DNA of 55,991 nt from Trichodesmium erythraeum GBRTRLIN201. GTDB lineage: Bacteria > Cyanobacteriota > Cyanobacteriia > Cyanobacteriales > Microcoleaceae. The DNA lies in the NCBI GenBank assembly GCA_018457135.1, contig JAGGDU010000151.1:1-55991 (forward strand). The letters are read 5' to 3'. Each line of letters begins with the position of its first letter. Position 1 is the stretch's first letter. Below, piece after piece: positions 1 to 55,991 of the stretch. Below the pieces are notes generated by a model that was not told the DNA's origin, ran no database searches, and saw only the letters and a list, made by a program, of their open reading frames with translations. Both the position numbers and the translations under genes were made by a program.

Positions 1-90
1 AGCCGGGGAGGATGTCACCATAAGCGAGCCTTAGCTATAGCAATATTTCCCGATAGACACACATCAACATCAGTCCCTGGATCAGACTTT
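1..90 (-). repeat. Duplicate copy of the surE 3' end (copy 1)
   Basis: Positions 1-90 match 334-423 with only two substitutions (at 8 and 56), at an offset of 333 bases. Copy 2 contains the last roughly 25 codons of surE plus 14 bases past its stop. Copy 1 is an orphan 3' fragment: beyond position 90 it runs into TTTTTAG heptamer repeats instead of surE. Confidence 0.9.
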
Positions 91-266
91 TAGTTTTTAG
101 TTTTTGGTTTTTGGTTTTAGTTTTTAGTTTTTGGTTTTAGGTAGTTTGAAAAAGTGTTAGGCGGCAGGTTTTTGGTTTTTAGTTTTTAGTTTTTAGTTTT
201 TAGTGTTTGGTTTTAGGTAGCAAATTTTAGGCGGCAAGTTTTTGGTAGCAAGTTTTAGGTAGCAAA
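84..266. repeat. Period-7 tandem repeat (TTTTTAG/TTTTTGG)
   Basis: Imperfect head-to-tail heptamers TTTTTAG and TTTTTGG run from about 84 to 225 and fade into GGTAGCAAGTTTTAGG-like units to about 275. They fill the space between the two copies of the surE 3' end. They resemble the short tandemly repeated repetitive (STRR) heptamers known from filamentous cyanobacteria. No gene is present. Confidence 0.8.
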
Positions 267-347
267 TTTTAGGTTGCAGAAGTCAATATCAACTCCCATC
301 AAAGCTACAGCTAATTTTTTAAGGTTACACAGCAGCCGGGAAGGATG

Positions 348-1046
348 TCACCATAAGCGAGCCTTAGCTATAGCAATATTTCCCGATAAACACACATCAA
401 CATCAGTCCCTGGATCAGACTTTCGGTTAAGATCGTATCCCACATAAAGATATCCGTTCTCTTTTTTAACAAATTCTGTAAGTAGAGGGCGGTTACAGAG
501 GCGACAAAAAACCATTTCAGGCTCAGGTGCATCAGGTTCAAGGTGGGGAAAATTAACCGTCCATAAAGTTCCTTCCTCAGGTGGTTCAGCTAATAACTTC
601 TTCAAGACCATCACCGTCCACTGTATTGCTCTTTCCCAGTCAATTTCCCAGTCATTTCTCTTAAAATGAGAAAAAGCGATCGCTGGAATTCGATGTATTG
701 TAGCCTCTCTAGCCGCTGCAATAGTTCCAGAAGGATAAATATCCGAGCCCATATTACAGCCGCTATTAACTCCAGAGACCACAAAATTGATATCATCATA
801 CAGATAGTTTACCCCCAAACGAACACAGTCAGCCGGCGTACTATCAACACTCACCTCAGTTTCAGAACGCCATTCTACTGGTATAACTGTGCGGATATTG
901 ACTTGATGGCCACAGCCGGACTGGTGGTGTTTCGGTGCAACCATAACAATGCGGTCCGAAGTCACTTGGGATAGTGCCTTATGTAATGCACGAATTCCAG
1001 GAGCGTCAATACCATCATCATTAGTGATTAAAAAAGACGTTACCAT
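348..1046 (-). CDS. surE: 5'/3'-nucleotidase SurE
   Basis: SurE removes phosphate from nucleoside 5'- and 3'-monophosphates in the cytoplasm, using a divalent metal. The 232-residue protein has the family's N-terminal ITNDDG metal site (about residues 7-12), the VMVAPKHHQSGCG loop, the VSGVNSGCNMG segment (about 91-101) with a conserved metal-binding Asn, and YPSGTIAAAREA, all in SurE order. Length is normal for bacterial SurE. The ATG at 1046 places the Asp-Asp motif close to the N-terminus as in the family. The gene stands alone. Its 3' end is duplicated downstream (1-90), a local rearrangement that left the gene intact. Confidence 0.96.
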   Translation of the reverse strand: MVTSFLITNDDGIDAPGIRALHKALSQVTSDRIVMVAPKHHQSGCGHQVNIRTVIPVEWRSETEVSVDSTPADCVRLGVNYLYDDINFVVSGVNSGCNMGSDIYPSGTIAAAREATIHRIPAIAFSHFKRNDWEIDWERAIQWTVMVLKKLLAEPPEEGTLWTVNFPHLEPDAPEPEMVFCRLCNRPLLTEFVKKENGYLYVGYDLNRKSDPGTDVDVCLSGNIAIAKARLW

Positions 1047-1203
1047 AACATCAATAAATTAAAATAAATTAAACAACACAACTTCTATTTTCTTGAGCAG
1101 CAAAGAGAATATACCCAATAGTAAAGGTCAGGTACATCCCTAAGCTATTAGAATAACTGTTTTTCTTGTAGTTATCAGCTTTAAACTTAATTAGCTGAAA
1201 CCC

Positions 1204-1233
1204 TTGACAGCAAGACTTAAAACTTGCTATAAT
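1204..1233 (+). promoter_or_regulatory. Consensus sigma-70-type promoter with palindromic spacer
   Basis: A perfect TTGACA (1204-1209) and a perfect TATAAT (1228-1233) are separated by 18 bases. The spacer is itself an inverted repeat, GCAAG-8-CTTGC, that fills the gap exactly. It faces the plus strand, where no intact gene follows. A hairpin lies about 80 bases downstream at 1318-1346. It could drive a short RNA or be left over from a lost gene. Confidence 0.55.
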
Positions 1234-1315
1234 AAAAATCTTATGAGCTATAAGAATATTTAGTAATAGTTGTAATAACTATCTACAGTATGAGCGATCG
1301 CTTATTGTCACAAAG

Positions 1316-1350
1316 AAAAACCCTAAGTTTCCAGAAACTATTGGGTTTCA
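1316..1350 (-). terminator. Hairpin terminator
   Basis: On the minus strand, ACCC and AGTTTC pair with GAAACT and GGGT around a small internal loop, followed by TTTTTCTTT. The T-run makes it a plausible terminator for minus-strand transcription through the recombinase relic just upstream. It could also end a plus-strand transcript from the promoter at 1204, but that side has a poor T-tract. Confidence 0.5.
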
Positions 1351-1397
1351 AACTCTAACTTCGGTTCAGAAGCGTTATCTTAAATAACTTGAGAAAT

Positions 1398-1946
1398 TTA
1401 TTTTTCGTGTTTTTGTAACCCATAAAGCCTTGAACTAAAGCAATAGAGAATAGACAAGATATCTTCAACCATTTCTGCCTCTGGAGATAAGCTGATCTCA
1501 TTGAGAACCAGCACATTGACCTCCAAAAGTGCTCACACAACCATTCAATAAATAGAAATCCAAATTTAACCGAGCTCTTAGCGTAAGGGAGCACAAGGGT
1601 TGAAATCTCCCCTACACTTATGCGTTCCAATATTTTCAGGAACTTACACCGTTTAAAATTGAGCCCACTTCCAATTTCTGAAACAACATCAGCATTTGGG
1701 TACTTTACCCGTAGAAACTCAATTTGTTGATCAAAGTCATCTTGTTAGCTATGACTAGATACTCTTGCATAAGCGATCAGATAATAAGCTTAGTTTGAGG
1801 ATTTTTTTCATCAATATAAAATAGCCGTTAATTTCCTGGAGTTTTGATGCTGCAAACTTTCCTCCCTTATCCCATCGTCTAAGACTGCTGATACTAGCAC
1901 CATAATATTCTGCCGCCTCTTTTAGTGAGACATACTTTTTAATACC
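1398..1946 (-). pseudogene. IS607-type serine recombinase (TnpA) relic
   Basis: Read on the minus strand across frames, this is a decayed MerR-headed serine recombinase of the IS607 type. A first piece reads YVSLKEAAEYYGAS then SLRRWDKGGKF (the HTH head). A middle piece in another frame gives PYAKSSVKFGFLFIEWLCEHF. A third piece, after a frameshift near 1525, gives VLVLNEISLSPEAEMVEDIL and SSRLYGLQKHEK before a stop at 1398. Stops and frameshifts separate the blocks, so it cannot be functional. No tnpB partner was found beside it. The remaining sequence from 1947 to 2389 shows nothing I recognise. Confidence 0.8.
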
Positions 1947-2389
1947 CTATTAAACTTGACTAACTATATATTAGCAGTTATAGAAAGGTTTGAAAGACTT
2001 TGTTATGGGGTCAGCCATTGTGGCTATAAAAACTATTTATTTACTAGTGTTCCTAAAGAAGAACTTTTTCCTAGCTAATTATAGCAAGCAATAGTTCAAA
2101 CATCTTCCCTGATCACAAAATTAGTTAACTTAAGCCTTCCCAAAAAGTTAGAGTCCCATTAACTAGAATTACCCAAACTTATATAATTAGAAATTGCATA
2201 AACTTTGGAACTAGCTTCCTGGTTTCACCCTTATGCCACTGACCCCAGTTTTAACTTATCTTTTCTCTTCAAGCAACAAAATTACAAGGAAGCTTCAAGC
2301 TACTTATTCATATAGTTTTCGCTTATTATTAATACTGCGACAAAATCCATATATATGTGTAAGTTTCAATAAGTATAGTAAGTTCTTAT

Positions 2390-3559
2390 TTAACTATCAA
2401 GTCCCCTAGCATCTAACCACATTACCCCAAACAGATCATGACCAACACCATAACCTGGTTGCTGTGTTGCCTCCAATTTTTGCAATACTTGAGCCAACAT
2501 GAGCTCAACTTTTTGTCGGCGGGCGTCTTTTCCAGAAATCTGTTGGAACTCTTTATCAAGTTCCGCCTTAAACCCTTGAACCTCTTGAGGCAAGTCAACA
2601 AGTTCCACCTCTATAGACTCACCTAAGATAGCCCCTGCCTGACTCACTAATAAATTCCACCAACCGGAGAATTTTTCAAAGAATTCCAAAATATGTTTTG
2701 GTGCAGTTGTCAACTCCACTTGAAAAATCAGCTTATTCAACTCTGTCTCTTCACCAGGCTCCATTAAACTGTTAATCAAATTACGATAATTCGGTAATTT
2801 TGGGTTAAATTGTCCTGTAGAAGTATGACGCCCCACCATAATTGAGCGATCGAAAAACTGAAATCTCTCAACAGGACAGCCAACAGCATCAGCTGCCTTC
2901 TGCATAATATTTTGCAAATCATCATGGGAGTAAAAACTCATCCATGTAGGTTCCGCATGTCCTTCGCTCTCAAAAAAGCTCATAGAGTAGTCCCAACGAG
3001 TTTCATTCCATTTAGGTGTCCACTCAATGCTGTAGCGTCCCAATACATCTACAACTACCGCACACCTGGAATTATACTTGCGAACATTAGTAACAATTGT
3101 TTTGATGGCTTGGTAAAGCTCATCGTTAGTCAAATGAGAGTAAGGAACTCCACAGGAAAGATATACATCAAAAAAATCAGTAATGTTGCTGTGACGAATA
3201 TCTTCACACTTAAACCTAACATGATTTTCTTTTGCGTACAAATCATTAGCCGCCTTCACCATTTGGGGGCTAATATCAATGCCAAGATATTCTAGTTGAT
3301 AATTACTAATTTCCTTATATTCCTTGAAGAGCTTTTTAAGCAACTCATATCCATCCCCTGTGCCGGATCCTATATCAAGAACTTTTAGCTTATCTTTTTT
3401 AATTTTATGGGACAACCTAATCGCTTTCTTAAAAACCGAACAAGAAAATGGCTCTTCCCACTCAACTTTTACACCATCACGACGATCTTTAGATAGGTAA
3501 TGTTCAACGGCATTACTTTTATCGTAATTACTTTTGATACACTCTGATGTAACTTTCAT
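2390..3559 (-). CDS. Class I SAM-dependent methyltransferase, substrate unknown
   Basis: The protein has 389 residues. Residues roughly 55-190 form a Rossmann-type methyltransferase domain: motif I is VLDIGSGTGDGYELL (about 60-74), followed by the acidic strand LEYLGIDIS and the CEDIRHSN segment expected for adenine contacts. The remaining 200 residues are not a family I recognise. They include a Trp-rich stretch (about 165-205) and a charged helical C-terminus, probably substrate recognition. It is a single gene without an operon partner, flanked by relics and spacer, so context gives no substrate. The domain is sure; the pathway is not known. Confidence 0.85.
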   Translation of the reverse strand: MKVTSECIKSNYDKSNAVEHYLSKDRRDGVKVEWEEPFSCSVFKKAIRLSHKIKKDKLKVLDIGSGTGDGYELLKKLFKEYKEISNYQLEYLGIDISPQMVKAANDLYAKENHVRFKCEDIRHSNITDFFDVYLSCGVPYSHLTNDELYQAIKTIVTNVRKYNSRCAVVVDVLGRYSIEWTPKWNETRWDYSMSFFESEGHAEPTWMSFYSHDDLQNIMQKAADAVGCPVERFQFFDRSIMVGRHTSTGQFNPKLPNYRNLINSLMEPGEETELNKLIFQVELTTAPKHILEFFEKFSGWWNLLVSQAGAILGESIEVELVDLPQEVQGFKAELDKEFQQISGKDARRQKVELMLAQVLQKLEATQQPGYGVGHDLFGVMWLDARGLDS

Positions 3560-4519
3560 AAAAAACCAATAACTTTATAACTATGGGCAACATTCAGGAT
3601 GAAGGACTTACGCGAAAACACTAATTAATGATAGTGAATGTATTTCAAATAATGATCAAAAATGCACTATACATAGTGTTACTGCCTAACTCCTCTAACT
3701 AGTAAAGCCCTAAAAAGAAAATAGTTAACTCTTTAGTTGAAGGAAAACTTATCAAGTTTCAATCACAAAAGTGTTATGTATGAACAAAAATTTTCCTTAT
3801 ATTTTTAGCTTAGTACTGATGAGAACTTATGTAAAGAGACTAATTGTAGTAGGAATATCTAGAATAATGCTGTAATCATAAGCTATATATAGCAAAACTG
3901 CATTCATCCCTATTTATCGTATCTTTCTTTACTTCAACTATAGCTTATCAAAATCTTTCTTAATATAAAACTTGACAAAAATCGCCTAATGTGAGATAAA
4001 ATGTATTTTTGGAATGCGATCGCTGACTACCAAGATGGCCTCTAGCTCATTGGGCCTGGATCCAGAACTATTGCTTTTCCTTGTTTCGTTACTATGAACG
4101 TTAAAGTTTGTCAACAATGCATAATAGAAAGTAGTCAAAATTGGAGGTATCTGCGAATATGTAGAATATTTTTGTGGGTATTACTTTTATATCATATCCA
4201 GTTAATAATCAGCGCTCACAGAAGTTAATTGGCAAGACCCAAACTAGGGTTAACTTATCAGAAATTCGACCAGTCATAGTAGAAAAGACGCAAGCAAGTT
4301 AGCTAAGATTCGCTCATATTGACATTCTCCCCAGCTATTAGACGCGCTTAAACAACTGAGCCCTAGCCCCAATGTAGGTTAATGTTTGATTACTGCTGCC
4401 ACCTGTCGCCTTTGCTCTACCATCTCTCAAATATTACCTGTTGCCTGTAACCTGCGACCTGCCAACTACCACCTTAACAGGCAGGCCTACATACATCATC
4501 AAATCGGAAATTGCTGCAA
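3560..4519. other. Gene-free spacer with a GGACTTAC motif and a heptamer array
   Basis: No supportable ORF lies in this AT-rich spacer. AGGACTTAC at 3603-3611 is the same 9-mer found as inverted arms at 5464 and 5539 and at 42379. The stretch 4396-4474, read on the minus strand, holds period-7 units of the GCAGGTC / ACAGGCA kind, an STRR-like array. Confidence 0.6.
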
Positions 4520-4541
4520 TAAAAAAACCTCCAACGGAGGC
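4520..4541 (-). terminator. Intrinsic terminator after ctaE
   Basis: On the minus strand, CCTCC pairs with GGAGG around a 3-base loop (4528-4540), followed at once by seven T residues (4521-4527). It lies 46 bases past the ctaE stop and is the natural end of the ctaC-ctaD-ctaE transcript. Confidence 0.75.
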
Positions 4542-4586
4542 ACAAAAATAATCAATTGCTTTATATTCAAAACAAAACTGTCTCAA

Positions 4587-5222
4587 TTAAAGTAGAGTCA
4601 AAATATATATTAAAGTGAACAAAACAATCCAAATAATATCAACAAAGTGCCAATATATTTCTGCCATCTCAATACCAACATGCTTTTCTTCATTGTAATG
4701 ACCAGCACGACGAGAACGCCATAACACCCCAAGAATTAGCAATACACCAACAAAAACGTGGAGACCGTGGAAACCAGTCATCAGATAAAAACAGTTAGAA
4801 AAAACATTAGTAGTCAGACCATAACCCAAAGTCATGTACTCATAAACCTGGCCACCCAAGAAAATGATACCCATAATTGCTGTAACTAAATACCATAAAC
4901 GCATTCCTGAAACATCATTCTTTTTAATCGCAGTATCACCCTTGTGAATCACAAAACTGCTGGAAACCAGAATAATAGTGTTAATTGTTGGCAATAATAA
5001 CTCTACCTCTGTTTCCTCAGGAGGCCAAACCCCTGCATTCGTTCGATAAATTAAATAAGCAGCAAATAGTCCTCCAAACATTAAAGACTCAGAAGCGAGA
5101 AAAGTTAATAACCCAAAAACCCTTAAATCCTGATGTTCCTCGTGATGCTCTGCTTCTACTGATGTTGAAGAAACTGAAGTATCAGCTAAATTATTAGTTG
5201 TATCAATGGTTGAACCTTGCAT
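4587..5222 (-). CDS. ctaE: Cytochrome c oxidase subunit III
   Basis: This is subunit III of the aa3-type terminal oxidase, an integral membrane protein that stabilises subunit I and supports proton uptake. The 211 residues contain about five hydrophobic spans, including FGLLTFLASESLMFGG, TINTIILVSSSFVIH and the family signature FYLMTGFHGLHVFVG. The C-terminus carries EIYWHFVDIIWIVLFTLIY, the hallmark end of subunit III. It is short compared with the seven-helix mitochondrial form, as is usual for bacterial CtaE lacking the first two helices. It follows ctaD after a 338-base spacer containing a large hairpin, so its expression may be partly uncoupled from ctaD. Confidence 0.96.
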   Translation of the reverse strand: MQGSTIDTTNNLADTSVSSTSVEAEHHEEHQDLRVFGLLTFLASESLMFGGLFAAYLIYRTNAGVWPPEETEVELLLPTINTIILVSSSFVIHKGDTAIKKNDVSGMRLWYLVTAIMGIIFLGGQVYEYMTLGYGLTTNVFSNCFYLMTGFHGLHVFVGVLLILGVLWRSRRAGHYNEEKHVGIEMAEIYWHFVDIIWIVLFTLIYILTLL

Positions 5223-5463
5223 AATATTTTATACCTAAATTAACAATTAACAAAATTAACTTATGAATTGGGATATTTGAATAGTCATACAAATTCTCTC
5301 AAGAATTACTACACATCATACCCAAGAATTAAATCATATAACCTTATTAAGATTGGCAGTTTAGCCTAAGTTTATGAAATTAGTATTAGTAGCTTTGTAT
5401 TAGGTTGGCTTAATTTGCCTTAACCCAATACAATAGCAGCTAGGAAACTTAGAAATTGAGGTG

Positions 5464-5547
5464 AGGACTTACCTGGATAAATCCTTGTTTAATTCAATAA
5501 AAATCTATGAAAAAACAGTTTTTTTTAGCTTTATCCCCGTAAGTCCT
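5464..5547. repeat. 84-bp inverted-repeat element between ctaD and ctaE
   Basis: AGGACTTAC (5464-5472) pairs with GTAAGTCCT (5539-5547), and just inside GGATAAA (5475-5481) pairs with TTTATCC (5530-5536). This gives a 16-bp stem interrupted by a 2x2 mismatch. The same 9-mer recurs at 3603 and 42379, which suggests a small mobile or MITE-like element. Within the ctaDE transcript it would fold into a long hairpin. The rest of 5223-5560 shows nothing else. Confidence 0.6.
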
Positions 5548-5560
5548 GTGAGTAAAATAA

Positions 5561-7333
5561 CTAACTTTTCCTAGTAGGATCCTGAGAATCATTAATAGAC
5601 CCGGAACCACTATATAAGGATGAAGAATCAGCTTCAGAAACAGGTACACCTGTTTCCTTAACCTTTGAACTTGGTGTAGAAATCAGCTTGAACCGCTCTC
5701 GAATAGCAAGAGTTTTCTTAGAACCAAAATCATAAGGACCCTCAGTAACTACTGGTAATACTTCCCAGTTTTCAATAATGGGAGGTGAGCTAGTAGTCCA
5801 CTCTAAAGATAAACCACCCCAAGGATTATCCCCAGCTTTTGGCCCATACATCCAACTCCAAATCATGTTAATTAAGAATGGAAGTACAGATAAACCTAAG
5901 AGAATTGACCCATAAGTACAGATATGATTCAGAGATTCAAACTTAGGGTCATACATAGCAATTCGACGAGGCATTCCTTGTAAACCCAATTGATGCATGG
6001 GTAAGAAAGTGAGGTTAGTACCAATTAAAGTGAGAACAAAATGAATTCGACCCCAGGTTTCGTTGTACATTCGGCCTGTGATTTTGGGGAACCAGTGATA
6101 GATACCTGAATACAGACCAAATACTGAACCACCAAATAGAACGTAATGGAAGTGACCTACTACATAGTAACTATCATGAACGTGAACATCAAAAGGAACC
6201 GTTCCCAGAGTCACCCCACTTAGTCCTCCCATAACGAACATTGCTAATAAACCGACGGCAAAAAGCATTCCACTTGTGAAGCGAATTTTTCCCCCCCAGA
6301 GAGTAGCTATCCAACTAAAGATTTTGATTCCTGTAGGAACTGCAACAATTAGAGTAGAGATGGTAAAGAACATCCGCATCCAAGGTGGGGTTCCACTGGT
6401 GAACATATGGTGTACCCATACGAACAAACCTACTAAGCAAATAGCAAGACTCGAGTAGGCGATCGCTTTATAACCAAATATTGGTTTACGAGCGTGAATA
6501 GGAATAACTTCTGAGAGAATGCCGAATATTGGCAGAATCATCAGATAAACTGCCGGGTGAGAATAGAACCAAAATAAGTGCTGGTATACAACTACATCAC
6601 CGCCCATCTCTGGTCTAAAGAAGCCGGTGCCAAAGTTGATATCAAATAATAACATGATCAACCCTGCTGCTAAAACAGGAGTGGAGCATAAAGCTAAAAC
6701 AGAAGTAGCAAGAATTGCCCAGCAGAACAGGGGAAGCTGATCCCATTTCATGCTAGGAACTTTCATTTTCAGAATCGTAGCGATAAAATTCAGGGCACCC
6801 AGAATGGAAGAAGTTCCCACTAACACAATACTGAGAATCCATAAAGATTGTCCCCCGTTATTGGTAATAACGCTCAGGGGTGGATATGCTGTCCAACCAC
6901 TTTGTGCCCCTCCCAGAGATAAACTAGCAATTAATAATGCTCCAGCAGGAGGGTTTAGCCAGAAGGCGATCGCGTTCAAGTTGGGAAATGCCATATCTCT
7001 TGCTCCTACCATCAGAGGTACGAGATAGTTCCCGAGACCACCGATGGCAGCCGGAATAATCCATAAGAAAATCATTATAGTGCCATGATTTGTCAGGAAA
7101 GCATTGTAGATATCTGGTTCCAGAACGTCTGGATCTGGCGTATAGAGTTCTGCTCTAAGGCCCATTGCCATTAGACCACCAAGCAGATAAAAGAAGAAGG
7201 CAGTAACAAGATATTGAATACCAATTACTTTATGGTCTATGTTATAGCCGAAGTAGTGATACCATTTCCACGCCTTCGGGTGTGGTTTTTCCGGTTTTGA
7301 TTGAGTATCTAAAGGAATTTGTGTTTGTGTCAT
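5561..7333 (-). CDS. ctaD: Cytochrome c oxidase subunit I, A2 type
   Basis: This is the catalytic subunit of the respiratory terminal oxidase, carrying heme a and the heme a3-CuB centre where O2 is reduced. The 590 residues span twelve membrane helices. Metal-site landmarks are LTNHGTIMIFLW (low-spin heme His), FWFYSHPAVYLMILP (CuB His and Tyr), WVHHMFTSG (paired CuB His) and HDSYYVVGHFHYVLFGG (both heme His). The YSHPAVY form, lacking the usual Glu, is the signature of A2-type heme-copper oxidases with the alternative D-channel, as in other cyanobacteria. The last 60 residues are a hydrophilic Ser-rich tail. It sits 86 bases after ctaC. Confidence 0.98.
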   Translation of the reverse strand: MTQTQIPLDTQSKPEKPHPKAWKWYHYFGYNIDHKVIGIQYLVTAFFFYLLGGLMAMGLRAELYTPDPDVLEPDIYNAFLTNHGTIMIFLWIIPAAIGGLGNYLVPLMVGARDMAFPNLNAIAFWLNPPAGALLIASLSLGGAQSGWTAYPPLSVITNNGGQSLWILSIVLVGTSSILGALNFIATILKMKVPSMKWDQLPLFCWAILATSVLALCSTPVLAAGLIMLLFDINFGTGFFRPEMGGDVVVYQHLFWFYSHPAVYLMILPIFGILSEVIPIHARKPIFGYKAIAYSSLAICLVGLFVWVHHMFTSGTPPWMRMFFTISTLIVAVPTGIKIFSWIATLWGGKIRFTSGMLFAVGLLAMFVMGGLSGVTLGTVPFDVHVHDSYYVVGHFHYVLFGGSVFGLYSGIYHWFPKITGRMYNETWGRIHFVLTLIGTNLTFLPMHQLGLQGMPRRIAMYDPKFESLNHICTYGSILLGLSVLPFLINMIWSWMYGPKAGDNPWGGLSLEWTTSSPPIIENWEVLPVVTEGPYDFGSKKTLAIRERFKLISTPSSKVKETGVPVSEADSSSLYSGSGSINDSQDPTRKS

Positions 7334-7419
7334 CCGTAATTATTTTTGAGAATTATGAATTAGCTATTATTAAATGAGGGACTTGAATGATTATTTAGCA
7401 AATCCCAGGGCACTTTTTT

Positions 7420-8439
7420 TTAGTGATAAGTTTGATTAATGTGATTTAAGGTTTCAGAATCAATTCCTATTTCCTCAGAGTATGGTTGGAGGTATTCCGA
7501 GTCGGATAAGTCAGCAGTGTTTACTGCTATAGCTTGATTCAATTCTTGTTGTTGAGCAAAAGTATTTTCTTCTATCCAAGCTGCGTATTCTTCTTGGGTT
7601 TGAACCACCACAGTTGTTCTCATTGCTCCATGATAAGAACCACAAAGTTCGGCACAATAAACTGGATATTCTCCTATTTTAGTGGCTACAAAACGCAGTT
7701 GAGTTTCTTTACCGGGAATGGCATCTTGCTTCAAACGGAAAGCCGGTATCCAGAAAGAATGAATTACATCTTGGGCAGAAAGGTTAATTTGAATATCCTT
7801 GTTTACAGGAATATGTAATTCTCCTGCAAAAACACCACTATCAGGATAGTTCATTAACCAACCATATTGAATACCGGTGATGTCTACTATCACATCAGCT
7901 TGTTTTCCGGCCCCCTGTGGAGTTGCTCCAAAACCATACTTGCTAGCTACTTTTGTTGCTTCCATTCCTTCAGTATCTGCAATTAGGGGAGCAGCAATAG
8001 CAGAACCTCTCATTTTCGCCACTTCCTGGTAAGATGGAGCATGATGATGAGCTACCATTGTACTATTTGGATCAAATCCACCCATTTGTCTATATATATC
8101 TACACTATAGATACCAAGACCAATTACAATTATGGATGGAATTGCTGTCCAGAATATTTCTAATGGTAAATTTTCTCTAAAGTTGGCACCATCGCTGTCG
8201 TCTCCTTGACGCCGACGAAATTTAATCATACAAAAGACTATTGTGCCTTCTACTATTATAAATAAACCTGTTGCTATAGTAAACATAATGTCAAAAAATC
8301 TGTCCACCAGAGGCGCTTGTTCAGATGCTGCCTCTGGTAACAGACCATGATTTTGACCTGCCCATAAGCTAATTATGGTGACTACTATACCAACTACTAA
8401 AGTTATTATTGAGACTGGTACTTTTTCTTTTTCTTCCAT
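7420..8439 (-). CDS. ctaC: Cytochrome c oxidase subunit II
   Basis: Subunit II takes electrons from cytochrome c6 or plastocyanin through its CuA centre on the lumenal or periplasmic side. Two N-terminal membrane spans (about 8-26 and 50-72) are followed by a cupredoxin domain. CuA ligands are visible: the His in QDVIHSFWIPAF and the cluster YCAELCGSYHGAM with both Cys, Glu, His and Met. At 339 residues it is longer than most CtaC because of a loop between the second helix and the cupredoxin fold (about residues 115-185) and a 40-residue acidic tail. It is first gene of the ctaCDE transcript. Confidence 0.97.
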   Translation of the reverse strand: MEEKEKVPVSIITLVVGIVVTIISLWAGQNHGLLPEAASEQAPLVDRFFDIMFTIATGLFIIVEGTIVFCMIKFRRRQGDDSDGANFRENLPLEIFWTAIPSIIVIGLGIYSVDIYRQMGGFDPNSTMVAHHHAPSYQEVAKMRGSAIAAPLIADTEGMEATKVASKYGFGATPQGAGKQADVIVDITGIQYGWLMNYPDSGVFAGELHIPVNKDIQINLSAQDVIHSFWIPAFRLKQDAIPGKETQLRFVATKIGEYPVYCAELCGSYHGAMRTTVVVQTQEEYAAWIEENTFAQQQELNQAIAVNTADLSDSEYLQPYSEEIGIDSETLNHINQTYH

Positions 8440-10210
8440 TTTACTTAGGTTGCTTTGTTATTCTGGTGAAATTCACCAAATTAATTCAAATCTCAGGTTT
8501 CACTTTTAGATACTGCTTTGATATTTCTCAGAAAATCAAGTAATTGCAGTCCATAAGTTATGTCTTCCACAAACTTAAAATCTGCGTCAACACCATCTAC
8601 TTTGACTTAATTGGCTTTTGTTTTAGGTTACAAACTTCCCTGTTTATAGTTTTAGTTGTTAACCATAGCCTAGTAGAGGTTCCTCTGACTTGTTGTCATA
8701 GTCAACTATTTAGCTTAAAGTAACCATTTACTTATAACTAAAATATAGTTGTCACCCTTTAGGAATATTTTAGGTTCTTTTCATTTAATCTACAATTTTT
8801 CTAAACAAAATTTATTTTATTTTAACTATTGCACCAAAAAACTGCCCCATACTTTGGAGCCACAAAATTAAAATTGAAGATGTACTCTTAAGTTTCATAC
8901 CTTTTTAGTAATTTAAAATAGAGATCTCGGAAAAATAAAGAAGTTATACTATAGTAATCAAACATATTATTTGAAGCGATTGATTATAAGTAGTATATGA
9001 GAATAGGTCCACAGTAATCCTGAATTAACCTCACAAGGTTGATTGAGAATCAAGTATAAATAACAGTAGAGATTATTAACATATCTACCAAAAGTTATTA
9101 ATGAAACTTTAAGAGAGTAAGATTTTATCTATAGATAGGTATTAAAAAGTCAATTAAAGGCAAAAAAATATATGTATAAAAAACAAGAATAATATGACTT
9201 GGGGCAGAAAAAAAAATTAGGGAATAAAAAAAACTAATAATTGTGTTTTCTTTTGGTGAATATATTATTGATATAGAAACTAAAAATTTAGGAAAAAGAG
9301 TAGCATAAATAATTCATGTAAAACACAATAAAAATTCCCTTAACAACAAAAAAAATACTTGGGATCAAGCCTAAATTGGATTAGGATTAATCAAAATACC
9401 TAAAAAAAACTCAAAAATTCAAGAATTAACTAGCAAAAAAAAGCCGAAAAACCAAGAGCAGACATCTGAAATAATTTTGAACGAATCAGCCTTATTCCTC
9501 CATCTCTCTATAAATTTTTGTTTTAGCAGTAAACATTAGGGTATTTAATATAGCTATATTTAGGGATGTAGAGTTTTACCGCGATATGGGCATTCCGAAA
9601 ATCTTGGTAGTTAGATAGCTCTCTTCAAAATAGTTACAGTAAGTATTTTGCTATTTTTACAAGATTTCTAATACCAATGAGCAAAAATAATGATATGTAT
9701 CAAATGACACTTAAATTATTAAGTAATTAATATAGGCAGCATCACCTTTTTAATTAATAATGTGTTAATTATTCTCATATTGTAGGGAGATTGTATAGAG
9801 CATCCCTTCCTATACAGAAGTTTTATAGAACGCCCCTAACTACTCCTATGCTCCCAGGAAAGATAGGAATAGAACAGTTGTTGAGCAATAGTATAAACTT
9901 TAGGAGAAAGCCGGTTTATTTCCCTAATTATTATTGTTAAAATTATGAAATTTCGTATCATAACCCTATGATCGTGTGTAATTCTTAAAAAATAAAGTTT
10001 TTTGGGAGTCATGGGAAATTAGTAGCATATATAACAATGAATTATTAAAAAAAAATTTAAAATAAAAAGAGTTTGTAAAGATAGATAACTATGCAAACAT
10101 TATTGTCTATAGTAACAAACAGTAATAAAAATTATTAACCTTTATTACCTTGTCAATAGTTAATTTTTTGTTAAATTAGCAACAATAATAATGTCAATCA
10201 TATAAGATTT
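8440..10210. other. 1.77 kb gene-free, very AT-rich divergent region ctaC | ctaA
   Basis: No ORF or recognisable relic lies here despite 1,771 bases. It separates the divergent ctaC and ctaA starts, so promoters for both must lie within it. Long A-runs are concentrated at about 9150-9450. I could not pick one promoter over another, and I see no strong palindrome. Confidence 0.55.
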
Positions 10211-11125
10211 ATGGCCAATTCTATTTTAAATAACAATGGAATTATTTACTCCCAGTCTCAAGCACAGGGACGCATTCGTGGCTTAGTATGGAAACTCTGT
10301 ATAGCAACCCTAGTATTGATGGCTATTGGTAGTGCTACCAGAGTGATGAATGCAGGTTTAGCTTGTCCTGATTGGCCGTTGTGTTATGGTAAGTTGGTAC
10401 CAATGGCACAAATGAACCTACAGGTGTTTTTAGAATGGTTTCATCGGCTAGATGCAAGTTTAATTGGCTTGGGCGCGATCGCTATGATGGGTTTATCATG
10501 GTGGCATAGACAGGAACTACCTAGTTGGCTGCCCTGGGCATCTACCTTTGCTTTTTGTCTAATAGTCTTCCAAGGTGTACTCGGTGGATTAACAGTTACA
10601 GAATTATTACGTTTTGATATTGTTACTGCTCATCTGGGTACCGCATTACTTTACTTTATGACTCTATTAGTAATAGGTATATCAATGCTGCCATACAAAG
10701 GGACTGGAAATGTTGGTAAATTACCTTGGGTGGGATTAACTGCTGCTATTCTAGTATATTTACAAAGTTTACTAGGTGGGTTAGTTTCTTCTCAATGGGC
10801 ATTGCATCAATGTTTTGGTCTAGAAGAACTTTGCACGGTAATGAATAGTCATTTGGCTGGGGTTGTTCCTCCGACTTTAGTAACATTAATATTAGTAGTA
10901 ATGGTATGGCGTACCTCTGCTTTACATCCGCTGCTGCGAAACTTAGCCAACTGTTCTGGTCTATTAGTATTAGCTCAGATAGGTTTGGGGGTTATGACTT
11001 TCCGGTTACGTCTGCAAATTGAGCTGTTAACTGTATCTCACCAGGCTGTAGGAGCTGCATTACTAGGAACTTTAGTAGCTTTTACTGTTATAGCTTTACG
11101 CGATCGACAAGCTGTAAATGTCTAA
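10211..11125 (+). CDS. ctaA: Heme A synthase (COX15/CtaA family)
   Basis: CtaA oxidises the C8 methyl of heme O to a formyl group, giving heme A for the oxidase encoded by ctaD. The 304-residue membrane protein has about eight hydrophobic spans in two homologous halves. The N-half carries GSATRVMNAGLACPDWPLCYG, FLEWFHRLDA and DIVTAHLGTALLYF; the C-half has VMNSHLAGVVPPTL and LTVSHQAVGAALLG. These four His-bearing helices are the expected heme ligands. The Cys pair in ACPDWPLC and the second pair in HQCFGLEELC match the class with paired disulfides. It precedes ctaB by 552 bases. Confidence 0.95.
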   Translation: MANSILNNNGIIYSQSQAQGRIRGLVWKLCIATLVLMAIGSATRVMNAGLACPDWPLCYGKLVPMAQMNLQVFLEWFHRLDASLIGLGAIAMMGLSWWHRQELPSWLPWASTFAFCLIVFQGVLGGLTVTELLRFDIVTAHLGTALLYFMTLLVIGISMLPYKGTGNVGKLPWVGLTAAILVYLQSLLGGLVSSQWALHQCFGLEELCTVMNSHLAGVVPPTLVTLILVVMVWRTSALHPLLRNLANCSGLLVLAQIGLGVMTFRLRLQIELLTVSHQAVGAALLGTLVAFTVIALRDRQAVNV

Positions 11126-11463
11126 TTGTTAATACAGATACAGTAATATACCCCTCTTTTGTGAGTTATTATATTAGAAACGTTAGCTATAACTTTAAGC
11201 GTTTAGCTATCAGCTAGCCTTCCACGTAGGAACTGCGTTAACAGCTCAAATAAAAACTATTAGCTCTAAAGGATTTTTGCTTTGCTCAATATCCCAATAT
11301 CAAGTTGCATTGATTAACCACAATATAAAAAGATGGCATACCGATGAGAGAGTCATTTTTAATATAACTCAAGCTAAAAGCTTAGAGATTTAACCCTTGG
11401 AGGTTCAGTAGGTTGGAAGTTTTGTAGCGTTCCAAAAATCAATTTCTAGGCTGCACAGTAGAA

Positions 11464-11480
11464 GTCATCTAATAGATGAC
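11464..11480. promoter_or_regulatory. Perfect palindrome in the ctaA-ctaB spacer
   Basis: GTCATCT and AGATGAC form a perfect 7-bp inverted repeat around AAT. It lies about 200 bases before the ctaB start in a 552-base spacer that otherwise shows nothing. It could be an operator or a small hairpin; function is not shown. Confidence 0.3.
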
Positions 11481-11677
11481 CAAAGATAGCTGATAAATTT
11501 GGCTAATTAATGAGACTTGATATAACCTAGATGCGTAGTGCTATACAAGTAACTAAATTTTTCAAATTTGCTAACATCCAAAATGGACTGGCACTAAGAT
11601 CCGTTTCTATATAGCTTATAAACTTTAGATGATGGAAATTATAACCAGTTTCAATAGAAAATTAACAAATAAAATCC

Positions 11678-12664
11678 ATGCAACAAGTTATTTCTCATAG
11701 TCTACCACGGCGCCATAACAATATCCTACAGGTATTTAAAAGCTATTATCAACTTACAAAACCCCGCATTATTTTGCTGCTATTAATTACAACTGCAGCG
11801 GGAATGTGGTTGGGAGCAAAAGGAGAAGTATCTCTCTTTCTTTTGTTCGTTACATTAACAGGTGGTGCATTAGCTTCTGGTGCAGCTAATGCTATTAACT
11901 GTATCTACGACAGCGATATTGACTATATTATGGAGCGTACTCGCTGGCGTCCTATTCCATCTGGGAGAGTTAAACCTCGTGATGCTCTGATTTTTGCGTT
12001 GACTCTGGCAGCAACATCATTTACTTTACTCACAGTTTTTGCTAATTTACTAGCTGCACTGTTGGCCATGTCGGGAATAGTTTTTTATGTTGGTGTTTAC
12101 ACTCACTGGTTAAAACGTCACAGTGTTCAAAATATTGTAATTGGTGGTGCTGCTGGTGCTATTCCTCCGTTAGTGGGTTGGGCCGCAGTCACAGGGGAAT
12201 TGAGTTGGGCTGCTTGGTTATTATTTGCAATTATTGTGGTCTGGACTCCTCCTCATTTTTGGGCATTAGCAATTTATATTCGTGATGAATATCAGGAAGT
12301 TGGGGTGCCTATGTTACCTGTAATTGAGGGAAATGAGGAAACAGCTAGACAGATTTGGGTTTATACTCTAATTTTAATTCCTATGACGCTATTGCTGGTT
12401 TATCCGTTGCATGTGAGTGGAGCCATTTATGCAGTATTAGCGACTTACCTTGGTGTAATTTTTATTAAGAAAGCTTGGCAGTTGTTGAAAGATCCTTCGA
12501 ATAAAGATGTAGCACGATCGCTGTTTAAGTATTCTATCTACTATATGATGTTATTGTGTTTGGTAATGGTCATTGATAGTTTGCCTTTTACTCATGGAAT
12601 TACTACTGCTTTAGCAGATAGTTGGCAAACTTTTATTGGTGGAGCGATCGCAATTTTATTTTAG
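11678..12664 (+). CDS. ctaB: Protoheme IX farnesyltransferase (heme O synthase)
   Basis: CtaB (CyoE family) adds a farnesyl group to the C2 vinyl of protoheme, making heme O, the substrate of CtaA. The 328 residues form about nine membrane spans of the UbiA prenyltransferase fold. The first Asp-rich motif is [18 protein letters not shown] (about residues 73-90), and the second conserved loop is [37 protein letters not shown] is the usual N-terminal signature. Together with ctaA it completes the heme A branch beside the oxidase genes. A GC-rich hairpin at 12781 is the likely terminator. Confidence 0.97.
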
Positions 12665-12780
12665 GAGCTATATCAAAATAAGTTGTATAAATTTCATTTG
12701 AGATGAATTGTGAAATTTAGCTTCTATCAAAAAACTGTTTGAGTTATTTTTACCAAAAAATTGGGTACAAATATAAAGGC

Positions 12781-12809
12781 TCCCCCTTTGAGGGGGACTT
12801 TTAATTTTG
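12781..12809 (+). terminator. Strong hairpin terminator downstream of ctaB
   Basis: TCCCCC and GGGGGA form a perfect 6-bp GC-rich stem with a 5-base loop (12781-12797), followed by CTTTTAATTTT. It lies 117 bases past the ctaB stop. It also abuts the 3' end of the IS200-type relic, so it could instead be an element-end hairpin. Confidence 0.55.
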
Positions 12810-13045
12810 AATGTACTTTTTAAGATTTGCAAGTGGTGCGCCTCTAACTAAAGTCACATACAGAGGAAGGACTCCAAAGCAGAGTTTTGTGAGTTTTTGT
12901 ATATTCTGCTGGGCTATATCATCTACTCGAAACATCTTTAAGATGATTGACAATTTTGTGATCTGGATAATTTGGGTGGGTATTTGATAGCTATATGAAC
13001 ATGATAATTTTCGCCATTAAATTTTAGTATCTTGAAGTTTATCTC
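12801..13045 (-). pseudogene. IS200/IS605-type Y1 (HUH) transposase relic
   Basis: The minus strand reads KEINFKILKFNGENYHVHIA then IKYPPKLSRSQN, which contains the His-x-His (HVH) of HUH transposases in its usual setting. After stops and a frameshift a second piece reads VTLVRGAPLANLKKYIQN with a stop at 12801, the typical C-terminus. The catalytic Tyr region is lost among stop codons. The N-terminal third, expected at 13045-13260, is not recognisable. This is a dead remnant. Confidence 0.65.
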
Positions 13046-13225
13046 TTTACCCCAGGAGGGGAGCAAGAGAAGTGGGTGCAGTACCCTATAAAATTTCAGC
13101 CGACATAGGAGCTTCGAGTCGGTTCTTTCTCTGTGTCTGCTTTCTTCAGAAGAGCTTCGTTAACAGGTCCCAGAGAATCTCAAATAAGTCTTTAGTTTCA
13201 ATTAGACAATATAATTTTGTTTTAG

Positions 13226-13257
13226 GTAGGCAAAATGCTTACCTTTCCTTTTTATTA
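13226..13257 (+). terminator. Hairpin followed by a T-rich run
   Basis: GGTAGGC pairs with GCTTACC (one G-T pair) around AAAAT, followed by TTTCCTTTTTATT. It has terminator form on the plus strand, but no intact plus-strand gene precedes it closely. It may belong to the decayed element. Confidence 0.35.
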
Positions 13258-13284
13258 GCCTGAGATTATCTAAAATTATTTTTC

Positions 13285-13811
13285 AAAATATGATTTTTAA
13301 AACCATTGCAGCTGATTTTTAATGATAATTTCTTGGCACATATTACTAACCCATTGAATAACCACAGCATTATAGGGATAAGGTTGATATTGAGTGCGCA
13401 AAATTGTTTTTCGCAGTTCATTGAAAAATTCAGATTTCGTAACTCTGTATCAACTATTGTCTGTGGTTCCATCTCCAATAGAAGAGAGCACAAAAAAATT
13501 CAGTTTACTTTTGACATCTAAACCATAGCGATCGCTCATCAAACTTCTATGTTGGTTTTCACAAATTTTTCTTTTAATATTATTGTAGGCTTGATTTATT
13601 TCCTGATAATTGAAAAATCAAAAAAACCACTACAAGCTCTAAATTGTTGGCAACTACACCTCCATTAAAAATTCTATATCCAGTGTATAGTGACTCTCCA
13701 CTCACTATTAGGAATTGTCTTCCAGCAACTTCCGTATTAGCTTTTATAATGCTCATGGCTATAGATGGAGTTTTAGTATTAGGGAATAAAGCGATCGCTT
13801 CTGCTTTATCC
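13285..13811 (-). pseudogene. Relic of an unidentified protein gene
   Basis: Minus-strand translation gives consecutive protein-like blocks in different frames: EAIALFPNTKTPSIAMSIIK, then ESLYTGYRIFNGGVVANNLE, then (next frame) INQAYNNIKRKICENQHRSL and LNFFVLSSIGDGTTDNS, then FFNELRKTILRTQYQPYPYN and WVSNMCQEIIIKNQ. Stops and frameshifts lie between them. The blocks have normal amino-acid composition, which supports a decayed gene over chance, but I do not recognise the family. Confidence 0.45.
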
Positions 13812-13866
13812 TAGATAAAAATTGCTCTGCAGAAAATAGGAAATATAGACAATTTTTGACCAAATA

Positions 13867-14023
13867 AATAATCGCGTTTATGTAGCAATTCATGATAGTT
13901 ATACCATGGGTAAATTATCTGTATTTAAGTATATAAAATATCTCTATTTTGGGATGATAAAGGATTACATTTTTCAGAATATTTGACTTTTGATAACAAC
14001 TGTGAGGATTCATTTACCCTAAA
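13867..14023 (+). pseudogene. Degenerate copy of the downstream ATPase P-loop segment
   Basis: These 157 bases align along their whole length, with one indel, to 14261-14418 inside the ATPase gene that starts 145 bases later. That gene segment encodes residues about 32-84 with Walker A. Shared stretches include TATATAAAATATC and TTTTGGGATGATAAAGGATT. Frame and Walker A are destroyed (DSYTMGK for GASGMGK, followed by stops). It is a fossil of a truncated tandem duplication at the array edge. Confidence 0.75.
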
Positions 14024-14095
14024 GCAATAAGCGTAGGTTAGGTCTCAGAAAAAAGCCCCCACAAAAATATAGCGCGTATTAGGTTTGACTAGAAA

Positions 14096-14124
14096 TTTAA
14101 CAACCCTGAATACTCTGATATAAT
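14096..14124 (+). promoter_or_regulatory. Extended -10 promoter of the ATPase array
   Basis: TGATATAAT at 14116-14124 is an extended -10 box, with a weak -35 TTTAAC at 14096-14101 (17-base spacing). The region from the -10 to the ATG (CTGAATACTCTGATATAATT and on to CTAATTATG) recurs almost unchanged before the fourth gene of the array at about 19654-19717, including TATAGTCAA and the run to ATTATG. Conservation in front of two type I paralogues supports a real promoter and leader. Confidence 0.55.
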
Positions 14125-14167
14125 TGAGTGTTATAGTCAAACTAAAGTTCAAATAATTTATCTAATT

Positions 14168-15397
14168 ATGTCATCCAATAAATTCTTTCCCAATAAACCT
14201 GTTCCTCCAGAGAAGTTTGTCGGTAGAAAATCTGAACTATACACAATTTTTGACCAAGTTAATAATCGTGGTCATGTGGCTATTCATGGTGCTTCTGGTA
14301 TGGGTAAATCATCTTTACTCGACTATATAAAATATCCTCATTTTTGGGATGATAAAGGATTAAATTTTTCAGAGGCTTTGATTGTTTATCACAACTGTGA
14401 GGGTTCATTTACGCCAAATAGTTTTTGGCAAGAAATTTTACAAGAGTTAAGAAATGAAGCTGAAGGTGATACAGATTTACAGAGTAAGATTGATGATGTC
14501 TTAAAATTAGAAACAATAGAAATAAGAGATATACGTCGAATACTTAAACAAATTGGGAAAAGAAATAAATTTTTATTATTATTATTAGATGACTATAATG
14601 GAATACTTCGTACACCAGAATATTATAGCAAAGACTATCAAAAGTCTAGAGAAGTACAGACGTTTTTAAGTGGGTTGCGTAATCTGGCAGTTCATAGTAC
14701 AGAAAGTCAATATTTCTCAACAGTTGTTGCTGCATTCCAAAAAGTGGATGAGTTAGGTCCAGAGATTCCTCGTGGTGGTTCTCCTTGGTATAATCATTAT
14801 CTATATGTAGATTTAAAACCTTTTAGTCGGGAGGATATTAATAATTATTTTTTTAATTCCGATAGTCATTTCTTTATTTCAATTCCTGAAAATATTCAGA
14901 AAGAAAAAGTGTTAGAAATTACTAGTGGATATCCAATCTTACTTCAACAGGCAGGTTATATATTTTCTAAACTGGATCGAGTTATTGATATTAATACTTT
15001 TAAGGCAGAACTTAAAAATCAAACTGAACAGATATTTAAGGATATATGGAGAGAATTGACTACAGACGAACAAAAGCTTTTACAGCTCATTGTCATTGAT
15101 AACTTCAAAGGAGAAGTTAATGGAAAGCGTTATTCTCATGATGGTATAGATCAAGTATTTGAGGAAAATAAGTATAAACTGACAACCTTGGAGCAAAAAG
15201 GTGTTATCTCTCAGAGCCCAGACCAGGATAAATATAATTTTTCTTCTTCTTTAATGCAAGATTTAGTTCTTCAAAAATTGGCTGAAAGTATTTGGGACCC
15301 TAAAAAGGGTAAAATCTTGTTTGACAGCTTTGGAACCAAGATTAACTATGAGCAGTCCATGATTGAAGAATTATTAGGAATAATCCCTTTTAATTAA
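14168..15397 (+). CDS. Type I P-loop (AAA/STAND-like) ATPase, array gene 1
   Basis: This 409-residue soluble ATPase starts with KFVGRKSEL (about 16-24), the entry motif of AAA_16/archaeal-ATPase-like P-loop proteins. Walker A is GASGMGKS (41-48). Walker B is KFLLLLLDDY (134-143). Next come a GGSPWYNHY segment, LKPFSREDI, and a sensor-like SGYPILLQQAGYIF region. The last 120 residues look like a winged-helix-type end (TTDEQKLLQLIV onward). No effector or membrane span is visible. It is closely similar to array gene 4 and to the C-terminal half of gene 2. The role is unknown; STAND-type signalling is an inference from fold and clustering. Confidence 0.8.
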   Translation: MSSNKFFPNKPVPPEKFVGRKSELYTIFDQVNNRGHVAIHGASGMGKSSLLDYIKYPHFWDDKGLNFSEALIVYHNCEGSFTPNSFWQEILQELRNEAEGDTDLQSKIDDVLKLETIEIRDIRRILKQIGKRNKFLLLLLDDYNGILRTPEYYSKDYQKSREVQTFLSGLRNLAVHSTESQYFSTVVAAFQKVDELGPEIPRGGSPWYNHYLYVDLKPFSREDINNYFFNSDSHFFISIPENIQKEKVLEITSGYPILLQQAGYIFSKLDRVIDINTFKAELKNQTEQIFKDIWRELTTDEQKLLQLIVIDNFKGEVNGKRYSHDGIDQVFEENKYKLTTLEQKGVISQSPDQDKYNFSSSLMQDLVLQKLAESIWDPKKGKILFDSFGTKINYEQSMIEELLGIIPFN

Positions 15398-15486
15398 TCA
15401 AAAAATCAAGAATAGTCAACTCAATTTTGGCAATTTTCTTTATACTTAAATAAAAAATTAAACCCTAATATGAGGTAGTACTTCAG

Positions 15487-18384
15487 ATGAGTAATTCAGA
15501 ATTTATTTCTAACCCATATATTATTGGCATTCCCATTCGCCAAAAAGATAAATTTTATGGACGAAGAGAAATATTTGATTTTCTTGAAACTCAGCTCAGG
15601 CAAAATGTAAAAATTATCTTATTACAAGGACAGCGACGAATTGGTAAAACATCAGTTCTTGAGCAGATTAGTAATTTTATTGATTTGAATGATTTTGTTT
15701 TTATTCAACTTTCTCTAGAAGATAAAAAATCTACAAATATAGAATATTTATTTGAGGAATTAGCAATAGAAATTCAAGATTACATCACAGATAATCTTGA
15801 GATAGAAGAGAGTAGTGTCTCTTGTTATAATAGTTCTAAATTTCCTAATACATTAAATTGGTTTGAGAAAATATTTTTGCCGGAAGTTTATGAAACTCTA
15901 GACGGTAAAAATGTTGTTTTAATGTTAGATGAATTTGATAGACTAGATAATATTAATCAAGAGACAGAAAACAAATTTTACAAATATTTGAAGCAGATAG
16001 TTACAACAGATAAAAAACTTTTTCTACTGCCAGTTATAGGCAAACCTGTTGAGGATCTTTCTGAATATTTTCAGGACTCTTTTCGGCAAGCAATTTTGCA
16101 AAAAATTGGATTACTAGATGATTCATATGCTAAAGAGTTAATTATCAATCCAACGAAAAAACTAAAATATCAAGATGAAGCCATCGAGACAATTCTCAGA
16201 TTATCAGCTAATCATCCTTATTTTACTCAGGTTTTATGTTTTACTTTGTTTAATAGTGCTAAGGCTAGAGATAGATGGGAAGTAACTTCTCAAGATGTAG
16301 AAAGTATTGTTGAAAAAGCGATTACTCATTCTCAAACAGGATTAGCATCTTTAAGAAATTCATTACCAATATATGAAAAAGTTGTTTTTTTAGCAGTAGC
16401 AAAGTCTCAAGATATAGATGGTATAAAAGAGCAGTTATTAACTTTAGAAGATTATGGTGTTTCTGTAACGGATGCCTTGAAAAAAGCGTTGAAAAATTTG
16501 GATAAATGGGGTTTTTTAGAAAAGCAAAGTTCTAGTTCCCCACAGGATTTTTATCAATTAAAAGTAGAGTTTGTTCGACGTTGGTTAATTACAAATAATT
16601 TCATCAAAATTTTTGGTGAGGCAATTCGTGAATTAGAAATTGCTGATTTAGAAGCTAATGAGCTTTATCAGGAAGCATGCAAAATAGGAGCAAGCGATAT
16701 TAATAGTGAGATTGAAAAGTATAAGGAAGTAATTATAAAAAATCCTAACCACTTTAGCGCTAAATTGAAACTGGCTCAACTTTACTACGAGAATAAAAAA
16801 TTCGACTCAGCAATTGAATTATATGAAAATATTGACAAACTATATCAAAGAATTGATAGGTTTAGAGAGCATAAAAATATCCAGGAGTTTCTACCATTAA
16901 AAGTTGAAAATAATTTGCTTGAGGTTCGATGGAAATATATTGATATTTTATTAGCAGATCCAGAGAATTTAGACTCTTTAAGATTTGCAGAGGAACAGCT
17001 CAAAAAAATATCTGAACTAGAGCCAAATAACGAGAAAGTTAATAATAAGTTAAATGATATAAATCTGAAAATTCGTCGCCTGACAGCAAATCCTTTTACG
17101 ATCAAAAAATATGTTGAACCAGAAGATTTTGTTGGTCGTAGAGATATTATTAGTTATGCTTTCAATCAAATTAAATATAATAGTAATGGTCTTTTTTATG
17201 GTACCCCAGGGATAGGAAAATCTTCATTGCTCAGATATTTAGTTGAACCTGCATCTTGGGAGATAAAAAAATACAACGTTGATATTAATGATTACTATAT
17301 ATTGCAAATTGATTGTGAATCTATAGAAAATTTATCTGTTACTAACTTTTGGAAAGAAGTTATAAGAGAACTAGATCTGGAAACTGCAGATGATACAAAG
17401 TTAAAAGATAACATTCAAAAAATCTTAGCTCAGGAAACAATAACTAAAGTTGACATAGAGTCTTTATTTAGGTCAATTAGCTCTCAAAAATCCTTGGTAC
17501 TATTGATAGATAATTATGATGCTTTATTCAAAACCCAAAATAATTATTCCTCAAATGAAGCATTGAAGCTTTTGAGACAGTTGAAAAGTATTAATAATCA
17601 TAAACGTATAAAATGTTCCCTGATCATGACTTCCTCGGAAAAGGTAGAGAAACTGCTTGGAGAGTTAAAAGAAGATACATCAATTTGCGAATATCTTGTT
17701 ACTTTTCCTCTCGAACCATTTAATGATAATGAAATGGAAGAATTATGGGAAAGAATGCCAAAAGAATATAGAGATAGAAGAGTTCTACAAAAAAAAGTCA
17801 AAGATTTGACTGGCGGCCATCCGGCGCTTTTTCAAATTATTTGTTATTATTTGTACGATTTGTGTAAAGTAAATATTGATAAACAGACACAGAAAAATAA
17901 ATATGAAAACCTAAATAAGTGGTTTTATGATCAGGCAAAGTTAATATTAAAAGGAATATGGAAATCATTAACTTTGGCAGAACAAGGAATGTTACTTTTA
18001 GTTATTTTATCTGACTTAGAAGGGCGTATTAAAAGACATAGGAAGTATGACTTAAGTGGAATTAGAAGGTCGTTTAGAGAACAAGATCAAGTTTTAAATA
18101 GTCTAAAATACAGAAAAATAATCACAAAAACTGGTACTGATAGAAACCACGAGGATATTTACGATTTAACGTCAGATGCTTTAAAGGAATGGGTAATTAA
18201 TGAAATTATCATTAAGGATGTTGATGACGATGTTGCACAGCGGGAAAAAATCTTTTTATTTATCAAGCAAAAAGATGTCAATATGATTAACCAGCTATTT
18301 AAAGAATTATGGAGTAGCAAAGATGAAGTTAAAGAATCACTGGTTTGTCTTAAGGAAATATTATCCTTATTTTTTGTGGCATGA
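15487..18384 (+). CDS. Fused type II-TPR-type I double ATPase, array gene 2
   Basis: This 965-residue protein carries two complete ATPase modules. The N-terminal type II module has FYGRREI (23-29), Walker A GQRRIGKT (48-55), Walker B VVLMLDEFD (143-151) and a C-terminal VEFVRRWLI winged-helix-like end (about 360-370). Residues about 390-535 are helical and TPR-like (AKLKLAQLYYENKKFDSAIE, then a LEPNNEKVNNKL repeat end). The second module is type I: FVGRRDI (548-554), Walker A GTPGIGKS (572-579), Walker B LVLLIDNYD (670-678), then GGHPALFQI. It starts 89 bases after gene 1, with GAGG about 12 bases before its ATG. The fusion implies that type I and type II modules act together. Confidence 0.8.
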   Translation: MSNSEFISNPYIIGIPIRQKDKFYGRREIFDFLETQLRQNVKIILLQGQRRIGKTSVLEQISNFIDLNDFVFIQLSLEDKKSTNIEYLFEELAIEIQDYITDNLEIEESSVSCYNSSKFPNTLNWFEKIFLPEVYETLDGKNVVLMLDEFDRLDNINQETENKFYKYLKQIVTTDKKLFLLPVIGKPVEDLSEYFQDSFRQAILQKIGLLDDSYAKELIINPTKKLKYQDEAIETILRLSANHPYFTQVLCFTLFNSAKARDRWEVTSQDVESIVEKAITHSQTGLASLRNSLPIYEKVVFLAVAKSQDIDGIKEQLLTLEDYGVSVTDALKKALKNLDKWGFLEKQSSSSPQDFYQLKVEFVRRWLITNNFIKIFGEAIRELEIADLEANELYQEACKIGASDINSEIEKYKEVIIKNPNHFSAKLKLAQLYYENKKFDSAIELYENIDKLYQRIDRFREHKNIQEFLPLKVENNLLEVRWKYIDILLADPENLDSLRFAEEQLKKISELEPNNEKVNNKLNDINLKIRRLTANPFTIKKYVEPEDFVGRRDIISYAFNQIKYNSNGLFYGTPGIGKSSLLRYLVEPASWEIKKYNVDINDYYILQIDCESIENLSVTNFWKEVIRELDLETADDTKLKDNIQKILAQETITKVDIESLFRSISSQKSLVLLIDNYDALFKTQNNYSSNEALKLLRQLKSINNHKRIKCSLIMTSSEKVEKLLGELKEDTSICEYLVTFPLEPFNDNEMEELWERMPKEYRDRRVLQKKVKDLTGGHPALFQIICYYLYDLCKVNIDKQTQKNKYENLNKWFYDQAKLILKGIWKSLTLAEQGMLLLVILSDLEGRIKRHRKYDLSGIRRSFREQDQVLNSLKYRKIITKTGTDRNHEDIYDLTSDALKEWVINEIIIKDVDDDVAQREKIFLFIKQKDVNMINQLFKELWSSKDEVKESLVCLKEILSLFFVA

Positions 18385-18432
18385 TCAAGAGTTACGATTT
18401 AGTATATTAAATATTTTTAACTTTCAAGAAAG

Positions 18433-19545
18433 ATGAACGATTACAAATACAGACCAAATCCTTATATTTTTGGCAAACCAATTTATCAAAAAAAACAATT
18501 ATTTGGTAGAGAAAATACTGTTAAAAGAATTCAAAATAACATTAAAAATAATATAAAAATAACTTTGTTGCATATCCAAAGACGTATTGGTAAAACTTCA
18601 TTAATAACTTGTTTGCCTCAGTTTTTCACTGATGATATTAAGTGTGTTACTTTTTCATTTCAAGGTTATAAAAATAGATCAATACTTGAAATCTTAAATA
18701 ATCTTGCTGATGAGATTGCTAATACTATTGATGGAGTCCCTAGAGAAGTAAGAGAACTAGCTGATAGTTCAGAAAATTTTTTTCGGATTTTTTTGCCAAG
18801 GATTATTAATAAATACTTATCTGGTAAAAACCTTGTTCTTCTCCTAGATGAATTTGATGTTTTAGAAGAAGATCAAACAACGTTTATTCATGGAAAATAC
18901 TTATTTAATGAATTAAAAAAAGCTGTGAACCGAGAAGAAAAACTATTTGCTATCCTGGTTTTTGGTAGACCATTAAAAGATATGACCTATCTAGGAGAAT
19001 TGTTACAAAAAGAAGGTCAAGAGACTATAGAAGTTGGTTTGCTGGATAAGAAAAGTACACACAATTTGATTGTTGAGCCAGCTAAGGGAACATTAGAATA
19101 TGAAGCAGATGCAATTGATGCTATTTGGCAACTATCCGCGGGTCATCCTTCTCTAACACAACTACTATGCTTGTATATTTTTAGGTTTTGTATTCAAAAA
19201 GGAATAAAAAAGGTAACTCATACTCATGTCGACTCAATTTTAGATGAAGCAATGGAGGGAGGTAAGGCAGCATTAAAAGGCTTTATAGAACCTTTGAATG
19301 AAAACGAAAATTTGTTTTTTCGTGCAGTAGCAAAAGCTCAGAATGAAGTTGGAGAAAACCGACTAAAGGCTAATATAAAAAAATCGCAGTCTGTAGGGAA
19401 ACGTTTAGCTGAAGAATATGGCTTTTTAGAAGAAAAAGAAGATGGAACAGGCTATAAAATTAAAGTCGAGTTAGTCCGGCGTTGGCTAGTAAAAAATTAT
19501 CCTTTATCTGACAAAGAAAAGCTGCAAGTGGAAAAAGCTATTTAA
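18433..19545 (+). CDS. Type II P-loop ATPase, array gene 3
   Basis: This 370-residue type II module opens with NPYIFGKPIYQ and LFGRENTV. Walker A is HIQRRIGKTS: the first Gly is replaced, but the essential G53-K54-T55 remains. Walker B is LVLLLDEFD (134-142). FGRPLKDM and SAGHPSLTQLLC follow, then VELVRRWLV near the C-terminus, the probable winged helix. It begins 48 bases after gene 2. Over this length it is strikingly similar to the N-terminal half of gene 6, including ITCLPQ and VTFSFQGYK, so one is a duplicate of the other. Function unknown; cytoplasmic by lack of membrane spans. Confidence 0.78.
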   Translation: MNDYKYRPNPYIFGKPIYQKKQLFGRENTVKRIQNNIKNNIKITLLHIQRRIGKTSLITCLPQFFTDDIKCVTFSFQGYKNRSILEILNNLADEIANTIDGVPREVRELADSSENFFRIFLPRIINKYLSGKNLVLLLDEFDVLEEDQTTFIHGKYLFNELKKAVNREEKLFAILVFGRPLKDMTYLGELLQKEGQETIEVGLLDKKSTHNLIVEPAKGTLEYEADAIDAIWQLSAGHPSLTQLLCLYIFRFCIQKGIKKVTHTHVDSILDEAMEGGKAALKGFIEPLNENENLFFRAVAKAQNEVGENRLKANIKKSQSVGKRLAEEYGFLEEKEDGTGYKIKVELVRRWLVKNYPLSDKEKLQVEKAI

Positions 19546-19643
19546 AAAAATAAAATCCCATATTTTGTGTTTTGGATGTGGAACTGCTATTAAAACCTAG
19601 CCAACTTAATTAAAGTATGAAATATCTGAAAGATGCCGAAGAT

Positions 19644-19672
19644 TTAGCAATTCTGAAGACTCTGATATAATA
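19644..19672 (+). promoter_or_regulatory. Internal promoter, duplicate of the array promoter
   Basis: TATAAT at 19667-19672 is preceded by TG (extended -10, CTCTGATATAAT), with TTTAGC at 19644-19649 as a weak -35 at 17-base spacing. The -10 and leader match those at 14096-14167 before array gene 1. It suggests the array is read as at least two transcription units, each beginning with a type I gene. Confidence 0.55.
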
Positions 19673-19714
19673 TGAAATTATAGTCAAGCTAAAAGTAAAA
19701 TAGTTGATCCAATT

Positions 19715-20992
19715 ATGCCACGCAATCAATTTTATCCCGATAAATCTGTTCCTCCAGAAAAATTTGTAGGTAGAACATCTGAACTATCCACGATTTTTGA
19801 CAAAATTAATAGTCGCGATCATGTTGCTATTTTTGGTAGTTCTGGTATGGGTAAAACATCTTTGCTTCAATATATAGAAAACTCTAAATTTTGGGAAGAA
19901 AGAGACTTAGATTTTTCAGAAGCTTTGATTGTTTATCACAACTGCGAGCTTTCAGTTATAGATAGTTTTTGGCAAGAAGTCCTCAGAACATTAATAGATA
20001 AAGCTACAGGTGATCAAGATTTAGTGAGTAAGATTAATGCTTTATTAGGGTTGGAGAAAATAGAAATAACAGATATACGGGAGCTTCTCAGAGAGATTGG
20101 GAAAAGAGGTAAGTTTTTATTATTATTATTAGATGACTATCATAGAATACTTGGTACACGAGAAGAGTATCCGGAAAACCAGGGAAAAAAATCTAAAAAA
20201 GTGCTGACTTTTTTAAGTGAGTTGCGTAACCTAGCAGTTCATAATAGAGAAGGTCAATATTTCTCAACTATTGTTGCTACGTTTCAAAAGTTGCATGAAC
20301 TAGGTCCAACAATTGTTCCTGGTGGTTCTCCTTGGTATAATCATTATGCCTATCTACCTTTAAAACCTTTTTGTAAAAGCGATATTGAGGGTCATTTTTT
20401 TAATCGCGATAGTCATTTTTTCATTTCAGATGCTCCGAAAGAAGAAGTTTTAAAAATGACTGGTGGGTATCCAGCGTTACTTCAGTTTACAGGTTATATA
20501 TTTTCTCGCTTGGAACCAGTTAATGTTGATACTCTGAATACAATGTTAAAAAACGATGCTGATAGAATTTTTCAGGATGTCTGGAACAATTTTGAAAAAA
20601 ATGAGCAAGAAATTTTGCAGTTAATTTTAATTGATAAATATAAGGGTAAATTCAGGGAAATTTCTTATTCTATTGCTGGCATAGAAAAAGAGTTTATTCG
20701 CAATATTAGCATATTGAAGAGTCTTGAAGAAAAAGGATTTATCAGTCAGGTTAAACAAGCAAATAAATATAGTTTTACTTCTTCTTTAATGGAAGATTTT
20801 ATTGGTGATCAACTTGCAGAAAAAAATGTTTCAAACGCTAAAGACCGCAAGATAGTGATTAATTTATTTATTATCAAGATTACTCTTGGACTATGGAAGA
20901 AAGTTAAAGAAAAAATACAGCCTGTTACTAAGTTCATATCACCTCTTGCTAAAATCATCGATTTAATCGCTAACAAAATAGAAGGCAAATAA
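19715..20992 (+). CDS. Type I P-loop ATPase, array gene 4
   Basis: This is a 425-residue paralogue of array gene 1. KFVGRTSEL comes first, with Walker A GSSGMGKT (41-48), the shared ALIVYHNCE, Walker B KFLLLLLDDY (133-142), GGSPWYNHY, LKPFCKSDI and MTGGYPALLQF. It ends with a gene-specific amphipathic stretch of about 55 residues rich in Ile, Leu and Lys, which may be a membrane-associating or oligomerising helix. It starts after a 169-base gap with its own promoter, and 32 bases separate it from gene 5. The arrangement type I then type II repeats that of genes 1-2. Function unknown. Confidence 0.78.
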   Translation: MPRNQFYPDKSVPPEKFVGRTSELSTIFDKINSRDHVAIFGSSGMGKTSLLQYIENSKFWEERDLDFSEALIVYHNCELSVIDSFWQEVLRTLIDKATGDQDLVSKINALLGLEKIEITDIRELLREIGKRGKFLLLLLDDYHRILGTREEYPENQGKKSKKVLTFLSELRNLAVHNREGQYFSTIVATFQKLHELGPTIVPGGSPWYNHYAYLPLKPFCKSDIEGHFFNRDSHFFISDAPKEEVLKMTGGYPALLQFTGYIFSRLEPVNVDTLNTMLKNDADRIFQDVWNNFEKNEQEILQLILIDKYKGKFREISYSIAGIEKEFIRNISILKSLEEKGFISQVKQANKYSFTSSLMEDFIGDQLAEKNVSNAKDRKIVINLFIIKITLGLWKKVKEKIQPVTKFISPLAKIIDLIANKIEGK

Positions 20993-21024
20993 TAGCAAAC
21001 GTCTAGTTGGATGTAGTTTTGCAA

Positions 21025-22272
21025 ATGAGAAATTTAAAGGCTTTGATTAAAAATCCCTACACTGTTGGTCGCCCAATTTTTGAACCAGAAAACCTATTTG
21101 GACGAGAAACAATTTTAAGTTTTATTCAAGAACAACTGACTTCTGGGGCTAAAGTAATTCTATTGCATGGGCAAAGACGTATGGGCATGACTTCATTTAT
21201 GAACTACATTGCTGAAGATGTTAGTTTAGATGAATTTGTCTTTGTTCGACTGTCTCTAGAAGATAAATATAATAAATCTTTGGATAAAATATTATATGAT
21301 TTAGCTAGAAATATTACTGATGAGTTGGGAATATCTAGAACCACCATAACTATTCCTAGTCAAGAAGATTTAAAGGTGGAAACACAAGATTTTGTTAATA
21401 TTTTTATGCTTCAAGTTTACCAACAATTAAAGAGGAAAAATTTAGTTCTACTTCTTGATGAATTTGATATGTTATGGGACAATAGCTGTCAAGAAATTAA
21501 CCCCTTTGTCAATTTCTTAATTTCAATTATTAATCTACAAGAGAAATTATTTATAATTTTGTTTGTCGGAAGAGGGGAAACTAATCTAGAGTTTATCCAA
21601 GATTTATTCCGGGAAGTAGGAAAATTACCTCACCAAGAATTGGGGTTACTTGATAAGTGTAATACTATCAAGTTAGTTACTGAAATTCCTAGGGAAGCCA
21701 CGAATTATAAGTACGATCCAGATGCAATTGAAAAAATCTGGGAATTATCGGGGGGACATCCTTACTATACTCAATTACTATGTTCTAATTTATTTCACCA
21801 AGCTAGAAATAAAGGCAAATGGAATGTGAGTTATCAAGATGTCCAAGGAGTTATAGATAAATCTTTGGAGCAAGGTGAACCTGCTTTTGTATCTCCTCTA
21901 GAAGTTTTATCTACTCAACAAAAATTAATTTTGTCGGCAGTAGCTGAAGCACAAGAAAGAGCTACAAATTCAGAGCATATTGTTAGTCCATTGGTGATAC
22001 TAGAAATGTATGATGTCAAGGTCACATCAAATTTAATAGAAGAACTAATAACAGCAGCAAAACATTTAGTTGATTTGAAGTTTATAGTGGAAATAGGAAA
22101 ACAAAAATTCAGAAAAATCAGAGTTCCTATCTATAAAGTTAGAATTGAATTGTTTCGACTTTGGTTATTAAAACAATGTCCATTAGACAAACAAAGAGAT
22201 TTAATTAATGATTTATTTCCTAAGAAGCCCTGGATCCAGAGGCTTTGGTATATGGCCTTTTTAAATGAATAA
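21025..22272 (+). CDS. Type II P-loop ATPase with lost Walker A lysine, array gene 5
   Basis: This 415-residue type II module (ATG at 21025; a TTG at 21007 would add six residues) has NPYTVGRPIFEP and LFGRETIL. Its Walker A reads GQRRMGMTS where gene 2 has GQRRIGKTS: the catalytic Lys is Met (codon ATG at 21187-21189). Walker B LVLLLDEFDML and the sensor-like SGGHPYYTQLLC are intact, as is the C-terminal VRIELFRLWLL. The frame is open over its full length, so this looks like a retained pseudo-ATPase rather than random decay. It sits between gene 4 and gene 6, with 29 bases to the latter. It may be a regulatory partner. Confidence 0.78.
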   Translation: MRNLKALIKNPYTVGRPIFEPENLFGRETILSFIQEQLTSGAKVILLHGQRRMGMTSFMNYIAEDVSLDEFVFVRLSLEDKYNKSLDKILYDLARNITDELGISRTTITIPSQEDLKVETQDFVNIFMLQVYQQLKRKNLVLLLDEFDMLWDNSCQEINPFVNFLISIINLQEKLFIILFVGRGETNLEFIQDLFREVGKLPHQELGLLDKCNTIKLVTEIPREATNYKYDPDAIEKIWELSGGHPYYTQLLCSNLFHQARNKGKWNVSYQDVQGVIDKSLEQGEPAFVSPLEVLSTQQKLILSAVAEAQERATNSEHIVSPLVILEMYDVKVTSNLIEELITAAKHLVDLKFIVEIGKQKFRKIRVPIYKVRIELFRLWLLKQCPLDKQRDLINDLFPKKPWIQRLWYMAFLNE

Positions 22273-22301
22273 TATTCAGATAATAACTAAACAATCTAAT
22301 A

Positions 22302-24230
22302 ATGCAAACTAACAATCATTTATCCATAAATCCTTATGTTTTTGGCAAACCAATTTATGAATACAACAACTTATTTGGTAGAAAAAATGATGTTGATAAA
22401 ATTAAAGATCACATCATTAACAAAGATATAAAAATAACTTTATTGCATGTCCAAAGACGTATTGGTAAAACTTCATTGATAACTTGTTTGCCTCAGTCTT
22501 TCACTGAGGAGCAGAATGGTGTTAAGTTTGTTACTTTTTCATTTCAAGGTTATAAAGATAAGCCAATCCCTGAAATACTAAATTATCTTGCTGATGAGAT
22601 CGCTGGTACTATTCAACTTCCTCAAAAAGTAAGAGATCAGGCTGATACTACGCACAACTTTTTTGAACTTTTTTTGCCGAAAGTTATCGATCAATATTTG
22701 TCAGGTCAAAAGTTGGTTCTTCTCCTTGATGAATTTGATGTTTTAGAAGAAAAAGATAAGAAAGGAAAAGTATTATTTGATTACTTAAAAAAAGCTGTTA
22801 AGGAACAAAAAAAACTATTTGCTATTCTGGTTTTTGGTAGACCCTTAAAGGATATGAAGTATCTAGAAACATTTTTACAAGAAGAAGGTCAAGAGACTAT
22901 AGAAGTTGGTTTACTGGATTATGAAGGTACACAAGATTTGATTGTTGAGCCACTTAAGAGAATACAGAGCGTATTTAGATATGAAAAAAGTGCAATAGAT
23001 AGAATTTGGGAACTATCTGCTGGCCATCCTTCTTTGACACAACTGCTGTGCTCAAATGTTTTTGTTCATTGTAGGAATAAGCAACAGAGTGTAGTTCGGA
23101 AAGACGATGTAGACTCAATTTTAAGTCAAGCAATGGAAGAAGGCCAGGCAATATTACAAGGCTTTCTAGAGCCTTTAAGCGATATTGAAAAGTTATTTTT
23201 TTTTGCAGTAGCAGAAGCTCAAGAACAAGGCACAGACCCATTAAAGATTCTGAAAATAATACAAAAAACTACAATAACACCGGCAGATTTTAGAAGAGCA
23301 CGAGAGCGTTTAATAGAGTTAGGCTTTGTAGAAAAAAATGGCAAAGGTCTTAAAATAAAAGTTGAATTAGTCCGGCTCTGGCTAATAGAAAAAAACCCCT
23401 TACCCAACAATAAACAGAGGAAACCGAAGGAAGGAAGAAAAAAGATCAAACGTCATATAACCTCAAGTCAACCCAACAGACCTAACCCAGTTGCACAATT
23501 CATTGCTTTTATTGCGTTGATAAGCGTTATAGTTTTTATTGGACAGAAGTTACTCTCTAGGATTGATAGCTCCAAAAACTATGAACGCTTTCAGTCTGAC
23601 TGTTACAGACTATCAGAGGAAATAAGCAACGCTTTAGAAGAGAAAAAAGATACAACGCAGTTGCAAGTCATCAAAAAAGTTAGAACTGAATGGTCGAGAG
23701 AAAAAAAAGGCTTATTAGACAAACAATGCCCATATTCTTATGAACTAGATGCAAAATATAATGCATTACTACAGTACTATGGACAAAGTAAAGTAGATAC
23801 TGGAAACTTTGATGAAGGTATAGAAGCATTTTGTGAGATTACCAGTGAATACAAGAATTTTTCTGACATTAAAAAAATCTTTGAAAGATGGGTACTAATA
23901 GACAAAAGATTATCTAATGAAAGTACAAAAAGGGTGCTGAAGCAAATAATTAAGCAAAATCAATCAGGAAATGATTGCCTTGTTTATTCATTTAAAGACG
24001 ATAGAAATAAAAATGATCTGTATGACCTGAAAGCTCAAGTTCATGCTGATGATTATGAGTATGGCGAAGCGGTCGAGTCATATTGCAAAATTACAGAAAA
24101 CTATTATAAGTTTGAGACTGTTGTTAAACAGCTAAAAAAATTGAAACGAGAAAATGTAGAGAAAGTAGAGGAAAAACTCAAAGAATTAAACGATCCGTGT
24201 CCAGCATTTCCTCCCTCACCAGACAATTAA
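22302..24230 (+). CDS. Type II ATPase with membrane span and Cys-containing repeat tail, array gene 6
   Basis: The 642 residues hold three parts. Residues 1-370 are a type II ATPase: LFGRKND, Walker A HVQRRIGKT ending G55-K56-T57, Walker B LVLLLDEFD (138-146), and VELVRLWLI. A Lys-rich linker leads to one membrane span at about 397-414 (VAQFIAFIALISVIVFIG). Beyond it are two related helical repeats: VDTGNFDEGIEAFCEITSEY, and a second with EYGEAVESYCKITENYYKF. Further Cys lie in QSDCYRL, DKQCPY, GNDCLV and NDPCPA. With the ATPase inside, the tail would lie outside the cytoplasm. It is the only array member predicted to be membrane-anchored. I do not recognise the tail. Confidence 0.78.
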   Translation: MQTNNHLSINPYVFGKPIYEYNNLFGRKNDVDKIKDHIINKDIKITLLHVQRRIGKTSLITCLPQSFTEEQNGVKFVTFSFQGYKDKPIPEILNYLADEIAGTIQLPQKVRDQADTTHNFFELFLPKVIDQYLSGQKLVLLLDEFDVLEEKDKKGKVLFDYLKKAVKEQKKLFAILVFGRPLKDMKYLETFLQEEGQETIEVGLLDYEGTQDLIVEPLKRIQSVFRYEKSAIDRIWELSAGHPSLTQLLCSNVFVHCRNKQQSVVRKDDVDSILSQAMEEGQAILQGFLEPLSDIEKLFFFAVAEAQEQGTDPLKILKIIQKTTITPADFRRARERLIELGFVEKNGKGLKIKVELVRLWLIEKNPLPNNKQRKPKEGRKKIKRHITSSQPNRPNPVAQFIAFIALISVIVFIGQKLLSRIDSSKNYERFQSDCYRLSEEISNALEEKKDTTQLQVIKKVRTEWSREKKGLLDKQCPYSYELDAKYNALLQYYGQSKVDTGNFDEGIEAFCEITSEYKNFSDIKKIFERWVLIDKRLSNESTKRVLKQIIKQNQSGNDCLVYSFKDDRNKNDLYDLKAQVHADDYEYGEAVESYCKITENYYKFETVVKQLKKLKRENVEKVEEKLKELNDPCPAFPPSPDN

Positions 24231-24362
24231 TTAATATTGCTCCCTTGGATTTTCCCAAGAATTATCGCTACCTTGGAACTCTTCTTGAGGTACTACTTTA
24301 ATTCCTTGCCTAAATACTCTAGCTATTTTCTTCAATAAGTTTCTTTCTTGAGACAAAATTCT
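24231..24362 (-). pseudogene. Amt C-terminal tail beyond an in-frame stop
   Basis: In the same frame as the ammonium transporter, past its TAA (24363-24365), 43 further codons stay open to a second stop at 24231. They include RQGIKVVPQEEFQGSDNSW and end REQY. This resembles the cytoplasmic tail of Amt proteins (LRV..EEE..GLD..EHGE.AY), the part that contacts PII. The second stop abuts the stop of array gene 6. It could be a decayed tail, rare readthrough or a sequence error. Confidence 0.5.
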
Positions 24363-25853
24363 TTATTTTCTAAGTATTTTTTCAAATAAGTATAAGGTAA
24401 GCCCAATAAATATCCAGATTATACAACTAACTAAAAAAGTAGTGATAAAAACCACGCCCCATCCTGAAAATTGCCATTCTAATCGCTCCAAGAAATTATA
24501 AGTTTTCTCATAAACGATAGTGCCTCTGAGGCTAAAAGATACAGCAATAGTACCCCAGCATCCGCAAAAGAGATGAACAGGAATAGCCCCTAATGGATCC
24601 TCAAGTTTTATCCACTTTAAAAGTTTCCTAGTTAAAACGACAACCACTCCACTAACAGCACCTATAAAAATGGCAATAGGAATATCTACATAAGCAGCAG
24701 AAGCGGTTATCCCAACTAAGCCTCCTAATATACCATTAATTAGTGATGACAGATCTAGTTTTCCAATCTCTGAGTTGTTGCTAGATCTTTGAGAAAATAA
24801 TGGGCTAAGTAATATAGCAATAATCCCGCCAGTTGCTGCAGACATAATAGTAGTTATGATAATATGACCTACTTCTTTGAGCTCGGTTGTTGAACCACCA
24901 TTAAAGCCTAACCAACCTAACCAAAGTATCAGACATCCGAGGGTAGCAGACGTCAAATTTCTTTGATCATAGGATTCCTTTTGACCCTGAGGAGAAAGTG
25001 CTTCCGAACCTTCATCCGTTTCTAAATCTTCCCAGGGATCATATCCAAGCCAAGACCATCTTGGCTTAAGTAATATAGCAACTGCTAAAGCAGCAGTTCC
25101 TCCCACAGTATGAACAACAGTAGATCCGGCAAAATCTATAAAGTTCAGTCCTTGCTTGAGCCAACCATATTCTGACCATACCCAATGACCGACAATAGGG
25201 TATAAAAATCCTACCAAAATAAAACTAAAGCAGAAAAATACCCAAAGTTTCATTTTTTCTGCAACTGCTCTAGAAACAATAGTAGCTGCAGTGCCAGCAA
25301 ATGCTAATTGAAAGAAAAATATAGAGGCGATAGAACGTTTAGGAAACTGACGCTGCAAACAAGAAAATCCTTTGCTAGGATAACCTAGGGGAGTATCATT
25401 TTTTGGCGGTAGAATAAATTGTGACTTTTGCTCGAACTCATTATATTCCATTGTTGGAGAAAAATGTCCGTGATAACTCTGTACTTTTTCATTCTTTTGC
25501 TCGAAGTTTCCCCTACAAGGAAGATGATATGAGCTATCCCCAAACATCAAGCCAAAACCAAACATCCAAAAGGCGATCGCCGCCACACAAAAAACGATTA
25601 AGTTTTTTGCCAAGACATTAACAGAATTATCGCTGCGACAAAAACCTGCTTCCAACAGAGCAAAACCAGCATTCATAAAAAATACCAGAGCCCCAGCTAA
25701 CAATAGCCAGATATTATCTACTTTCACAAAATCATCACTACCACCATTAGCTAAAGCTACTTGGCAACCTATCAAAACCACGATAGTTCCCAAAAACAAA
25801 CAGAAATACCTAAAACGTGAGAACCAGTTTTTATCCATCAATTTTCTTAACAT
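24363..25853 (-). CDS. amt: Ammonium transporter (Amt/MEP/Rh family)
   Basis: Amt conducts ammonium or ammonia across the cytoplasmic membrane. The 496 residues have a signal-like N-terminus ending QVALA, then about eleven spans with family signatures FFMNAGFALLEAGFCR, FAGTAATIVSRAVAEK and FNGGSTTEL. The pore twin His are present: H248 in GSTVVHTVGG and H427 in PVHLFCGCWG. The loop before FFFQLAFAG is about 35 residues longer than usual. The protein ends right after the last span (LYLFEKILRK), without the PII-interacting tail, which seems to lie past the stop. I chose ATG 25853 over TTG 25856 because GGAGG lies 4 bases before it. TATAAT at 25884-25889 (minus) is a likely -10. Confidence 0.93.
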   Translation of the reverse strand: MLRKLMDKNWFSRFRYFCLFLGTIVVLIGCQVALANGGSDDFVKVDNIWLLLAGALVFFMNAGFALLEAGFCRSDNSVNVLAKNLIVFCVAAIAFWMFGFGLMFGDSSYHLPCRGNFEQKNEKVQSYHGHFSPTMEYNEFEQKSQFILPPKNDTPLGYPSKGFSCLQRQFPKRSIASIFFFQLAFAGTAATIVSRAVAEKMKLWVFFCFSFILVGFLYPIVGHWVWSEYGWLKQGLNFIDFAGSTVVHTVGGTAALAVAILLKPRWSWLGYDPWEDLETDEGSEALSPQGQKESYDQRNLTSATLGCLILWLGWLGFNGGSTTELKEVGHIIITTIMSAATGGIIAILLSPLFSQRSSNNSEIGKLDLSSLINGILGGLVGITASAAYVDIPIAIFIGAVSGVVVVLTRKLLKWIKLEDPLGAIPVHLFCGCWGTIAVSFSLRGTIVYEKTYNFLERLEWQFSGWGVVFITTFLVSCIIWIFIGLTLYLFEKILRK

Positions 25854-26080
25854 CAAACCTCCGTCAAATAATTAATAGTTAGTATTATACCTTAACAAGC
25901 AGCTGGAGAAAACAGCATGAGATTGATCAAATTCTCATAAAATAATATTACCCAAGAGTCAAGGTGAACTCAGATTAAATACAGTTACATCATTAACTGT
26001 TTTAATAGTCTAATCACCAGCATTTTGACAAACATCAAATAATATGATAGCAGTATAAGAAAATCTAGAGGAAACGACTG

Positions 26081-26190
26081 ATGAAAATTGGGTTTTGAGG
26101 TACAGGTTTAATAGGTCTACCAATGGCTTAAAAACTGTTAGAAGGGAATCAATATTATAAGGACTTATAAACCGACTCAATCGAAATTAG
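26081..26190 (+). pseudogene. N-terminal relic of an NAD-binding beta-hydroxyacid dehydrogenase
   Basis: From the ATG at 26081, with AGAGGAAA ahead as ribosome site, the frame reads MKIGF-stop-GTGLIGLPMA-stop-KLLEGNQYY, and after a shift INRLNRN. This is the GxGxxG N-terminus of the 3-hydroxyisobutyrate/6-phosphogluconate dehydrogenase family (MKIGFLGTGLMGLPMA). Two nonsense codons fall within 20 residues and the rest of the gene is gone. Confidence 0.7.
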
Positions 26191-26200
26191 TGTACACATT

Positions 26201-26700
26201 CAGCAGTCAGCTATCAGATATCAGCCTAGTTAGAAAAATTAGCCTCCAAGAAGAATTAAAAGTCTGACACGAAAAAGATGATCGGCTAAACTTGAATTTT
26301 TTGCACAGGATGACCAAGCAAAAGCTTAAGCTTTCAGCATTCAGCATTCAGCTATCAGTTATGAGTTATTAACTCATGATATTGGAAGCAGGAATTAGTC
26401 TCCAAGGAAAATTAAAAAGTTATGTTGGCATAGCATGACCTTGGCTCTGCAGTTGCTGTAGCTATTAAAAATGTAATTTTATCCAACAGTTCAAAAGCTG
26501 AATTATCCTATCGCACAGTAATTCAAATTTAACTTTTAACTTTCAACTTTTGAATGCATGATTTTATTTGTATATTGGCTGAAGAGGAAACATTTTTTTT
26601 CACCGAATTAAGTATATTTGATCTGATATCAGAAATTAGTTTTAACTTTTAACTTTTAAGGCAATAAAATCTTACTTTTGAATAGATGACTTTTGAATGC
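26201..26700. repeat. Scattered period-7 tandem repeats
   Basis: Several short heptamer arrays are present: TCAGCAT/TCAGCTA/TCAGTTA units at about 26335-26370, with a shorter run near 26200-26222, and TTTAACT-type units at 26527-26555 and 26639-26660. No ORF is present. They are STRR-like, as at other spacers in this window. Confidence 0.65.
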
Positions 26701-26707
26701 ATAATTT

Positions 26708-27150
26708 TTAACCTGCCATCCAAACTAGAAAGCTCAAAATATTCTCAACAGGTGGCAATGGATAATCTGTCAAATAAATTGTTACAGTTTGCTCTTCTAG
26801 TTTAAGAAATCACCAAACTGTACCACTTGTAACTGCACCGTAGATAGTTGAAATTAATAGCCGTTTTTGTTCATTAAAGCGTTGAGCTGCTACCATTTCT
26901 GCTAAACATTGTCCAAGACATGGTTTGATATCTTCTTTTTTGGCTTCAACTAAGACGGGATTAATAATACCTTCAGAACGAGCTGTTTCACTACTAACAG
27001 CGATGCCCAAGGTACTGTTTATTTTAGGGTATCTTTAAGTAAAGCAGTAGGATGAATTGGGTAAATGTCTGGGAGAAAGCGATCGCCTGTAACCATAGTC
27101 AGTTGAAAATCTTCGAGGGCTTTCCTCAGGGTAAATTTACTATAAGGCAT
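26708..27150 (-). pseudogene. Relic of a cyanobacterial hypothetical (nuclease-like) gene
   Basis: The minus strand starts MPYSKFTLRKALEDFQLTMV at 27150 and continues GDRFLPDIYPIHPTALLKDT, a stop, then (other frame) IAVSSETARSEGIINPVLVE, KKEDIKPCLGQCLAEMVAAQ and YGAVTSGTVW. After an in-frame TGA it continues FLKLEEQTVTIYLTDYPLPP and ends FLVWMAG. This order fits a roughly 200-residue protein common in cyanobacteria (from memory, PD-(D/E)XK-like). The joint SEGIINPVL/VEAKKED appears to be an internal deletion. A frameshift, a stop and a deletion mark it as dead. The longest surviving open piece (26810-27010) is not a gene. Confidence 0.65.
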
Positions 27151-27216
27151 AACTTTGATCAAAGTTTCATCTCAGAATTTTTAAGTAAACATAATATTAT
27201 TAATTGATATCTAAAA

Positions 27217-27879
27217 TCAAACACTAATTCCATAACTTATAAAAGTTACAAGATGCTCTATAAATTGATCAATAGAATTGTCACTTAATATTTCTGATTC
27301 TTCAATTTGATTCAAACTGCGCACTACCATTGCAACTATTAAATCAAGATTCCACTTTAATTCTGTAGGATATTTATGGGGTAGCACTTTTGTTAGTATG
27401 TATAGAAATCTTTGTTGAATAGTTCTAAATTCTTGTTCTACCCGTTTATGAATTGGGTGGAGTTCGGTGCGGCAACACCCCATAAATTGTGCATGAATTC
27501 GAGATTCTTCTGATCCCTGTTGAAGCATCTTTAGGGGAGGGCTGACAAAAGCTGTTAAAATTTCCGGCAGTGAAGGGAGCTGATCTGACTCTTCTAGAAT
27601 TTTGAGTTGTCGTAGTTGTTCTTGAACAATGGGTTGTCCTACCCGTCGGACTACTGCAATAAACAGTTCCTCTTTGGAACCAAAGTGATAATGAATGGCC
27701 GCCAAGTTTACATCGGCTTCCCGGACTATAGCTCTTAGTGAAGTTCCTGTAAAACCCAGAGAGGCAAACCGTTTTTCTGCGGCATTGAGAATTTTTTCCT
27801 TTGTATCAATAGTTGAATTTTTACTCATTGAATCCTGTGTTTGTTTTCCAGAATACGCAGCTTGGTTTGATTTAATCAT
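27217..27879 (-). CDS. TetR/AcrR-family transcriptional regulator
   Basis: A TetR N-terminal DNA-binding domain is clear: TKEKILNAAEKRFASLGFTG, then SLRAIVREADVNLAAIHYHFGSKEELF (about residues 25-73). The remaining 145 residues are a helical ligand and dimer domain with an FMGCCRTELHPIH segment. I do not know the ligand. ATG 27879 gives 220 residues; ATG 27828 (MSKNST), with AGGA five bases ahead, is a good alternative that trims 17 residues of non-conserved leader. No close divergent target is present: the nearest flanks are a relic and a 784-base spacer, so it may act on itself or elsewhere. Confidence 0.9.
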   Translation of the reverse strand: MIKSNQAAYSGKQTQDSMSKNSTIDTKEKILNAAEKRFASLGFTGTSLRAIVREADVNLAAIHYHFGSKEELFIAVVRRVGQPIVQEQLRQLKILEESDQLPSLPEILTAFVSPPLKMLQQGSEESRIHAQFMGCCRTELHPIHKRVEQEFRTIQQRFLYILTKVLPHKYPTELKWNLDLIVAMVVRSLNQIEESEILSDNSIDQFIEHLVTFISYGISV

Positions 27880-28666
27880 CAATTAGCTACCCTTCCAGTT
27901 TATTTTCAATCTATGTTTTCTTTTCGCAAATAATCACGATTATTTTAAATAATACACTTTTATTCTAACAGGAATTACGAAGTAGGATTATATATGTTGG
28001 ATAATTTAGTTATGATTCCAGATATAACTACTAATATTAGTCTCATTGTGTAGTTTTTGTCCAAGTTGACTAAATCTTGTACAGACTAATAATAGTTGAT
28101 CTGTACTGTATAAATAAGTAATAGAAGTTAATAACAAAAAATTGAGTAATAATTATTTTTGCCAGATACGAAATTAGACTATATCTTATTGATTTTACTG
28201 ATTGCTAAATACCTATTGGTAATAATTCTTATTATTAAATATCTAATTAAATGATAGTATACAGCAATAGTGCTGATGAAATATGTAATAAAAGTTAATA
28301 GCAAGAAATTAAGTAATAATTCCTATTGCTAAATACGCAATTAAGTTAGAAGGAAAGAAAAGGCACTTGGAGGAGAAAGTTTTTTGATAACTGATCATTG
28401 AGAATTAATATTAGAATAATATCCTGAAAATTCTACGCGGTAATTAATTATTCAATCTTCAAGAGCGAGATTTTACCAAATTAAATTAGGTTTGACTATG
28501 CCGATATTTAAAGTCGTTATGGTAGATAACTAATTTGTTCTGCTAATATCAAATATGTTGGCTTCGGAGTCATATAATTCCTATTGTCAGTATGAGCTAA
28601 AACTATTCGACTTTAAAATTTAGTAGGAGTTTGGCGAAAAAAACTCCTACAATACTTAAGTATATT
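27880..28666. other. AT-rich spacer with an imperfect direct repeat
   Basis: No ORF is supported. About 76 bases at 28103-28178 recur imperfectly at 28272-28350, sharing AAGTTAATA, AAATT(G/A)AGTAATAATT and AAATTA(G/A). The repeat is about 170 bases apart and could be an old duplication. No terminator or promoter stands out. Confidence 0.45.
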
Positions 28667-29416
28667 TTAGCTAACGTTTAATTTTAGTGGGTATAATGGT
28701 TCTTGACCATTCAACTGCCAAATCCTAAATACTAATACAACAGCCACAGTTAACCACACACAAGAAGGAGCCAAAATGATTCCAGCTATAGGGTTAATTT
28801 GCCAGTAAAGTATAGTAACTATTAATGCAGATAACCAAGGACCTAAAATAACTACAGGAACAGCAGCACCTAACCTCTTTTGTACAGTAAAGATAGTATT
28901 CCAAGTATCTCCTAAAGCAAGATGTAGTGCAAAAGCTATAAAAGGAAGCACTAAAAATTGTTGGTTCATCTGCTGCCAAATTAATAGAGAAGAAATTACT
29001 CTTAAAATGGAAATTGTCATCCAAACTATGGGAAAAGCTAGAGGTGGAGGTGCCCATTTTGGTCTAACAATATTATCATAGGTTTTCCTAGTGCGGGTAT
29101 TATCTAAGAACGAAAAAATTCGCGAACGAATACTCAATAATGTGAAAAATAATCCGGCAAATACAGTGCTTAACCAATTGGGAAAAAAGGAGGAATTATC
29201 AACTAAAATTACTAATTTTTCCATTCCCCAGAAAGTGAGAATAATTATTCCTATTTGCAGAATAGTTCCTAATTTATAAATTAAAACTGTCTTCAAATCT
29301 AGTTCTTTTGTCGGAACTATTTTTCTGTCTAGAGATTGATTTGTATCTTCAGTTTTTACCCCCATTACTGTATTGACAATATGTTCAATTTTTCCACCAT
29401 CATTTGATTGATTCAT
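28667..29416 (-). CDS. TspO/MBR-like tryptophan-rich membrane protein with N-terminal extension
   Basis: The C-terminal 145 residues have TspO features: PKWAPPPLAFPIVWMTISIL (Pro-rich start and Trp-bearing helix 1), an aromatic helical core with LALGDTWNTIF, and VWLTVAVVLVFRIWQLNG at the end. TspO proteins bind tetrapyrroles and act in membranes. At 249 residues it is about 90 longer than usual: the N-terminus adds a hydrophilic leader and two spans (about 45-65 and 75-95). Function in this organism is inferred from the family only. It is divergent from the short relic at 29465. Confidence 0.75.
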   Translation of the reverse strand: MNQSNDGGKIEHIVNTVMGVKTEDTNQSLDRKIVPTKELDLKTVLIYKLGTILQIGIIILTFWGMEKLVILVDNSSFFPNWLSTVFAGLFFTLLSIRSRIFSFLDNTRTRKTYDNIVRPKWAPPPLAFPIVWMTISILRVISSLLIWQQMNQQFLVLPFIAFALHLALGDTWNTIFTVQKRLGAAVPVVILGPWLSALIVTILYWQINPIAGIILAPSCVWLTVAVVLVFRIWQLNGQEPLYPLKLNVS

Positions 29417-29464
29417 AATTACAATACTCAGAGAATTATTAATTTACGGATAATTAATTATACT

Positions 29465-29603
29465 ATGACAAAATTAACCCCAATTCAACTAGAGGATAAT
29501 ACAACTATTTCTCTTGAAGCTACAGAAAATTTGGATATTTCTACGGTAAGCACTCCAGAAAATATAGCAGAAGAAGGGGGGGGATGAAGTTGCTCCCTTT
29601 TAA
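29465..29603 (+). pseudogene. Truncated, frameshifted relic resembling a Trypco1 (CU044_2847) N-terminus
   Basis: The ATG frame reads MTKLTPIQLEDNTTISLEAT, NLDISTVSTPEN and IAEEGGG before TGA at 29585. An eight-G run at 29576-29583 precedes the stop; removing one frame step continues GDEVAPF, then TAA. The start resembles cyanobacterial CU044_2847/Trypco1 proteins from memory, which have GWGDEVAPF-like text at that point. The gene is then cut off by TTTTTGA heptamers. The family call is an inference. Confidence 0.45.
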
Positions 29604-29618
29604 CTTCTGTTCTTACTT

Positions 29619-29647
29619 TTGATTTTTGATTTTTGATTTTTGATTTT
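29619..29647 (+). repeat. TTTTTGA heptamer array
   Basis: Four consecutive TTTTTGA-type units truncate the preceding relic. A second, longer-period array with TTGGACT follows at 29752-29785. The rest of 29417-29901 holds only the relic and the leader of the next gene. Confidence 0.75.
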
Positions 29648-29901
29648 GACTAACTTAAGGCGATCGCGGCTTTAGTCAAACTTTCCCAGAAAGTACCATC
29701 TATTTATTAACTTGCCAAAGGCTTTGTTATATGAAGGTAGGGATATGGCACTTGGACTTTGATTTGGACTTATACTTGGACTTACTCATATTTACTTTTG
29801 TGCCACATATTGTGATTTTTACACTATGGGCATCCGCAACGCAACAAAGCCTTTACCAAATATAATATATGCTATGAGGAGTACCCAAATCTAAACTACT
29901 C

Positions 29902-30873
29902 ATGGCTTACGAACGCGAAAAACAAATAGCAATAGAATCTGCCCTAGCAGCAGCCAAACTCTGCGAACAGGTGCGTATCAATATTCCCCCAGCAATGGAA
30001 AAGGGCGACAAAAGTCCTGTAACTGTTGCTGACTATGGTGCTCAGGCATTAATTTGTAAAGCTTTAGCTGAAGCTTTTCCCAATGATCCAGTGGTAGGAG
30101 AAGAAGATGCTACTGAGTTACAAACTCCGGAAATGGCAGAAAATTTGACAAAAGTGACAAATTATGTGCAAGAACAAATAACAAATGCTACTCCAGAACA
30201 GGTAGTACAGTGGATTAACCAAGGTAATGGTAAAGTTGGACCCCGTTATTGGACGTTAGACCCTATTGATGGCACGAAAGGGTTTTTACGTCAAGACCAA
30301 TATGCAGTAGCTTTAGCATTAGTCGAAGAAGGAGAAGTTAAAGTCGGGGTGTTAGCTTGTCCTGCAATGCCAGTAGAAAATAATCAACCAGGAATGTTAT
30401 ATGTAGCAGTAAGAGGTGAAGGTGCAGCAATGATGCCAATAGCAGGGGGCGAACTGACTCCCATTCAAGTTGTGCAGGCTGATGATACTGCTCATCTTCG
30501 GTTTGTTGAGAGCGTGGAAAGTTCTCACGGCGACCAAGACCGTCAGAATGCTGTAGCAAAAGCAGTAGGTATTACAGCAGCATCAGTTAGAGTAGACTCC
30601 CAAGCGAAATACGGTATCGTTGCATCTGGACAAGCTGCTTTGTATTTGCGCTTGCCCTCACCAAAGTCTCCAAATTACCGAGAAAATATTTGGGATCATG
30701 CTGCTGGTGCGATCGTAGTTGAGGAAGCAGGAGGGCGTGTTTCTGATATTCATGGCAAACCATTAAATTTTGCTGATGGCGCAAAGATGCTTGAGAACAG
30801 GGGTATAGTTGTTAGTAATAAAATAATTCATGACCAGGTTTTATCTATTTTAAAACAGCTTTCAGTTAAGTAG
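29902..30873 (+). CDS. cysQ: 3'(2'),5'-bisphosphate nucleotidase (CysQ/Hal2 type)
   Basis: It hydrolyses 3'-phosphoadenosine 5'-phosphate to AMP, clearing the by-product of sulfate activation; it is Mg-dependent and Li/Na-sensitive in the family. Metal ligands of the inositol-monophosphatase fold are present: GEEDA (66-70), LDPIDGTKGF (119-128) and NIWDHAAGAIVVEEAGG near the C-terminus. At 323 residues, with a long segment between the first two motifs, it is the Hal2 rather than the short CysQ form. The ATG at 29902 gives the expected N-terminus. It is followed by a perfect 12-bp hairpin. Confidence 0.92.
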   Translation: MAYEREKQIAIESALAAAKLCEQVRINIPPAMEKGDKSPVTVADYGAQALICKALAEAFPNDPVVGEEDATELQTPEMAENLTKVTNYVQEQITNATPEQVVQWINQGNGKVGPRYWTLDPIDGTKGFLRQDQYAVALALVEEGEVKVGVLACPAMPVENNQPGMLYVAVRGEGAAMMPIAGGELTPIQVVQADDTAHLRFVESVESSHGDQDRQNAVAKAVGITAASVRVDSQAKYGIVASGQAALYLRLPSPKSPNYRENIWDHAAGAIVVEEAGGRVSDIHGKPLNFADGAKMLENRGIVVSNKIIHDQVLSILKQLSVK

Positions 30874-30880
30874 ACATCAA

Positions 30881-30908
30881 GTAGGAATGTTGCATTCAAC
30901 ATTCCTAC
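30881..30908 (+). terminator. Perfect 12-bp palindrome after cysQ
   Basis: GTAGGAATGTTG and CAACATTCCTAC pair perfectly around CATT, eight bases past the cysQ stop. The T-tract is weak (AGGTTTATCTTTT). The sequence belongs to the GTAGGGATGTTGCA repeat family seen at 31203 and 33066, so it may be a repeat recruited as terminator. Confidence 0.6.
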
Positions 30909-31027
30909 AGGTTTATCTTTTAACTGGGTAAAGCAATTAAATAATTATCACTCCCTAGGAGCTTGAGTAGAAACAAAGAATTGGCAGATCCAGTCAATGG
31001 TCTTGTTAAACCAGAAAGAGAATATAT

Positions 31028-31133
31028 ACAGCTAATTTGCAGGAAAATGATGTCCGGCTATATTTGGTAAAAATCATGTAGCGCAGCCATTTTGCCCGCG
31101 TTAGCTTACCTCATCAACCTGCAAATTAGCTGT
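31028..31133. repeat. 106-bp MITE-like inverted-repeat element
   Basis: ACAGCTAATTTGCAGG (31028-31043) and CCTGCAAATTAGCTGT (31118-31133) are a perfect 16-bp inverted pair. TGATG/CATCA pair just inside. No protein is encoded and no clear target duplication is seen. The region 30909-31714 holds no gene I can defend; the short frame at 31194-31385 is doubtful. Confidence 0.7.
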
Positions 31134-31202
31134 AAGAACTAAGTCAAGACAACTGTTCGCCTATGGTGTTGCTTATAGCAGCTTTTACTTAGGTTGACCA
31201 CA

Positions 31203-31231
31203 GTAGGGATGTTGCATAAGGGCGTCCCTAC
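31203..31231. repeat. GTAGGGATGTTGCA-type palindromic repeat, copy 2
   Basis: GTAGGGA and TCCCTAC form 7-bp arms. The first 24 bases are identical to the reverse complement of 33066-33089, so copies 2 and 3 flank the oxidase gene in opposite orientation. Confidence 0.75.
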
Positions 31232-31714
31232 AAGGGTTTTTGTTCAAAGAAGTGGGTTCTATCTTTCTGAAAACCTCTATATATATAATCTAACTGGAGA
31301 TAATAAATATTTTAATTATGCTAAGGATAGTGTAGCCTATTTGCGAACATTTGCTTTAGAGCAATTAAACCGAAGTTACCTCTAAAGCTTATGCAATTCC
31401 CGTATAGGTAAGTTTGGGTAACCTTAGCAGAACGGCCTTGGAAAATTTTCTTAATCTAATGTTATTTAGATTATTTGATCTAGCTTTAGTTGGCTTGTTT
31501 TCCTGAGTCGAAGTTCTTTTTGTCGGACGACGGTGTCAAAAACTGAAGCCAAGCTGAACCATATAATTCAAGCAAGTAAACCCAAAAGGCACATAGGCTG
31601 AAATCTAGTTAAATATAACTAAGAAGGGCTGTCACCTTAGCAGAGCAAGTACAGTAATTATATTGCCACTTTCATCCAACAAAGTCAAGTGTAAGTATTA
31701 AAGCTGACATGATA

Positions 31715-32884
31715 TTACTTGACAATCATTTTTTCAACTGCCTCTGCTGTTGCTGGAGCTAACAACACCCCATTCCGATAATGACCTGTTGCCAACAATA
31801 TATTTCGCCAACCTTCCAGATAACCAACTGCAGGAGCAGCTTGACCTTCTGGACGAGGTCGTAAACCAGACCATTTCCTAAGAATATTTGCATCTGCTAA
31901 ACCCGGACAAAAACTAATTGCTCTCGCCATCACGTGATCTAATAAACTGGAGTCAGCTACCACCTCACCGATATCGTTGGGAAATTCAACTGTTGCTCCC
32001 ACCCAATATTCATTTTCTGCTACTGGTATAATATGCACATCATCCCCAGTGATCACTGGTTGAAAATCTGACTTTCCTAAAAGCGTTGACACTTGCAGAT
32101 GTAAAGCTTGACCTAATACAGGTATTAGAGTAAATCTATTATCAACATTAGACTTGCGCTTGAGTTGCAAAGAGCGTAGCTTACCCCCTTTTATTCCTTG
32201 TAAACATGGTAATGAACCCAAGCCGGCGGCAACAACTAACCAGTCTACATCTGGCAAAGTAGGAGTTTTTTTTGTCTCATCCAAATTTTTTATAGATACT
32301 TGGCGACAACGATATTCATTTCTTGGCAGAGAAATAGTCTTATATTCAGCAACTGTGACCCCAAAATGAAAATTCACACCATTTTGTTGAGCCGCTTCTA
32401 CTAAAGCTAAAGTTAATTCAACAGGGTTAACTTGTAAATCTTCGGGAGAATAAATAGCTGCTATCACCTCTGATATTTGGAGCTGGGGGCAGCGATCGCC
32501 TAGTCGTTCTACATCCCACATTTCTAATGGCAAATCATCTGCTTCTCGAATATTTATTAATCTTTGCCACTTGTCGAGATCTTCCCCAGGCAAACACAAC
32601 TGTAAAATACCTTGACGGTTGTGAGAAATAGAGCGATTTATTTTGGCTTCTAGCTCAGGAATTAAATTGTGATAAGCTTGCACACTCATGCGTCTCATTT
32701 TCCAAGGTCTGCCTTTAGCTTTTTGACTAATAACTCCCATCAAAACACCCAAAGCAGCACCCGTAGATCCTTGAGCAGGCATTTGTTTATCTAAGACTGT
32801 AATTTTTAAACCTTCTATTTTGCTGAGTTGATAAGCGATCGTTGCTCCAACTACTCCACATCCAATAATTACTATATGACTCAT
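31715..32884 (-). CDS. thiO: FAD-dependent glycine/D-amino-acid oxidase, ThiO-like
   Basis: The 389 residues begin MSHIVIIGCGVVGATIAYQL, a GxGxxG FAD-binding Rossmann motif, and continue TVLDKQMPAQGSTGAALGVL. They end with LRKWSGLRPRPEGQAAPAVG and LLATGHYRNGVLLAPATAEA, the DAO-family signature. In ThiO the reaction makes iminoglycine for the thiamine thiazole ring; other DAO-family substrates remain possible. I chose ATG 32884; a TTG at 32908 would put eight unconserved residues ahead of the Rossmann strand. No other thiamin gene is adjacent, so the exact substrate is not settled. Confidence 0.8.
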   Translation of the reverse strand: MSHIVIIGCGVVGATIAYQLSKIEGLKITVLDKQMPAQGSTGAALGVLMGVISQKAKGRPWKMRRMSVQAYHNLIPELEAKINRSISHNRQGILQLCLPGEDLDKWQRLINIREADDLPLEMWDVERLGDRCPQLQISEVIAAIYSPEDLQVNPVELTLALVEAAQQNGVNFHFGVTVAEYKTISLPRNEYRCRQVSIKNLDETKKTPTLPDVDWLVVAAGLGSLPCLQGIKGGKLRSLQLKRKSNVDNRFTLIPVLGQALHLQVSTLLGKSDFQPVITGDDVHIIPVAENEYWVGATVEFPNDIGEVVADSSLLDHVMARAISFCPGLADANILRKWSGLRPRPEGQAAPAVGYLEGWRNILLATGHYRNGVLLAPATAEAVEKMIVK

Positions 32885-34122
32885 TTTGAATAATTTAAAA
32901 AATATCAATTTACTATGGCTTTAAGCTCAAGTAATACCAATTCATGCATTAATGCTAACTTTTTGTCAAACTTCAGAAATTTCAGTAATTAACACAAAGG
33001 GAATAACCTTTTTGTACTATTAACTAACCCTCTAGAATTATGTTAATTTTAAAATGTTGTTTACCGACGCCCTTATGCAACATCCCTACCCCTCCAAGGT
33101 CGGAGTTACAGCCCTGTCCGTTGTTTAACGGGGTCAAAACGGGGTCAAGAACCCCTACTACATGATTTTCACTAAGTAGGTAGGCATGAAAAAACTTAGG
33201 TATATTAAGATTTGTATACTGACTTCAAGCTCCTCTAGAGATCTGATTTGAGGCAAATTTACATTTTGTTATATAGCAATTAATTTCAAAACCGACTTGC
33301 TTATTTAAAGAGTAAATAATTTGCCCCAAATTTGCTGTATATAGAATCCAATTATATAGTATATATTTATAATTCTATAATTACTTCAATCAATTACTTC
33401 AATTGACTGTAAATAATTTTAATTCAGTCAGCTACAGCTATAGTATCCATAAGCCTAAACTACAAAAGTTTGATTCCATATTCTCTATATCAATTTTAAG
33501 TATTTATACTATAAAATCATCTTCATTGACTTTCCTCAGGAGTCAAATTATCAGGAAAATATTAATCATAAATGATTGATTATTTACCTTTATTCACCAC
33601 TATTATTTTTTTCCGGACTCCTAATTTTTTATACTTGGTTTGGAAGTGTAAAATGTAGATTTTATTATTATTAAAAATAGCCAGGCATTTTTATTATATA
33701 GGCAAAGTGCGCTAGTGTATTTAAAATACTTGTTGATGAGGATTTATTTTAAAGGGCTTAGACTGTAAGTATGCCTGATTTCACTGCTATAGCTAATTAA
33801 TAAGACTTAGTCGAAAAATAGATGTAGAGATATTCTCTGGAGTATCTCTACATCTAGATTTTAGATTAAGATAGTGCTTATTTCATGTCTCTTTGAATAC
33901 CCACAACAAAAATTTTAGGGAGTTTATCATTGGGAGTAATTGATATAATAAAAGCATTTTTATTATGGTTAATTCATGAGAATTTACCTGATAGCTCAAT
34001 ACTTAAACACTACAAAAAAGTTTGAGGAAATTGAGAAAATTGAAATCCTTGAAAACCAATAGTTTTTACTTGATATGATAGCTGATAGCTAAATGATAAA
34101 AGCTATAACTACTGAAAACTAT
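32885..34122. other. Gene-free spacer with a palindromic repeat copy
   Basis: No ORF is supported in about 1.2 kb. Positions 33066-33089 are a 24-base exact inverted copy of 31203-31226. Just after it a GGGGTCAA motif occurs twice (33129-33155). The remainder is AT-rich with no recognised promoter. Confidence 0.6.
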
Positions 34123-34566
34123 TTAACTATTTTTTGGCACTAAATCTAAGAAAGCATCAAAATCAGCTATTGCTTTTTTGTACTCGCTCAGAGCTTGTTT
34201 TTTATTGCCTTCTGTTGCTGCTGTATCAATATCCTCTAAGTCATCAAATATCTTTTTTGCTGCATTCAGTACAGGTGTTTTATCTCTTGGCAACAGTAGA
34301 CTTTGGGTGAGATAATTAGTCTTACTCCGCAAATCTCCCAAAGGCCCGTGGATAAATGTACGAATATTTACCCATTCGCCTTTCTGAATTAGGCTTTCTA
34401 GTTCATCCATGCGATCGCGTAAAGCCTGTATTCCTGATTCAGATACTTCTATTTTTTGTAACTGAGCATCTGAGTAGGTTAGCGGTGGAGTCGGAGAACT
34501 ACAACTTGCCAAAAATGCTACTAACAGCACTATTACCCATGCTACTATCGACCGTTTGTTTAACAT
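34123..34566 (-). CDS. psbQ: Photosystem II lipoprotein PsbQ (CyanoQ)
   Basis: CyanoQ binds the lumenal face of photosystem II and stabilises the oxygen-evolving complex. The 147 residues have a hydrophobic signal (about 8-20) with lipobox LASC and lipidation Cys22, then a four-helix-bundle body: IQALRDRMDELESLIQKGEW, HGPLGDLRSKTNYLTQSLL, KTPVLNAAKKIFDDLEDIDT and a final helix ending FDAFLDLVPKNS. Length and the GPLGDLR turn are typical of cyanobacterial PsbQ. It is a single gene, 90 bases from the dehydrogenase behind it on the same strand. Confidence 0.92.
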   Translation of the reverse strand: MLNKRSIVAWVIVLLVAFLASCSSPTPPLTYSDAQLQKIEVSESGIQALRDRMDELESLIQKGEWVNIRTFIHGPLGDLRSKTNYLTQSLLLPRDKTPVLNAAKKIFDDLEDIDTAATEGNKKQALSEYKKAIADFDAFLDLVPKNS

Positions 34567-34656
34567 AATCTTTTTTGTTTGTCAAAGCTAATTTTAGTAT
34601 TCTATTCTTAGATTTAAGATGGAAATGACTTTTTTGGCAATAGGAAGTATATTTAC

Positions 34657-35451
34657 TTACTTATTGGAATCCAAACCTTTAAACTGTTTTTCTACCAAAC
34701 TAACTAAAGTCTCTCGGGGAAGAAAACGAGAAGTATTAACAATTACCTGATTTAAAAATTCTCCTGTAACAACATTAGACTTATCTTTTTCTAATGCTTC
34801 AAGAGCATCTCGTACTACATTTTGTGCAGAGGTCAATTTTGCCTCTGAACCTTCTCGAGCAAACTCCGGAAATTCTGCTTTCTTGAAAAAATCTGACTCT
34901 GTTGGTCCAGGACAAAGGGCAAATATCTTCACCCCTGAATCTCGATTTTCTGCCCACAAAGCCTCACTAAAACTTAAAACAAATGCCTTAGTTGCACCAT
35001 AAACAGACATATAAGGCAAAGGTTGAAATCCTCCAATTGAAGCAACATTAATAATCCCACCAGACTGGCGTTGTTGCATTCGGCCTAAAAATAAATATGT
35101 TAATTCCACTAAAGCAGTAATATTTAATTGAATCATATTTACCTGCTTTTCTAGAGGTCTTTGAGTAAAATTTCCATAGTCACCAAAACCAGCATTATTA
35201 ACTAATAAATCTATAGTTAATCCTTGCTCTAAAACTACTTCAAATATAGACTTTGCTGCTGCTGATGCTGTTAAATCTTGAACTATTACATTGGTCTGAA
35301 TTTGATATTTACTCTCGACCTGATTTGCTAATTTATGTAATTTATCTTCCGAACGAGCCACTAATACTAGATTGGTTTTTCTCGCTGCTAATTCTTTAGC
35401 AAAAGTTTCACCAATTCCAGAAGAAGCCCCTGTAATTAATGCAGTTTTCAT
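34657..35451 (-). CDS. Short-chain dehydrogenase/reductase
   Basis: This is a classical SDR of 264 residues: TGASSGIGE (8-16) binds the cofactor, NNAG is at 85-88, and the catalytic set is S138, Y151 and K155 in INVASIGGF and YGATKAF. VARSEDK after the second strand suggests an NADP preference through its Arg. The C-terminal FLPRETLVSLVEKQFKGLD fits the DltE-like/YqjQ-like subgroup that reduces aliphatic or lipid carbonyls, but no substrate can be named. It lies upstream of psbQ on the same strand and is divergent from the patatin gene. Confidence 0.92.
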   Translation of the reverse strand: MKTALITGASSGIGETFAKELAARKTNLVLVARSEDKLHKLANQVESKYQIQTNVIVQDLTASAAAKSIFEVVLEQGLTIDLLVNNAGFGDYGNFTQRPLEKQVNMIQLNITALVELTYLFLGRMQQRQSGGIINVASIGGFQPLPYMSVYGATKAFVLSFSEALWAENRDSGVKIFALCPGPTESDFFKKAEFPEFAREGSEAKLTSAQNVVRDALEALEKDKSNVVTGEFLNQVIVNTSRFLPRETLVSLVEKQFKGLDSNK

Positions 35452-35693
35452 TTAGATTAAGATCAAATAGGATATAATCATTATATTTTTATAAATTAAT
35501 CAGGAATTACCCATAACTAATCTAGAGCAGAGTTAATGACTATTAACCCCTCTAAATACTATATTATTTGATCTTTTGCTTAAGTATTATCAATTAAACT
35601 TTATTAATAAGCTTAAATATAAAGTGAATTTTAGGATTACTATTTACTTTACATTTTTAGTATCACAAAATCAAACCCTGGAGGTAATAAACT

Positions 35694-36707
35694 ATGGCTT
35701 TTCGTATTTTATGCTTAGATGGTGGTGGTATTAGAGGTATTATGCCTGCCCGTATTCTTCAAAAAGTTGAGGAACGATTAGGTGGCCCTTTAAAAGATCA
35801 TTTTGATCTAATAGCTGGTACTTCAACAGGATCAATATTAGCTGTAGGAATTGGACTCGGAAAAAGCCCTGAAGAAATGTTAAATCTATATCTGGAGAAA
35901 GGTTTGCAAATATTCCCCTATCAATCTCTCTTCTCACTTAAACGACTACCAATCATTTTCAAATATGGTCTTTCTGCTCCCAAGTTTTCCCACGAAGGCT
36001 TAATGGGGGTACTTCAGGAGCAATTTGGAGAAAATAAATTTTCTGACATTACATCCGATCCTAATAAATTGATGGGCTCGTTAAAAATTCTTGTTCCTAG
36101 CTATGATACCATTAGCCGTAATCCTGTAATATTTAAAAGCTGGGACCATGATCGCTGGTATTCTAAAGTTCCACTCTGGGAAATTTGTCTCTCTTCTGCC
36201 TCAGCCCCAACTTATTTTCCGGCCCACCGTATCAAATATGATGGGCGAGTTTACTCATTAATTGATGGAGGGGTTTGTGCTAATAATCCTGTTGCCTGTG
36301 CTGTGGCAGAGGCTATCAAGCTATTACGTCAGTATTTGGATCAATCTACAGGAGACTCTATTGAGCAGATTAAAGTAATATCTATTGGTACTGGAGATCC
36401 CGCATCTCCAATTCCCTGGGAAAAAGTACGAGGTTGGGGACTGGTCCAATGGGGTTTGCGTATTGCAGATGTATTTATGGATGCTCCCCCTGATATACAT
36501 CGATATGTTGCCGAACAAATCATAGGTGGAATGGATACTGACAGAGAAAAACGCTATCTTCGTCTACAACTACCTCTCAAGGACCCATTACTAGCAATAG
36601 ATGATGCTCGGCAAGCCAACTTAGAGAGAATCTTAGAGGCAACAGATGCCTACATTAATCAGGGAAAAGTACGAAAACAGTTAGAAACATTATTGGCTAA
36701 TTGGTAG
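35694..36707 (+). CDS. Patatin-like phospholipase
   Basis: This 337-residue lipid acyl hydrolase has the Ser-Asp dyad of patatins. DGGGIRG (9-15) is the oxyanion hole, GTSTG (42-46) holds the nucleophile Ser44, and LIDGGVCANNP holds Asp191. No signal peptide or extra domain is seen. A strong CTGGAGG lies 10 bases before the ATG. It may act in membrane lipid turnover. Patatins also serve as effectors in anti-phage systems, but no cyclase or sensor is beside it here, so I do not assign that role. Confidence 0.92.
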   Translation: MAFRILCLDGGGIRGIMPARILQKVEERLGGPLKDHFDLIAGTSTGSILAVGIGLGKSPEEMLNLYLEKGLQIFPYQSLFSLKRLPIIFKYGLSAPKFSHEGLMGVLQEQFGENKFSDITSDPNKLMGSLKILVPSYDTISRNPVIFKSWDHDRWYSKVPLWEICLSSASAPTYFPAHRIKYDGRVYSLIDGGVCANNPVACAVAEAIKLLRQYLDQSTGDSIEQIKVISIGTGDPASPIPWEKVRGWGLVQWGLRIADVFMDAPPDIHRYVAEQIIGGMDTDREKRYLRLQLPLKDPLLAIDDARQANLERILEATDAYINQGKVRKQLETLLANW

Positions 36708-36963
36708 CTTTTATTGCTGAAGTTAAAAATTTAAAGTTAAAGCTAAAATTTAAACTTATGCCTTGATATTGAAGCCGTTTTGGGGTTAATGGGGTATAAA
36801 TTTTGACAATTTTAGCTAATAGGGAATAGAGATTAATATTTGGTATAATTTCTAACATTATTTAAGTGAAGTTGTAAGAGTTAGATAGCAATAATTTTAT
36901 GTTTAAAAACCGCTATATGGCTATTAATAATTCTAAGGATAAAAAAATTGAAATAAATTCTTT
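36708..36963. other. Short AT-rich spacer with heptamer-like repeats
   Basis: Units of the AGTTAAA / AATTTAA / GCTAAAA kind run at 36719-36755 with period about 7. No gene lies between the two converging CDS. Confidence 0.45.
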
Positions 36964-37812
36964 CTAAATCTCTATCATCCGCAAAAATAACAGTAGTTCA
37001 TCTATAATATTTCCTGACCAATGTTCCTGGGGGTAATGTGCTGCTTCTGGCAATTTAACCAACTTTCCATTCTGACAAATATTAGCTAAATTTTCCCCTT
37101 GACTAATATCTAACCAAGGATCTTTTATTCCCCAAATAATTAATGTTGGTTGTTGCCATTCTTTAAAGCCAGATTCAATTTCTGCCATTGACTTTTTTAA
37201 ATCTAAATTTCTCACAATTGCTAATATGGCTCTACCAGCAGCAGAACTTCTTAAATAAGGACTACGATAAACTTCTAAATCTTGATCAGCAACTGTTAAA
37301 CGACTACCTTTTTCTAAAGTTCTATCCACAAATAGAGGATCTTGAGTCAGCATATCTCCAATGAAAGGTATCCCTAATTGTTTAATTTGCCAAGGTAATT
37401 TTGCAGTCGTAGAAAGAGGAGTATTTAAAATAGTTAAACGTTCAATTTTTTTGGGATTTCGTAAAGCATATTGTAAACCTACTGAGCCTAAAAATCCTTG
37501 CACAACTAGATAAAAACGCTCAAGTTGTAGATTATTAATTAACTCTGCTAAAACTTCAATAAAAGCTTCACTTGTGTAGGGAAAATCTCTTTTGTCTAGT
37601 TTCGGAGAAAAACCACAACCTATCCAGTCAGGAGCGATCGCTCGATAACCTGCTTGAGCTAATTCAGGCATAATGACAGTCCAACTATGGCTTTGAGAAG
37701 CTAATCCATGTAATAGTAATACTGGTAGTTTATCTGTTTTCCCATCGGGTTGAGCTTCCCGATAAAACCATTCTATAGAACCAACTGTTACATTTTTTTT
37801 CTCAATTGACAT
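36964..37812 (-). CDS. Alpha/beta-hydrolase-fold protein lacking the usual nucleophile
   Basis: The 282 residues follow the alpha/beta hydrolase plan: LLLHGLASQSHSW (oxyanion region, 32-44), PDWIGCGFSPK (61-71), a late acid loop IIWGIKDPWLD and the terminal His in EAAHYPQEHW. The nucleophile elbow, usually GHSMGG or HDWGG, reads VVQGFLGSVGLQYAL (103-117), with Gly106 where Ser or Asp is expected. I recall the same VVQGFLGS text in other cyanobacteria, so it may be a conserved non-hydrolytic or differently acting subfamily. Adjacent genes are unrelated. Confidence 0.85.
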   Translation of the reverse strand: MSIEKKNVTVGSIEWFYREAQPDGKTDKLPVLLLHGLASQSHSWTVIMPELAQAGYRAIAPDWIGCGFSPKLDKRDFPYTSEAFIEVLAELINNLQLERFYLVVQGFLGSVGLQYALRNPKKIERLTILNTPLSTTAKLPWQIKQLGIPFIGDMLTQDPLFVDRTLEKGSRLTVADQDLEVYRSPYLRSSAAGRAILAIVRNLDLKKSMAEIESGFKEWQQPTLIIWGIKDPWLDISQGENLANICQNGKLVKLPEAAHYPQEHWSGNIIDELLLFLRMIEI

Positions 37813-39430
37813 TTATGTTATTAATTTCTTGTAGACGAATGTTGGCAATTGTATCATTATCTGACAATTAGCAGTTAGCGATATAGACCTTCAAATTTTA
37901 GAGAAGTTTTTGCTATATTTAACCTCTCTCTGTGTCAAATTTATGTTCATTCAATTATTTTATCTATTTAAGTAGTTATGCGTTTAAATTTATCAGTATG
38001 TAAAAAAATGTAAATCTCCATAAATCTCCCCTCCACTCAACTGTTTGTAAGAACCTGAACTTGGTCGATAAAAGTTAATCTAATTAAGTTTTTTTTGCCT
38101 ACCTACTAATGGTTTTTCTAAGGTTTTAAGTTTTACAAAAAACCATAAGATTTAGGAAGTAAGTATTCATTTTCTGGTGAAAAAAAACAAAATTATAGTA
38201 TAGTTTTTATACACATAAAAAAAGTATCTTTCCATTTTTATATCTACTATTTTCTTCTATTCACCCTCATAATTAATATAATTAATAGGAAAGAAAAAAC
38301 GCTATATGTATTGTATTAGTTTGTGGTTGCACTAGATAACCTAGATATAATTTGCTGCTTTACCAGATAAATATGACTACTATTCCAGCGACAATATTTC
38401 CACAAAATTTTCCAACTTAAATCATGATCAAGTTTAATGAAAAACTATAAAATATCTAAATTATTAGAGAATAAAACTATTCCTTATTCCCTATAATAAA
38501 TGAGTTTTAATTATATTTACTATTGTCATTGTTTACTCTCATATAAAACAAATTTTATCATAACAAATTTGGCTAATCATATGAAAAAAGTGAGCCCTAC
38601 TAGAATTAATCTTTGAAGTGTTAAAATTTTGAAATCACAATATTTATGGCAAAATATTCAAAAATAAATTGTTTATAAAACAGAGAGAGCCATATCTAAT
38701 TTTTGATGATACAGTTATTCCGAAAAAAAACTTACCTATTCTAGAGTAGCCGCGTAAAAAACAGAAGAAAAAAGTATATTTTGACTTATTAAAAATGAGT
38801 ATAGTGAAATTATTTTCCCTGCTGTCTGCTCCAACTTTAGCAGAATATATTGTTACTAATTATTTGAGATATTCTAGTAATAATGACATATAAATTAAAT
38901 CACAAACTAGATAAAAAATTGAATAATTTTACATGATAATTAAGCAATTAAATGACATAGAACTTAAATCACAAAATAGATAAAAAATTGAATAATTTTA
39001 CACGATAATTAAGCAATTAACTGAGCTTTAGTTTAGCAAATGTCGCCGGGGGAAAATTAAAATCAATCTTATGGCTTGTACTATATTAGTCTGGAATTAT
39101 TTGAAAAAATTGGCAAATATTCTGGGAAAACTATTGCTCAACTTAAATATGAATTATTATCTAACTATCTAGTCTATGAACTAAAATAACCGGCTATAAA
39201 ACTTACAGTTATTTAAGTTTTATAGATAGAAATAGAGTTAGTAGTATGAGACGACAGCATCTGCATCAAAAATTAACTAGCGATCGCCTAACTTTAGATA
39301 TCTCCAGAAAAACTTCTCAAACCTTTACTTCACCCTTCTAAAATTGGCATTTTTGGATGGGGATTTTTGGAGAGGTCTAATAACTAAAGTTTTACAAAAA
39401 GTTAGCATTTATCTATGAAAATTGGTATTA
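37813..39430. other. 1.6 kb gene-free spacer
   Basis: This is AT-rich without a supported ORF; a 31-codon frame at 39246-39341 is too short to defend. It contains the 69-bp tandem duplication at 38882-39019. No promoter is obvious for the hydrolase on its left, whose start abuts this region. Confidence 0.55.
38882..39019. repeat. Tandem duplication, 2 x 69 bp
   Basis: Copies at 38882-38950 and 38951-39019 are directly adjacent and differ at four positions (65 of 69 identical). Both begin AATGACATA and end TAAGCAATTA. They are non-coding. Confidence 0.9.
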
Positions 39431-39484
39431 AAAAGAGCAAAGCTTCAGAAATGAAGTTTACCTCCACTGCTGATGCTTTGCTCC
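39430..39484 (-). terminator. Terminator of petC-petA
   Basis: GAGCAAAGC (39435-39443) and GCTTTGCTC (39475-39483) form a perfect 9-bp stem, with an inner TTCA/TGAA hairpin on one side. On the minus strand it is followed by TTTTTAATACC. It begins 37 bases past the petA stop. Confidence 0.7.
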
Positions 39485-39520
39485 CCATCAGTCAATTTTC
39501 AAGGGAAAAACTCAGACAAC

Positions 39521-40498
39521 CTAAAAATTCATTTCAGCAGCTTGAACTTTCTCCACTTGTTTTTTCTTCAAGACCAACATAATTTGAGCTAGCATAACCA
39601 AAGCAAAAAATGCCATTAACCATTTAACTCGGTTTGCATCTTGCAGCACAATTTCCGTATCTGCTTGACCAAAACCACCGACATTAGGGTTATTAGTAAT
39701 AACCTGACCTGCTTCAACAGTATCTCCTACAGCAACTAAAAGTTCAGGGCCTGGAGGAACTAGATCTACAACAGTCTCACTATCGGGAGTTTCAATAGTG
39801 ATTTGATTACCTACGTATTCTTCAAAAGTAATATCGGTAATCTTACCACTAGCAGACACGTTATAAGTAGTATTATTGCTCTTATTACCAGCAGGATAAA
39901 CCTGGCCACGTCCTCGGTTACCTCCAGCATGAACAGCATATTTACCAAAGTGGATAGATTTATCTGTTGCAGGATCTGGAGATAATATAGGGAATACAAC
40001 TTCTTGGTATTCATCCCCTGGCATTGGTCCGAATAGAAGAACATTTTCCTGCTCTTCAGAGTAAGGCATGAAATAAAGGTCAGCTAGTTCTTCTTGCCAC
40101 TCTTGAGGTATTCTATCTTCAGGTGCAATTTTAAAGCCCTCAGGCAACATCAATACAGCACCTACATTTAAGCCACCTTTGCTACCATCACCTAATACTT
40201 GTTGAACATCAGTATCATAGGGAATTTTAACAACAGCCTTAAATACTGTATCCGGTAGTACAGACTGAGGTACTTCTACTTCAGTTAGTTTGGCACCAAG
40301 GTGACAGTTAGCACAGACAATTCTGCCTGTAGCCTCTCTGGGAGTTGCTGGAGCAGTTTCTTGTGCCCAGAAAGGATAGGCATTTGCTGCTGGGGAACTT
40401 GTGAGAAATAGTGATATGCATGCGATCGCTACTAAAATTGTCTTGGCGATCTTCTTAATGAAACTACTCCACATAGTTGATAAATTTATTTTTGACAT
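39521..40498 (-). CDS. petA: Cytochrome f
   Basis: Cytochrome f is the c-type heme subunit of cytochrome b6f; it passes electrons to plastocyanin or cytochrome c6 in the lumen. The 325 residues begin with a 40-residue signal ending ANA, so the mature protein starts at Tyr41 (YPFWAQE), whose amino group ligates the heme iron. Covalent heme attaches at CANCH (62-66). The large lumenal domain follows, then one C-terminal span ([18 protein letters not shown]) and a short stromal tail. It follows petC on the same strand after 348 bases, the usual petCA order. Confidence 0.98.
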
Positions 40499-40717
40499 TA
40501 CCTATTATGTCTTCTCTCAAAAATCAAAAAATTCTACAAATTTGACGTTGTACCACCATTAACCATCGGAGCTATCACAAATAGCAGCTACTTGATCCAA
40601 CTGATAAAAACGTCACTAATTTAGAAATTTTAACGTTTACTTGCTGGTTCTACGGTAATAGTGAGGAGCAAGACCTTGAAAAGCATTCAGGGGTCTTGCC
40701 TAAGTGTATCTCTAACC

Positions 40718-40778
40718 CTTTATAGTTGCAGCTAATATGCCATCTATTAGATAGTCCATATTCTGGGCAACTATAAAG
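40718..40778 (-). promoter_or_regulatory. Long stem-loop between petC and petA
   Basis: CTTTATAGTTGC (40718-40729) pairs perfectly with GCAACTATAAAG (40767-40778), and AATATG/CATATT pair further inside. The element lies in the 348-base petC-petA spacer, 69 bases after the petC stop. On a petCA transcript it would form an intercistronic hairpin, perhaps an attenuator or mRNA-processing site. It has no T-run. Confidence 0.5.
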
Positions 40779-40846
40779 TTAACAGAATTAATGGCATATT
40801 CATTACATAGGTGCAGCTTAAACTTGTCTTAAAAAATAGACAAAAC

Positions 40847-41386
40847 TTAAACCCACCAAGGCTTTTCTCCGGTACGGAAATCTGTCTCTTCCCATTGAGT
40901 AAAGACCAGTTTATCATCACTAACATTCGCATGAACTAATGCTAGAGATAAAGGTGCTGGCCCCCTCACTACTTTTCCTGTATTGTCATACTGAGAACCA
41001 TGACAGGGACAAATAAATTTATTCTCACTACCATTCCAAGGTACAACACACCCTAGATGAGTACATACTGCATTTAACCCATATTCAGCCAAGGTTTGCT
41101 CTCCTTCGATCACTACATAAGTAGGGTCTCCTTTAAGTCCTTGGGCTAAAGTTCGTTCTCCGGAGTTGTGATTGGCCAAAAATTCACTGACTATAATATC
41201 GTTACCAAGAGCATCTTTAGCTGTTACTCCACCACCAGATCCACCACTAGATGGAGGGATAAAATAGTTAACGACTGGGTAAAGTGCTCCAAGAGCTACT
41301 CCTGTTACAGTTCCAAAAGTGAGAAGATTCATAAATTGACGACGACCCATACTGGGTACATCTGGTGTTCCTTCTGCTTGAGCCAT
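40847..41386 (-). CDS. petC: Cytochrome b6f Rieske iron-sulfur protein
   Basis: It carries the 2Fe-2S cluster that oxidises plastoquinol at the lumenal side of b6f. The 179 residues have a twin-Arg-containing start (GRRQFMN), one membrane anchor (about 20-42), a Gly-rich hinge (SSGGSGGG) and the soluble head. Cluster ligands are C108 and H110 in CTHLGC, and C126 and H129 in CPCHGS; C113 and C128 form the disulfide. GPAPLSLAL is the conserved Pro loop. It is first gene of petCA and divergent from a DUF3067 gene. Confidence 0.98.
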
Positions 41387-41676
41387 GAATATGTTAGGTG
41401 TTTTTGTTAATTTACATTTCTATTGAATGAATTATATGCAGACAAAAATATAATTGCTGTTAGCCTGCAACTACGGACAAGTTGACAATCTTCTATTAGA
41501 TAGAATAATTCTGTCTTAACGCCGTTTCCTGATTATTATTACATTGTTTTAACTTATACTCTTGATTGTCAAGAAATGTAAACAAAAGGATTTTGAATTA
41601 ATAGAAAAAACATATTATTATATCACAATAAAACTGTGATATAAACTAAACTCAATAGAAAATCTTAGGTGTGGAT

Positions 41677-41985
41677 ATGAAGGGCGAAGAATTATATCAA
41701 TTATTATTCGAAAAGTGGGGTAAGTCTTATGATGTTCAAATACGGCGGATAAAGGACAAAATATTTGTGCAGGTGATGTGGAAGTATTTGGAACAAGCAT
41801 CCTTTCCTATGACAGAACCAGAATATTTAGCTCACTTAGATGATATAGCTACCTATATCAGTGGTTTTGGTAGCGTAGAAACTGTCAGGAATTATATTGA
41901 AAATACAAAGGAAAGACCAAGACTAGGCAAGGCCGTTAGTATTCCTTTAGATCTAGGCGAGAGAGCATCAGAATGGATGTTGTAG
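41677..41985 (+). CDS. DUF3067 family protein
   Basis: This small soluble protein of 102 residues belongs to the DUF3067 family of cyanobacteria and plastids. The core VMWKYLEQASFPMTE and the terminal GKAVSIPLDLGERASEWML are the invariant parts. Molecular function is unknown to me. I prefer ATG 41677 over the in-frame GTG at 41671 because family members start directly at M-x-G-x-E-L. It is divergent from petC across 290 bases, suggesting a link to electron-transport complexes, but this is context only. Confidence 0.85.
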   Translation: MKGEELYQLLFEKWGKSYDVQIRRIKDKIFVQVMWKYLEQASFPMTEPEYLAHLDDIATYISGFGSVETVRNYIENTKERPRLGKAVSIPLDLGERASEWML

Positions 41986-42199
41986 TGCTAACCAGAACTC
42001 AGAAGTCAAAAGTAATTCTTGAGTAAATTTGAGGGTTTATAAATGTCCCCACCCTATCTGCGTAGTGCGATAAAAAAATTCTGGTGTGACAGGAAAATAA
42101 AAACCCTACAAAATTTTTTAACCTATTGATAAATCTTAATCTGATTATACTCAGACAACTTCTCTATGTCCATCACTACCCCTAGAACCAAAACTTAAA
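41986..42199. other. Spacer between DUF3067 gene and intron relic
   Basis: No gene or clear hairpin is seen. It may contain sequence flanking the old intron insertion point, which I cannot place exactly. Confidence 0.4.
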
Positions 42200-42214
42200 A
42201 ATTGACATACTCCC

Positions 42215-42783
42215 GACATTAAATTAAAAGTTCGCCAGATAAGTTAACCTACCCGACTCGTCTTCAGAACGGGACGTTAGACTTTCACCTCCCTCTCGGC
42301 TCCTCTCCCAGACGTCCTTTTTCATTAGTATATCCTTCTATAAGAGTCAACATATCATCCACCTATAAATAGTTTCCGGTAAGTCCTGTCACCTTGGTTT
42401 TGACTAGTTATATTATCTAAGGCAGTTTTTGTATTGTGGCCTCAATGCAACATTTATGTATTCTTAAATGTTTTGTCACCAACTTCAGACCTTAGTGTTA
42501 TGTCCTCTACTGAGGTTAGGTTAGTTAGTCTAAAATTAATCCACAAAATGCGCATTTATTCTTCTGCCATTTTCAAAGCGCGTTGTGACTTCTTTCCTTA
42601 TGCCTAGATATTTAGCTACCCTATTCCAATACGTCTAGTCACCATCTAATAGTGCTTTAATTACCTTTAACTTTGATGTACTTTATGATAGGTACATCTG
42701 AGTGTAGGTTCAATATATATTTCCCATAGTTAAATACCCAACTTCTGGTTTCTTTTACGTTTATATACTTACCTTTCATCCAG
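42215..42783 (-). mobile_element. 3' part of a decayed group II intron
   Basis: On the minus strand the order is: maturase C-terminal coding relic (42783 to about 42424), a spacer, a domain V-like hairpin at 42302-42267 (GAGCCG, GTGAAAGTC, CCGTTC) and a following TGAAGACGAGTCGGG with a domain VI-like stem ending near 42215. The run GGTGAAAGTC inside GAGCCG...GTTCTGAAGACGAG is highly characteristic of cyanobacterial group II introns. The 5' half with the reverse transcriptase core is absent or unrecognisable; 42784-43260 has only broken protein-like text. Confidence 0.75.
42424..42780 (-). pseudogene. Group II intron maturase/HNH C-terminal relic
   Basis: The minus-strand frame gives ETRSWVFNYGKYILNLHSDV then PIIKYIKVKGN, matching the X/DNA-binding region of intron-encoded proteins (..WVFATGKY.L..HSD.PI.RH.KVKG). 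After several stops it continues KWQKNKCAFCGLILD, the first zinc-binding pair of the HNH endonuclease, and LRIHKCCIEATIQKL, a decayed version of the final LLHRHCHD-type motif. At least seven stop codons lie within it. Confidence 0.75.
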
Positions 42784-43603
42784 ACACTAAATTAAAATTA
42801 GAGTGTTGGTCTTTTGGTAATTTTAGATAAAGGTCTGCTCAACTCCTTTAAAGTAAACAATATCTATTTATATGTGTTTTCCCTGACTTTCTGATTTAAT
42901 TGGCCGGGAAGAATAATTACTTAACTTTGATATTTGTAGAATTTTATATACCGATACTCACGTATAATATTACTTGTAATTTTGCTACTTACAATAGACT
43001 CAACTTTTGCCTAATATGGTTTTTATCAAAGCCCAACATATTCAGTTTTATTAATTTTTATTTGGAATTATTAAGCCTTCAGCTTGACCCTTATGATGGC
43101 CCACTTATTCTTAAACGTTCAAGAATTCTTGTAAGAGTTTTTTTGAGGCCACAATTCTCCACTCACTCTCCATTCTTTCTAAAACTTTCTTTAATTGTCT
43201 TGGTTCTTCTTCTCAGCAGTTTTTGAGCCGAGCTTTTTTTTGTGAATTAAGGCTAATAAAATTTACAACCATACTCTACAACACCAAGCATATTCTACAG
43301 GTCAACTTGTAACAGAAAAAAGTAGTATAAGAATCAGTGACTTACTAAGTATTTATAGTATGTAGATATAGAGCCTATTCATTAACTTTTCTCATTCCTC
43401 AAATTCTCAGAAAAATATTAAGTATAAATACTTAGTCTTAATTCTTGACTCCATATTGACCACTATGTTTTTTTCCTAACTTCTGAATTCTGATTCCTGA
43501 TTTTATATTACATCTTGTATTATATATGTAGGTTAAAATTATTGTAGCGGGAGCATCCTACCAGACAGAATTTGTACCTCACTCTTACGCAGGAAATTCT
43601 GTA
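42784..43603. other. Spacer, possibly degraded upstream intron sequence
   Basis: No functional gene is seen. The plus-strand frame at 42900-43226 is hydrophobic and low-complexity and I do not accept it. On the minus strand, pieces such as PRQLKKVLERMESEW near 43150-43220 hint at older coding sequence, not identified. Confidence 0.4.
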
Positions 43604-44686
<1,083 letters not shown>

Positions 44687-44932
44687 TTATTAATTTTGTA
44701 GAAATTATTAAGGTTTTTTTTATGACTTTGGTAGCGATCGCATTGTTTTATAAATATTGTTTTATAAATATTGTGCCATCGCAGTCAATAGTTAATATTA
44801 TATTGAGCTATCTAGGAGGAGCCATCTGAGGGATAACTCTCTAAAGGAAGTAAAAATATCTTCTTTTCAATAATCATACTTTCTAAGCTTTACCAATACT
44901 TTTGATATTTAGTATAAGACAATTTAAATACA

Positions 44933-46081
44933 TTATTGAGGAATAATTTCTGTCACTACATTACTATTACCACCTTGAATAATAACTGTGTCATTTTTGA
45001 GTTGCCCCACTGCTCGAAGACCCCTAACATTAAATGGTGGATCCACTTGACGATAAAATACATTACCCTCTGCTTCAAAAGTTTGATTATTCAAATACCA
45101 AGTTAGGCGATCGCTATTTAATTGAGCTTGATTTTCTTGCCCAATACCAACCACATCTCCTGATAAAACAAAAACATTTTTCTGAAAATTTCCTTGACCT
45201 TTATTAGCTTGTAAAACTACTTTTTCTCCTTGTTCTAATACCCTTATCGGTCCTGGTGAATCAATCAAATCTTGTGGCATATTCCAAATCATCAAATCAC
45301 TACTTATTTGTATTTTTGGGTCAATTCGGAGTAGCTGTACATTTTTCTTCATAGTAGCTATTTTACTTTCTAAATTAAACTCTGATTCTTCACCATAAGC
45401 TATGCCAATAACTTGTTTATCTTTTAATTCTTCTATTTTTATTGGTTTATTAGCAATCAATTTTTTTTGATCTACCTCCCAAAATAACTGGTCGGTTTTT
45501 ATTTTAACCACAGGTTCTTTAAACATAGCTACCACTTGACCATAAAACTCTACTCTTTTTTCTAGACTAATAACTTTTGCCATTTGAGCTGATGCTTGTA
45601 ACTGTTCATTATTACCTGTTATATTGTTGCGAACAATAATTATTCCTGGTTCAGTTAACCATTCTAACTGTTGTCCTCTGATAATTATTTTATTTTGGAT
45701 ATCATATACTTCTATTTCTTCTATAAGTAAAATTTTGTCTCCATCTTGATATACCTCTCCTTGTAATGCAGTAATTTTATATGCTAACCTTCCATCTCGA
45801 AATAATTCACCTTCTGGTTTAGTAACTCTAACTAATTCTTGATTTTTTACATACGAAGCTCGTTTAGATTTTACCCGCCACAACATTTCACCTGCTTCAG
45901 ACGCTTCTTCAAGAGTAACATCATTTAAGGTTAAATCACTTTCTATCGCTTCATTAGAAATAGATTTTTCAGGAATATTTTCTTGATTACAACCAGTTAT
46001 TCCTATAAATAAATTCACCAATATTAATAAAATTATTGATGACTTTTGGAAATAAAAATAATCATTATTTGGTATTTTCAT
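44933..46081 (-). CDS. lptC: LptC-like lipopolysaccharide export protein
   Basis: LptC links the inner-membrane LPS transporter (LptBFG) to the periplasmic bridge. The 382 residues start with a hydrophobic segment and lipobox ITGC (Cys31), so it is a likely lipoprotein; cyanobacterial LptC is often larger than the 190-residue E. coli form. The body has repeated beta-rich OstA/LptC units: LTLNDVTLEEASEAGEMLWR, then RASYVKNQELVRVTKPEGEL, GEVYQDGDKILLIEEIEVYD, and later GNFQKNVFVLSGDVVGIG and FEAEGNVFYRQVDPPFNVRG. No other lpt gene is adjacent. Confidence 0.88.
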   Translation of the reverse strand: MKIPNNDYFYFQKSSIILLILVNLFIGITGCNQENIPEKSISNEAIESDLTLNDVTLEEASEAGEMLWRVKSKRASYVKNQELVRVTKPEGELFRDGRLAYKITALQGEVYQDGDKILLIEEIEVYDIQNKIIIRGQQLEWLTEPGIIIVRNNITGNNEQLQASAQMAKVISLEKRVEFYGQVVAMFKEPVVKIKTDQLFWEVDQKKLIANKPIKIEELKDKQVIGIAYGEESEFNLESKIATMKKNVQLLRIDPKIQISSDLMIWNMPQDLIDSPGPIRVLEQGEKVVLQANKGQGNFQKNVFVLSGDVVGIGQENQAQLNSDRLTWYLNNQTFEAEGNVFYRQVDPPFNVRGLRAVGQLKNDTVIIQGGNSNVVTEIIPQ

Positions 46082-47223
46082 AAATAGCTTATTATAATTA
46101 GATAATCTTACTCAGGATACTTTTTATATACATCCAAAATAAAGACTAGGGAATATCAGTAGTAGAATAGAGAACAAAAAAAATATTTAATCAGTTGTAA
46201 ATTTTCACCACATTTTTTTTACAACTTAAAAAATAAAACCCTTATTACTTATTACTTGTGACTTACTAAAACGGATTTTAAATTTGCATACGCTTACCCC
46301 ATTATTTGTAGCACATTAATTACTCAATCGACTGTATTTCTTATTTTTTTTGCCACTTTTCTCAAGGTAAGCAACCACTAACAAGATATGTAATCAAGAT
46401 TCTATAGTAATACGCGCAATAGTTGTGGCAAAATTCGATACTAAAAAAGTTTAAGAAAATTGAATATTTGACCATAGCACAAAAATTTAAAATCACTTAA
46501 CTCTTTTCAAATAACTGGAAAGATGATCAAATTGTCTGATAAAATTTCTGACTTGTAAACAAATATCCTTAACAAGGTTTTTCTCCAGGGCATTCGGATA
46601 AAACTTTCTACAATTTATCAACCATTCTTCCTCTAATATATCTTGATTAATTATCATCAAATATTGTCAGAATTATATCAAATTATGATAACTTACTCCG
46701 TCCAAATATTATCAATCTTTTCCCAGGAATTTTCTGTAGTAAATATTTAATAAATTCAATAGTATTTTCAGTATTTATGCTGATTTTATTTCACAATAAA
46801 TTCTTTGCTTTGATAGTCTAATTTTCTATAGTAAGTCGTCCTTTATAAATTATTTTTAATGGGAATCTATATTTTTTTATCTATTATTATCCAAACCTAA
46901 TACTAATATATCTTCCCCATAGAAAATGACATTTCTCAATCATCAACCCTGTAAGCTTTAGTTATATTTAAATAAAAATCAAGGAAAGTTTTGATCATAA
47001 GCACAAACTTTTTCCAGCTTTTAGATGGATAATGCTCAGTTTTAAAACTTTCCTTTTAATGAGTAATATTTAAATTTTGTTTTAACGCAACTATAAAATT
47101 TAGTTCACAAAATATTCTAGGTATTAATATGCTAATTTCAAGAAAAATTAACACTACTTTTACATTGATTACTATTCTAAAATTTGCCGATTTTTCCAAT
47201 TTAAACTAAAGCAAATATTATCT
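46082..47223. other. 1.1 kb spacer with a possible small ORF
   Basis: No established gene lies between lptC and the NYN gene. One protein-like minus-strand frame is listed separately at 46493-46657. The rest is AT-rich and featureless to my eye. Confidence 0.5.
46493..46657 (-). CDS. Possible small protein, 54 residues
   Basis: The frame starts MIINQDILEEEWLINCRKFY and ends FDHLSSYLKRVK. Its composition is balanced and protein-like, unlike other chance frames nearby. TGATATAAT, an extended -10 box, lies about 15 bases upstream on the same strand, which would leave a very short leader, and no ribosome site is seen. I do not recognise it. It may also be the tail of a lost gene. Confidence 0.25.
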   Translation of the reverse strand: MIINQDILEEEWLINCRKFYPNALEKNLVKDICLQVRNFIRQFDHLSSYLKRVK

Positions 47224-47838
47224 TTAATCATGTTCATCAATTAAACCTATCGCTGATAGAGGACGATAAGTATAGCTAGGAGATTTTGAAGTTTTTTGGA
47301 TGTCTTCTTTAATTTGTTCCAGATCTATATAGCGGTCAGAAACATTAATTAAACTATCGCTAGTCATAGCTCTAAGACTAACAACTTCAACCCTAACACC
47401 TCTATAACTAACAGCATCTACAGCATAAGCTAAATCTCCATCTCCACTGACTAATATAGCAGTATCATAAGAACCAACTAAAGCCATCATATCAACAGCA
47501 ATTTCTACATCTAGATTAGCTTTTTTAGAACCATCAGGTAATTGTACTAAGTCTTTAGAAATAACACGATAACCATTACGACGCATCCACAGCAAAAACC
47601 CCTGCTGTTTTTCATTAGTACGATCTACTCCCGTATAGAAAAAGGAACGTAGAAGACGAGAACCTCCAGTTAGACGACAAAGAAGTTTTGTATAATCTAT
47701 CTCAATTCCTAACTGTAAAGCAGCATAAAATAAGTTAGATCCATCAATAAAAATGGCTACTCTGCCACGATTTTCTAGAATTTGTTCTGGTGTAAATATT
47801 TCATTACACTCTATTTGTATCTGTTGATTATTCAACAT
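47224..47838 (-). CDS. LabA-like NYN-domain protein (DUF88)
   Basis: This is a 204-residue PIN-like NYN domain: VAIFIDGSNLFYAALQ (28-43) supplies the first acidic residue, KANLDVEIAVDMMALVG the second, and AILVSGDGDLAYAVDAV the third cluster, the pattern expected for metal-dependent RNA cleavage. It resembles LabA of Synechococcus elongatus, which affects circadian output, but many cyanobacteria carry several such genes, so the role here is open. It lies 118 bases downstream of metG on the same strand and could share its transcript. Confidence 0.9.
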   Translation of the reverse strand: MLNNQQIQIECNEIFTPEQILENRGRVAIFIDGSNLFYAALQLGIEIDYTKLLCRLTGGSRLLRSFFYTGVDRTNEKQQGFLLWMRRNGYRVISKDLVQLPDGSKKANLDVEIAVDMMALVGSYDTAILVSGDGDLAYAVDAVSYRGVRVEVVSLRAMTSDSLINVSDRYIDLEQIKEDIQKTSKSPSYTYRPLSAIGLIDEHD

Positions 47839-47956
47839 GGTTTTTAACCTCAGTTTTTTATTAAATAAAAAAAATTAATTCTTAATCAGAGATAATTTGT
47901 AACAGAAAAAAAGCTATGCAGTAGAAAAGGGTACAATTATATTTTTAAGCAAAGGT

Positions 47957-49549
47957 TTATATCATATCTATTCTTTGAAAAATAGGTTGAGGTTGCCCTA
48001 GAAGTTGATTTCCTGGTAAAGCTCCCCAACTTACTTGTTTCACAAAAGTTTCTGAACTATTAATTGCTGATTTATCATTAAAGTTATTTGAGAAACCTAG
48101 TTGTTGATAGATAGCATTGCTAATATTGGGAATAATTGGTGACAAAAGATAGGCCACTAATCTAACAGACTCCAACACAGAATATAAAACTTCTGTTAAG
48201 GCTTCTAATTGGCCTTGTTTATATAAACTCCATGGAGCAGTTTCGTCTATATATTTATTGCCAGTTCTGACTAAAATTAATACAGCTTCACAAACTTGAC
48301 TAAAGTCTAAAGAAGTGTAAGCTTGGGTAACTTTTTCACCCAAACCCATGCCTATTTTTTTGAGTGGATGGGTAACTTCTACCTCCTGAACATTAATTTT
48401 AGGAATTTGACCATTGAAGTATTTATGAGCCATTTTCAGAGTACGATTTAGTAAATTACCTAAGTCGTTTGCTAAGTCAGCATTTAGTACATTGATAAAG
48501 CGGTTTTCATTAAAATCTCCATCAACTCCAAATTCGATTTCTTTGAGAAAATAGTAACGAACTGCGTCAGACCCGTATTTTTGGATTAATTCAAAAGGAT
48601 CTAAAGTGTTATTTAGGGATTTACCCATCTTCTTCCCATCTTTAGTTAGAAATCCATGTCCAAATACACGTTCAGGTAGAGGCAAATCTGCTGACATTAG
48701 CATTGCTGGCCAATAAACAGCATGGAAGCGTAATATATCTTTCCCAATTAGGTGCAAATTAATCGGCCACCATTTCGATAAAGCATTCTCTAGAGTTGGT
48801 TCACTATCAGGATCTAAAAGGGCTGTAACATAACCTAATAGAGCATCAAACCAAACATAGATAGTATGACTAGAATCAACAGGTAGTTTAAAAGCCCAAT
48901 CCACATTAACTCTAGAGATTGAGAAGTCTTGCAATCCTTGGTTTACAAAACTTAAGACTTCATTCCTACGGCTTTGGGGTTGAATAAATTCCTGCCTATC
49001 TTGGTAGAAAGCTTGTAGTCGTTCCTGATACCTGGAGAGACGAAAGAAATAGTTCTGCTCATCGCGCCATTCTACTTTTTGGTTGGTATGAATAACACAA
49101 TGTTTATCTTCGGTAAGTTCCCGCTCTTCTTTAAATTCCTCACAAGATACGCAATACCATCCTTTTTGCTGACTTAAGTAGATATCCTCTTTTTCCCAAA
49201 CTCTTTGGAAAAATTCTTTGACAATTTTTTCGTGGTTAGGTGCAGTAGTACGAATAAAACGGTCATATTGAATATTTAGTTGTTCCCAAAGAGATTCAAA
49301 TCCTCTAACTACTGAGTCACAGTGTTCTTTAGGGTTTCTTCCTTTATTTTCAGCTGTTCTTTGAATTTTCTGGCCATGCTCATCTGTACCAGTAATCATC
49401 AACACCGATCTACCTTGTAGCCTTTGAAAACGAGCTAACGTATCAGCAGCAATAGTTGTATAAGCACTACCTATATGTGGTAAATCGTTAACATAGTAAA
49501 GGGGAGTTGTAATTGCAAAAGTGTTTTTATCTGTATACATGTTTTTCAT
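47957..49549 (-). CDS. metG: Methionyl-tRNA synthetase
   Basis: It charges tRNA-Met in the cytoplasm. The 530 residues form a class I synthetase: HIGS (25-28) is the HIGH motif, TGTDEHGQKIQ follows, and KMGKS (about residue 305) in DGKKMGKSLNNTLDPFEL is the KMSKS loop. A CP insertion with WYCVSCEEFKEERELTEDKH suggests a partial zinc knuckle. The anticodon-binding end holds ETAPWSLYKQ. It has no C-terminal tRNA-binding domain, as in many cyanobacteria. ATG 49549 or the ATG three codons later (49540) are equally possible starts. Confidence 0.97.
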   Translation of the reverse strand: MKNMYTDKNTFAITTPLYYVNDLPHIGSAYTTIAADTLARFQRLQGRSVLMITGTDEHGQKIQRTAENKGRNPKEHCDSVVRGFESLWEQLNIQYDRFIRTTAPNHEKIVKEFFQRVWEKEDIYLSQQKGWYCVSCEEFKEERELTEDKHCVIHTNQKVEWRDEQNYFFRLSRYQERLQAFYQDRQEFIQPQSRRNEVLSFVNQGLQDFSISRVNVDWAFKLPVDSSHTIYVWFDALLGYVTALLDPDSEPTLENALSKWWPINLHLIGKDILRFHAVYWPAMLMSADLPLPERVFGHGFLTKDGKKMGKSLNNTLDPFELIQKYGSDAVRYYFLKEIEFGVDGDFNENRFINVLNADLANDLGNLLNRTLKMAHKYFNGQIPKINVQEVEVTHPLKKIGMGLGEKVTQAYTSLDFSQVCEAVLILVRTGNKYIDETAPWSLYKQGQLEALTEVLYSVLESVRLVAYLLSPIIPNISNAIYQQLGFSNNFNDKSAINSSETFVKQVSWGALPGNQLLGQPQPIFQRIDMI

Positions 49550-51620
49550 AGAGAATCAGGCTTAAATACTTTTGATTTGAACTAGCAATGGTAATAATCA
49601 TAATGAGTTTAGTAGTACTAACCTCGAATAATTTACTACGATGGCTAATTACTTGTTCACTTACCGTAAGCATTCATCTAGCTTGCATTTAGCTTTTCCT
49701 AGGTTATAGTATGCAAACAGTTTTGAACATATTTAAGCAACTACTAAAGAAGAAGGATTTTATTATTTATACAAGTTAAACTTTTTAAATTCCATATCAT
49801 CTGAGTTCTGTAAAAAAACTCTGGACTTGATAGAAAACCCATTCTATCAGACGAACTTAATTCATAACTTGATCATTCTTGTTAGAAACTAATTCCTCCT
49901 AGGGTGTGGTAATGAGTTAATATCTCATAATTCATAACTCATAGCTCATAATTAATAGCTCATAGCTGATGGGTGAACGCTTACCACTGTCCTAAAAATT
50001 TTTAGATGATTCCCTCGTCAGAATATAATCACCCATCGTAACATTAATGCTTTTATGTTGTTGTTATAAAATTTCTCAAAGAAATCTTAACTTTTGGGAT
50101 TTTGATATTATTATTCTTACAAGAGACTATTTATTTATTTAAAGTCTAGAATTGAATCTCTAGTTAGAAGCAAAATGGCGAAGCAAGCCAATAATATACT
50201 GTTAATTTACCGTTTATTCTTAGAAATGATTAGTAGTAGAACTTTTATTGCACATAAATACCAAATTCCTTTACAACTGAGTCCTGGTATTTCTAGGTAA
50301 TAAGCTAATTTTATGGACTTTTTGTGACTTAAAGTAGCCTTTATAGTCCTACAGGCAAGCTATATTAGGAGTTACGATAATTGAAGACAGAAAAAACTCA
50401 AGAGTTTTAAGTAATTTCTGACTAAATTTTTATATTTAGCAATGTCCTATTAAAAGTCATAAGTTATATCATCCTATTCATAGAAAAAAGCATTTCTTCC
50501 AATAGACAATACAACTAATGCAAGCTCAGAAAATATTGGGGATTTTTTGCTGAAGGTACTACCTCTATGGTAAAGCACTAAACGCAAAGCAAAAGTCAAA
50601 AATACAAATGTCAAAAATAATCAAATCATTTATGACTTAGTTTGATAATTTAGAAATATCCGTGCCCTTTGCTTATATTATGATAGTATTTATTACTCCT
50701 AATTTTATTAGGTAATTTTTGATTTCAGGATTTGCTCATTGTTTTTATGGGAGTGCTAGTCTCAAATTTGGCAATATTATCAGTAGTTTTTTGGTTTATT
50801 ATGGTGAGCAGTTAGTTTATTAAAGAATACTCTTAAAAATTGTTAAGTTTTTTTAATTATTCACAACCTTTGTTTAATCAATCATCGATAGGACCCTACA
50901 GTAGTTGATAAATCCTCTAATATTATGTTTTATTCATTTGGGGTAATAAGTTCACACCGTCGGAATATCAAAATAAATATGCTAAATACCTAGTTAATTA
51001 TATAATATCAAACCTGGTAGTTTTAATATAAAAAAAGTATATTTCATTCGTTTAAAGTATTAAGTGTCCTACTATGGTAACATTCACCTTCCATAAACCC
51101 AGTAATTTCTCGTAATACTCTATTTGAATCGGAGATTTATTCTAAATTATTATGTAAGCTAATAAATTACTAACTTGTTGGCAAAAATCTATGTTTATTC
51201 CTTGAATATGTGTGATTTTTAGAAGTTTGGCTTATATTTTTATTTTAGGGAATAACAAAAAAAATTACCCTTACTTATGTAGAAATTGAATGATTAAATA
51301 ATTAAATAATTTGATTTTTTTGTTGATTATATTAACTAAAAGATTACTACTTCTTAAATAAGAAGATTATGTCGGGTAACATCGTTTGCATATAAAATAA
51401 AGTCATAATTGTCAAAAACTATTTGGCATTTATACCTTTTTCCCTCTGGCTTTCTTATACTAAAGTTAAATATTCAAAGGGATATGATATAATTGATAAA
51501 TTCAAAAAAAAACAATAAAAGTCTCAATCTTGAGTATAAATTGAATAATAACTTACTTAGATATATCAACTGTTAGTTATTAATTTATCAATCATTACTA
51601 ATTTATATCTGTATTTAATC
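49550..51620. other. 2.07 kb gene-free spacer
   Basis: This is the longest spacer in the window. The only structure I see is the heptamer array at 49922-49970. A 41-codon frame at 50175-50300 is not supported by anything else. The bases before 51621 must hold the esterase promoter, but I cannot single it out. Confidence 0.55.
49922..49970. repeat. CTCATAR heptamer array
   Basis: Seven consecutive 7-base units: CTCATAA, TTCATAA, CTCATAG, CTCATAA, TTAATAG, CTCATAG, CTGATGG. Period is exactly 7 with drift between units. It is non-coding and STRR-like. Confidence 0.85.
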
Positions 51621-52409
51621 ATGCAAGTGGCAAGTGGTAAAATTAGTTTTTTAAGACCAACTCCCTTTCAACCAGAATTACCTCTGTTTGTTTTCCTATG
51701 TGCTATGGATGGTACAGGTAAATTGTTGCGATCGCAAATCTCTAGCTTATCAACTGGTTTCGATATTCGATGTCTGAGTATCCCACAAAATGATTTATCG
51801 ACTTGGGAACAATTATCAGAGAAAACAATAAACCTAATTAAAATTGAACAAAAAGCAGCACCTAAAAGACCTGTTTATTTATGTGGAGAATCATTTGGAG
51901 GGTGTTTAGCACTAAAAGTTGCCTTAAATACTCCTGAATTATTGGACAAACTAATTTTAGTTAATTCAGCCACTTCATTTAGCCAACAACCTATAGTAAA
52001 ATATGGATCATATCTCACCCAATATCTACCAAGCTATTTATATCAATTATCTGTAACAGCAACTCTACCCTTTTTAGGCGCTTTAGGTCGAATAAGACCA
52101 GAGGAGTGTCAAGCACTACTCAAAGCTATGCAGTCAGTTTCTCAGAAAACAGCTATCTGGCGGTTTGAACTAATGCGCTCATTCCAGGTCAAGAAAAATC
52201 AACTAAAAAATTTCCCAAAATCTACATTAATTATTGCCAGCGCTGCAGACAGACTTTTACCTTCAATATCACAAGCTAAGTTTTTAGTCAAATATTTGCC
52301 CAAAGCTGAAATGGTTATTCTCCCAAATAGTGGTCACGCCTGCTTACTAGAAGCAGACGTAGACCTTTATAAAATTATTCGAGACCAATGGGGCAGTAAT
52401 TTGGTTTAA
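51621..52409 (+). CDS. Alpha/beta-hydrolase, esterase-like
   Basis: The 262 residues form a compact alpha/beta hydrolase. FLCAMDGTGKLL (25-36) is the oxyanion strand, YLCGESFGGCLAL holds nucleophile Ser91 in GESFGG, ASAADRLLPS holds the acid and NSGHACLLE the His. The text resembles the hydrolase half of plant and cyanobacterial phytyl-ester-synthase-type proteins, but the acyltransferase half is absent, so substrate is unknown. It is a lone gene after a long spacer, convergent with the DUF2996 gene 31 bases away. Confidence 0.88.
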   Translation: MQVASGKISFLRPTPFQPELPLFVFLCAMDGTGKLLRSQISSLSTGFDIRCLSIPQNDLSTWEQLSEKTINLIKIEQKAAPKRPVYLCGESFGGCLALKVALNTPELLDKLILVNSATSFSQQPIVKYGSYLTQYLPSYLYQLSVTATLPFLGALGRIRPEECQALLKAMQSVSQKTAIWRFELMRSFQVKKNQLKNFPKSTLIIASAADRLLPSISQAKFLVKYLPKAEMVILPNSGHACLLEADVDLYKIIRDQWGSNLV

Positions 52410-52440
52410 CTAGGAACAGATAGAGTATCTGCTGAAATAT

Positions 52441-52893
52441 TTAGTTTAAACTCAGCCACTTTTGAGCATTTAAACGTTGAGTTACACCGAACACCAATAA
52501 CTTCAGAGTAATTTTACGTTCATCAATTAAAAAAGGTTCTAAGGTAGCCGGTTTAGATCCATTATCAGCACAAGAGAAAGCTCTAGGGCCTTTAATATCC
52601 TTTTTGGGAAAATAGATATTGAACTGACGCTGGCCTTTTTTAAACTTACCCACAACTTGCCAACATTCTTCAGATGAACTAAAGCCTATCATAGGTAATT
52701 TTTCCTTGACTAGGCTGAGATCAAGATCATCAATACCTTGCTCAAGAAGAGCTTTTTGTAAAGCTGGCAAATAATCTTGCTGCACAAACTCAGCAAAAGG
52801 CTTACTTTCGACAGCAGGGGGCTTTTCTGGTTTGACCTTACCTCCTGCAGGCTTAGTTTCAGTTTTTTTAGCTTTTTGTTGTTCTTCTGGCAT
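52441..52893 (-). CDS. DUF2996 family protein
   Basis: These 150 residues begin with a Lys/Pro/Glu-rich disordered leader (1-32) followed by the DUF2996 core: FAEFVQQDYLPALQKALLEQ, ECWQVVGKFKKGQRQFNIYF, RAFSCADNGSKPATLEPFLI and a terminal LNAQKWLSLN. The family is found in cyanobacteria and plastids and its biochemical role is not known to me. AGGAAG sits 6 bases before the ATG. It follows the next gene by only 14 bases, so the two form an operon. Confidence 0.85.
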   Translation of the reverse strand: MPEEQQKAKKTETKPAGGKVKPEKPPAVESKPFAEFVQQDYLPALQKALLEQGIDDLDLSLVKEKLPMIGFSSSEECWQVVGKFKKGQRQFNIYFPKKDIKGPRAFSCADNGSKPATLEPFLIDERKITLKLLVFGVTQRLNAQKWLSLN

Positions 52894-52907
52894 AAATGCT
52901 TCCTTGC

Positions 52908-53798
52908 TTAAATTTCTGCATAAGCTCGTTCTACTAGACGACGAGCCAGGGTTTGAACTCCTGTATGTTCATAATAATTGGTACTCATATCTAAGAATGC
53001 AGCCAAATAGTCCAATTTATCATCGCTAAATTCTACGAAACCTTGCAAGCTATTGGCCACGTTTCCTGGTGTAATACCCCGATCACTGACAAAATCTCCC
53101 ATCCAACTAGAAACAGAACCAAAAGCTTCCCCAATAAAACCTAACTTACTATCTTTATCATCCCCTGGAATAGCTTCTTCAATTCCCCGGAAGCCTTCGT
53201 TTTCTTCTAAGTCCGAGGTAGAAAGTCCTTCTATCCAGTTAGCGGCGGAATGTAGGAAATCTGGCCCTAAAGGAATTAAACCATCAAAACAAATTAAGGC
53301 TGCTAAACGCATTAAAGATTCTCCACTATAATCTCCTAGAGCGCCGACAAAATCACCAATACTATCTCCGGGAATGCCATTGATGGAACAAAAACCTAAT
53401 AGTTCTGCAACTATTTTGAGAGATAAATCAATAGTTTGGGCTTTTCCTGGTTTAGGAGTAAGGCTAGTTAACAAACCTCCGATCAGAGGTATTTTACCTC
53501 CAACCATATTAGCTAAAGAAGCGGTACCTAAAGCACGACCTGCTCCACTAACAGTTTGATAAAGCCATAAGGCCCGTTGATATCCTTGAGCTTTATCATT
53601 GAAGAGAATTACAGCTCGATCGCCTATTTGCTGAATTAGGTCTTCGTCATCTTCTCCTGTTACAGTGCGGATAGTATTTTCAAATCCTACCAAGTTATCC
53701 CACTCTCCTGGAACAATGAAGTCTAAAGCACGTAAAGCTTTAATTGTAATATTGTCACTGGGCAGTTCATCTACTAATTCAAAGATGGGCTTACTCAT
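52908..53798 (-). CDS. Conserved cyanobacterial protein of unknown function
   Basis: I do not recognise a named family. The 296 residues look soluble, acidic and mostly helical, with a Gly-rich middle (MVGGKIPLIGGLLTS, about 102-116) and many Gly-Asp turns. No signal, membrane span or catalytic motif is visible. A strong AAGGAG lies 6 bases before the ATG. It is first gene of a two-gene operon with the DUF2996 gene, so a joint role is likely. Confidence 0.7.
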   Translation of the reverse strand: MSKPIFELVDELPSDNITIKALRALDFIVPGEWDNLVGFENTIRTVTGEDDEDLIQQIGDRAVILFNDKAQGYQRALWLYQTVSGAGRALGTASLANMVGGKIPLIGGLLTSLTPKPGKAQTIDLSLKIVAELLGFCSINGIPGDSIGDFVGALGDYSGESLMRLAALICFDGLIPLGPDFLHSAANWIEGLSTSDLEENEGFRGIEEAIPGDDKDSKLGFIGEAFGSVSSWMGDFVSDRGITPGNVANSLQGFVEFSDDKLDYLAAFLDMSTNYYEHTGVQTLARRLVERAYAEI

Positions 53799-53984
53799 TT
53801 AAGGCTCCTTAATTTCAGTTATCGTTGATCAGTTATCAGTAACTCTGGCTAACACCGGAGGTTTTAAGTCTGAAATTTCCTTTTTTTATCCTCTTGGAAG
53901 GAGAGGTTGTTGACTTTTTTTTAAGGTAAAAGTTAAAAGTGAATAGAGGTAGACACTTTTTTTCGAGTGTTGGGATAGGATTTT

Positions 53985-54494
53985 TTATTTGAGACTAGCC
54001 AGACCTCTTAGGTTAAATTTTTTTAGCCATGCTTCGCGATCATTTGCAGTAAATGAGGGGTCTTTTGATTGAGCTTTTACCTGAAAACGGTTATCTACTA
54101 ATACTGCAGTAGTTTTTGTACCTTGCTCAACTGCTGGATATCCTCCTATTTTTTGGCTACTATTTTGGAATTTTTTGGCAGCAGTGGAGGAAGCAGAAAT
54201 ATCATTGATAGACATAACTGCTACTTCTTTACCATCTTTTTTCAGACTTGCTTGAGCAAAACCTTTCTTCTCTTGAGCATAGTTTAGTTTATATCCACCA
54301 CTTGATGATGGGAAGTACTTGTTTAGACTACCACCTGATACTTGTTTGGCTTTAGAAGGACGTTCTGTTTTGCTTTGTTGTTGGGCCTGGTCAAAACGAC
54401 TAGGTTGTTTAGCTCCACCACAAGCAGATGTAAACAATAATAAGCAGAGCAATATTGGAGCTAGTAACTTCCGGGCATCACGGCTGAGTATCAT
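53985..54494 (-). CDS. Putative lipoprotein of unknown function
   Basis: The 169 residues have a lipoprotein signal: a charged start (SRDARK), a hydrophobic core and lipobox TSAC with Cys25. A Gln/Ser/Lys-rich linker of about 35 residues follows, then a compact domain of about 100 residues starting near KYFPSSSGGYKLNYAQEKKG, with alternating beta-like text (FAQASLKKDGKEVAVMSIND) and ending RGLASLK. No catalytic residues are evident. GGAG lies 8 bases before the ATG. It is presumably anchored at the periplasmic or lumenal face. Confidence 0.75.
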   Translation of the reverse strand: MILSRDARKLLAPILLCLLLFTSACGGAKQPSRFDQAQQQSKTERPSKAKQVSGGSLNKYFPSSSGGYKLNYAQEKKGFAQASLKKDGKEVAVMSINDISASSTAAKKFQNSSQKIGGYPAVEQGTKTTAVLVDNRFQVKAQSKDPSFTANDREAWLKKFNLRGLASLK

Positions 54495-54885
54495 TTTTAT
54501 TTCTCCTCAATTTTTTAGATGTCTCCTACCAATTTTTTCTTAAAATTGTGCAATTTGTGTTTACTTAATTTTTTCTGATAACTTAAGAAATTATATCTAT
54601 TAACGGTATACTCAATTCAGTTAAGTAGGCCTTGCAGAATTCATTATACATACTTTCAAGCATAAAAGTATATATTCTCTGTTATTTGGAAATATATAAT
54701 AGTCATTAATTTTCCCTAGCCACTTAGTCAGTTATCAGTTATGAGTATTCCTGTAATAGAGATGCAAAAAAATAGGAAATCTTTTTATTTCTTAAGAAAA
54801 ATTAAACCTTTTTTTATACCAAATTTAAAAAAGATAGTTACAGTATTTGGCATCAAAACTCAGGAATAGGTAAAATCAATAAATT
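54495..54885. other. Divergent spacer, lipoprotein | gpsA
   Basis: Promoters for both flanking genes must lie in these 391 bases. A short heptamer run CAGTTATCAGTTATGAGT occurs at 54730-54747, the same text as near 26355. No other feature is seen. Confidence 0.45.
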
Positions 54886-55884
54886 ATGGTAGGTAAAATA
54901 TCTCAAGCTGATAAAAGAAAGGAAGTTATTAGAACTCTAGAATCTGCTTATCCAATATCAACTGAAAAAGCAAATTTAGCAATTCTAGGTGTAGGTGCAT
55001 GGGGTTCTGCTTTAGCAGGATTAGTAAGTCATAATCAACATAAAATATCTTTATGGTCTCGTAACTTAAATATCAGTTTAGAACAGGTAATAAAAGATGT
55101 TGATATGATAGTTTCGGCAATTTCTATGAAAGGAGTTAATGAAACTATTGAGAAAATTCAAAAGATTGGTTTACCAAAAAAAGTAATTATTATTACTGCT
55201 ACAAAAGGATTAGATCCAGAAACAACTTGTACTCCTTCTCAGATTTGGGAAGCTAATTTTCCAAATAATCCTGTGGTAGTTTTATCCGGTCCTAATTTAT
55301 CAAAAGAAATTGATGATAAATTACCAGCAGCAACAGTAGTTGCTAGTAAAAATATAGAAGCAGTAACGGCGGTACAAAATATTTTTGCTTCTGGTTTATT
55401 TCGAGTTTATAGTAGTTCCGATCCAATAGGTACAGAGTTAGGTGGAACTTTAAAAAATGTCATTGCTATTGCTAGTGGAGTTTGTGATGGTTTGGAACTT
55501 GGTACTAATGCTAAATCAGCTTTATTAACTCGTGCTTTGACAGAAATTATTCGTATTGGTACTCATTTAGGCGGAAAAACTGAAACCTTTTTTGGGTTAT
55601 CTGGTTTGGGAGATATGTTGGCAACTTGTAGTAGTTCTTTGAGTAGAAATTATCGGGTTGGTTATGGTTTGGCGCAGGGAAAAAATTTGGAGGAAATTTT
55701 AGAGGAATTACCTGGTACTGCTGAAGGTGTTAATACTACAAATGTTTTGATTAATATTGCGAATAGAGAGGAAATTTCTCTGCCTATTTCTAGTCAAGTT
55801 TTTTTATTGTTGAACGGTAAAATTACTCTAGAAGAAGCTGTGGAAGCTCTAATGGGAAGAGATTTAAAATCAGAGTTTTATTGA
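54886..55884 (+). CDS. gpsA: Glycerol-3-phosphate dehydrogenase [NAD(P)+]
   Basis: It reduces dihydroxyacetone phosphate to sn-glycerol 3-phosphate, the backbone for membrane lipids. The 332 residues have a roughly 28-residue leader, then LAILGVGAWGSALAGL (31-46) with GxGxxG, VVLSGPNLSKEI, the catalytic Lys in ELGGTLKNVIAIASG, TFFGLSGLGDMLATC and GTAEGVNT. The stretch after the second strand (SLWSRN then SLEQVIKDVDMIVSAIS) is shorter than in the E. coli enzyme, the cyanobacterial form. A T-poor A-run follows the stop; no clear terminator lies inside the window. Confidence 0.96.
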   Translation: MVGKISQADKRKEVIRTLESAYPISTEKANLAILGVGAWGSALAGLVSHNQHKISLWSRNLNISLEQVIKDVDMIVSAISMKGVNETIEKIQKIGLPKKVIIITATKGLDPETTCTPSQIWEANFPNNPVVVLSGPNLSKEIDDKLPAATVVASKNIEAVTAVQNIFASGLFRVYSSSDPIGTELGGTLKNVIAIASGVCDGLELGTNAKSALLTRALTEIIRIGTHLGGKTETFFGLSGLGDMLATCSSSLSRNYRVGYGLAQGKNLEEILEELPGTAEGVNTTNVLINIANREEISLPISSQVFLLLNGKITLEEAVEALMGRDLKSEFY

Positions 55885-55991
55885 TTTTTAGATTACTCTT
55901 GAAAAAAAAGCCCAAACTATTGCAGATTAGTAATTAGTTTTTAGTTTTAATTGTTTGATTAAACAAATATTTGTGATATAAAGTAGGAAAA

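Follow-up and report, generated by a model that had tools for sequence, protein, structure and literature searches.

The six collinear open reading frames at positions 14168-24230, plus strand, of the window analysed here, a 55,991-nucleotide stretch from the filamentous marine cyanobacterium Trichodesmium erythraeum, are read, with slightly better than even confidence, as two tandem copies of a receptor-coupled, two-component STAND-type signalling switch. The array resembles a sensing module not yet described in bacteria and akin to switch proteins of the immune type, because in related genomes its two ATPase types usually lie side by side and one of them often has a receptor outside the membrane. 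At the sequence level it presents itself as two units preceded by putative promoters, with one predicted membrane-anchored member and a near-obligatory linkage of type I and type II genes; a literature search found no description of such a pair.

HMMs built for both types recovered the six-gene array and the seven ATPase modules where the initial annotation had placed them, in the order I; II+I; II; I; II; II with a membrane helix (Table 1). The reported II-I fusion in gene 2 is also present, its two modules being joined by a linker which resembles TPR_19 in Pfam (E 2.3e-5, 25.1 bits vs a cutoff of 25). The order is not a strict alternation of the types, as had been described, and the idea of one six-part machine is replaced by two tandem duplicated three-gene units, genes 1-3 and genes 4-6. 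Genes 1 and 4 share 57% identity, genes 3 and 6 share 62%, and the two-unit arrangement recurs in contig L085 (Okeania sp. SIO3I5), where the first type I genes are broken into fragments; the array is therefore not a product of chance. Two motifs proposed as type marks proved less general: SPWYNHY holds in genes 1 and 4 and is missing from the type I module of gene 2, and gene 5 departs from the type II mark QRRIGKT.

Table 1. Features of the array and of the sequence upstream of its units
Feature	Position	Strand	Basis
Decayed remnant of a type I gene, with stop codons and an interrupted frame	13810..14021 (about)	+	own-genome protein search, translation
Promoter-like TTAACA-16-TATAAT, 11/12, TG before second hexamer, upstream of unit 1	14097..14124	+	
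Gene 1: type I STAND-like ATPase, 409 aa	14168..15397	+	HMM, model mean pLDDT 90.2, Foldseek
Gene 2: type II module aa 1-387, TPR-like linker aa 409-451, type I module aa 533-962	15487..18384	+	Pfam, HMM
Gene 3: lone type II module, 370 aa	18433..19545	+	HMM
Promoter-like TTAGCA-16-TATAAT, 10/12, TG before second hexamer, upstream of unit 2	19644..19671	+	
Gene 4: type I STAND-like ATPase, 425 aa	19715..20992	+	Pfam, HMM
Gene 5: 421 aa, type II module without the Walker A lysine (GQRRMGMT, aa 55-62)	21007..22272	+	sequence
Gene 6: type II module aa 3-386, one predicted membrane helix aa 395-414, predicted outside helical region, 642 aa	22302..24230	+	

The stretches before gene 1 and gene 4 are homologous to each other, and the promoter-like elements found there belong to a class of matches with no overall excess in the region (52 vs 53.6 in shuffles). 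In the own-genome protein search, the decayed remnant matched gene 1 at 50% over aa 13-68 and at 60% over aa 54-83. No known RNA, tRNA or regulatory RNA was detected in the window at threshold.

Both types look STAND-class, and the relation to STAND proteins initially suggested is supported by Pfam and Foldseek. STAND proteins are characterised by a P-loop and a Walker B aspartate, by a GxP motif and a winged-helix-like region after the ATPase core, and by oligomerisation that depends on ATP and follows ligand binding. In the present families G-x-P is conserved, with P256 invariant in the type I alignment (A3) and P243 in the type II alignment (A4), and a helical or winged region follows the core in the predicted models. 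GK[ST] occurs in six of the seven window modules, with GMT in gene 5, and the Walker B aspartate is kept in all seven. Pfam scores of the modules lie near or below the cutoffs, gene 5 passing that of ATPase_2 (42.5 bits vs 33.2). For genes 1 and 6, the top Foldseek matches were 2qen (PABY2304) and 2fna (SSO1545), archaeal proteins of the Pfam family ATPase_2 which we take to be STAND proteins; they are the best fold matches of both types, but identity to the array ATPases is low (15-17%). We know of no paired partner or swappable receptor tail for either of them. A sequence search of solved structures led from type II to 2qen only (E 0.0072) and from type I to a chance-level match. Below 2qen and 2fna, the matches listed included ORC, the MalT system, Apaf-1 and NLRs; ORC/Cdc6 proteins filled ranks 3-7 in the gene 1 search and ranks 3-9 in that with gene 6, so that fold alone cannot separate STAND from ORC-like AAA+ proteins.

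The array is better understood from its wider family than from the window by itself. The two types proved tightly linked across genomes, as the initial annotation had supposed. Of the 77 distinct intact type I genes counted at the named and own-genome loci, 74 are followed immediately by a type II gene, at a median gap of 40.5 bases; of the other three, one lies at the end of a contig and two (L136, L156) are genuine exceptions. For these counts, the gene shared by the overlapping loci L119 and L139 was counted once, L144 was taken as paired (its type II frame overlaps type I by about 80 bases), and the repeats of named contigs among loci L063-L078 were removed. When 386 genomes were drawn, type I occurred in 16, two of which held fragments only, and in 14/14 genomes with a full-length type I gene a type II gene adjoined it. 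On these two counts the scattered single homologues that the initial annotation had named as refuting evidence were rejected. Strong type II matches (at least 137 bits) came from 13 genomes, all with type I, and from a fragment at the end of a contig in G155; in the remaining 28 of the 42 genomes with type II matches these were distant ones only (<=77 bits, 25-28% identity), and the one such match that was read (L015) is a six-helix membrane protein with its ATPase at the C-terminus. L068 has a pair of type II genes, and no type I was detected in the part of that locus retrieved. Paired modules are co-inherited (Mantel r 0.79 over 66 pairs; highest of 1000 permutations 0.25), a result which does not show interaction because linked genes are co-inherited anyway. 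All named loci (n=76) are cyanobacterial, occurrence is patchy (10/59 relatives, 2/34 genera), and broken copies are common (L081, L085, L124, L143, L153).

Within the pair, the sequences show type I to be the constant partner and type II to carry a variable C-terminal module. An amino-acid-type periplasmic-binding domain is present in 52 of the 117 distinct type II proteins, and other tails comprise kinase, GAF, GUN4, nSTAND1-WD40, NNH3-pentapeptide, SH3, TPR and another NTPase. The swapping of tails was confirmed by Pfam, with 15 label changes on either tree among eight tail labels. In the PDB the binding domain comes closest to Leu/Ile/Val and amino-acid/amide binding proteins, followed by metabotropic glutamate receptors; its family is shared with Leu/Ile/Val and HAAT periplasmic binding proteins and mGluR ligand domains, but unlike these the type II domain is fused behind an ATPase, TPR and a membrane helix. 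Twelve of the 52 proteins had no helix above the hydropathy threshold. Binding-domain type II genes in first and second position fall into largely separate clades, so two non-equivalent receptor subunits appear to persist. As for an ABC uptake system, no ABC permease was present among the scanned window proteins, the binding domain being fused to a STAND-like ATPase instead, and none was noticed among the recurrent neighbours of the pair in a general, rather than family-by-family, inspection.

The array in the window is without the binding domain. Hydropathy makes gene 6 the sole member with a predicted helix, in agreement with the claim that the last gene alone is membrane-anchored, and the basic residues before this helix suggest that the region after it is on the outside face. 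The outside-facing member proposed earlier can thus be retained as a prediction, with the difference that in most relatives the outside part is a periplasmic-binding-type receptor. The repeats once ascribed to gene 6 were not recovered; its outside region is modelled as helices and matched no Pfam repeat family. No effector domain was recognisable in the window. The Walker A lysine is absent from gene 5 and from the five orthologues checked (L082, L083, L084, L085, L180), and a dN/dS of 0.33 against L084 points to purifying selection; dN/dS was below 1 in all pairs computed (0.33-0.87).

A switch of this kind would operate as follows. Type II subunits may bind the signal through their C-terminal module, the site being in most relatives the periplasmic amino-acid-type binding domain across one membrane helix and, in the window, possibly the outside helical part of gene 6. 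An exchange of nucleotide in the type II ATPase would then cause it to join type I in a mixed complex, where the gene 5 product, with its dead Walker A site, would be a structural subunit. The complex would relay the signal, with transcription, growth arrest and cell death as candidate outputs. More tentatively, and with rather less than even confidence, the pairs might represent widespread, undescribed transmembrane NLR-like receptors of cyanobacteria: an obligate STAND pair of a constant type I and a type II receptor with a swapped sensing end (an extracellular binding domain or one of many intracellular modules), in which non-equivalent and even ATP-dead subunits would enter a mixed complex.

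An anti-phage or cell-death conflict system, with type II as the sensor of damage or of an invader and its assembly with type I leading to shutdown of the cell for the good of the filament, is a serious possibility, albeit one we lean against. The fold matches listed include chains from Apaf-1, plant resistosomes and Avs4, and NLR/Apaf-1 resistosomes and bacterial Avs have a similar logic of NTPase and C-terminal sensing; the pair differs from them in having no N-terminal effector domain, a sensor that can sit outside the membrane and a second ATPase partner. The kinase, GUN4, TPR, WD40 and STAND tails are of kinds present in published conflict systems, and patchy occurrence fits as well. The published iSTAND MoxR-vWA ternary systems are operons of several NTPases in which the core is constant and the C-terminal domains vary, and they are reported to be concentrated among multicellular bacteria (PMC7159879). 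Type I forms the C-terminal part of a protein at L156, in an operon with EAD8-iSTAND, MoxR-type AAA_5 and vWA_CoxE genes whose layout is that of these published systems; a conflict or defence role is plausible because of this fusion, found in one genome. In the array, by contrast, the constant pair is two STAND-like ATPases, and neither MoxR nor vWA was found in the six genes or the flanking genes scanned, L156 being the only locus with them. EACC2/TRADD-N systems resemble the pair in combining a constant component with a variable C-terminus, for which a kinase, a STAND module or, beyond a membrane helix, an extracellular CHASE2 sensor is described (PMC8195603), but no TRADD-N or EACC2 domain was matched in the proteins scanned.

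Several observations argue against such a system. Array proteins gave no full-length match to components of the anti-phage systems in PADLOC-DB, the matches being weak and partial (best PDC-S27, E 2.2e-8 over 133 residues of gene 3), and no conserved effector was seen among the recurrent neighbours, few clusters of which were searched by family. An apparently housekeeping constant neighbour is kept by the pair in up to 19 loci, unlike what is expected of a mobile defence island, and type I had no match in plasmids, phages or viral contigs, so that such carriage was rejected; type II gave one plasmid match at 20% coverage. The recurrent neighbours in general look like housekeeping genes or local synteny.

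Slightly less likely, in our judgement, is a nutrient or amino-acid sensing regulator of MalT-like logic, where an external amino acid or related ligand would gate an ATPase controlling metabolism and not defence. The likeness of the binding domain to Leu/Ile/Val-type proteins would suit it, as would 8bob chain C, presumably MalT, among the best gene 1 fold matches. The array is flanked by cytochrome-oxidase/haem genes and an ammonium transporter gene. The transporter gene also speaks for this reading: it converges on the array in the window and on its counterparts in L082 and L084, and it is present as a fragment in L085 and in broken form in L083. This transporter is, however, limited to close relatives, the window copy is without the binding domain, and a single nutrient does not readily account for kinase, GUN4, NNH3-pentapeptide and WD40 tails. 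No functional link of the array to the flanking genes is visible, in line with the earlier remark that no housekeeping neighbour explains it.

It is improbable that the ATPase paralogues stand together through tandem duplication alone, with no joint function: the duplicated genes 1/4 and 3/6, their homologous upstream stretches and the frequent broken copies would agree with this, but two different subfamilies remain adjacent in one order across many genera while the tails change, and dN/dS stays below 1 in every computed pair. A replication or plasmid-maintenance role as ORC/Cdc6-like DNA-binding AAA+ proteins is very improbable, since the high rank of ORC and Cdc6 chains in both fold searches is outweighed by 2qen and 2fna as best matches, membrane-anchored receptor tails on type II, occurrence in 16/386 genomes and the lack of a plasmid match for type I.

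For the receptor-coupled switch, our best guess at a role is that filamentous cyanobacteria use it in responding to stress or conflict. STAND proteins are a switch common to animal, plant and bacterial immunity, and the best-known of them sense inside the cell and act as single proteins. If the proposed reading is true, a conserved pair of ATPases with an outside receptor would give bacteria a counterpart to receptor-coupled immune switches, and filamentous cyanobacteria could read extracellular amino-acid-like signals, for example from lysed neighbours.

Six open reading frames, all on the forward strand and at the position initially annotated, make up the array, with intergenic gaps of 89, 48, 169, 14 and 29 bases in order, as computed from the ORF coordinates. 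Profile HMMs built here for the two subfamilies of ATPase module recovered all seven modules previously described, but their order across genes 1-6 (I; II-I; II; I; II; II-TM) is not strictly the alternation of type I and type II that had been claimed. Gene 2 contains a TPR-type linker and, as already noted, only gene 6 carries a membrane helix. The SPWYNHY motif, put forward as a mark of type I, is near-universal, with W207-Y211 invariant in the type I alignment (57 rows, excluding the fused type I module of gene 2), but it is absent from that fused module. The array has no evident functional link to the cytochrome oxidase and haem genes or to the ammonium transporter, in keeping with the view that no housekeeping neighbour explains it; an ammonium transporter, entire or fragmentary, also adjoins the array in the related loci L082, L083, L084 and L085.

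Coordinates of the features in the window and in loci of relatives
Feature	Location	Strand	Remarks
Gene 1	14168-15397	+	
Gene 2	15487-18384	+	
Gene 3	18433-19545	+	
Gene 4	19715-20992	+	
Gene 5	21007-22272	+	Walker A at 21169-21192
Gene 6	22302-24230	+	
COX3, COX1, COX2	within 4587-12664	-	upstream of array
CtaA/COX15-like gene, haem O synthase	within 4587-12664	+	upstream of array
Ammonium transporter gene		convergent	downstream of array
Direct tandem repeat	38882-39024		69-base unit, 2.1 copies, 93% matches
Second locus, same genome	L014:4917-9196 (G000:C176)		type I with in-frame stop near N-terminus; type II-TM-binding-domain receptor
Gene 3/6-type copies	L085:7315-8436, 11298-13301		
iSTAND-like operon	L156:4742-11275		
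Stand-alone membrane-helix and binding-domain proteins	L081:2745-4385, L081:8107-9534, L068:3127-4587		separate from the ATPase; type I or type II genes in the locus

The two module types are closely linked. Among 77 distinct intact type I genes of at least 370 aa, taken from the window, the second locus of the same genome and the cyanobacterial loci L081-L156, 74 have a type II gene next downstream on the same strand; L116 stops at a contig edge, and L136 and L156 are without a downstream type II. This set was collected via type I, and the reverse linkage was addressed with a phylum-wide draw of 386 cyanobacterial genomes. Sixteen of them have type I, in two cases as a short fragment, and the adjacency anticipated in the initial annotation was found in all 14 genomes with a full-length type I, the only ones giving strong type II matches. 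Locus L068 has two type II genes and no type I in the stretch read, its genome encoding type I elsewhere. Paired modules are co-inherited (Mantel r 0.79 over 66 pairs, permutation maximum 0.25), a result that linkage by itself would yield as well.

Among near relatives, type I occurs in 10 of 59 genomes and 2 of 34 genera. A scan over 84,980 species genomes with a type I pattern yielded 106 relatives, the best 80 of which represent 76 loci, all with cyanobacterial titles. Judging by genus name, all of these are filamentous except for Xenococcus (L102), Prochloron (L131) and FACHB-63 (L128), an enrichment confounded by the large genomes of filamentous species.

Structural models of genes 1 and 6, built from alignments of the window proteins with those of related loci, reached mean pLDDT values of 90.2 and 81.7. 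The top fold matches of both were 2qen and 2fna (TM-score to 2qen by query length 0.56 for gene 1 and 0.40 for gene 6), followed by ORC/Cdc6 chains, while Apaf-1, plant resistosome and Avs4 chains were also among the matches listed. Given these folds, Pfam scores near the cutoffs for nSTAND, NACHT and NB-ARC, and a conserved GxP, both ATPase types are best read as STAND-class, a reading that does not separate them from ORC-like AAA+.

Type I is the constant partner, and the C-terminal tail of type II is variable. A periplasmic-binding-type domain is found in 52 of 117 distinct type II-first proteins, the remainder having a type I module (10), a membrane helix only (12), other tails (27) or short or cut ends (16). 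In the proteins scanned with Pfam, the tails were assigned to Peripla_BP_6, with E-values down to 1e-32, as well as to protein kinase (L107, L109), GAF (L087), an additional NTPase (L094, L111), nSTAND1 with WD40 (L141), NNH3 with pentapeptide repeats (L118), TPR (L089, L128), GUN4 (L081) and SH3_3 (L077). Placing eight tail labels on either tree, that of type I or that of type II, takes 15 changes. Among PDB entries, the binding domains most resemble proteins that bind amino acids and metabotropic glutamate receptors, and 40 of the 52 proteins have a membrane helix above threshold. Type II genes with this domain in first and in second position fall in largely separate clades (support 99 and 88), and thus the common three-gene form, type I followed by receptors B and C, has two distinct receptors.

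The array is made up of two units in tandem, genes 1-3 and genes 4-6. Genes 1 and 4 (57% identical) are paralogues, as are genes 3 and 6 (62%). Upstream of genes 1 and 4, stretches of 170 bases can be aligned across 79 columns that contain TTAACA/TTAGCA-16-TATAAT; these elements are two of the four best among 52 promoter-like matches, a number showing no excess over shuffled DNA (52 vs 53.6). Ahead of gene 1 lie the remains of a decayed type I gene. The unit of type I, type II without the Walker A lysine and type II-TM occurs alone in the Okeania contigs L082, L083 and L180, and also in L084, whose sequence starts just upstream of it; both units are found together in the window and in L085, and in L081 a type I is succeeded by a fragment that begins like gene 2 and is cut by the contig end. 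L085 has two copies of the gene 3/6 type, which are mutual nearest relatives among type II modules in the tree (support 88), and window gene 3 pairs with L082 (support 94); this suggests that copies within arrays exchange sequence.

The Walker A motif QRRIGKT, described as typical of type II, does not hold for gene 5, which reads GQRRMGMT. In the loci read, methionine replaces the lysine in six distinct type II modules (window gene 5, its orthologues in L082, L083, L084 and L085, and a module in L115), the loss in L115, unrelated to the gene 5 group, being independent; the gene 5 counterpart of L180 has isoleucine. By simple pairwise counting against L084, dN/dS is 0.33 for gene 5 and 0.87 for each of genes 4 and 6 around it. 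Over its first 60 residues, gene 6 has a dN (0.26) that exceeds dS (0.06). These estimates are based on small synonymous counts, which copy exchange may disturb.

A link with conflict systems appears in L156, one of the two exceptions to the linkage, where a 663 aa protein has type I as its C-terminal part (residues 239-655) and is preceded by genes for EAD8-iSTAND, MoxR-type AAA_5, vWA_CoxE and a Uma2-like protein. Elsewhere the N-terminal domain of the fusion seems to be joined to other C-termini, since 22 of the 40 listed matches cover that domain alone, in frames of 359-1476 aa. The locus is an apparent iSTAND ternary conflict operon, a single case with the layout published for such systems (PMC7159879).

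The initial annotation, which proposed a multi-ATPase assembly perhaps acting in signalling or conflict, was right in its observation and partly right in its interpretation. Searches of the open-access literature turned up no account of STAND ATPases that form a pair with a receptor of the periplasmic-binding type, a scope that allows no claim of priority. Mechanism, ligand and output of the ATPase pair are matters that we can only infer. The preferred reading of the array is a new form of STAND signalling, in which an ATPase pair is combined with swappable, often extracellular sensors.
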